35,013 nucleotides of DNA from Prolixibacteraceae bacterium (GTDB lineage: Bacteria > Bacteroidota > Bacteroidia > Bacteroidales > Prolixibacteraceae): the NCBI GenBank assembly GCA_018648265.1, contig JABGRN010000062.1:1-35013 (forward strand). Direction: 5' to 3'. The notes under the pieces are model-generated. The model did no database searches and was not told the origin of the DNA. It saw only the letters and a program-made list of their open reading frames with translations. The position numbers were made by a program, and so were the translations under genes. Positions 1-35,013 of the stretch are shown one piece after another (the stretch's first letter is position 1; each line of letters begins with the position of its first letter).

Positions 1-1
1 T

Positions 2-1477
2 AGAGAGAACAAGGTAGTAATTCTTATTTATCTATCCTATTTTAGTAAACAGCCTTCAAGTAAAACAAGATGGGGATTAATATCGTACTTAGGTCGTATA
101 AATTACTCATATCAAGGGAAGTATCTTGCAACAATAGCTGCCAGGATGGATGGATCCTCAAGGTTTGGAGTCGACAATAAATACGCTTTTTTCCCTTCAG
201 GCTCCTTAGCATGGAGAGCAAGTGAAGAGGAGTTTATAAAAAATCTAAATGTATTTTCAAACTTAAAAGTTCGTGGAAGTTATGGATTTACTGGTAACCA
301 GGAAATAGGACTATATAACTCTTTGCCAACTACAGGAACACAAACCTATACATTCGGAGATGGTTCTCTTGCAACCGGAGTAAGTCCCAATAAAATTCCA
401 AATCCAGGATTACAATGGGAAAAGACCAGGCAATTTGACATTGGTGTTGACATGGGGTTTTTTAACAATAGGTTAGGTGTAATTGTTGATTATTACCATA
501 AGAAAACAACCGAAATGTTGTATAGCGAGCAAACACCTTTTTCATCAGGTTTTACAAGTTATCTAAACAACATTGGTAGTATGCAAAATCAAGGGCTTGA
601 ACTCGAAATCAGAGGAGATATATTTACCGGGGATTTTAAATGGGATGCCAATTTTAACATATCTGCAAACCGAAACAAAGTACTTAGTCTTGCAGGTGTT
701 CTGTATAAAGATGTTGGTGCATTCCAGGGCGATTTAAAAATCGATTCTTGGTCTAGACGAATTTGGGTAGGAGAATCGATTGGTGCTTTCTTTGGTTGGC
801 AATTTGATGGATTATTCCAAAACCAGGCAGAAGTTGATGCACACAACCAGACAATTGGTAATGCATGGGTAGGTGGAAGAAAATACAAAGATATATCCAG
901 TGAGGATGACAACCCTGATGATGGTAAATATACAGGGGATCCAGATGGTACGATTGATAATTCCGACAGACAAGAAATTGGCAATGCACTTCCTGATTTT
1001 ATTGGTGGTATGAACAACAATTTTTCATACAAAGGCTTTAATCTTAATGTCTTCTTTCAATGGTCAGTAGGAAATGATATCTTTAGTTACGATAAAACAC
1101 AGCTTACCCTTGGAACAGGTGGGCAGAATGTATATACTTCCATGGCGGATCGCTGGACTCCTTCAAACCCAAGTAACGAGTTTCCAAAAGCAACAACCAA
1201 CAGACAGATTGTAATTAATGATTACTACATAGAGGATGGTTCGTACCTAAAAATAAAGAACATAGTATTTGGATACACTTTCCCTGAATCAATGGTTAAA
1301 ATCGTTGACAGGCTTAATGTTTATTGTTCGTTAAATAACTTTATCACTTTCACAAACTATTCAGGATTCGACCCTGAGGTGAGCTACAGAGGTGCTTCTA
1401 ATCTGACCATGGGAGAAGATTACAGTACTTATCCTCAATCGAAAACCGTAATGTTTGGTGTAAAGGTTGACTTTTAA
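2..1477 (+). CDS. susC: SusC/RagA-family TonB-dependent outer-membrane receptor, C-terminal part (5' end outside window)
   Basis: This is the C-terminal beta-barrel portion of a SusC-type TonB-dependent transporter, which imports oligosaccharides across the outer membrane together with its SusD partner. The reading frame is open from base 2 with no stop, so the gene begins upstream. An ATG at 146 is internal and not a real start, because upstream codons already read as barrel sequence (SYLGRINYSYQGKYLATIAA). Family hallmarks include a RMDGSSRFG-like strand followed by YAFFPSGSLAWR, a long run of aromatic-rich amphipathic strands, and a C-terminal strand ending VMFGVKVDF with the terminal Phe expected for Bam-dependent insertion. 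The N-terminal carboxypeptidase-like domain, TonB box and plug lie outside the window. A SusD gene follows 10 bases after the stop, which confirms the pairing. The substrate cannot be read from this part. Confidence 0.95.
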   Translation, partial: RENKVVILIYLSYFSKQPSSKTRWGLISYLGRINYSYQGKYLATIAARMDGSSRFGVDNKYAFFPSGSLAWRASEEEFIKNLNVFSNLKVRGSYGFTGNQEIGLYNSLPTTGTQTYTFGDGSLATGVSPNKIPNPGLQWEKTRQFDIGVDMGFFNNRLGVIVDYYHKKTTEMLYSEQTPFSSGFTSYLNNIGSMQNQGLELEIRGDIFTGDFKWDANFNISANRNKVLSLAGVLYKDVGAFQGDLKIDSWSRRIWVGESIGAFFGWQFDGLFQNQAEVDAHNQTIGNAWVGGRKYKDISSEDDNPDDGKYTGDPDGTIDNSDRQEIGNALPDFIGGMNNNFSYKGFNLNVFFQWSVGNDIFSYDKTQLTLGTGGQNVYTSMADRWTPSNPSNEFPKATTNRQIVINDYYIEDGSYLKIKNIVFGYTFPESMVKIVDRLNVYCSLNNFITFTNYSGFDPEVSYRGASNLTMGEDYSTYPQSKTVMFGVKVDF

Positions 1478-1487
1478 TGTTTAAAAA

Positions 1488-3014
1488 ATGAAAAAGTATA
1501 ATATTATGAAAAAGATAATATGTTTGTTATTAATAGTTTTGCCTGCAACATTATTTAATTCCTGTGACGAATTTCTGGAAGAAAATCCGGTTGACAGGTA
1601 TGTAGTAAGCAATGTTTATACCGATGAGTCGGGAGCAATCGCATCAGTAACCTCAATATATAATCAGCTATATAATTTGTATGAAAGATATATGTATATG
1701 GTATTTGATCTACCCGTTGATGATGAGAAAAATGGGCAGGGTATGCCTAACCAATACCTTCAGAATTTTGAATACATGAGATATACACCAAACAATACCT
1801 TTGTGCGAAATTTTTGGAGATACTGCTATAGTGGAATATTCAGGGCAAACAATGCACTTGAACAAATCCCTGAAATTGAGATGGATGAAACACTTAAGAC
1901 AAGGTTGATGAATGAGGCCAAATTCCTAAGGGCTTTATATTTCTTTAACCTTGTAAGGGCATTTGGTGATGTCCCCCTCCCGATTGGAACAAGTGTAGAA
2001 GAAACTATTACAGCACGTATTCCCTTAAGTGAAGTATATGCACAGATTATAAGTGATTTAAATGATGCAAAAGCGCTGCCCAAAAGCTATTCAGGATCGA
2101 ATGTCGGCAGGGCCACCAGTGGAGCAGCTTCTGTACTTTTAGGGTATATTTATGTAACAATGAAAGATTGGAATGCAGCGGTTACCGAATTAAGTGCAGT
2201 TGTTAATAACGAAAGTTCTTTTGGATACGGACTTTGGGACGATTTGAAAGATAATTACCGGATTGCTACAGAAAATGGTAAAGAATGCGTATTTAATGTA
2301 CAATTTGCAGAAACTCCTTCAAACGGAAACGGAGACATGGCACTGTCGGGGCCAAAATATACCCTGCAGGCCGACTATGGAATTATAGCTATTCCTGGAA
2401 TTAATGGTTGTAACGAAGCAGATATACCATGCGAAGAACTTTATAGTCAGTATGATGTTGAAGACCAAAGAAAATACATAATTTTTAGTAAAGAATTTGT
2501 AAGTCCGCTTAATGGCCAGACTTATTATACACAAATTCCGGTGTATCATTCACATTGGGAAGATGGAGAGACTGTAGCTGGAAATTCAGATGCAAATACT
2601 TTTGTTCTTCGCTACTCTGATGCACTGATGTTATATGCAGAAGCCTTATGCGAAAGCGGAGATCCTGCAGCAGCTTATACTCACCTTCAAAGAGTCAGGA
2701 ACAGAGCATATAAGAATGATCCCAAAGGTATTCTTGAAGGTGAAAAAACACAGGAGAATGTTAGAGCATGGGTGCGTCAGGAACGTTGGCAAGAATTTGC
2801 CCATGAAGGTAAAAGATGGTTTGACTTGGTGCGCTGGGATATATTAAAAGAAAGAATGACTGAACATGCACACAATGAAGTTGCGATCGGCGGGTATGAG
2901 TCGCACAAAAAGCTGGAAATAATAGCAAACTTTAAAGATGCTATGAACCTAATGCCAATTCCTCAGGCTGAGCTTGATGCAAATCAATTATTGGTGCAAA
3001 ATCCGGGGTGGTAA
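1488..3014 (+). CDS. susD: SusD/RagB-family outer-membrane glycan-binding lipoprotein
   Basis: This is the surface lipoprotein that caps the SusC transporter and captures glycans. The predicted protein starts MKKYNIMKKIICLLLIVLP; a second ATG at 1506 gives a cleaner signal peptide (MKKIICLLL...LFNSC) with the lipid-bearing Cys at residue 20, so either start is possible. Length (about 500 aa) fits the family. The TPR-like helical SusD core is seen as AKFLRALYFFNLVRAFGDVP, and the C-terminal RagB signature as RQERWQEFAHEGKRWFDLVR followed by a C-terminal PIPQAELDANQLLVQNPGW-type ending. It is translated 10 bases after the susC stop, so the pair is one operon, and a strong terminator follows at about 3190. 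Substrate is unknown; the nearby sulfatase suggests a sulfated polysaccharide. Confidence 0.96.
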   Translation: MKKYNIMKKIICLLLIVLPATLFNSCDEFLEENPVDRYVVSNVYTDESGAIASVTSIYNQLYNLYERYMYMVFDLPVDDEKNGQGMPNQYLQNFEYMRYTPNNTFVRNFWRYCYSGIFRANNALEQIPEIEMDETLKTRLMNEAKFLRALYFFNLVRAFGDVPLPIGTSVEETITARIPLSEVYAQIISDLNDAKALPKSYSGSNVGRATSGAASVLLGYIYVTMKDWNAAVTELSAVVNNESSFGYGLWDDLKDNYRIATENGKECVFNVQFAETPSNGNGDMALSGPKYTLQADYGIIAIPGINGCNEADIPCEELYSQYDVEDQRKYIIFSKEFVSPLNGQTYYTQIPVYHSHWEDGETVAGNSDANTFVLRYSDALMLYAEALCESGDPAAAYTHLQRVRNRAYKNDPKGILEGEKTQENVRAWVRQERWQEFAHEGKRWFDLVRWDILKERMTEHAHNEVAIGGYESHKKLEIIANFKDAMNLMPIPQAELDANQLLVQNPGW

Positions 3015-3189
3015 TGATATGGATTATTAAAATTTTAAGATTAAGGCGTATTAAAATCTCACCAAAAGATAATGTAGAAATATTCCAGCTTTAGTCTAGA
3101 TGATTATTTCTAAATAAACGTTGATATTTATTGAACTAAAAACACCGAAAAAAAAAACCATGTTTAGTTTAGTTTTTTTATAAAGAATG

Positions 3190-3220
3190 GCTTTCAGGTT
3201 TTCCTGAAAGCTTTCTTTTT
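3190..3220 (+). terminator. Rho-independent terminator after susCD
   Basis: A 9-bp perfect stem (GCTTTCAGG at 3190-3198 and CCTGAAAGC at 3203-3211) closes a TTTT loop and is followed by a T-rich tract (3212-3220). It lies about 175 bases after the susD stop and just before the sulfatase promoter, so it separates susCD from the sulfatase gene. Confidence 0.85.
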
Positions 3221-3222
3221 CG

Positions 3223-3230
3223 TAAATTTG
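3223..3230 (+). promoter_or_regulatory. Candidate Bacteroidota -7 promoter element for the sulfatase gene
   Basis: TAAATTTG is a perfect match to the Bacteroidota -7 consensus TAnnTTTG. It sits three bases after the upstream terminator and about 40 bases before the sulfatase ATG, which would give a short leader of roughly 34 nt. No good -33 TTTG was found at the expected spacing; that region is occupied by the terminator stem. Confidence 0.45.
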
Positions 3231-3270
3231 CTATCACTTACAGTCAATTAAAAACCTAAAAAATAAAATC

Positions 3271-4842
3271 ATGAATCGAAATTTGTTGAATGTCATTACC
3301 CTTTCAATTTTAGGGCTGGTATTTTTTTCTTGCGAAGCTCCACTAAAAGAAGAAGCTCAAAAACCCAACATCCTGTATATAATGAGCGACGACCATGCTT
3401 ATCAGGCCGTTAGTGCCTACGGACATGGATTGAATGAAACGCCAAATATCGACAGGCTGGCTGAAGAAGGTGCCCTTTTTACTCGTGCAACAGTTACAAA
3501 TTCAATCTGCGCCCCAAGCCGGGCTGTGCTTCTTACCGGAAAACACAGTTTTATGAATGGAAAAGTGGACAACAAACAACCATATGACTGGGATCAGGAA
3601 AATTTCCCAAAAATACTTCAGGCAAATGGTTATCAAACCGCAATGATTGGCAAAATACATTTAAATGGGATTCCCCAGGGTTTTGACTTTTCAATGGTAC
3701 TTCCTGGCCAGGGGCAATATTACAACCCAGATTTTCTTATTGAAGGGGAAAGAAAAAGGATAGAGGGTTATTGTACAGAAATTATTACAGAAACTGCACT
3801 CGACTGGCTAAAAAATAAACGCGATCAAAGTAAACCTTTTTGTATGCTTTACCACCAGAAAGCTCCTCATAGGAATTGGTTACCCGCGCCTAAATATGTA
3901 AACCTATACGACGATGTTACATTTGAACCACCGGCAAATTATTTCGACGATTACGAAGGACGCGGAACTGCGGCAAGAGAACAGGAAATGGAAGTTGACG
4001 GACATGCCGGATGGGGGCACGACTTTAAATTAATTGTTGATCCAAACGGGGATACAACCAATTTTATTCGCGATATCAATAGAATGAACGAAGAACAACG
4101 CGCAAACTGGATGGCAGCTTATGAAAGTGAAAATCAGGAATTTTTAGATAGCAAACTAGAAGGAAAGGAACTTGGCCTTTGGAAATTTAACAGATATATT
4201 AAAGATTATTTGAGAACAATAAAATCGGTTGACGACGGTGTTGGCGAAGTATTAGATTATCTGGAAGAAGCTGGTTTGGCGGAAAACACAATCGTAATTT
4301 ATACTTCCGACCAGGGATTTTATTTGGGTGAACACGGTTGGTTCGACAAACGTTTTATGTACGAAGAATCATTCCGGACACCTCTTTTAATGCGGTTTCC
4401 AAAAGAGATAAAAGCAGGAACAAAAATTGATAAACTGGTTCAAAATCTGGACTTCGCCCCAACCATTTTGGATTATGCAGGAGTCGTAGCACCAGAAGAT
4501 ATGCAAGGTGAATCTTTTAGAAAACTGGTTGGTGGAGAAACCGACGAATGGCGCGATGCCGTTTATTATACCTACTATGAATATCCATCGGTACACATGG
4601 TAAAACGCCATTATGGTGTTGCAATGGAACGATACAAATTAATGCATTTTTATTACGATATCGACGAATGGGAAATGTATGATTTGGAAACCGACCCATC
4701 GGAAATGAAAAATATTTATGATAATCCTGAATATGCGGAGGTACAAAAAATGCTACACGAAAAATTAGTTGATCTCCGCGCATATTACGGTGATAGTGAC
4801 GAAAACGACCAGAAATTTTTAAAAGCTTATCTGGATCAATAA
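3271..4842 (+). CDS. Type I (formylglycine-dependent) sulfatase lipoprotein
   Basis: This is an exported sulfatase that would remove sulfate esters from a carbohydrate. The 523-aa protein starts with a lipoprotein signal (lipid Cys at residue 21). The catalytic core is complete: tandem metal-binding Asp40-Asp41 in IMSDDHAYQ, the CAPSR motif with Cys80 to be converted to formylglycine and Arg84 in place, Lys91-His92, the MIGKIH motif (Lys128), His200 in KAPHRNW, and Asp347-Gln348 in TSDQGFYLGEHG with downstream His355 and Lys360. The C-terminal part has the usual small domain (FYYDIDEWEMYDLETDPSE). The LGEHGWFDKR...SFRTPLLMRFP stretch is typical of the N-acetylglucosamine-6-sulfatase/S1_11-like part of the family, but subfamily and substrate are not certain. 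It has its own promoter and terminator and follows susCD, which supports a sulfated-glycan locus. No anaerobic sulfatase-maturing enzyme with the usual signature is visible; the radical SAM gene at 10088 does not look like one. Confidence 0.95.
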   Translation: MNRNLLNVITLSILGLVFFSCEAPLKEEAQKPNILYIMSDDHAYQAVSAYGHGLNETPNIDRLAEEGALFTRATVTNSICAPSRAVLLTGKHSFMNGKVDNKQPYDWDQENFPKILQANGYQTAMIGKIHLNGIPQGFDFSMVLPGQGQYYNPDFLIEGERKRIEGYCTEIITETALDWLKNKRDQSKPFCMLYHQKAPHRNWLPAPKYVNLYDDVTFEPPANYFDDYEGRGTAAREQEMEVDGHAGWGHDFKLIVDPNGDTTNFIRDINRMNEEQRANWMAAYESENQEFLDSKLEGKELGLWKFNRYIKDYLRTIKSVDDGVGEVLDYLEEAGLAENTIVIYTSDQGFYLGEHGWFDKRFMYEESFRTPLLMRFPKEIKAGTKIDKLVQNLDFAPTILDYAGVVAPEDMQGESFRKLVGGETDEWRDAVYYTYYEYPSVHMVKRHYGVAMERYKLMHFYYDIDEWEMYDLETDPSEMKNIYDNPEYAEVQKMLHEKLVDLRAYYGDSDENDQKFLKAYLDQ

Positions 4843-4900
4843 GAAAAAAAACATATAGAGACGGGCAGGAAATAATTAGTTAAATAAATATTACCAGATA

Positions 4901-4935
4901 AAAAAACCATCCTTCGTATGTCGGATGGTTTTTTT
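4901..4935 (+). terminator. Rho-independent terminator after the sulfatase gene
   Basis: A 12-bp stem pairs AAAAAACCATCC (4901-4912) with GGATGGTTTTTT (4923-4934) around a 10-nt loop and runs into a T tract. The A/T arms make it potentially active on both strands. It lies about 60 bases after the sulfatase stop. The rest of the 316-base gap up to 5158 holds no ORF of note, only the candidate promoter at 5106-5121. Confidence 0.85.
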
Positions 4936-5105
4936 GTTAAAAGTAAGCCAAAACTTCTCTTCAATTTTGCTGTTTTACCTTTTCCAGTTGAAAAAATTAT
5001 TGGTTATGATATTTATATTTCTTCGAAGTAATTGCTTTGAAACATGATCGAATAAACATACTAACTTTCCACAATTTAAATTTTCACGAGTTTTTCAGGA
5101 TGCTC

Positions 5106-5121
5106 TTAATTTGTATATTCG
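5106..5121 (+). promoter_or_regulatory. Candidate -7 promoter elements for the FG-GAP lipoprotein gene
   Basis: Two adjacent one-mismatch matches to TAnnTTTG are present: TTAATTTG (5106-5113) and TATATTCG (5114-5121). They lie 38-53 bases before the preferred ATG at 5159. The -33 region is only a T run (5091-5095). Which octamer is used cannot be decided from sequence. Confidence 0.35.
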
Positions 5122-5158
5122 CAGGAATTAAAATATGATTGCAATTTTAAATTATAGA

Positions 5159-8100
5159 ATGAAGAAAATTCTACTTCTTTTGTTTGTAATATCAATTATA
5201 TCGTGCTCCGAATCAACTCGATTTGAGTTATTATCATCAGAACAAACAGGCATCGATTTTAACAATTACATGGAGGAGAATGACAGTTTGGTTATAATCA
5301 GCAATGGCGCCGGTTTGGGTATTGCCGATTTGAATAACGATAATTTGCAGGACATAATTTTCGCTGGAAACAAGGTTTCTCCACGTATTTATCTCAATCA
5401 GGGAAATTTTATATTTAAGGACATAACATCAAACTTTAGCGGGCTAACAAATGAGCAGTGGTTTAGCAGTGTAACAATCAACGACATTAACAATGACGGA
5501 TGGCCTGATATATATTTCACATCAACTGTTGGTAAAAATTACATGGAAAGAAAAAACAGGTTGTGGATTAATAATGGGAATAAAAGTGGCGATGATCCAA
5601 CATTCACTGAGAAAGCTGAAGAATATGGTATTGCCAATATGGACCCATCGATTGATGCAGCTTTTTTTGATTACGACAATGATGGAAATCTTGATCTTTT
5701 TGTTTTAAACAGTAGTCTAATCCAGCGAGCCAGTTCATCATTCCGTCCGAAAATAAAAGATGGAAGCTCGCAAAACAACGACAAACTTTACCGAAATAAT
5801 GGCGATGGCACATTTACAGATGTGACCAAACAAGCCGGAATTGTTATCGAAGGATTTGGCTTAGGTCTGGCAATTGGCGACGTTAACAAAGATGGTTATC
5901 CCGACATTTATATCTCCAACGATTACCTTACAAACGACCTTTTATATATAAATCAACAAAACGGAACTTTTCAAAATGAAATTAGAAAATACCTGTCGTA
6001 TCAAACTCATTCGTCGATGGGCAACGACATGGCCGATGTAAATAACGACGGGAATCTTGATATTTACACACTCGATATGTTGCCCGAAAGTTATTTCAAA
6101 AAGAAGCAAACAATTAATGGGTTCAATTATAGCCACTATCTGTTTAATGAAAAATTTGATTATGAACCTCAATTTTTGAGAAACATGCTTCACCTTCATA
6201 ATGGATATTTAAATGGAGAGATGATTCCTTTCAGCGAAGTAGGTCAGATTTCGGGTATTTACCAGACCGAATGGAGCTGGTCGCCCTTATTTGCCGATTA
6301 CGATAACGACGGAGATAAAGACCTGTTGGTTGCCAATGGATATCCAAAAGATATGACGGATAAAGATTGGCAAATTATGAGAATGAAACTTCAAAAAACG
6401 AATTCGAGTGAACACGATATAATTAGACTTTTACCAACAGTTAAAGTGCCAAATATGGCTTTTGAAAACATCGGGGAATTAAATTTCATTAAAAAAACCG
6501 ATTGGTTACCTGAAATCCCATCGTACTCATACGGGGCATCTTTTGTAGATTTCGACAACGACGGAGACTTAGATTATGTGGTGAATAATTTTAACGACAA
6601 AGCTTTTATTTACAGAAACAATACAATTGAGAATTCAAATGGAGACGTTCATTTTATCAAAATCAATCTGAAAGGGAAACATGGTAATACAATGGCACTG
6701 GGAGCAAAAGTGGAATTATGGCAAAAGGGAAAGTACCAGTTCTCCGAACATTTTTTATCGCGTGGTTATGCATCTTCCGTTGATCCAGCTATTCATTTTG
6801 GGTTACCGTTTGATGTTCCCGTTGATTCAATCCGGGTGATCTGGCCGGCATCAGGAAATATAACGTTTCTGAAAAATATTGGTATTGATCAAACCATCGA
6901 ATTAGATGAATCAAACTCGCATCCAATGCTTGTAAATTTTGAACCTAAATCAAAAAGCAAACTGTTATTTAGTAGGCGTGAAAATATTATTGATTACAAA
7001 CACGAGCAAACTGATTTTGTCGATTTTTTTCTCAGTCAGAAAATTATTCCGCATAAATTTTCACAAATCGGACCGATTATTTCAAAAGGCGATATTGACG
7101 GTGATGGACTGGAGGATTTAATAATTGGTTCAACCAATAAATTACCAACAAAAGTTTTTTTGAGAAAAGGCAACAGATTTGAAGAATCGGAATTTAAAGG
7201 ATTAACAACTTTAAAAATGTTTTCTGAATCGGATATCGCCATATTAGATATCGACAATGACGGCGACAATGATGTTGTAGCAGTTGCCGGTGGTTTTGAG
7301 ACAAGAAAAGAGAGTCAGTTTCAGGATTATCGTTTTATGTCGATAACAGGTAATTTCGATGATCAGAAAAATAATGAATTTCAACATTACCTTTACGAAA
7401 ACCAAAATGGTAGTTTTATAAAAACCCCGCTTCCTGTTCCACCTTTTCTTGCTTCATTTATATTGCCCATCGATTACGATAACGATGGCGATAAAGATCT
7501 GTTTATTGGTTCGAGGGTTAAAAAAGGCAGGTTTCCGTATGCCGAAAATTCCTGGCTCATTCAGAATAACAATGGCAAATTTGAAATTGATTCTACATCG
7601 CGATTTGACATTGGAATGGTTACCGATGCAATTTCGACAGATTATGACAACGATGGCTGGGAAGATATTTTACTTGCCCGCGAATATAATTCGCTGGTTT
7701 TATTAAAGAATATAAACGGCAAAAAGTTGGTTCAACAAGAAATACCAACTTTGGAGAAAAAACATGGAATTTGGTATTCACTGGCTGCCGGAGATTTTGA
7801 CAAGGACGGAGATGACGATTACATTATTGGTAATTTGGGCGATAACAATCAATTTAATGTGAGTGATGAATACCCCATGAATCTGTATGCAATTGATTTA
7901 GAAATGGATGGTATTTTAGATCCGTTAAGAACGACATTTTTTAAAGATAAAAATGGCAAAATGAAAGAATACCCTTTCAATTATCTCGATCAGCTTCGCG
8001 AACAATCATCATTCTTTAAAATGAAATACAATAATTATACTTCGTTTAGTTATGAAAATATTGATGATATCCTGGATAAAAATATGATAAAAAGATTGGA

Positions 8101-8512
8101 GTTTAAGTTGCACGTAAACACAACTTCAAGTTTTATATTATGGAACGACGAGGGTAATTTCAGGTGGGAGAAATTGCCTGAATCTGTACAGGTTTCGCCT
8201 ATTTGCAAAATGATTGTGGAAGATTTTAATGGCGACAAATACCCCGATATTTTGTTAGGCGGAAATGATTATACATATGAAGTTGGAACAGGGTATTTCG
8301 ATTCAAATAAAGGGATTGTATTAATGAACAAAGGAGGGGAACAAAAATCTGGCACACCTTTTTTCGAAGTACAAAGTTCCGAGCAAAGTGGAATATTACT
8401 GAATGGAATGGTACAATCATTACAATATTTTAAGGGAGATACTTCTTTTGTTGTGGCAGGTATTAACAGGTCTGAAGTTGTTGTTTTTGAACTGTTAAAA
8501 GGTGAAAATTAG
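5159..8512 (+). CDS. Large FG-GAP/VCBS repeat + ASPIC/UnbV lipoprotein (CRTAC1-like)
   Basis: This exported lipoprotein has an integrin-like calcium-binding beta-propeller architecture; no enzymatic role is evident. The start at 5159 gives MKKILLLLFVISIISCSES with lipid Cys16; the in-frame ATG at 5135 would add eight residues before the signal peptide and is less likely. Calcium-loop motifs of the DxDxDGxxD type recur: DLNNDNLQD (~57), DINNDGWPD, DYDNDGNLD, DVNKDGYPD (~240), DYDNDGDKD (~380) and DFDNDGDLD (~464). An ASPIC/UnbV domain follows (~510-582, with LGAKVELW, HFGLP and IRVIWPASGN), then a second repeat block, DIDGDGLED (~645) to DFNGDKYPD (~1022). The C-terminal end carries GGNDYTYEVGTGYFDSNKG, a signature shared with the three minus-strand paralogs. 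It is monocistronic or the first gene of a unit with the small ORF or genes at 8758 onward. A role in surface binding of polymers is inference. Confidence 0.9.
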   Translation: MKKILLLLFVISIISCSESTRFELLSSEQTGIDFNNYMEENDSLVIISNGAGLGIADLNNDNLQDIIFAGNKVSPRIYLNQGNFIFKDITSNFSGLTNEQWFSSVTINDINNDGWPDIYFTSTVGKNYMERKNRLWINNGNKSGDDPTFTEKAEEYGIANMDPSIDAAFFDYDNDGNLDLFVLNSSLIQRASSSFRPKIKDGSSQNNDKLYRNNGDGTFTDVTKQAGIVIEGFGLGLAIGDVNKDGYPDIYISNDYLTNDLLYINQQNGTFQNEIRKYLSYQTHSSMGNDMADVNNDGNLDIYTLDMLPESYFKKKQTINGFNYSHYLFNEKFDYEPQFLRNMLHLHNGYLNGEMIPFSEVGQISGIYQTEWSWSPLFADYDNDGDKDLLVANGYPKDMTDKDWQIMRMKLQKTNSSEHDIIRLLPTVKVPNMAFENIGELNFIKKTDWLPEIPSYSYGASFVDFDNDGDLDYVVNNFNDKAFIYRNNTIENSNGDVHFIKINLKGKHGNTMALGAKVELWQKGKYQFSEHFLSRGYASSVDPAIHFGLPFDVPVDSIRVIWPASGNITFLKNIGIDQTIELDESNSHPMLVNFEPKSKSKLLFSRRENIIDYKHEQTDFVDFFLSQKIIPHKFSQIGPIISKGDIDGDGLEDLIIGSTNKLPTKVFLRKGNRFEESEFKGLTTLKMFSESDIAILDIDNDGDNDVVAVAGGFETRKESQFQDYRFMSITGNFDDQKNNEFQHYLYENQNGSFIKTPLPVPPFLASFILPIDYDNDGDKDLFIGSRVKKGRFPYAENSWLIQNNNGKFEIDSTSRFDIGMVTDAISTDYDNDGWEDILLAREYNSLVLLKNINGKKLVQQEIPTLEKKHGIWYSLAAGDFDKDGDDDYIIGNLGDNNQFNVSDEYPMNLYAIDLEMDGILDPLRTTFFKDKNGKMKEYPFNYLDQLREQSSFFKMKYNNYTSFSYENIDDILDKNMIKRLEFKLHVNTTSSFILWNDEGNFRWEKLPESVQVSPICKMIVEDFNGDKYPDILLGGNDYTYEVGTGYFDSNKGIVLMNKGGEQKSGTPFFEVQSSEQSGILLNGMVQSLQYFKGDTSFVVAGINRSEVVVFELLKGEN

Positions 8513-8699
8513 GGTCGATATTTTTTATGTTTCTAACATCGAGATCAGTTTCAAAGCAAATCATTGGATTCATACTTTTGCTTTTCATAACCTTATTGTA
8601 AAAGGTCACGAAGTCGAACTGTGTTTCAACATGTTGTATTTTAATTCAACAAACTTGTTATTCAAATCAAAGAAACTAATTTTCAAAAATCAGAAATAA
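8502..8699 (+). other. Doubtful 65-codon ORF between the FG-GAP gene and the Asn-synthetase-like gene
   Basis: A GTG-started ORF overlaps the last codons of the upstream gene and ends 58 bases before the next gene. The product is basic and hydrophobic, and its segment AFHNLIVKGHEVELCF faintly recalls the N-terminus of GT-B glycosyltransferases (LxxxGHEV). It could be a decayed glycosyltransferase start, a small peptide gene, or chance. A perfect -7-like octamer (TACTTTTG, 8573-8580) lies inside it, which argues that this stretch is a leader/promoter region for 8758. There is no other coding signal in the 245-base gap. Confidence 0.2.
8573..8580 (+). promoter_or_regulatory. Candidate -7 promoter element upstream of the Asn-synthetase/radical SAM pair
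   Basis: TACTTTTG fully matches TAnnTTTG, with a TTT run about 21 bases upstream as a weak -33 element. It would give a leader of about 170 nt before the ATG at 8758. The leader is very AT-rich and no riboswitch-like fold was recognised. Confidence 0.3.
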
Positions 8700-8757
8700 A
8701 TACACAGAATTAACTAAAAATATTTAGATTTAATTTTTTAAAAATATTATAAATTCA

Positions 8758-10095
8758 ATGCAAATGATAAATCATGAATATGTAAACCGAATCGTTGATC
8801 TTACCGATCCTTCAAAAAATATTATATACAACATGTCGCACGAAGACGCGATAGAAATTGTCAACTCTGGCGACACAGAAGCAATCCGTAAAATTGACGG
8901 GCAATTTGCTTTAATTGCTGTGGAAGGTAAAAAAATACGAATGGCAAGATCAATTGGCCGTCCGCTACGTTTTTTTATTGCAAAACTAAAAGCCGGCCCG
9001 TGCCTGATTCTTGCTGAACGAATTGATACAATTTTCAATTACCTGAAACAAGAAGGTCTCGACGATCAGTTTCATCCGTCGTACACAAGAATGGCTCCGG
9101 CACATTATATTACAACTATCGAATTATTAGGTTGCCCCGATCCAAGCCCGGTTTACCAACGTTTTTTCGCGCCAATTCGAAACAAACTAAGGCACAGTAC
9201 AATCGAACAAATTGGAAAAAATTATATTGGCACATTATACGAAGAGATAAAAAAATGGCTGAAATTCAGAGCAAAAACGGGGCCAATTGGAGTAACTTTT
9301 TCGGCAGGCATTGACAGTGGTTCTGTATTTTTACTGACTTACCATGCGTTGCGCGAACTTGGGGAAAGCCCATCGAGATTAAAAGCATTTACTTTAAGTG
9401 TTGATGGAAAAGGTGAAGATTTGAAACAAGCCCGTGAATTTCTAAAGGCGCTAGGAATGGAACTTTTTCTTGAACCAATTGAAATTAAAGCAAAAGATTT
9501 GAACTGGAAAAAAACTATTAAAGTTGTTGAAGATTACAAACCTTTAGACATTCAAGCTGCCACAATGAATCTGGCGGTTCTTGAAGGTATCCGTTCCAGA
9601 TACCCCGACTGGAAACATATTATCGATGGTGATGGTGGCGATGAAAATCTTAAAGATTACCCCATTGAAGAAAATCCTGAACTGACCATCCGAAGTGTTT
9701 TAAATAATTTAATGTTGTATCATGAAGGTTGGGGTGTTGGTAAAATGAAACACTCGTTAACTTATTCCGGCGGTTTAAGTCGTGGATACATGCGTACTTA
9801 CACACCTGCCGACATTCTTGGTTTTGATAATTTCAGCCCATATACTTTAGAAAATGTTATTGAAATAGCCGAAGGCATTCCATTTATTAAAATGACAGAT
9901 TGGGACCACGACAAACTTTATGAACTTAAAGGACAAGTGGTTGCAAGTGGCATTAAAACTATTACCGGAATGGAAATGCCGGTTTTTACAAAACGAAGGT
10001 TCCAGCACGGAGTATCTAATATGGATACTTTTAATAAGCATTTCCCTGAAAAAGAGATAGATTACCGGCGGGAATTTCTGGCCATTTATGAGTAA
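8758..10095 (+). CDS. Asparagine-synthetase-like (PP-loop) amidotransferase homolog without glutaminase nucleophile
   Basis: This is a 445-aa cytoplasmic enzyme of the asparagine synthase family, which adenylates a carboxylate and transfers an amine. The synthetase half is clear: the PP-loop SAGIDSG at 182-188 (canonical SGGxDSS) and the second motif DGDGGDEN at 290-297 (canonical GDGxDE). The N-terminal ~130 residues look like a worn class II glutaminase domain (DGQFALIAVEG, then ARSIGRPLRFF, like the usual ARDRxGxKPLYY). The protein begins MQMINHEY, so the Cys2 nucleophile needed to release ammonia from glutamine is absent. It is shorter than AsnB (about 550 or more aa). The same loss occurs in beta-lactam synthetase and lasso-peptide cyclases, so the product is probably an amide or ring made with a non-glutamine amine; the substrate is unknown. 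It overlaps the downstream radical SAM gene by 8 bases, pointing to coupled translation and a shared pathway. Confidence 0.85.
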   Translation: MQMINHEYVNRIVDLTDPSKNIIYNMSHEDAIEIVNSGDTEAIRKIDGQFALIAVEGKKIRMARSIGRPLRFFIAKLKAGPCLILAERIDTIFNYLKQEGLDDQFHPSYTRMAPAHYITTIELLGCPDPSPVYQRFFAPIRNKLRHSTIEQIGKNYIGTLYEEIKKWLKFRAKTGPIGVTFSAGIDSGSVFLLTYHALRELGESPSRLKAFTLSVDGKGEDLKQAREFLKALGMELFLEPIEIKAKDLNWKKTIKVVEDYKPLDIQAATMNLAVLEGIRSRYPDWKHIIDGDGGDENLKDYPIEENPELTIRSVLNNLMLYHEGWGVGKMKHSLTYSGGLSRGYMRTYTPADILGFDNFSPYTLENVIEIAEGIPFIKMTDWDHDKLYELKGQVVASGIKTITGMEMPVFTKRRFQHGVSNMDTFNKHFPEKEIDYRREFLAIYE

Positions 10096-11035
10096 ATTCC
10101 CTGATACCAGATTTGACGATCAGTGGATTATTTCTAAACGTGGAAAAAAAAACAAGATCGATCCCCTAAAACCGTATGGCTATTTTGTTGAAAAAGAACG
10201 TACGGTTTCGGGGAGTATCGAAAATGTATCAACCATTTTATTAACTAATTCCGAGTGTCCTTTCCATTGTTTAATGTGTGATCTTTGGAAAAACACAAGC
10301 GACAAACCTGTTCCTGAAAAATCCGTTGCGGCACAAATTGAATTTGCGCTATCAAAATTACCCGAAACGAAACATCTAAAACTTTATAATAGTGGCAGTT
10401 TTTTCGATAACAGGGCGATACCGAAAAATGACTATAAGAAAATAGCACAGTTGGTAGATCATTTTGAAACCGTTCTTGTTGAAAGCCACCCGTCTTTTAT
10501 TAACGAAAATGTTCTGCATTTTAGCAATCTGATTAAACCCAAATTACTAGTAGCTTTAGGTCTTGAAACTGTACATCCTGAAGTCCTTCTTCGGCTAAAT
10601 AAAAAAATGACTCTTAATGATTTCGAGCGTTCCGTAAAATATCTAACTGAACTTGAAATTTCAACACGGGCTTTTATCCTGCTACGTCCACCTTTTTTGT
10701 TTGAAAAGGAAGGTGTAATCTGGACCAAAAAGTCGATTGATTATGCTTTTAAAATTGGAGTTTCATCTGTTACTATTATTCCTGTACGATCAGGAAACGG
10801 GGCGATGGATCAATTAAAGTTGGAAAAATATTTTGAAGAACCGCGAATAGAATCTCTGGAAAATGTTATTGAATATGGCATTGGATTAAATGCAGGAAAT
10901 GTTTTTGCCGATCTTTGGGATATCGAATATTTTTCAAAATGTGGGAAATGCCTTAGTAAAAGAAAAGAAAGACTAAATCAAATGAACCTGTTCCAGAAAA
11001 TACCAACCAGAGTTTATTGTACATGTTTAATTTAG
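10088..11035 (+). CDS. Radical SAM protein with extra C-terminal cysteine cluster
   Basis: This is a 315-aa cytoplasmic radical SAM enzyme. The [4Fe-4S] motif is CPFHCLMC with Cys57, Cys61 and Cys64 in the classical CX3CX2C spacing, followed by a TIM-barrel-like run with an SGSFFDNRAIP segment (about 100-110) and a conserved-looking GLETVHPEVLLRLNKKM stretch. The SGSFxDxxxIP segment recalls the RaSEA/archaeosine-type radical SAM branch, but the cluster spacing differs, so I do not assign that function. The C-terminus has CGKC (285, 288) and CTC (311, 313), four cysteines that could hold an auxiliary Fe-S cluster or zinc. Translation is coupled to the Asn-synthetase-like gene by an 8-base overlap. 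The pair could tailor a peptide, tRNA base or small molecule. No RiPP recognition domain, leader peptidase or clear precursor was seen. Confidence 0.88.
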   Translation: MSKFPDTRFDDQWIISKRGKKNKIDPLKPYGYFVEKERTVSGSIENVSTILLTNSECPFHCLMCDLWKNTSDKPVPEKSVAAQIEFALSKLPETKHLKLYNSGSFFDNRAIPKNDYKKIAQLVDHFETVLVESHPSFINENVLHFSNLIKPKLLVALGLETVHPEVLLRLNKKMTLNDFERSVKYLTELEISTRAFILLRPPFLFEKEGVIWTKKSIDYAFKIGVSSVTIIPVRSGNGAMDQLKLEKYFEEPRIESLENVIEYGIGLNAGNVFADLWDIEYFSKCGKCLSKRKERLNQMNLFQKIPTRVYCTCLI

Positions 11036-11411
11036 GATTCAACAATAAAAAGGACATAAGTTCAAATAAATCAATCTTTATTTATTAGAGCTAAAAACTT
11101 AATTCACTAATTTTAACTTCTTTTTTGAATGTTCAAATTTTTATAATCCTCTTTGTATCCAAATTCTAAATCATTACACAACTGCCTTTTTAAAAGGATT
11201 CCAATAAACAATAACTAAAAATTCTTACACCTTTTTTGTTAATAAACTACCAAATAAAACATTTATGAAATTTGCAAGTTTTTAAAAAATATAATAAAAC
11301 TTCAATTCACAATTTTTGTGTTTTAAAAATATCAATAAAGATAGTTTTAACTTTAATTATTTATTATTTTTGTTCGGTTCGAAACAATATGTTTTTATAG
11401 ACAAATTAAAT
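11036..11411 (+). other. AT-rich intergenic region with weak hairpin
   Basis: These 376 bases lie between the radical SAM stop and the preferred start of the CRTAC1-type gene. They hold an A/T-only hairpin (AAATAAA 11064-11070 with TTTATTT 11077-11083) that might be a weak terminator, and a candidate promoter at 11365-11372. A GTG-initiated extension of the downstream ORF to 11316 exists but looks non-coding. I see no RNA gene or small ORF with support. Confidence 0.5.
11365..11372 (+). promoter_or_regulatory. Candidate -7 promoter element for the redox/propeller operon
   Basis: TATTTTTG matches TAnnTTTG completely. Transcription would start near 11379 and give a leader of about 33 nt before the ATG at 11412. 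This placement argues against the upstream GTG start at 11316. The -33 region contains only a TTTT run (11345-11348). Confidence 0.45.
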
Positions 11412-13130
11412 ATGATAAAGAAATTAAGGAATACGTTAAAGAAAGCCGATATTTATTTTGTGTTGATTTTTTTTATTTTGGTCGTTACCATAATTGGCTG
11501 TCAGTCAAATAACAAATCTTCTAAAACTGTTACTGAACAGAATGAACTAAAACTTCCACCAGCAAACGACGACTATTTTCAGGAGATCATAAAATATTCG
11601 GGAATAGATTTTACCCATACTATTGGAGACGATCATTTGAGCAATCTTGTAGAATCGGTTGGTGGTGGAGCAGTTTTTTTCGATTACGACCAGGATGGTT
11701 TTTTAGACCTCTATTTAAGCAATGGAAATTATACCGAGGGATTAAGTATGAATGAAGATCACCCGGCAGTAAAAACCTCAGAAAACCGCTTATTTCGTAA
11801 TCTTGGAAACGGTACTTTTGAAGATCAGACAAAAAAAGCACGCGTTGGCGACCGCGGATATGGGATGGGAATGACAGTTGGCGATTTCGATAACGATGGC
11901 TACCCCGATATTTATGTGAGTAATCACGGAACAAATGTCTTGTTTCATAACAATGGAAACGGAACTTTTTCGAATATCACAAAAAAGGCCGGTGTAGGAG
12001 GAAATGAGTGCAGCGTTGGTGCCGTTTGGTTGGATTACGACAACGACAGTTTCCTTGATTTATACGTTGGCAACTACATCGAATTCGATGCTCAATATAA
12101 TTATTACTATGCACCCGATGGATTTCCCGGACCAATGGCTTACGATGGCCAGCCCGACATTTTATACCACAACAACGGCGACGGAACTTTTACGGATGTA
12201 ACAAAGGAGATGGGCGTATTTAACAGCGATGGCAGGGCAATGGGAGTAGGTGCTGCAGATTACGACAACGATGGTTTTGTTGACATTTTTGTATCAAACG
12301 ACCACATGATTAATTACCTGTATCACAACAATCAGGGCAAAGGATTTGAAGATCGGGGAATTATGTCGGGAGTTGCATTCAATCAAATTGGTGAGGCAAC
12401 TATTAGTATGTCGGTCGATTTTGCCGATTACAACAACGATGGTTTGGTTGACCTTTTTGTTTCTGATGATGTTTATTGTTCGTTGTATAAAAACGAAGGA
12501 AATGGTGTTTTTAGCGAAATGTCGTACAATGCGGGAATAGCCGTGGCTTGTGGACAATTTGTTGGATGGGCATCGTCATTTCTGGATTACGACAACGACG
12601 CGGACTTGGACTTATTCAAGGTAAATGGAGAGTTGAAACATTTATACGGACAGGAAGACCAATTATTTGAGAATGCAGGAAACGGAAATTTTATTGATAT
12701 CTCAACCGACCGGGGCGAATACTTTCAGCAGGAATTAGTTGGCCGAGGAGCCAGTTTTGGGGATTTTGATAACGATGGAGATTTTGATGCATATATTGTA
12801 AATCTTAACGACAAAGGTGCTTTGCTTCGTAATAACAAAGGAAATCTGAATAACTGGATTGCTTTGCAACTTATCGGGGAAACCAGCAACCGAGACGGAA
12901 TTGGCGCAAGAGTAACTGTGGTTTCGGGTGGCGTTCAACAATTCGCCCAAAAGAAAAGTTCAAGTGGATATCTTTCTCAAAACGATCCAAGGATGTATTT
13001 TGGCCTCGCCGATAATAAAATGGTTGAAAGCATTGAAATTATTTGGCCATCGGGAAAAATTCAAAAAATTGAGAATATTGATGCAAGGCAATTTCTCACA
13101 GTAAAAGAATCTGAAATCGTATCTCCATGA
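11412..13130 (+). CDS. CRTAC1-family FG-GAP/VCBS + ASPIC/UnbV lipoprotein, first gene of the redox operon
   Basis: This is a 572-aa exported protein of the CRTAC1 type: one FG-GAP/VCBS propeller and one C-terminal ASPIC/UnbV domain. The ATG at 11412 gives MIKKLRNTLKKADIYF followed by a hydrophobic segment ending IIGCQSN with lipid Cys30. After a FTHTIGDDHLSNLVESVGGG segment come calcium loops DYDQDGFLD, DFDNDGYPD, DYDNDSFLD, DYDNDGFVD, DYNNDGLVD, DYDNDADLD and DFDNDGDFD. The ASPIC domain (about 495-567) shows IGARVTVVSGG, SGYLSQNDPRMYFGLAD and IEIIWPSGK. It is half the length of the ~1120-aa members elsewhere in the window and lacks their second repeat block. Its stop overlaps the next start (ATGA), so it is translationally coupled to a heme protein gene. 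Such proteins are often found beside cytochromes and SusCD systems, but the molecular role is unknown. Confidence 0.9.
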   Translation: MIKKLRNTLKKADIYFVLIFFILVVTIIGCQSNNKSSKTVTEQNELKLPPANDDYFQEIIKYSGIDFTHTIGDDHLSNLVESVGGGAVFFDYDQDGFLDLYLSNGNYTEGLSMNEDHPAVKTSENRLFRNLGNGTFEDQTKKARVGDRGYGMGMTVGDFDNDGYPDIYVSNHGTNVLFHNNGNGTFSNITKKAGVGGNECSVGAVWLDYDNDSFLDLYVGNYIEFDAQYNYYYAPDGFPGPMAYDGQPDILYHNNGDGTFTDVTKEMGVFNSDGRAMGVGAADYDNDGFVDIFVSNDHMINYLYHNNQGKGFEDRGIMSGVAFNQIGEATISMSVDFADYNNDGLVDLFVSDDVYCSLYKNEGNGVFSEMSYNAGIAVACGQFVGWASSFLDYDNDADLDLFKVNGELKHLYGQEDQLFENAGNGNFIDISTDRGEYFQQELVGRGASFGDFDNDGDFDAYIVNLNDKGALLRNNKGNLNNWIALQLIGETSNRDGIGARVTVVSGGVQQFAQKKSSSGYLSQNDPRMYFGLADNKMVESIEIIWPSGKIQKIENIDARQFLTVKESEIVSP

Positions 13131-14569
13131 AGTCAAAAAATATTTTTTGGAGTGTTGGTGTTATTCTTACCATTGTGTTGGCAGGCCTGTCTTTGAATTT
13201 ATCTAAAAACCAGTCGCTCGAAGGCATGGTTATTTTTACCCGCATTCCAATTGACAATTTCGAAATTCAAAAGAACAATTTAACTTCTAATTTTATCGGG
13301 GCACAAATTGTAGCAATCGACCCAAATAATCCGGAAGGTTCGGAAATTATATTAACAACTGAATTTTTCTCGGCCTGCTCTCCTAATATTTCGTACGATG
13401 CAAAACGCATTCTATTTACAGCGCAGCAAAACGAAAACGATAACTGGCAAATATGGGAAATGGATTTGGAGACAAAAACAAGTAAAAAGATTACCGACTT
13501 TAAAGAATCATGTTTTGGCCCAAATTATCTTCCCTTCAACCGTTTGGTATTTACTAAACAAATGCCTGAATCGGGCATCGGTAAAATCCATGCCTTGCAC
13601 ACAATGAATTTGGATGGGTCAAATTTTAGTCAGATTACATTTCAGCCACATTTCGATTATACTGCAACAGTACTAAAAGATGGTCGTTTGTTGATGCTAA
13701 GCAAACAATTATTTCCTGAATCGGGCGAGATGGTGTACATGGCAATGCGCCCAAACGGAACAAAAGCTGAACTTTTTTATAAAGGGGAAATCGGCAGTAT
13801 TTTGAATACCCAAAGTTACGAAACAGAAGATGGTCTGGTTTACTTTATCGAAAGTGAAAATAAAGCAAAGAATGGTGGAGATATAATTTCTATTCATCAA
13901 AACAGGCCATTATTTACCAAAGAAAATATTACATCAGAAATTACCGGAAGTTTTTATTCTGTGCTGCCAACACAATCAGGCGAAATGTTTGTTTCGTACC
14001 AAGCCTCGGAATCCGAACCTTCCGTACTATTTCGTTTTTCGGTAAAAGATAAATCATTGGGAGAATTAATTTATAGTAATCCTGAATATTTTATTGTGGA
14101 ACCTCTTTTTGTTGAAGCCTTTACGAGACCACGAGATTTGCCCGATGATGTGGATCCGGAAATCTCAACCGGTTTATTATTGTGTCAGGATATAAATGTT
14201 GTTGCACTCCAACCTGAAACAAGTTCGGAAACTGTAGAAGCAACTAAAGTTGAATTGCTGGGTATCGATAAAAGTTTGGGTATTGTTCCGGTTGAAGAAG
14301 ATGGGTCTGTTTATCTGAAAGTAGTTGCAGATACACCGGTTCGTTTTCAGACTTTAGATGAAAATGACAATGTTGTAAACGGGCCTTCGGGATGGATGTG
14401 GGTTCGCCCGTTTGAACGTCGGGGATGCGTTGGTTGTCATGAAGATCCGGAATTAACACCTGATAATTTTGTGCCTTTTGCGGTTAAAAAAGAACCGGTT
14501 TCAATACCTGTTGAAAATTCTCCAGAAACAGAACAAAGTTCCACCAACGAAAGAACTGAACAGAAATGA
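13127..14569 (+). CDS. HzsA-related propeller protein with one c-type heme site
   Basis: This is a 480-aa exported protein resembling the 'HzsA-related' family, named for similarity to the alpha subunit of hydrazine synthase but found widely outside anammox bacteria. An N-terminal membrane anchor/signal (IFWSVGVILTIVLAGLSL) precedes a TolB/WD40-like propeller (repeats such as ILFTAQQNENDNWQIWEMDL and LHTMNLDGSNFSQITF). The diagnostic C-terminal module reads GIVPVEEDGSVYLKVVADTP, then GWMWVRPFERRGCVGCHED, with the heme motif Cys434-Cys437-His438. There is only one CXXCH, and the residue four after its His is Glu442, not the Tyr that I recall serving as proximal ligand in the catalytic heme of hydrazine synthase. 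The enzyme activity should therefore not be transferred. Starts and stops overlap both neighbours as ATGA. It is probably a periplasmic electron carrier or docking subunit. Confidence 0.82.
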   Translation: MKSKNIFWSVGVILTIVLAGLSLNLSKNQSLEGMVIFTRIPIDNFEIQKNNLTSNFIGAQIVAIDPNNPEGSEIILTTEFFSACSPNISYDAKRILFTAQQNENDNWQIWEMDLETKTSKKITDFKESCFGPNYLPFNRLVFTKQMPESGIGKIHALHTMNLDGSNFSQITFQPHFDYTATVLKDGRLLMLSKQLFPESGEMVYMAMRPNGTKAELFYKGEIGSILNTQSYETEDGLVYFIESENKAKNGGDIISIHQNRPLFTKENITSEITGSFYSVLPTQSGEMFVSYQASESEPSVLFRFSVKDKSLGELIYSNPEYFIVEPLFVEAFTRPRDLPDDVDPEISTGLLLCQDINVVALQPETSSETVEATKVELLGIDKSLGIVPVEEDGSVYLKVVADTPVRFQTLDENDNVVNGPSGWMWVRPFERRGCVGCHEDPELTPDNFVPFAVKKEPVSIPVENSPETEQSSTNERTEQK

Positions 14570-16602
14570 AACGAAATAAAAAAATATTTTTAGTCTTTGG
14601 TGGACTGGCAATAATTAGCCTGTTTTTTATACAATTTCATAAATGGTCGGTGCATCATGTTAATTATATTACTGCTGTTGACGATCATCCTTTAAATTGT
14701 ATGTCTTGCCATTTGTACATTCAAAAAGACGGGATAGCTGCGAAATTAATAAACGAAGATTATTTGTCTCCATATAATTTGTCGCTTGCTCCCGATGGCA
14801 AAAAATTATACGTGATTGCACAAGATGCGAATGCACTTTTAATTGTTGACACGAAAACAAACAAAGTCATTGACAAAATAGAAGTTGGTGAGAAACCTCA
14901 CAGTGTTGTTATAAAAAATGACGGGGAAACTGCTTTTGTTAGTAACCAGTGGGCAGATAATTTGTATGAAATCGATCTTACCTCATTAAAAGTAATTGAT
15001 ACCCTGAAAACCGGTAGTGGCCCGGCTGAAATTATTTTTAGTCCCGATGAAAAATTTCTATATGTTGTTGACTCTTATTCATCGGAAGTTTCAATTTTCA
15101 ACCTGCAAACTAAAACGGAGATTAAACGTTTGATGGCCGGGAACAATCCGGTTGCGGCGGTATTTTCCCCCGATGGAAGTCAGGCAATCGTAACCAGCAG
15201 AAGAACACTGCCAATTCCTTACGGAACTCCACCAATGACAGAACTTACCGTAATTGATGCGGCAAGCCAAAGAGTGAAAGAGCGCAAAATATTTGAGAAT
15301 GCATATTTAATGGAGAATGCTGCATTTACGCCATCAGGCGATTTGGCAATTTCTACGCTCATCCGTCCTAAAAACCTGATTCCTTCTGTTCAGGTTGAAC
15401 GTGGTTGGATGATGACTCACGGAATTGGTATTATTGAATCGGGCAACGAAGGCAGGATGATTCAACTGTTAACCGACGAACCAAATTCATATTATTCTGA
15501 TCCTTTTGATATAGTTATTTCGCCTGACGGACAAAAAGCTTTTATCAGTCATTCAGGAGTAGATATAATTACAGTAATTGATCTTAATGAAATTCGGGCA
15601 CTTCTTGCTGAATCGACTCAGGAAAAACTGGATTATTATTCAAATCACCTGGGAATAAGCGCTCGATATGTTATTAAACGAATTCCAACAGGCGCAAATC
15701 CAAAAGGGTTGGTGCTTTCACCCGATGGAAAATATCTTTATGTGGCCGAGAGGTTAGAAGACAAAATTGCTGTTATTAATACAGAAACCCTCGAAACCAT
15801 TAATTCCATAGATCTTAACGGGCCTTCGAGAATAACCGTTGCTCGTCAGGGACGCAGGCTTTTTAATAACTCGGGACATACTTTTCAAAACCAATACGGT
15901 TGTTATACTTGCCATCCCGACTCGCACGAAGATGGCCTCGTTTATAATATGGCGGGTGCAGATATGGGCAGAAACCTTGCCAACACACAAACTTTGCGCG
16001 ATATTGGTGACATCCCCCCGTATAAATGGAACGGGAAAAACTCAAGTATTTACAAACAGGATGGCATGCGTTTCTCAACTATTTTAACAAGAACTGAATC
16101 ATTTAATTACGACGATTTGGATGCACTCGTAGCCTATATTGTTACCGGAATTAAAAACCCTCCCAACTTGAGATATAATCCAACAGGCGAATTAACGGCA
16201 GCTCAAAAAAGAGGTAAAAAGGTTTTTTACCGGACACATACAAACTGTGGAAAAGAAATTCCGGTCGAGAATCAATGTGCAACTTGTCATCCACCACCCT
16301 ATTTTACAAATATGCAAATGGCCGATGTTGGAACGTTGTCAGACACAGACGATCCGATGTTATTTGATGCGCCTCAGTTAAATAATATATACGAATCGGC
16401 ACCCTATTTACACGACGGAAGTGCAGCCACATTGGAGGAATTATGGACAAAATTTAACGACGATGATGAACATGGCGTTGCCAACGATATGTTGAAAGAT
16501 CAACTAAATGATTTGGTTGAATACCTTAAATCTATTAGAGACGCTAAGTATTATAAAGATGACGTTGAAGAATATAAAGCTGATATTAACCAGGAAAATT
16601 AA
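14566..16602 (+). CDS. Tri-heme cytochrome c: N-terminal heme, YVTN beta-propeller, MauG/CCP-like C-terminal domain
   Basis: This is a 678-aa exported multidomain cytochrome. A membrane anchor (IFLVFGGLAIISLFFI) is followed closely by heme site 1, CMSCH (45-49). Residues ~60-435 form a YVTN/NHL-type beta-propeller (repeats such as LYVIAQDANALLIVDTKTNK and FSPDEKFLYVVDSYSSEVSI). Heme site 2 is CYTCH (446-450) and heme site 3 is CATCH (571-575), both in a cytochrome c peroxidase/MauG-like domain with the typical ending FDAPQLNNIYESAPYLHDGS. The MauG-like part suggests oxidation of an organic substrate or protein with peroxide or an electron acceptor; the propeller may position the partner. It is coupled to the HzsA-related gene by ATGA and followed after four bases by the Reg_prop gene. 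The substrate is unknown. Similar propeller-cytochrome fusions are often annotated as surface-layer or cytochrome D1-like proteins. Confidence 0.88.
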   Translation: MKRNKKIFLVFGGLAIISLFFIQFHKWSVHHVNYITAVDDHPLNCMSCHLYIQKDGIAAKLINEDYLSPYNLSLAPDGKKLYVIAQDANALLIVDTKTNKVIDKIEVGEKPHSVVIKNDGETAFVSNQWADNLYEIDLTSLKVIDTLKTGSGPAEIIFSPDEKFLYVVDSYSSEVSIFNLQTKTEIKRLMAGNNPVAAVFSPDGSQAIVTSRRTLPIPYGTPPMTELTVIDAASQRVKERKIFENAYLMENAAFTPSGDLAISTLIRPKNLIPSVQVERGWMMTHGIGIIESGNEGRMIQLLTDEPNSYYSDPFDIVISPDGQKAFISHSGVDIITVIDLNEIRALLAESTQEKLDYYSNHLGISARYVIKRIPTGANPKGLVLSPDGKYLYVAERLEDKIAVINTETLETINSIDLNGPSRITVARQGRRLFNNSGHTFQNQYGCYTCHPDSHEDGLVYNMAGADMGRNLANTQTLRDIGDIPPYKWNGKNSSIYKQDGMRFSTILTRTESFNYDDLDALVAYIVTGIKNPPNLRYNPTGELTAAQKRGKKVFYRTHTNCGKEIPVENQCATCHPPPYFTNMQMADVGTLSDTDDPMLFDAPQLNNIYESAPYLHDGSAATLEELWTKFNDDDEHGVANDMLKDQLNDLVEYLKSIRDAKYYKDDVEEYKADINQEN

Positions 16603-16606
16603 CAAG

Positions 16607-17818
16607 ATGAAAAATAATAATCGGTTCTTTCAAAAAAATATTAAAGTGCTGTCTTTAATATTACTAAGTGTTTTCTTATCCGGATTTTCTATTTCAAAAC
16701 AGGATAAATCTTTTCAAAATGATTTAGAAGATAATCAGGCAAAACCTGTAGAAATTTCTTCCCGGGTTTCTCCGGAAACCGGATCTGACATTAAAGATGA
16801 AGCCCAACAAATGCCTGTTTATGGGAATTGGGAAACATTTACTGTAAAAGATGGGTTGCCAGCCGATAAAGCATATTGTGTTCGTATTGATGGCGATCGG
16901 GTTTTGGTGGGAACAAGTGCTGGACTTGCTGTTTATGAAAACGAAACATGGAAAACTTATACTGCAGAAGACGGACTTGCTCACAATGGTGTTCTTTCAA
17001 TCGATGTAAGTGAACTTACGGGAGATGTTTGGCTGGGTACACTTGGAGGGTTAACACGTTGGTCGGCAGGAAGATTTGAAACTTTTACGCAATTTAACAG
17101 CGGATTGGCCAACGATGTAATTTACACGGTTATTTGCGATGGAAAAGATGTTTGGGTAGCCACCGGCGGAGGAGCAGGAAGCTACGATACTTATACAAGA
17201 GAATGGGGCATTTACACAGAAAGAAATGCACCCATGCACGAGCCATGGACATACGGTGTTTGTGCCGGTGGTGGTAAAATATTTATTGCAGCCTGGGGAG
17301 GTGGTGTGATAGAATATACAAAAGAAACCAAACAATTCAGGGATTATGTTGATCCGGATGGAGAGATGGAAATTGACCTTTTCCCCGATGATGGAGTAAT
17401 CCACGATATTACAACCGGTGTAACTTTTGCAGATGATATTTTATGGGTAGCAACTTATTTTGGATTAAGCCGTTACGATGGTACCCGCTGGAAAGGATAC
17501 TTAGACCATGATTCCGGTCTGGTCAGTAATTTCATAAATTTTCTGAAAGCAGATGGTCCGGTGGTTTGGCTTTGCACCGACCTTGGATTAAGCAGTTTTA
17601 ATGGAGAAACCTGGGTTACGTATCGGAAAAATGAAAACAACAAGAAGGGAAAAATTATTATTACTGAAGGTGAAAATACTAAAGAAATATCTTCGACCAC
17701 ATCAATATCTCACGAATTTGTGATTGGAGTAGATACTCAGGACGATGTAGTCTGGATTGCAACTTCAAAAGGTGTTAGCCGGGGAGAAATTTTAAAAGAT
17801 TTAACTGCGGGATTGTGA
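16607..17818 (+). CDS. Secreted Reg_prop (two-component regulator propeller) beta-propeller protein
   Basis: This is a 403-aa exported propeller made of Reg_prop-type blades, the repeats normally found in the periplasmic sensor part of Bacteroidota hybrid two-component systems. Here they stand alone with no kinase, transmembrane or Y_Y_Y domain. Blades are visible as WETFTVKDGLPADKAYCV, WKTYTAEDGLAHNGVLSI, VWLGTLGGLTRWSAGRFETF, LWVATYFGLSRYDGTRWKGY and VWLCTDLGLSSFNGETWVTY. The start at 16607 (MKNNNRFFQKN, then ISLILLSV-like hydrophobic core) follows the cytochrome stop by four bases; an in-frame ATG at 16508 lies inside the cytochrome gene and is rejected. The product is probably a periplasmic or surface ligand-binding subunit. 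In this operon it may be the binding or scaffold partner of the heme proteins. Confidence 0.85.
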   Translation: MKNNNRFFQKNIKVLSLILLSVFLSGFSISKQDKSFQNDLEDNQAKPVEISSRVSPETGSDIKDEAQQMPVYGNWETFTVKDGLPADKAYCVRIDGDRVLVGTSAGLAVYENETWKTYTAEDGLAHNGVLSIDVSELTGDVWLGTLGGLTRWSAGRFETFTQFNSGLANDVIYTVICDGKDVWVATGGGAGSYDTYTREWGIYTERNAPMHEPWTYGVCAGGGKIFIAAWGGGVIEYTKETKQFRDYVDPDGEMEIDLFPDDGVIHDITTGVTFADDILWVATYFGLSRYDGTRWKGYLDHDSGLVSNFINFLKADGPVVWLCTDLGLSSFNGETWVTYRKNENNKKGKIIITEGENTKEISSTTSISHEFVIGVDTQDDVVWIATSKGVSRGEILKDLTAGL

Positions 17819-17841
17819 TTTTAACCAATAATACAAATGTC

Positions 17842-19173
17842 ATGAAAAATCAAGATCAAAAGATAAAATTGCGCGTATTAGTATTAACCATTCTTACCAT
17901 GTTCTTTTTATTTCCGGTTTCGGATTTAAACGGACAAGATAAGAAACTAAACTATGGCAATACAACCGATGAACTGGTTCCCTACGGCCGCTTTCAAAAA
18001 GCCTACAAGAATTTTTTTGATGACGTTCAACCGTTCACCGGAGCGGGTAGAGAAAAAGTTCCTCCCACTGATCTTACTGAGGTAAGAATTGGCTTTTTGG
18101 GACCATTAGAAGGATCGATTTTAACCCCGCTGGGTATTCAAATGTTACAAGGCGCATCATTTGCTATTGAAGAGGCCAACAATAAAGGAGGGTACAACGG
18201 TATCCCTTTCAAATTAATGCCGCACAACGATGTCGGGTTATGGGGTGCCGCTGCCAACGAAGTAGTAAAAATGAACGATGAAAAAGTTTGGGCGTTTTTG
18301 GGTTCAATAGATGATATAAATACTCATGTTGCTTTGCGGGTAGCTCTTAAATTAGAAATTCCAATGGTTAACTCCGGCGATCCTGATCCTACACTTACTG
18401 AAACCAGAATTCCATGGATGATCCGCAACATTGCCGATGACAGACAAAGTAGTTATGCTTTGGTAAACCATATTTATCGCGAAAAAAAACATTCTCGTAT
18501 TGCAGTATTGCGTGCCAATAATCGTTATGGCCGGGTTGGGATAATGGAATTCAGAGATGCTGCATTGCGATATGGATTTCCACTGGTTTTGGAAATACGT
18601 TATAACGACGGTGAGATAGACTTTGCCACGCAAATTGAACGCATGATAAAATCCTCACCTGATGCTGTGGTTCTGTGGGGAAATGCCAAAGAAACTGCGC
18701 TCATAATAAACCAAATGCGCCAAATGGGAATGGAGCAACCAGTTTACGGATCCGACAGACTCATGTCGAAAGAGTTATTGGAAATTGCCGGTGAAAATGC
18801 TGAAGGTCTGGTTACAACATGCCAGTATAATCCAACTCTGGATGAACCCAATTTGGTAGCATTCAACAAAAATTATAACGAAAGATATGGGATGGAACCG
18901 GATGTGTTTGCAGCACATGCTTACGATGGAATGAACCTTATTATTGAAGCCATTCACAAAGCAGGTCTCAACCGCGCACTTATTCGTGATTTACTAACCG
19001 ACCATAAAACATTTCAGGGATATCAAGGGATTACGGGCGAGCTGATTTTAGATCCGTCGTGGAATGATATCGGTTCGATCTGGATGACTGAAGTACGAGA
19101 TGGGAAATTTGATTTTTTCCCCACTCCGCCACTAATTTCAGATGAGCAGGAAAATAAAAAAAGCACTCCTTAA
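17842..19173 (+). CDS. LivJ-like periplasmic binding protein (Peripla_BP_6), orphan
   Basis: This is a 443-aa type I periplasmic solute-binding protein of the branched-chain-amino-acid/amide family. The signal peptide (VLVLTILTMFFLFPVSDLNG) is followed by an ~50-residue spacer and the two-lobed binding fold: EVRIGFLGPLEGS (start of lobe 1), GIQMLQGASFAIEEANNKGG, AFLGSIDDINTHVALRVA, RIAVLRANNRYGRVGIMEF (lobe 2) and DVFAAHAYDGMNLIIEAIHK. I prefer the ATG at 17842; a GTG at 17815 overlaps the previous stop but adds nine residues before the signal. No permease or ATPase gene is nearby, so this protein probably delivers or senses a ligand for the cytochrome/propeller proteins rather than feeding an ABC importer. 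Binding proteins of this family also accompany PQQ-dependent alcohol dehydrogenase systems, a parallel and not an identification. Confidence 0.87.
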   Translation: MKNQDQKIKLRVLVLTILTMFFLFPVSDLNGQDKKLNYGNTTDELVPYGRFQKAYKNFFDDVQPFTGAGREKVPPTDLTEVRIGFLGPLEGSILTPLGIQMLQGASFAIEEANNKGGYNGIPFKLMPHNDVGLWGAAANEVVKMNDEKVWAFLGSIDDINTHVALRVALKLEIPMVNSGDPDPTLTETRIPWMIRNIADDRQSSYALVNHIYREKKHSRIAVLRANNRYGRVGIMEFRDAALRYGFPLVLEIRYNDGEIDFATQIERMIKSSPDAVVLWGNAKETALIINQMRQMGMEQPVYGSDRLMSKELLEIAGENAEGLVTTCQYNPTLDEPNLVAFNKNYNERYGMEPDVFAAHAYDGMNLIIEAIHKAGLNRALIRDLLTDHKTFQGYQGITGELILDPSWNDIGSIWMTEVRDGKFDFFPTPPLISDEQENKKSTP

Positions 19174-19228
19174 AAACAAAAATATTTGATCGAAAATTAA
19201 ATTCCAGGTTTGAGTTTAAATATGTACC

Positions 19229-20386
19229 ATGTTTCAATTAAGATACAAATCTTTTCTATGCTCAATAATTTTACTTTTAACAGGATTTGTTACAGTTGAA
19301 GCACAAACATTTGAAAGTTTGAGTTCACATCAAACAACCAACTCAAACAAAACAGAACAACCGGAAACTATAAAAATTGGACTTCTTATTCCTTCAATAG
19401 AATCGCAATCGGCAAAACATGGTGCTGAATTAGCCATTAAAATATCTAACGAAAAAGGTGGTTATAAAGATGTACCATTTCAACTAATTACCCGATCAAC
19501 TGCAGGTCCTTGGGGAGCGGGTTCAAAAGAGTCGGTAAGTTTAGTGTACGATGATGAAGTTTTAGCAATAATGGGATCTTTGGATGGTCGCAACGCACAT
19601 CTTGCCGAACAGGTGGCTGCAAAAACAAAAATCATTTTTTTATCAACACGGGCGAGCGACATGACTTTATCGCAGGCTTTTGTTCCCTGGTATTTTCGAA
19701 CCGTACCAAACGATAAACAGCAGGCAATTTCATTAATTCAGGAGATTTACAAAAATGGGGAATCCGAAAATGTGACAATAATTTCCACAGAAGATTACGA
19801 TTCAAAGTATGCTGTTCGCACTTTTTTAAAAGTAGCGGATTCGATGAAAATAGCTAAACCCAAACACTTTTTGTTAAAATCATCTGGCAATAATATTAAC
19901 GAAATTCTTGATGAAATTGAAAAATCGGATGCTGGAAAAATTGTTTTATTTGGAGATTATCAATTTGCTTCGAAAATAATTCCTGCCTTAAAGGAACGCA
20001 ATCTGGCTCAAACTATTTTTGGATCGCTGTCAACTATCAACAATCTACAAGCATCGGGTTTAAACTGGGAAATCTTTGAAGATGTGATTTTAATATCTTC
20101 CGGCCATTATTTTACAGAAACCGGGTTAGCTTTTCAAAAGGAATTTGAAAAGACCTTTGGTTATCTACCGGGCTTTTTTTCTGCCTTTGCCTACGATGGA
20201 ATAAATATAATTATTGATGTAATTAAAAGGGCCGGCCCCGACCGTGACAAAATTATTGATGCATTCGCGGAGACAAAATACAAAAGTGGTGTTACAGGTA
20301 ACATTCAATTTGATAAAAATGGAAACCGGGTTGGCAATCCGGGTTTAATGATTATAAAAAACGGATTTCCGGTTGTCTTAAAATAG
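19229..20386 (+). CDS. Second LivJ-like periplasmic binding protein (Peripla_BP_6), paralog of the preceding gene
   Basis: This is a 385-aa exported binding protein. The signal peptide (FLCSIILLLTGFVTVEAQ) ends at a likely signal peptidase I site, so it is soluble periplasmic. The fold matches the previous gene: IKIGLLIPSIESQSAKHGAE, ISNEKGGYKDVPFQLITRS, AIMGSLDGRNAHLAEQVAAK and FSAFAYDGINIIIDVIKRAG. It is shorter than its neighbour, lacking most of the N-terminal spacer, and clearly diverged in sequence, so it probably binds a related but distinct ligand or forms a heteropair. It lies 55 bases after the first paralog and closes the tight gene run; 193 bases follow before the TPR/FG-GAP gene, with a candidate promoter in between. 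Confidence 0.86.
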   Translation: MFQLRYKSFLCSIILLLTGFVTVEAQTFESLSSHQTTNSNKTEQPETIKIGLLIPSIESQSAKHGAELAIKISNEKGGYKDVPFQLITRSTAGPWGAGSKESVSLVYDDEVLAIMGSLDGRNAHLAEQVAAKTKIIFLSTRASDMTLSQAFVPWYFRTVPNDKQQAISLIQEIYKNGESENVTIISTEDYDSKYAVRTFLKVADSMKIAKPKHFLLKSSGNNINEILDEIEKSDAGKIVLFGDYQFASKIIPALKERNLAQTIFGSLSTINNLQASGLNWEIFEDVILISSGHYFTETGLAFQKEFEKTFGYLPGFFSAFAYDGINIIIDVIKRAGPDRDKIIDAFAETKYKSGVTGNIQFDKNGNRVGNPGLMIIKNGFPVVLK

Positions 20387-20402
20387 GATTATTAGAATTT
20401 TA

Positions 20403-20410
20403 TATTTTTG
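20403..20410 (+). promoter_or_regulatory. Candidate -7 promoter element for the TPR/FG-GAP gene
   Basis: TATTTTTG is a full match to TAnnTTTG and lies 170 bases before the ATG at 20580. No convincing -33 element or terminator hairpin was found in the 193-base gap, so read-through from the upstream operon is also possible. Confidence 0.35.
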
Positions 20411-20579
20411 TATATTGTAACAATGCTTTTATTCTTACAAAAAGATTAAAAATAAAGTGGATCAATTGCTGTTTCAATTAGGAACACGATTTAATTAACG
20501 AATGCAAAAATTTAATAAGAGTGACATTCTGTCTATCAATTGTAGAAAACAAGATTAAAACAAACAATAACTATCACGA

Positions 20580-23500
20580 ATGAAATATAAATTTATCGGA
20601 TTATTGATACTACTAGCAATTGCGTTTTCTTTCAATAACTGCAAACAACTGAAAAAGAAAACCCCGGCTTCACCCGAAGAATTGAATACAACAAAAACAC
20701 TCGGATTGGCTTATCTTGAAGAAAACCAAATAGAAGATGCAGAGGCTCAGTTCCTGAAATTGGTTGATCTTGATCCGGATGAAGTTTTGGGTTACGCAAA
20801 CCTCGGAATAGTTTATTTAAGAATGGGTAAATATCAGGAGGCGGAAGAATGGCTGAATGAAGCCATTAAAATGGATCCAAATGATCCGGATATCAGGTTG
20901 ATTTTAGCAAAAGTTTATGAGATGGCCAATAAATCTGAAAAAGCCATAAATGAACTTGAAAAAGGAATCAGTTTTTCTCCCGGACACGTTAAATCATTGT
21001 ACAGCCTCACTGAATTATATTCGTCGTTTACCGATGAAGAATCTATCAATAAACTTCAGAAATATACTGAAGAACTGATTGAAAACGCACCCGGCAATAT
21101 TGTGCCTCGTTTAAATTTAATCGAAATATTAATTCGTAAAAAACTAAGCGACGAAGCTTTGGAACAGTTAGAAAAACTGCAAAAAATTTTCCCGCAATTC
21201 CCAATGGAAGCAATCGAATATCACGACAAAACAATTGCTGCTTTGCAAACCGGGAATAACGAAGAAGCTACCGTTTCGTTTATGGTTTTCCATAATTATC
21301 TGAAAGTAACATCTCCATTTCAGGCTGGAATTCTCGAATTAAAAGGCCCCGGTGGTTCTTTAATTGGATCTCCTGTAATTACATTCGACCAACAACGGGG
21401 GGAGGTTCAAACCGGCGATTGGCAAACCTTGCTGGACGCAATAAAATTTACCGATATTACCACAACTGCCGGACTTGATTTTCAACAAAACCCGGAAACA
21501 AGTCCTCAATCAAATACCAGCAATAATAATATGATCCCACTTTCAGCAAGTGATTACGACGGAGATGGTGACATCGACCTCTCTTTCGGGGTTTTTGATT
21601 CCCAAACCAAAAATTACAAGTTTCATTTATTTAATAATGAATGGGGAAAATTCAGGGATGTCACCGAAGAAACCGGTATTCGCCATCAGGGAAAAGATAT
21701 TTCTTCGAAATTTGCGGATTACGATAACGACGGTTTTCCCGACCTATATATTGTTAGAAATGGTTTTAACATTTTATATAAAAACAATGGCGACGGGACT
21801 TTTACCGATGTTACAAAAAAAGCTAAAGTTGGTGATGAAAACATTGGAAATAAATCTCTTTTTTTTGATTTTGACCACGACGGGGATCTCGATTTGTATG
21901 TAACCATGCCGGGAGCAAACCAGCTTTATCGAAATAATTCTGACGGCACATTTCTTGAGCAGGCAAAAGAATCAAATACATCTGGCTTGGATATTTTCAG
22001 CCCGGATGCTGAATTTGGAGATTTTGACGATGATGGGGACATTGATCTTTTTGTGGTAAACTATGATGCGCCCAACATTTTATATTCCAATCAACGGCAG
22101 GGAATTTTCAAGGATATTACAGAAACAAGTGGATTGGGAAACGAGATCGGCTCGAGTTCAGTAACTGTGGGCGATTATAATAACGATGGATTTTTAGATT
22201 TGTTTATTACATCGTCGGTGGCAGGAAAAAGCAAATTGTATCGAAATCAGGGAGATGGTAGTTTCAAAATTGATGAAACATCAAACGATTTGGCGCAGAC
22301 TTTACAAAATGTTCAGGTAAAAGATGCTACTTTTTTGGATTTCGACAACGACGGATATCTCGATCTTTTTGTTGTTGGCCAATCGAATACCGAAAATGGC
22401 AATGGAGTTTTTCTATATCACAACGATAAAAGAGGGACATATTTTGTAGTAGAAAACATTTTGCCCGAAGATTTAAAATCGGGAAAAGAGATTTTAACTT
22501 TCGACTACAACGAAGACGGGGATCTGGATGTTGTTATAACAGGGTTGAATGGAAATATTCGTCTCTTGAGAAATGATGGTGGTAGTAACAATCATTTTGT
22601 GAAAATGAAACTTGTTGGCCTGAGAACAGGAAGTGGTAAAAATAATTACTACGGTATTGGAGCCAAAGTTGAAATACGATCAGGAAATTTATATCAGTCG
22701 AAAGTAGTTACCGAACCCAATATACTATTCGGGTTGGGGCCCCGGGCGAAGGCTGATGTAATACGTATTTTATGGACAAACGGTGTTCCTCAAAATATGT
22801 TCTTCCCGGGAACCGATCAAAGTCTTATCGAGGAACAATCCCTGAAAGGATCGTGTCCTTTTCTTTATACCTGGGACGGAGAAAAATATGTTTTTGTCAA
22901 GGACATTACCTGGCGGAGCGCACTTGGAATGCCGCTGGGAATTATGGGAGAAGATAAAATGACTAAATATGCAAGTTCAGCACCATCTGTCGATTACATA
23001 AAAATTCCAGGTGAATTATTAAAACCTCAAAATGGAAAATATAAAATCCAGTTAACCGATGAATTATGGGAAACAATCTATTCCGACAAAATCCAGTTGA
23101 TTGCACTCGATCATCCCGATTCTGTTATCGTTTTTGTAGATGAACGGTTTATGCCGTCTCCTGAACCTGGATACAAACTTTTTCAGGTTGGCGAAAAAAA
23201 CTTTCCTGTTTCAGCCACCAACAAACGGGGCGACAACCTTCTCTCGTTTATCACACAAAAAGATGACAATTATATTTCAACATTAAAACCCACCGAATTC
23301 CAGGGGATTACAGAATTAAGCGAACTGGTATTAGATTTGGGGGAAATTAATACCAATGAAAACTTAAGCCTTTTTCTGAATGGCTGGCTCTTTCCGTCCG
23401 ATGCCAGTATAAATGCATCTATTGCTCAATCGGGCAAAATTAAATTGGTTTCACCTTACATTCAGGCCATAAATAAAAAAGGAGAATGGGAAACCGTCGT

Positions 23501-24173
23501 TGATAATCTCAGTTTCCCGATGGGAAAAGACAAAACTCTTGTCGTTGATCTATCCGGTAAAATTCTTGCTTCGGATGCACGAATTCGGATACGCACAAAT
23601 ATGGAAATCTATTGGGACTATATTTTTTATTCGAACGAAAATTCATTAGCACCAATTCATTCAAATACATTAAATCCAATCTCAGCTGATTTACATTACA
23701 GGGGTTTCTCCCGAACATTCCGAAAAGGTGGCAGATATGGACCACACTGGTTCGATTATCAAAGTGTTTCTACCGAGCCGAAATGGAGAGATCTTGTGGG
23801 AAATTACACCCGTTATGGAGACGTGTTGCCTCTGCTTTTAGAGGCAGACGATAAATACGTAGTAAAAAATGCTGGTGATGAAACTACTTTAGAATTTGAT
23901 GCTGAAAGTTTGCCAAAATTACCAAAAGGCTGGAAACGGGATTTTTTAATCCATAGTGTGGGTTGGGTGAAAGATGGAGACATGAACACTGCAACCGGGC
24001 AAACGGTGCTGCCATTACCTTTTCATGCCATGAGCAAATATCCATACGGATCGGATGAACAATATCCAAACGACATCGAGCATCAGAATTATTTAAAAGA
24101 GTACAACACCCGGAAAGTTACCACCAAGGATTTTCGTATGGCAATAAGTAATGAAAACGGGAATTTGAAATAG
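20580..24173 (+). CDS. TPR + FG-GAP/VCBS + ASPIC/UnbV lipoprotein with large C-terminal domain
   Basis: This is a 1197-aa exported protein with a distinct domain order. A lipoprotein-like signal (FIGLLILLAIAFSFNNCKQ, Cys21; the residue before Cys is Asn, so the lipobox is not ideal) is followed by TPR repeats at about 35-150 (LGLAYLEENQIEDAEAQFLK and ANLGIVYLRMGKYQEAEEWL). The FG-GAP block starts near 325 with DYDGDGDID and continues through DYDNDGFPD, DFDHDGDLD, DFDDDGDID, DYNNDGFLD, DFDNDGYLD and DYNEDGDLD. A degenerate ASPIC/UnbV segment (about 691-765: IGAKVEIRSG, ILFGLGPRA, IRILWTNG) leads into GSCPFLYTWDGEKYVFVKD. The last ~430 residues match no domain I can name but look folded and are rich in Trp, Tyr and Asp. 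The TPR region could dock the other subunits. It ends 20 bases from the convergent gene. Confidence 0.87.
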   Translation: MKYKFIGLLILLAIAFSFNNCKQLKKKTPASPEELNTTKTLGLAYLEENQIEDAEAQFLKLVDLDPDEVLGYANLGIVYLRMGKYQEAEEWLNEAIKMDPNDPDIRLILAKVYEMANKSEKAINELEKGISFSPGHVKSLYSLTELYSSFTDEESINKLQKYTEELIENAPGNIVPRLNLIEILIRKKLSDEALEQLEKLQKIFPQFPMEAIEYHDKTIAALQTGNNEEATVSFMVFHNYLKVTSPFQAGILELKGPGGSLIGSPVITFDQQRGEVQTGDWQTLLDAIKFTDITTTAGLDFQQNPETSPQSNTSNNNMIPLSASDYDGDGDIDLSFGVFDSQTKNYKFHLFNNEWGKFRDVTEETGIRHQGKDISSKFADYDNDGFPDLYIVRNGFNILYKNNGDGTFTDVTKKAKVGDENIGNKSLFFDFDHDGDLDLYVTMPGANQLYRNNSDGTFLEQAKESNTSGLDIFSPDAEFGDFDDDGDIDLFVVNYDAPNILYSNQRQGIFKDITETSGLGNEIGSSSVTVGDYNNDGFLDLFITSSVAGKSKLYRNQGDGSFKIDETSNDLAQTLQNVQVKDATFLDFDNDGYLDLFVVGQSNTENGNGVFLYHNDKRGTYFVVENILPEDLKSGKEILTFDYNEDGDLDVVITGLNGNIRLLRNDGGSNNHFVKMKLVGLRTGSGKNNYYGIGAKVEIRSGNLYQSKVVTEPNILFGLGPRAKADVIRILWTNGVPQNMFFPGTDQSLIEEQSLKGSCPFLYTWDGEKYVFVKDITWRSALGMPLGIMGEDKMTKYASSAPSVDYIKIPGELLKPQNGKYKIQLTDELWETIYSDKIQLIALDHPDSVIVFVDERFMPSPEPGYKLFQVGEKNFPVSATNKRGDNLLSFITQKDDNYISTLKPTEFQGITELSELVLDLGEINTNENLSLFLNGWLFPSDASINASIAQSGKIKLVSPYIQAINKKGEWETVVDNLSFPMGKDKTLVVDLSGKILASDARIRIRTNMEIYWDYIFYSNENSLAPIHSNTLNPISADLHYRGFSRTFRKGGRYGPHWFDYQSVSTEPKWRDLVGNYTRYGDVLPLLLEADDKYVVKNAGDETTLEFDAESLPKLPKGWKRDFLIHSVGWVKDGDMNTATGQTVLPLPFHAMSKYPYGSDEQYPNDIEHQNYLKEYNTRKVTTKDFRMAISNENGNLK

Positions 24174-24193
24174 GATTTTGCTTTTATGAAGCT

Positions 24194-27100
24194 CTATTCT
24201 TTTTGATTTTTAATCTGATCTGGAATGTATTCTTGTGGATTAATTTCAAAAATTTGCAGATCGCCGTTATTAACAGCAACAACTAAAAAATCGTTTCCCT
24301 TTATTTTTATGGGGAGTACTTTTCGTGCATCCCCTTTTATTACGAGGCCGCTGTCATCGGGCATTAAAGTATTATATTCGATACCATTTTTACCTAACAA
24401 ACTCCATCCAAAACCGGCGTCGTAGCGACCATAAGAAGGCCGGACTGCATAATCGTTCCCAACAAGAACAAAATCCATTGTTCCATCAGAATTAAAATCA
24501 CGAACCAAAATATCACGAACCGGCGAAAACTGCGTTAATTTGGGAAGTTCGTTTGTTTCAAAAGTTCCATTCCCGTTATTCAGGAACAAACAGCTTTTTA
24601 ATAATTCTGCCCTTTTTACCAACGATTGATTTAAAATGTCTTTACCAAAAATATCGTTTGCCGTCTTTCCCCCAAAATCAGAATAATTGGGATATTTTTT
24701 TTCTATCCCAGCAATCTGTTTGGCCATTTGATCCAAAGAAGCCACCGGATAACTAGTACCATTTTGATAGGAACAAATTACCTGATCAAAAGATCCGCTG
24801 TTGTCAAAATCATTCAAATACATTTCAACCGGTTCACTTGTTGAAGCTGTTAACAACGAGTTTAAACCCAAATTTCCACCTATAAAATCCAAATCTCCAT
24901 CACTGTCAATATCGGCAACCTGAATACTATTCCACCAACCTGCTGTTTCATTCAGGCCTGCGACTTCGGTGGCATCTGTAAAATGCCCATTGTCATTTTG
25001 GTAAATGCGAACTTTCATCCATTCGCCAACCAGTATCAAATCCTGGTCACCATCCCGATCATAATCTAACCAGCTTGCATCCGAAACCATCCCGACATTT
25101 TTTGGCCCATTCAATCTAATATCCGTTACATCTTTAAAAAAGCCAATTCCATTGTTTTCTAATAAAAACTGATCCGGCGACCAACCATACGCACCGGGTA
25201 CCGATCCTGAACCGACAAAAAGATCCAAATCACCATCTCCGTCAAAATCACCCGGTCGCACACAAGATCCATTGTAGGCCATAAATGGCAATGCTCCTCG
25301 TGCGCACAAATTAAATTCGCCATTTCCATCGTTTATTAGTATTTTATCGGCCAGCAAGGCATTTCCAGCAAGCGCTTCATTACCGCCACGCACAATATAC
25401 AAATCCAGATCGCTATCACCATCAGCATCGAAAAATGAAGCATCAATATCTTCAGTAATCCGGTCGCTGGTAAAAACAGGATTATTTTGCGACACAAAAG
25501 TTCCATCGCTTTGTTGAACAAATAACATGGCCGACTGCCCTTTCGCACCGCCCACAAACAAATCGTCCAATCCGTCACCATTTACGTCTCCAACTGCCAG
25601 CGCTGGCCCTTCGGCTGAGAAACTACGAGGAATTAAATGTTCCCGGTTAAAGTCTGTGTAAGCATCTTCTTTATGAAGAAATTGCAATCCGGGGATATCG
25701 GTTCGCACAAACAATTTTGTGTTTTTTTGATTTGGATTGCTTCTATTTAAAGGTTTCTCTGCATTTCGAGCATCTAATGTAATTTTTTTATCAACTACTA
25801 CATTTTTTAAAACCTGTTCTGAATGATCCGGCCAGCGAACCATTAATGAATCAACTAAATTTTTCCGGCCCAAACCAAAATGCAAAACATCGGAAGTGGC
25901 TGACATAAAACCCCTTGTAGCAAATTGTTCGGCAAGCTGTTTTTCACCATTAATAAACAAGGTAACACGAGCTCCAATCCCACGAGTGTTTAATCCTTTT
26001 CCTTTAAATGCTACCGATAAGAAATGATTCTCCGATTGTTTTTCAGAATTATTCCGATATATAAATGCAGGATCATTTATATTGTTGACAATAAAATCGA
26101 GATCACCATCATTGTCAAGATCGGCATAAGTTGATCCATTTGAAAAAGACGAAATGTTAAAACCCCACTCTTTTGCCTTATTCGAAAATGTAAGATCGCC
26201 GTTGTTTTTAAACGCATAATTTATGTTTGGATACAGTGGCATTTTCTCGTACAACACCCGATCGGGAACACCGCTATTATCCTTTTCCGGGAAATACCTG
26301 TTTCCCCCGGTCAAAAATTTTACATAATCCAAATCATTCGCCCTTCGGTAAATTCCATTGGTAATTAAAAGATCTTTCAACCCGTCATTGTCAACATCAC
26401 AAAACAGAGGCGACCAACTCCAGTCGGTAGAATAAATCCCAGCCAGACGCCCAATTTCACTAAACTTCCCGGCACCCATGTTTAGTTGCAAGGTATTTCG
26501 CACAAACTGGTTAGAATAACCATAATTTAGTTTTAGCTGAAAAAGTTCATAATCATCTTCACCGCCCGATTGTTTACGAATTTTTTCCTCATCGGGCAGC
26601 ATATCTAAAACTACAATATCCAAAAGTCCATCGTTATTAAAATCTCCAACATCGTTGCCCATTGACGATCTGCTGGTGTGCGCCAGCATTTCCGTTAACC
26701 GCTCAGAAAAAGTTCCATTTCCGTTATTGATATATAAATAATCGTTTTCGTGGAAATCGTTTGACACATAAATATCGGCAAAGCCATCGTTGTTGATGTC
26801 GTTTATATTTACACCCAAACCGTAACCAATCTGGCTGCTATAAATACCCGACTCTTTTGTAACATCACTAAAAAACCTCGCCCCATTTACCTCATCGTTT
26901 CGATACAGCCTGTCACCGGCTCGTACATCCCAATCATGGCGTAAATCAATGGCACCATAACTTCGTGAGGTATGTATTGAATGATTAAGCAGATACATAT
27001 CTAAATCCCCGTCAGCATCGTAATCAAAAAAAGCTGCCTGGGTTGAAAATCCTTGAAAATCAAGTCCGTATTCTTCTGCTTCATCAAAGAAAGAATTGTT

Positions 27101-27553
27101 TCCCTGATTAATAAAAAGTTGATTTTTTCCATGAAGTCCTTTATGATTTCCAACGTAACAAACATAAATATCCAACAGGTTATCCCCATTTACATCTGCC
27201 ATAGTAACTCCGGTAGTCCAATCTCCTTCGCCCTCCACACCCGATATTTCAGAAATATCTTCAAAAATAAAACTGCCTTTGTTCAGGTATAATTTATTGG
27301 GAAGTTGATTTGAAGTGAAGTACAAATCTGTCAATCCATCGTTATTTATATCGCCGGCAGCAACTCCTGCCCCATTGTTAAAGTAAAGATATTTGATGAT
27401 ATTAAATTCCTCTGTTTCTGTAAGTTGATTAACAAAGTCAACATTCGTTTTGGAAGGGGACATCAGTGTAAATAATTGATCTTCCCCTATTTCCTGCCGG
27501 TTGCAGGAAAAGACGAAAATTAGTAGAAGAAAAAAATGAGATACGTTTCTCAT
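24194..27553 (-). CDS. Large FG-GAP/VCBS + ASPIC/UnbV lipoprotein (paralog 2)
   Basis: This 1119-aa exported lipoprotein starts MRNVSHFFLLLIFVFSC with lipid Cys17. It is a member of the ~1120-aa family also found at 5159, 27624 and 31787. The N-terminal module LFTLMSPSKTNVDFVNQL leads into FG-GAP repeats (DINNDGLTD, DVNGDNLLD, DYDADGDLD, DINNDGFAD, DFNNDGLLD, DVDNDGLKD, DLDNDGDLD). The ASPIC/UnbV domain lies at about 521-595 (IGARVTLFING, HFGLGRK, MVRWPDHSEQ). The second repeat block runs from DVNGDGLDD (~654) through DFDGDGDLD (~767), DYDRDGDQD and DIDSDGDLD to DFNSDGTMD (~1017), and the C-terminal signature is GNDYAVRPSYGRYDAGFGW. It lies 70 bases downstream of the next paralog on the same strand with no clear promoter in the gap, so co-transcription is likely. 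Function is unknown beyond probable calcium-dependent surface binding. Confidence 0.9.
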   Translation of the reverse strand: MRNVSHFFLLLIFVFSCNRQEIGEDQLFTLMSPSKTNVDFVNQLTETEEFNIIKYLYFNNGAGVAAGDINNDGLTDLYFTSNQLPNKLYLNKGSFIFEDISEISGVEGEGDWTTGVTMADVNGDNLLDIYVCYVGNHKGLHGKNQLFINQGNNSFFDEAEEYGLDFQGFSTQAAFFDYDADGDLDMYLLNHSIHTSRSYGAIDLRHDWDVRAGDRLYRNDEVNGARFFSDVTKESGIYSSQIGYGLGVNINDINNDGFADIYVSNDFHENDYLYINNGNGTFSERLTEMLAHTSRSSMGNDVGDFNNDGLLDIVVLDMLPDEEKIRKQSGGEDDYELFQLKLNYGYSNQFVRNTLQLNMGAGKFSEIGRLAGIYSTDWSWSPLFCDVDNDGLKDLLITNGIYRRANDLDYVKFLTGGNRYFPEKDNSGVPDRVLYEKMPLYPNINYAFKNNGDLTFSNKAKEWGFNISSFSNGSTYADLDNDGDLDFIVNNINDPAFIYRNNSEKQSENHFLSVAFKGKGLNTRGIGARVTLFINGEKQLAEQFATRGFMSATSDVLHFGLGRKNLVDSLMVRWPDHSEQVLKNVVVDKKITLDARNAEKPLNRSNPNQKNTKLFVRTDIPGLQFLHKEDAYTDFNREHLIPRSFSAEGPALAVGDVNGDGLDDLFVGGAKGQSAMLFVQQSDGTFVSQNNPVFTSDRITEDIDASFFDADGDSDLDLYIVRGGNEALAGNALLADKILINDGNGEFNLCARGALPFMAYNGSCVRPGDFDGDGDLDLFVGSGSVPGAYGWSPDQFLLENNGIGFFKDVTDIRLNGPKNVGMVSDASWLDYDRDGDQDLILVGEWMKVRIYQNDNGHFTDATEVAGLNETAGWWNSIQVADIDSDGDLDFIGGNLGLNSLLTASTSEPVEMYLNDFDNSGSFDQVICSYQNGTSYPVASLDQMAKQIAGIEKKYPNYSDFGGKTANDIFGKDILNQSLVKRAELLKSCLFLNNGNGTFETNELPKLTQFSPVRDILVRDFNSDGTMDFVLVGNDYAVRPSYGRYDAGFGWSLLGKNGIEYNTLMPDDSGLVIKGDARKVLPIKIKGNDFLVVAVNNGDLQIFEINPQEYIPDQIKNQKE

Positions 27554-27623
27554 AAATATAAATCAAGATGACAATATTGTTTAATATGTAATTTACACTT
27601 TAGTTTCGTTTCTATTCTCGCCG

Positions 27624-30600
27624 TTACTCATTTAAAATTTTAAAAACCTGTATTGGAGAATTGTTTCTTGATACTACCAATATTTCTCCGGTTTCGGTTT
27701 TTACTTCCATGATATCCCGGATTTCTCCATCAAGGTGAAACCCGGATGATTTCGCTGGAATATTTTGAAAACCTCCCTGTCCGTCCCCCAATAAAAACGA
27801 ACCATAACTGGCATCGTAGCGACCAACCTCCGGTTTAACATGATGCAAATTCCCACCAAGTAAAATATCAAGATTACCGTCGCTATTATAATCTGTAACT
27901 TCTGCTGTAAAAACCGATGAAAACTGAACTTCGGCAGGTAGGGATTTTCTGGCAAATTCACCAGCCCCGTTATTTATAAAAAGTGAGGTTTCCAAAACAT
28001 GGGCTTCTAAATGAATCGAATTATTTATCTGCTCCTCTGGAAATATATCCGTTATCTGCTGATTTTTATACATTTCGTAAGTCTCATATTTTCTTTCCAA
28101 CATGGGCAATTGCCTGGTCAGATCATGTTTTAAAGCTAAAGGATAGGAAAAATCACCTTCGTAAGTACATATTATTTGTTCAACAGAGCCATCCAAATCG
28201 AAATCGTTAACATACATGTCGATTGGTTTCCAAGGCAATGTTTTAAACCGTGAATTTAAACCGTGATTTCCTGCAACAAAATCCACATCCCCATCATTAT
28301 CAAAATCTCCGGCAACCAAACTATTCCACCAACCCGATGTTTTGTCTGTTCCAAAAGCATTTGTTTTTTCTTTAAAATTCCCCGATTCATTAATGAATAT
28401 TTTCAAAGGCATCCAGTCACCGGCAAGAATTATATCTTTATCACCATCACCGTCAACATCTTCCCACAACATATCGCGGATCATTCCAACATCTTGTAAT
28501 TCCGGGGCAATTTGAGCGGTGACGTTGGTAAAATTTCCATTGCCGTCGTTTTCCAATAAATAACCATTTACCGGTACACCGTATAAAAATGGTTTAAGAC
28601 GAATGCCAACAAATAATTCCATTACGCCATCATTATCAAAGTCTTCTGCACGCACGCAAGACGAATTTTCATACTTTCCGGCTGGTAAAATTTGATTTGA
28701 TTTTGCAAAATTCCCTTTGCCATTATTAATGTACAAACGATCGTTTAAAGCTGAGGAACTGGACGGAAACTCATTACTTCCACTGGCCACGTATAAATCT
28801 AAATCGCCGTCCTGATCCGCATCAAACATGGCACAATCTAAATCCTCTGAAACTTTATCTGCTTCAAACAATGTTTTTTCAACCGATTTAAATGCACCAT
28901 TTCTACGCTGAATCATCAATGCACCGGGCTGCCCATTTGCACCTCCCACATAAAAATCGTCCAACCCGTCTCCATTAACATCCCCTTTACACATTCGGGG
29001 GCCTTCGGTTGACATCATGTTGTAAATCAATCTCTCGCGTTTAAAATCATCAAAATTATCTTCCTCATGAATGAAATTGATTCTGTTTTTTGCACTAATA
29101 TCTTCGAAAAAATCATTTCGGGAAATTAAGGAATCCGTAAATTGTAACGACATTGAAATTGCATCTTTCTGATATAATGTCAAAATCTGATTGGTTTGTA
29201 CATCCGTCATTAAAGTTACCCGGTCATCCGGCCATTCAATAACAAGTGAATCCACCATCGTCAACGTTCCTAATCCCAAATTTGGCCGGAAATCTACCGT
29301 GGATTTAAAACCGCGCATTGGCATTTGTTCCAAATAAAAAGATTCGCCTTTGTGTTTAACCGTAACTTTGCTGCCAATTGCATTAGTATTTCCATCTTCA
29401 CCTTTTAAAATCACTTTCAAAAAATGATAATCGGGCAACTGAATATTGGTTTCGTTACGGTAAATAAACATGGGCATATTAACATTGTTGACCACGAGAT
29501 CCAAATCACCGTCATTGTCTAAATCGCCGTAAGCAGAGCCGTTTGAATGACTTGGCAAATCAAGCCCCCAGTCAGCCGCCATATTTTGAAATTTGTAGTT
29601 TCCTTTATTTTTATAGGCATAACTGGAAATTTTAACAGATGGGATTGCATCAATCAAAGTTTTATAATCCACACCATCCCCAGACACAATGGACATAACC
29701 ATATCGCGATTCGAAAAATATTGGATATAATCCTGATCGGTGAGATCCTGGTAAATACCATTTGCGACAAAAATATCTTTCAAGCCGTCGTTGTCGAGAT
29801 CCATTATTAATGCGCCCCACGACCAGTCGGTTGCATGCACACCGGCCTGCCTGCCAATTTCGCTAAAAGTACCATCGGCATTGTTTAAATGCAGCATGTT
29901 GCGCGTAAACTGATGATGGTAACCATTATCAAAATTCGATTTGTAACTGTCCCAACTGTCAAATGTAGTCTTGGTTTTCAGCCGGTCATCGTGTTCGGGA
30001 ATCATATCGGTTACAAATATTTCAGGATAATGATCGTTATTTATATCGGCCATGTCGGCTCCCATCGAAGCTGCAGAAATGCTTCGCATCATGTCAACCA
30101 GCGTTTCTTTAAATGTACCATCCTGATTATTGAGATAAATGTAATCGCGTTCAAAAAAATCATTCGACACATAAATATCCATCCAGCCATCCTGGTCGAT
30201 GTCCCCGATGGTAACTCCCAATCCAAATCCAATAATACTCCCATAAATACCTGATTCAACAGTTACATCAGTGAATTTATCACCATCGTTTCTGTAAAGC
30301 ATATCGCCTCCAACAGAATCGCGAATTAAGCGTTGGTTATCAACCAAATTAAAACTCCCAATTGCTTTGAAAGAATTGTTCAGTAAATACAAATCCAGAT
30401 CCCCGTCTTTGTCGTAATCGAAAAATGCGCCGTGAGTGGAATAACCGTTATTTTCCAAACCATAGTTTTTTGCCTGTTCAGAAAATGTCAGATCTCCATT
30501 ATTTATGTACAATTCATTATGACGTTCATCACCTTCAACATTCCCTGAGTTGCACACATAAATATCTGTCCACCCGTCACCATTGACATCGGCAAAACTA

Positions 30601-30980
30601 ACCCCGGTTGACCACTGCCCCTTTCCGCCAATACCAGCCTGAACAGATATATCTTCAAACTCAAAATTGTCCTTGTTTAAATAGAGTACATTCGAACCCA
30701 TGTTGGAGGTCATAAATAAATCGATAAGGCCATCGTTGTTGACATCGCCTAAACCAACTCCGCCTCCGTTGTAAAAGTTTCGGTAGGTATAAATATTGAA
30801 TTTTTTTTCTAATTGCTTGTCGTAATCCAGATGATTGACAAAATCGGCATGTGTTACAGAGGCAGGCAAAAGTGTAAACAAATGGTTTTCGGACTCTTCC
30901 ACTTCCTTTTTACCACAAGCAAAAACAAATAGCGGTATCAACAAGTAAACGAATCTGATTAAAGTTTTATTTGTCAGCAT
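27624..30980 (-). CDS. Large FG-GAP/VCBS + ASPIC/UnbV lipoprotein (paralog 3)
   Basis: This 1118-aa exported lipoprotein starts MLTNKTLIRFVYLLIPLFVFAC with lipid Cys22 after the signal. The architecture equals that of its neighbours: an LFTLLPASVTHADFVNHL module, an N-terminal FG-GAP block (DVNNDGLID, DVNGDGWTD, DYDKDGDLD, DIDQDGWMD, DLDNDGLKD, DLDNDGDLD), ASPIC/UnbV at about 527-600 (AIGSKVTVKHKGE, VDSLVIEWPDDR), a second FG-GAP block (DVNGDGLDD, DADQDGDLD, DFDNDGDVD, DYNSDGNLD) and the C-terminal GGNLHHVKPEVGRYDASYG signature. It is closest to the partial paralog at 31787, sharing TDWSWGALIMDLDNDGLKDI-like segments and one 41-nt exact DNA match. Its first 14 bases overlap the end of the 213-aa lipoprotein gene, so the two are translationally coupled. 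Confidence 0.9.
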   Translation of the reverse strand: MLTNKTLIRFVYLLIPLFVFACGKKEVEESENHLFTLLPASVTHADFVNHLDYDKQLEKKFNIYTYRNFYNGGGVGLGDVNNDGLIDLFMTSNMGSNVLYLNKDNFEFEDISVQAGIGGKGQWSTGVSFADVNGDGWTDIYVCNSGNVEGDERHNELYINNGDLTFSEQAKNYGLENNGYSTHGAFFDYDKDGDLDLYLLNNSFKAIGSFNLVDNQRLIRDSVGGDMLYRNDGDKFTDVTVESGIYGSIIGFGLGVTIGDIDQDGWMDIYVSNDFFERDYIYLNNQDGTFKETLVDMMRSISAASMGADMADINNDHYPEIFVTDMIPEHDDRLKTKTTFDSWDSYKSNFDNGYHHQFTRNMLHLNNADGTFSEIGRQAGVHATDWSWGALIMDLDNDGLKDIFVANGIYQDLTDQDYIQYFSNRDMVMSIVSGDGVDYKTLIDAIPSVKISSYAYKNKGNYKFQNMAADWGLDLPSHSNGSAYGDLDNDGDLDLVVNNVNMPMFIYRNETNIQLPDYHFLKVILKGEDGNTNAIGSKVTVKHKGESFYLEQMPMRGFKSTVDFRPNLGLGTLTMVDSLVIEWPDDRVTLMTDVQTNQILTLYQKDAISMSLQFTDSLISRNDFFEDISAKNRINFIHEEDNFDDFKRERLIYNMMSTEGPRMCKGDVNGDGLDDFYVGGANGQPGALMIQRRNGAFKSVEKTLFEADKVSEDLDCAMFDADQDGDLDLYVASGSNEFPSSSSALNDRLYINNGKGNFAKSNQILPAGKYENSSCVRAEDFDNDGVMELFVGIRLKPFLYGVPVNGYLLENDGNGNFTNVTAQIAPELQDVGMIRDMLWEDVDGDGDKDIILAGDWMPLKIFINESGNFKEKTNAFGTDKTSGWWNSLVAGDFDNDGDVDFVAGNHGLNSRFKTLPWKPIDMYVNDFDLDGSVEQIICTYEGDFSYPLALKHDLTRQLPMLERKYETYEMYKNQQITDIFPEEQINNSIHLEAHVLETSLFINNGAGEFARKSLPAEVQFSSVFTAEVTDYNSDGNLDILLGGNLHHVKPEVGRYDASYGSFLLGDGQGGFQNIPAKSSGFHLDGEIRDIMEVKTETGEILVVSRNNSPIQVFKILNE

Positions 30981-31608
30981 TATTTTTTTCTAATTCTTTG
31001 GTAATCTCATTCTGAATGATGTCAGCTTTCGAGGTCGGACTGTCCAGTTCCTTTTTAATCAGCATGTCGGTAAAAATCGCCCACACATAAGTATCATCCT
31101 CTTCAAATATTGTGATTCGCCGGTTTCCATCGATTTTTACATAAGCATTACCCCATTTTGAGTGTTTTATTTTTATAAATTGTCCACCGTAAACCTTTTT
31201 ATACCAAGCAAGTACGTCAACTGCAAGGTTCTCGGCCGAGAGTTCCTTATTCCAGGGCGACCATCCGTTGTACATAAACCGAACTGGCATTTCGTAAATT
31301 TTATGCTCAAAAAATTCGGGATAATAATACATTGTTGCCGGATGTTTTAATTCGTTTTCCAATTTATATTCAACCGTGGTATTATTGGGGCCTTGTCTAA
31401 TCATGCCGCTCCGGTTAAGCTTCCATGAATGGGTATAAAAATCCAATTGTGGCATTCCGAGGTATAAACCTATAAACAAGGAATCCTGGCGAACACCGCT
31501 CGCAAGTTCACGCTTTAACCGGTACTCATATTTCGATCTTGGTGAACATCCAAAAATAGCCAAGCCAAAAACCAGTAACAGCATAAACCAAATGTTTTTT
31601 GTTTTCAT
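30967..31608 (-). CDS. Lipoprotein of unknown function, 213 aa
   Basis: I do not recognise this protein. It starts MKTKNIWFMLLLVFGLAIFGCSP with a good lipobox (lipid Cys21) and continues with a mixed alpha/beta region rich in Tyr and Trp (for example YYYPEFFEHKIYEMPVRFMY and NGWSPWNKELSAENLAVDVL), a strand-like TIFEEDDTYVWAIFTDML segment and a charged helical tail. No catalytic motif is visible. It is coupled to the large FG-GAP lipoprotein downstream by a 14-base overlap and lies 178 bases after the partial FG-GAP gene, so it sits between two close paralogs. That position suggests an accessory, assembly or partner lipoprotein for this family. A hypothetical role as a dedicated chaperone or anchor is inference only. 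Confidence 0.75.
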   Translation of the reverse strand: MKTKNIWFMLLLVFGLAIFGCSPRSKYEYRLKRELASGVRQDSLFIGLYLGMPQLDFYTHSWKLNRSGMIRQGPNNTTVEYKLENELKHPATMYYYPEFFEHKIYEMPVRFMYNGWSPWNKELSAENLAVDVLAWYKKVYGGQFIKIKHSKWGNAYVKIDGNRRITIFEEDDTYVWAIFTDMLIKKELDSPTSKADIIQNEITKELEKNNADK

Positions 31609-31716
31609 CTTTATAAAGTTATATTTTTTTCAATCATTTTTTTTTAAATTCTCTAACAAACCCGGTTATATTTTATCAATCATTTTATTCTAAATAGTTA
31701 CCAAATCTTTAGCTCA

Positions 31717-31730
31717 ATTTTACGTAAAAT
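31717..31730. repeat. 14-nt perfect palindrome in the minus-strand intergenic gap
   Basis: ATTTTACGTAAAAT is perfectly self-complementary and lies 109 bases upstream of the 213-aa lipoprotein start, in a 178-base AT-rich gap. It could be a regulator half-site pair or a weak hairpin, or chance in AT-rich DNA. No second copy was noticed. No perfect -7 element was found for the minus strand in this gap. Confidence 0.25.
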
Positions 31731-31786
31731 ATATTTTCTGACTATTTTATATAGAATTTTTTGAAGCTCGAATATTTAATTTTCCA

Positions 31787-34700
31787 TTAAAACTTATAAA
31801 ACTGCATCGAATCATTATTTCTTGCAACTGCTATTATTTTTTCACCATTTATTTGTAGAATTTCTAAGTCGCGCATTTCACCTTTTGTAAAAATCCCGGA
31901 AGTAACCGAAGATACTGCCTTCCATTTTTCATCTTGCTTTCCTTTTAGAAAAAGGCCATAACTTGCATCGTAAATCCCTGTCTCCGGTTTTGCCCGATAT
32001 TGGTTTCCTCCCACTAAAATATCACATTTCCCATCCTCATCAAAATCGTCGGCAAGAATCGAATAAATAGGTGAGAATTGCGCTTCCACGGGCAGAGGTT
32101 GTAATTGAAATGAATCGTTTCCTGAATTAATCATAATACAACTCTGTAAATATTTTGCTTCTAATTTAACAGTCCTTTTTAAAACCTCCTCTGAAAAAAT
32201 ATCAAAAATAGTTTGATCTTTATAATCCACAAACTTCTCGTATTTTCTACCCATCGAAGGAATTTGTTTTGCCAAATCGTCTTTCATCACAACCGGGTAC
32301 GATTTATCACCGTTGAAAGTACAAATGATTTGTTCGACACTCCCATTCAAATCAAAATCGTTTACAAACATGCTGACCGGTTTTGAAACAGAAGCTTTAA
32401 AAAAAGAATTCAATCCGTTATTACCCAATACAAAATCCACATCTCCATCGTTATTCAAATCTTTCGCATTAATTACGTTCCACCAGCCCTCTGTATTTGC
32501 GAGACCAAATTTTTCAGATTCATCAGTAAATTTTCCATTACTGTTTACAAATATTTTTACCGGCATCCAGTCGCCTACTATTACCATGTCCAAATCGTCA
32601 TCATTATCCACATCTGTCCAAACCATATCTGTAATCATTCCCACCTTAGAAAGTTCCTTTGCCCGATCGTCTGAAACGTTAGAAAAATTCCCTTTACCAT
32701 CATTTTCCAGCAGATAACCATTGCCATGCATACCGTATGAAAATGGGTGCAGACGAATTCCAATAAACAGGTCTAAATCTCCATCGTTATCAAAATCTGC
32801 CGGCTCAACACACGAACTGCTCTCATATTTAGCCACCGGCAACATTTGTACAGATTTTGAAAAAATTCCCTTCCCATTATTAATATATAATCGGTCGCGC
32901 AAAGCTGATGAACTTTGTGGAAACTCATTCCCTCCGCTTGTTACATACAAATCAAGGTCGCCATCATAATCGGCATCAAAAAATGCACAATCTGTATCTT
33001 CCGAAATGCTATCGGTTTCAAATAAATGTATGTTTGTCTTTTTGAAATTTCCTTTTTCAACCTGAACATACAAAACCCCGGGAGAACCTTTTGCCCCACA
33101 AATATAAATATCGTCCAGCTGATCGCCGTTTACATCTGCCACAGCCATCTTTGGCCCTTCATTCGAAAACATTTGAAAAATTAATTTGTCACGTTCAAAA
33201 TCCACAAAATCGTTTTCTTTATGTATAAAATCCAGTCCAATAATTTTGTCAGATTTTTGAAAAATTTGTGAGGTTTGCTTTTCCGGAACTTTAATATTTT
33301 TTTCTATAAAATCTTTTTCATTCAGATATAAAAATTGATTAATTTCTACATCATAAATAACAGAAAAAGTTCCAATCGGCCAGTTTACCACAAGTGAATC
33401 AATTTTTTGAGAATCTCCTAGACCAAAATGAAGCCGGTTATCGACAGTGGACTTAAATCCCCGCATGGGAATATTTTCCTGATAATTTATTTTCCCGTCG
33501 TAATAAATAGTAATCCCTGCACCAATGGCCGCAGAATTTTTTCCGGTCCCCATCAAACCAACCACAAGAAAATTTGTTTCAGGTTTCCCTTGTGTCTCAT
33601 TCCTATAAACAAATGAAGGCATATTCACATTGTTTACAACCATGTCCAGATCGCCATCGTTATCCAAATCGCCGTAAGCCGCCCCATTTGAAAAAGAAGG
33701 TGTACTCAAACCCCATAATTCGCTGCGGTTAGTAAAGGTGAGATCTCCATTGTTTTGAAAAGCGTAATTGGGAACCTTTTCAGAAGGAATTTCATCGATG
33801 ATTGTTAAAATAGCTTTTTCGTTTGTTTGAATCATGGATCGCATAATTGCCGGGTTTGAATAAAAATTCAGATAATCGCGATCCAGTAAATCCTTAAAAA
33901 TCCCATTGGCAGCAAAAATATCTTTCAAGCCGTCATTATCCAAATCCATTATCATGGCACCCCAACTCCAGTCAGTACTACTAACATTACTTAGCCGTCC
34001 TATTTCGCTGAAAGATCCGTTTCTGTTATTTAATTGAAGGACATTCCTGGTAAACTGGTGATAATAACCATTTTTCAATTTGTTCTGATAACTATCCCAG
34101 CCCTCAAACAATGCTTTTGTTTTTCGCCTTGAGTTATCTTCAGGTGTCATTTCTGTTACAAAAATATCAGGGAAAGCATCGTTGTTGATATCTGCGATAT
34201 CAGCACCCATCGCCCCCAAACTAGTCTCACGCAACTGGTCTTCGAGTGATTCCTTAAAAGAGCCATTTTTATTGTTTATATAAAGGTAATCGCGTTCAAA
34301 AAAATCATTCGACACATAAATATCCAACCAACCATCGCGGTTTACGTCTCCAACACTTACGCCGAGGCCAAAGCCAATTTTGCTTCCGTAAATACCTGTT
34401 TCTTCACTGACATCTACAAATTTACCAAGGTCATTCCGATACAGTTTATTACCACCAAGTGTATCCCGTATTTGTCGCTGCCCGGGTTTAAGGTCGTATT
34501 GCGAAACCGATTGAAAAGAATTGTTCAACAGATAGCAATCTAAATCTCCATCCCTGTCGTAATCAAAAAATGAGGCATGTGTTGACAAACCAAGATCTGC
34601 AATTCCATATTCAGCCGCCTTTTCTGTGAATGTCAAATCGCCATTATTAATAAACAATTCGTTGTAGCGATGGCCACGTTGCGGATCTCCCGATTTGCAA

Positions 34701-35013
34701 ACATAAATATCCAACCAGCCATCGCCATTTACATCGGCAATACTAACTCCCGTTGACCAAACATTGTGACAGGCAACCCCGGCTTTCTCGGTTACATCTT
34801 CAAAAACAAAATCTCCTTTGTTGATGTAAAGTTTGTTATCAACAATATTTCCGCAAAAATAAATATCGGGCAAACCATCGTTATTAAAGTCGCCAAGCCC
34901 CACTCCTGCACCATTATAAAAATTTCTGTAGGTATAAGTATTGTATTCCTCGGTATATTCCACCTGATTTACAAAACCAATATTCGTTTCTTTTTCGCTG
35001 AGAAGTGTAAACC
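31787..35013 (-). CDS. Large FG-GAP/VCBS + ASPIC/UnbV lipoprotein (paralog 4), N-terminus outside window
   Basis: This is a partial gene that runs off the right edge. The frame stays open from the edge (FTLLSEKETNIGFVNQVEYT), matching the N-terminal module of its paralogs, so the GTG at 34961-34963 is internal and only the signal peptide is missing. FG-GAP loops include DFNNDGLPD, DVNGDGWLD, DYDRDGDLD, DVNRDGWLD, DLDNDGLKD and DLDNDGDLD. The ASPIC/UnbV domain follows (AIGAGITIYYDGK, LHFGLGDSQ, VNWPIGTFS; bases ~33560-33320), then the second block (DVNGDQLDD, DADYDGDLD, DFDNDGDLD, DVDNDDDLD, DLNNDGDVD, DFDEDGKCD) and the C-terminal GGNQYRAKPETGIYDASYG signature. It is nearest to the gene at 27624 and is the first visible gene of the minus-strand unit. 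Confidence 0.9.
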   Translation of the reverse strand, partial: FTLLSEKETNIGFVNQVEYTEEYNTYTYRNFYNGAGVGLGDFNNDGLPDIYFCGNIVDNKLYINKGDFVFEDVTEKAGVACHNVWSTGVSIADVNGDGWLDIYVCKSGDPQRGHRYNELFINNGDLTFTEKAAEYGIADLGLSTHASFFDYDRDGDLDCYLLNNSFQSVSQYDLKPGQRQIRDTLGGNKLYRNDLGKFVDVSEETGIYGSKIGFGLGVSVGDVNRDGWLDIYVSNDFFERDYLYINNKNGSFKESLEDQLRETSLGAMGADIADINNDAFPDIFVTEMTPEDNSRRKTKALFEGWDSYQNKLKNGYYHQFTRNVLQLNNRNGSFSEIGRLSNVSSTDWSWGAMIMDLDNDGLKDIFAANGIFKDLLDRDYLNFYSNPAIMRSMIQTNEKAILTIIDEIPSEKVPNYAFQNNGDLTFTNRSELWGLSTPSFSNGAAYGDLDNDGDLDMVVNNVNMPSFVYRNETQGKPETNFLVVGLMGTGKNSAAIGAGITIYYDGKINYQENIPMRGFKSTVDNRLHFGLGDSQKIDSLVVNWPIGTFSVIYDVEINQFLYLNEKDFIEKNIKVPEKQTSQIFQKSDKIIGLDFIHKENDFVDFERDKLIFQMFSNEGPKMAVADVNGDQLDDIYICGAKGSPGVLYVQVEKGNFKKTNIHLFETDSISEDTDCAFFDADYDGDLDLYVTSGGNEFPQSSSALRDRLYINNGKGIFSKSVQMLPVAKYESSSCVEPADFDNDGDLDLFIGIRLHPFSYGMHGNGYLLENDGKGNFSNVSDDRAKELSKVGMITDMVWTDVDNDDDLDMVIVGDWMPVKIFVNSNGKFTDESEKFGLANTEGWWNVINAKDLNNDGDVDFVLGNNGLNSFFKASVSKPVSMFVNDFDLNGSVEQIICTFNGDKSYPVVMKDDLAKQIPSMGRKYEKFVDYKDQTIFDIFSEEVLKRTVKLEAKYLQSCIMINSGNDSFQLQPLPVEAQFSPIYSILADDFDEDGKCDILVGGNQYRAKPETGIYDASYGLFLKGKQDEKWKAVSSVTSGIFTKGEMRDLEILQINGEKIIAVARNNDSMQFYKF

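Follow-up and report, generated by a model that had tools for sequence, protein, structure and literature searches.

What purpose could a compact set of exported heme, propeller and binding proteins serve in a member of the Prolixibacteraceae? The window, a stretch of 35,013 nucleotides (GenBank assembly GCA_018648265.1, contig JABGRN010000062.1), contains six open reading frames (ORFs) at positions 11412-20386, all in one direction. A preliminary description had presented them as six exported proteins packed in order, and the layout agrees with this, as do the N-termini, with a lipobox (IIGC) in gene 1 and hydrophobic segments in the others, both assigned by eye. The conserved block proved to be larger, including a TPR/CRTAC1 protein downstream and an AsnB-like ligase and a radical SAM (rSAM) enzyme just upstream. 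Its members in the window are as follows, the survey of the block having covered ORFs of at least 90 aa:

8758..10095, + strand: AsnB-like ATP-dependent amide ligase, 445 aa, upstream member (PF00733, E 3.8e-10)
10088..11035, + strand: radical SAM enzyme, 315 aa, overlapping the AsnB-like gene
11412..13130, + strand: gene 1, CRTAC1-family FG-GAP/ASPIC lipoprotein (PF13517, 2.2e-49; PF07593, 1.6e-21)
13127..14569, + strand: gene 2, HzsA-like alpha subunit (PF18582, HZS_alpha, 4.2e-20; 5c2v_A, 3.7e-15)
14566..16602, + strand: gene 3, HzsB-HzsC fusion homologue (NF052342, 8.6e-72; 5c2v_B, 1.1e-49; 5c2v_C, 3.2e-20)
16607..17818, + strand: gene 4 (RegP), stand-alone Reg_prop propeller, predicted exported (PF07494, 21.0 against a cut-off of 20.4 bits)
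17842..19173, + strand: gene 5 (SBP1), LivJ/Peripla_BP_6 binding protein 1 (PF13458, 3.4e-48)
19229..20386, + strand: gene 6 (SBP2), LivJ/Peripla_BP_6 binding protein 2 (PF13458, 1.9e-30; 3hut, 1.1e-12)
20580..24173, + strand: TPR_CRTAC, TPR, FG-GAP and ASPIC-like protein, 1197 aa, seventh member of the conserved run (TPR and FG-GAP families)

ATGA overlaps connect genes 1 and 2 (at 13127) and genes 2 and 3 (at 14566), and gene 3 ends with TAA at 16600-16602, the ATG of gene 4 following 4 bases on at 16607, as described previously. The count of four CXXCH sites was likewise correct: gene 2 has one (residue 434) and gene 3 has three (residues 45, 446 and 571), compared with means of 0.0004 and 0.0014, respectively, in 5000 shuffles of both proteins. 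SBP1 likely starts at ATG 17842, with GTG 17815 also open, and its nearest solved structures are 4gnr and 3td9. The ASPIC match of TPR_CRTAC is slightly below the cut-off (22.9 vs 23.4 bits). The preliminary description had overlooked this TPR/FG-GAP protein (20580-24173), the AsnB-like/radical SAM pair (8758-11035) and the HzsB-HzsC identity of gene 3; of the biosynthetic partners, the DAHP synthase and Rid-like genes discussed below were also missed. The upstream region of the window includes one sulfatase and one SusD-like gene, the latter named by eye. A defence system was rejected, nine proteins giving no PADLOC match at all, and so was a plasmid-borne element, with no close DNA match and three plasmid records whose proteins are only 24-26% identical.

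The genes are grouped far beyond chance. The locus scan was seeded by two short peptide patterns, which favours close relatives, and the 80 loci fetched were the best among 100 confirmed stretches. Partners were counted on the same strand and within set distances, only in loci with enough sequence in view. RegP lies downstream of the beta-gamma gene in 72/72 evaluable loci and a CRTAC1 gene upstream of it in 64/66, while SBP1 is present in 61/61, SBP2 in 51/52, TPR_CRTAC in 46/49, and all six partner genes in 43/47. Among Acidobacteriota, a RegP match was obtained in 19 of 21 loci; SBP2 and TPR/CRTAC1 counts were left out there, as the queries cross-match SBP1 and CRTAC1. The gene set is conserved across Bacteroidota and Acidobacteriota, and the gene-order check proposed earlier showed co-occurrence in both phyla. 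The earlier notion of an exported multi-protein redox/binding unit is well supported because of this conservation, and it is possible that the unit binds a substrate and delivers electrons to hemes, as had been put forward. Beyond the radical SAM gene, no partner was common to most of the 10 loci read, except a recurring large FG-GAP protein, and inspection of the conserved block revealed no electron acceptor, transporter or catabolic enzyme.

Homology searches identify genes 2 and 3 as a hydrazine synthase (HZS) superfamily pair, consisting of an HzsA homologue and a fused HzsB-HzsC homologue. All three HZS subunits (alpha, beta and gamma) have homologues in these two genes. Gene 2 had been called an HzsA-related mono-heme protein, in line with its HZS_alpha match (4.2e-20) and single CXXCH. 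Gene 3 comprises an N-terminal extra heme site, a beta propeller part and a two-heme gamma part, and matches YVTN-type propeller and CCP_MauG families. The label given to it, a tri-heme propeller/MauG-like cytochrome, holds for the CCP_MauG domain (PF03150, 34.1 vs 25.6 bits) and for a tryptophan shared with MauG and cytochrome c peroxidases (CCPs), but is incomplete, as the protein is an HzsB-HzsC fusion homologue (NF052342). Scores lie below the curated NCBIfam HZS cut-offs, at 96.3 vs 800 bits for alpha and 242.3 vs 1250 bits for the beta-gamma fusion. They also lie below those of the TTQ MauG equivalog (21.8 vs 443.85 bits) and the MbnH family (32.1 vs 362.85 bits). PF13447, representing the HAO/hydrazine dehydrogenase partner, had no match in the window's own genome and was equally silent in all 14 control genomes.

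The comparison with anammox HzsABC (PDB 5c2v) reveals both kept and replaced residues, numbered here from an alignment of the window protein with HZS gamma. The position of gamma-His144, belonging to heme gamma-I, is Trp488 in the window and Trp in 78/78 Bacteroidota and 20/21 Acidobacteriota loci, the remaining one being X. According to PMC12758564, MauG and cytochrome c peroxidases carry Trp at this position. Gamma-Cys165, the third thioether, corresponds to Asp499 in the window and in 78/78 Bacteroidota loci; Cys occurs there in 2/2 loci from a different class of this phylum and in 16/21 Acidobacteriota loci. Gamma-Asp168, the distal acid, is replaced by Phe503. Gln498 is kept in 78/78 and Glu511 in 77/78 Bacteroidota loci; the Acidobacteriota pocket is less fixed (Gln498 in 16/21, Glu511 in only 5/21). 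His636 aligns with gamma-His332, the gamma-II heme ligand in HZS (PMC12607021), and is found in 75 of 78 Bacteroidota loci, the other 3 being gaps. His575 of the last CXXCH (HZS His229) is found in 76, the rest again being gaps. The bis-His ligand residues of heme gamma-II are kept in gene 3, with heme ligation predicted accordingly from the alignment.

The alpha homologues have a single CXXCH in 67/67 Bacteroidota proteins read, from 78 loci, and neither gene 2 nor these homologues have a heme alpha-II site. At the position of the proximal ligand alpha-Tyr591 (His+4), the window has Glu, and Tyr was found in 0/66 scored homologues. Unlike in anammox HzsABC, the alpha gene comes first in the window, and CRTAC1, RegP and binding proteins are added. 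In Scalindua, beta and gamma are likewise fused (PMC10732223). The CXXCH number of the beta-gamma homologues varies in Acidobacteriota (n=21), being 2 in eight loci, 3 in five, 6 in three and 10 in five, as expected for an electron wire added onto a fixed core.

Gene 3 also resembles bacterial di-heme peroxidases, MauG and MbnH in its two C-terminal heme sites, Trp488 and the PF03150 match. It differs from them in its fused propeller, extra heme site and alpha partner, and in having His where these enzymes have their low-spin heme ligand, which is Met or Tyr in this group and Tyr in MauG. A parallel with PQQ-alcohol dehydrogenase systems had been drawn, and the YVTN propeller and LivJ-type binding proteins do recall the sets associated with these enzymes. 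However, no quinoprotein or ABC transporter genes were seen here, and gene 3 scores only 111.3 vs 287.3 bits against the PQQ-associated propeller family, so the parallel was dropped.

The arrangement in the window corresponds to that of clade III in Hagglund et al. 2025 (PMC12758564), an assignment that is based on gene order and heme motifs, not on tree position. This clade is published without a function. As described there, an FG-GAP/CRTAC1 gene lies upstream of alpha, alpha lies upstream of a fused beta-gamma gene with one extra heme motif, alpha lacks the heme alpha-II site, and two ABC substrate-binding proteins follow downstream. The Reg_prop propeller and the TPR/CRTAC1 protein are absent from the sections on the clade III arrangement, and the words DAHP, RidA, radical SAM, asparagine and phosphoheptulonate from the main text of the paper.

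In relatives, biosynthetic genes are found within the block. A Rid-like ORF sits between RegP and SBP1 in 46/68 loci. The gap between SBP1 and SBP2 is at least 868 bases in 40/56 loci, and the 17 ORFs listed from such gaps are DAHP synthases; the one tested scored above curated cut-offs (455.4 vs 335 bits; TIGR01361, 400 vs 267.75 bits). In Acidobacteriota, each of the two genes is present in 10/21 loci. The Rid-like protein matches PF01042 above and TIGR00004 below the cut-off (48.6 vs 106.25 bits). At the position of the catalytic arginine of RidA it has Ser or Ala in 44 of 45 proteins, one being unscored. A chorismatase reading of this protein was weak (24.8 bits, cut-off 325) and was rejected. 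The window's own genome has neither the Rid-like gene nor a module-type DAHP synthase, so both are dispensable there. State changes of the two are frequent (17 and 13, respectively) on a FastTree tree with flagged long branches. DAHP synthase is sensitive to oxidants. The DAHP synthase and Rid-like genes of the block may be spare or protective copies.

The AsnB-rSAM pair adjoins the block in many relatives. In the AsnB-like protein, the PP-loop S182-x-G184-x-D186-S187 is invariant in 19/19 aligned rows, and its AlphaFold model (pLDDT 74.8, moderate) is nearest to asparagine, beta-lactam and carbapenam synthetases. The CX3CX2C motif of the radical SAM protein (57/61/64) is invariant in 22/22 rows; its AlphaFold model (pLDDT 92.7) has radical SAM enzymes as nearest folds, and its TIGR01210 score of 109.6 bits is below the cut-off of 212.15. 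Among 101 genomes (the window's own and 100 relatives), the rSAM gene occurs in 10, all of them among the 11 with a close heme pair (Fisher p 5.7e-13, uncorrected for kinship). In one genome (G067) roughly 37 kb separate it from the heme genes, and another (G074) has it on a different contig beside a second TPR/CRTAC1 gene, which indicates that the link is not adjacency alone. A further candidate for such separation (G001) was discarded: its two contigs break off within the block and could belong to a single locus, and the rSAM frame has a stop. The heme pair occurs without the rSAM gene in G029 and, among 14 genomes asked, in G106.

An exclusive linkage to the heme pair is true in the 101 near genomes and fails in the wider phylum, so the AsnB-rSAM pair is treated as a facultative partner. 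In a sample of 395 genomes of the phylum, 25 carry the rSAM gene, of which 21 lack the heme pair and often have a flavin halogenase-like gene alongside, which shows that the AsnB-rSAM pair can serve something else. Across 19 loci read, the window-type proteins and those of this AsnB-rSAM-halogenase-like trio are 54-60% (AsnB) and 39-50% (rSAM) identical. The third gene of the trio (one member tested, PF04820) was not seen beside a window-type block, and most trio carriers lack the heme pair. AsnB is missing from two Terriglobia genomes tested, and AsnB/rSAM from the 21 Acidobacteriota loci; consequently, no one biosynthetic set is shared throughout.

Judged by homology, the exported heme complex is a cousin of anammox hydrazine synthase, minus key residues, and the window pair is very unlikely to make hydrazine. 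The small-molecule biosynthesis genes beside the block in relatives suggest a dedicated small molecule on which, or together with which, the complex acts. Tentatively, we favour a periplasmic two-site heme oxidoreductase, formed by the exported alpha/beta-gamma pair and tied to such a molecule. Heme gamma-I would sit in a peroxidase-type pocket (Trp488, Gln498 and Glu511 in Bacteroidota) and activate a small oxidant or substrate, and electrons would run through the extra N-terminal heme(s) and heme gamma-II with its two His ligands. Following the mechanism proposed for HZS, an intermediate would reach heme alpha-I by way of the beta loop. The two propellers, CRTAC1 and RegP, could anchor the assembly at the membrane, and the two binding proteins, lacking a permease here, may keep the ligand ready for use by the enzyme or for sensing. 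This ligand would most likely be the dedicated small molecule itself, which would be made or tailored by cytoplasmic enzymes. It would derive from shikimate in genomes with DAHP synthase and the Rid-like protein, and be amidated and radical-modified in those with AsnB/rSAM. It could act as substrate, cofactor or redox mediator.

Of the alternatives, a MauG/MbnH-like protein-modifying oxidase is rather unlikely. Here, beta-gamma would oxidise a residue of a periplasmic partner (CRTAC1, RegP or a binding protein), and AsnB/rSAM would help to make the partner or a peptide. The near-invariant Trp (78/78 Bacteroidota, 20/21 Acidobacteriota, one X) and the CCP_MauG domain above its cut-off agree with this, as do 6e1c ('Di-heme enzyme') among the PDB matches and the MbnH-family model among the NCBIfam matches. 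However, the low-spin heme has the HZS-type His636 instead of the Tyr of MauG, the MauG and MbnH scores are far under their cut-offs, and the substrate-binding proteins and DAHP synthase are left unexplained. Catabolic capture, also rather unlikely, would have the binding proteins and propellers gather a compound from the environment, to be oxidised by the heme pair as an energy source; DAHP synthase and the Rid-like protein would be damage-resistant or detoxifying spares that shield the cytoplasm against the reactive chemistry. The lack of a permease, the upstream sulfatase and SusD-like gene (by eye), the variable heme number and the oxidant sensitivity of DAHP synthase would fit, but no conserved electron acceptors, transporters or catabolic enzymes were seen among the genes of the block, and the AsnB/rSAM linkage is not accounted for.

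A periplasmic peroxide or NO scavenger with merely co-regulated neighbours is improbable: the CCP-like pocket residues in Bacteroidota would suit it, yet such a scavenger could do without an alpha subunit, a pair of binding proteins, several proteins of the CRTAC1 type and a biosynthetic set, and most of these extra genes stay together in two phyla. A true hydrazine synthase, or another N-N-forming enzyme in a non-anammox bacterium, is the least credible, despite homology to all subunits, the kept gamma-II His ligand and the Scalindua-like fusion (PMC10732223). Suarez et al. 2023 hypothesised novel anammox bacteria from Phycisphaerae homologues. Against it stand Trp, Asp and Phe at gamma-His144, Cys165 and Asp168, the missing alpha Tyr (0/66) and heme alpha-II site, and the rejection of hydrazine synthesis by Hagglund et al. 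for their own homologues (PMC12758564).

The favoured oxidoreductase reading can be extended, as a more doubtful proposal, to a new extracytoplasmic redox system of Bacteroidota and Acidobacteriota. In it, an HZS-superfamily two-site heme complex would mature or use its own diffusible molecule (shikimate-derived, amidated and/or radical-SAM-modified) with LivJ-type periplasmic carriers. The molecule would be a novel cofactor or electron mediator, and this the ancestral job before recruitment to anammox. In the sections consulted, neither PMC12758564 nor PMC10732223 shows a function for non-anammox HZS relatives. Naming the whole conserved block, including its cytoplasmic biosynthetic partners, provides a testable handle, since seven named isolates (four Maribacter, one Lutibacter citreus and two Lutimonas) carry the heme gene with its neighbours. 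For the evolution of HZS, it is relevant that the third-thioether Cys and the gamma-II His ligands occur in relatives outside the anammox group.

Re-reading of the window sequence confirmed the six ORFs, their overlaps, the 4-base gap and the four CXXCH sites that the preliminary description had reported for positions 11412-20386. The source genome, in which the window forms contig C62, comprises 5.58 Mb on 164 contigs, with a completeness of 100. The genes of the block and its immediate neighbours are:

8758-10095, AsnB-like ligase (AsnB)
10088-11035, radical SAM protein (rSAM)
11412-20386, genes 1-6:
gene 1, CRTAC1-type FG-GAP/ASPIC protein (CRTAC1; lipobox read by eye)
gene 2, homologue of the alpha subunit of anammox hydrazine synthase (HZS)
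gene 3, homologue of an HZS beta-gamma fusion
gene 4, weak Reg_prop propeller (RegP)
genes 5 and 6, Peripla_BP_6 proteins (SBP1 and SBP2), nearest to branched-chain amino-acid binders
20580-24173, TPR/CRTAC1 protein

Gene 2 contains an HZS_alpha domain (72.5 bits against a cut-off of 26.6) and resembles the alpha chain of the HZS structure 5c2v over three stretches. Gene 3 had been described as a tri-heme propeller/MauG-like cytochrome; its three CXXCH sites stand, but its identity is corrected to an HZS beta-gamma fusion homologue. It matches the NCBIfam hydrazine synthase beta-gamma fusion model (E 8.6e-72), and its PDB matches include 5c2v_B (residues 62-406) and 5c2v_C (419-590 and 598-656). 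Together, genes 2 and 3 therefore represent all three HZS subunits. As in gene 3, beta and gamma are fused in Scalindua HZS, as reported in PMC10732223.

The gene 3 alignment was scanned over one genome per species, giving 133 pattern matches, of which 100 were confirmed and the best 80 kept. These best 80 of 100 comprise 78 Bacteroidota loci, mostly from MAGs, and two from Terriglobia; the named isolates among the Bacteroidota loci number seven (four Maribacter, one Lutibacter citreus and two Lutimonas). A partner was counted if it lay on the same strand within a set distance, with loci having enough contig as the denominator. Upstream of beta-gamma, CRTAC1 was present in 64/66 and alpha in 70/74 evaluable loci, and downstream RegP was found in 72/72, SBP1 in 61/61, SBP2 in 51/52 and TPR/CRTAC1 in 46/49. 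The genes had been proposed to form one operon, and their co-occurrence elsewhere in Bacteroidota and Acidobacteriota supports a common unit; all six partners were present at 43 of the 47 evaluable loci. Partners are missing at L048, L052, L059, L109, L119 and L120, and at L119 CRTAC1 sits between alpha and beta-gamma. Seven scanned loci are not independent of the set of relatives used below, because their beta-gamma rows are identical to those of genomes in that set.

In 396 sampled genomes of Acidobacteriota, the name used here for the phylum of the Terriglobia locus, a beta-gamma homologue (E 1e-30) occurs in 21. The scan covered twenty stretches in 18 of these genomes, and 21 loci were counted (19 stretches, the divergent L209 being left out, plus L119 and L120). 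CRTAC1 accompanies 18 of them, alpha 17, RegP 19 and SBP1 15. The gene order is unlike that of Bacteroidota and also varies among the Acidobacteriota loci; that the genes stay grouped while their order varies argues for selection to keep the block together.

The residues of the heme pair (alpha plus beta-gamma) make hydrazine synthase activity very unlikely, and this reading is rejected. Residues were mapped by adding 39 to the chain number, anchored on gamma-His106 as numbered in PMC12758564; the same offset also places a histidine of the 5c2v gamma chain at gamma-His332, a ligand of heme gamma-II. In the alignment of gene 3 to this chain, gamma-His144 is replaced by Trp488, gamma-Cys165 by Asp499 and gamma-Asp168 by Phe503, whereas gamma-His332 is kept as His636. 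Among the 78 Bacteroidota loci, Trp488, Asp499, Phe503 and Gln498 are each found in 78, Glu511 in 77 and His636 in 75, with three gaps. The pocket is less fixed in the 21 Acidobacteriota loci (Trp in 20 with one X, Gln498 in 16, Glu511 in 5). One CXXCH is present in all 67 Bacteroidota alpha ORFs read from the 78 loci, and a tyrosine four residues past its histidine in none of the 66 scored. Genes 2 and 3 both score below the NCBIfam HZS cut-offs.

Cysteine at the Cys165 position, which Hagglund et al. (PMC12758564) report for their clade I, was seen in two loci of another Bacteroidota class and in 16/21 Acidobacteriota loci, and is thus not confined to anammox bacteria. At L166 and L167 (genomes G228 and G477), the alpha homologue is without CXXCH as read (2/2), and beta-gamma has three CXXCH together with this cysteine. 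Beta-gamma carries three CXXCH in 72 and two in 6 of the 78 Bacteroidota rows, and 2, 3, 6 or 10 in Acidobacteriota (L119, L120, L189-L211), where an N-terminal heme wire has apparently grown in modules.

In many relatives, two gaps of the block hold further genes. The RegP-SBP1 gap measures about 610-830 bases in 46/68 loci and contains a Rid-family ORF about 190 aa long, incomplete in one case. The SBP1-SBP2 gap is at least 868 bases in 40/56 loci, where all 17 ORFs that were read encode DAHP synthases; the family test was run on one protein of each kind. By similarity, 46 of the 78 Bacteroidota loci carry a Rid-like gene and 43 a DAHP synthase, and each is present at 10 of the 21 Acidobacteriota loci (one Rid-like protein at 33% identity). 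The window's lineage has neither gene in the block; its own genome gave no Rid-like match and, outside the block, only DAHP-synthase-fold sequences of 37% and 33% identity. Since the nearest other lineages on the beta-gamma tree mostly have both genes (L043 is without Rid-like), this lineage likely lost them. Both genes, however, gain or lose presence frequently over this FastTree tree, with 17 and 13 state changes counted.

The AsnB-rSAM pair (8758-11035) lies directly upstream of the operon. The PP-loop of the AsnB-like protein is complete, and asparagine and beta-lactam synthetases are closest to it in fold; the rSAM can be assigned with confidence to the radical SAM fold. Across 101 genomes (the window's own and 100 relatives), 10 carry rSAM and 11 a close heme pair (57-100% identity), with all 10 falling within the 11 (Fisher p 5.7e-13, uncorrected for kinship). 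Of 14 genomes queried for rSAM, 12 have it, and G029 and G106 do not. Ten of the 14 were read further and show a second CRTAC1 gene, AsnB and rSAM in succession; beyond these, nothing is common to most of the ten except a recurrent large FG-GAP protein. In G067, roughly 37 kb separate the pair from the heme gene, and in G074 the pair is on a different contig, adjoining a second TPR/CRTAC1 gene. In G001 it is likewise on a different contig, with the rSAM frame interrupted by a stop, but this is not counted as separation because both contigs end inside the block. G029, the one genome among the 11 with the heme pair that has no rSAM, also lacks AsnB and is possibly a case of decay. Transposase-like genes, recognised by eye, are inserted there between beta-gamma and RegP (L040, 11421-12682).

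Evidence against an exclusive link comes from the wider phylum (395 genomes), where rSAM was found in 25, at 38-51% identity with one at 29% (own gene set aside), and the heme pair in 4 of those; G456, with a 28% identical paralogue-like match, was not scored as a carrier. AsnB is present at all 19 rSAM loci read (L241-L259), and a flavin enzyme family within 6.5 kb at 17, PF04820 halogenase-like in the one member tested. As the heme pair is mostly absent, AsnB constant and the flavin enzyme nearby, AsnB-rSAM stands as a separate small-molecule module that Bacteroidia have coupled to the block. The sets with the halogenase-like enzyme lie mostly in genomes without the heme pair, and no description of this module was found in the literature.

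The cluster of alpha, beta-gamma, CRTAC1 and two binding proteins has already been published as clade III, with no function given in the accessible part of PMC12758564. Its linkage to DAHP synthase, Rid-like protein, AsnB and rSAM was not found in print among the matches listed, which covered few subscription journals; the terms DAHP, RidA, radical SAM, asparagine and phosphoheptulonate are absent from the main texts of PMC12758564 and PMC10732223.

From the observed homologies, residues and linkages, a heme oxidoreductase tied to a dedicated small molecule can be tentatively proposed, with somewhat less than even confidence in the scheme as a whole. Heme gamma-I, in a peroxidase-type pocket, would be the site of chemistry, with heme gamma-II and the variable N-terminal hemes as electron carriers and the beta propeller and its loop connecting to heme alpha-I. 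CRTAC1 and RegP would serve anchoring and organisation, while SBP1 and SBP2 would hold the ligand. Least certain in the scheme is whether enzymes encoded in the block produce this ligand.

The genome also encodes another, divergent HZS-like pair (L007; contig C118, 8158-12382), consisting of an alpha of 793 aa and a beta-gamma of 594 aa, each with two CXXCH. Its identity to the window pair is 24-25% for beta-gamma and 30-36%, in pieces, for alpha, and no CRTAC1 or binding-protein gene was seen alongside. Around the block, the window further contains:

1-4842, SusC-like end and SusD-like gene (both by eye) and a sulfatase (SGSH_C), upstream of the block
5135-8512 (+), further large FG-GAP/ASPIC protein
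24194-34963 (-), three successive large FG-GAP-type proteins (1058-1119 aa) and a 213-aa ORF, the FG-GAP family test covering 24194-27553

Large FG-GAP-type proteins adjoin the block in some relatives too, and the genes at 1-4842 probably represent a polysaccharide-utilisation-type locus near the block.
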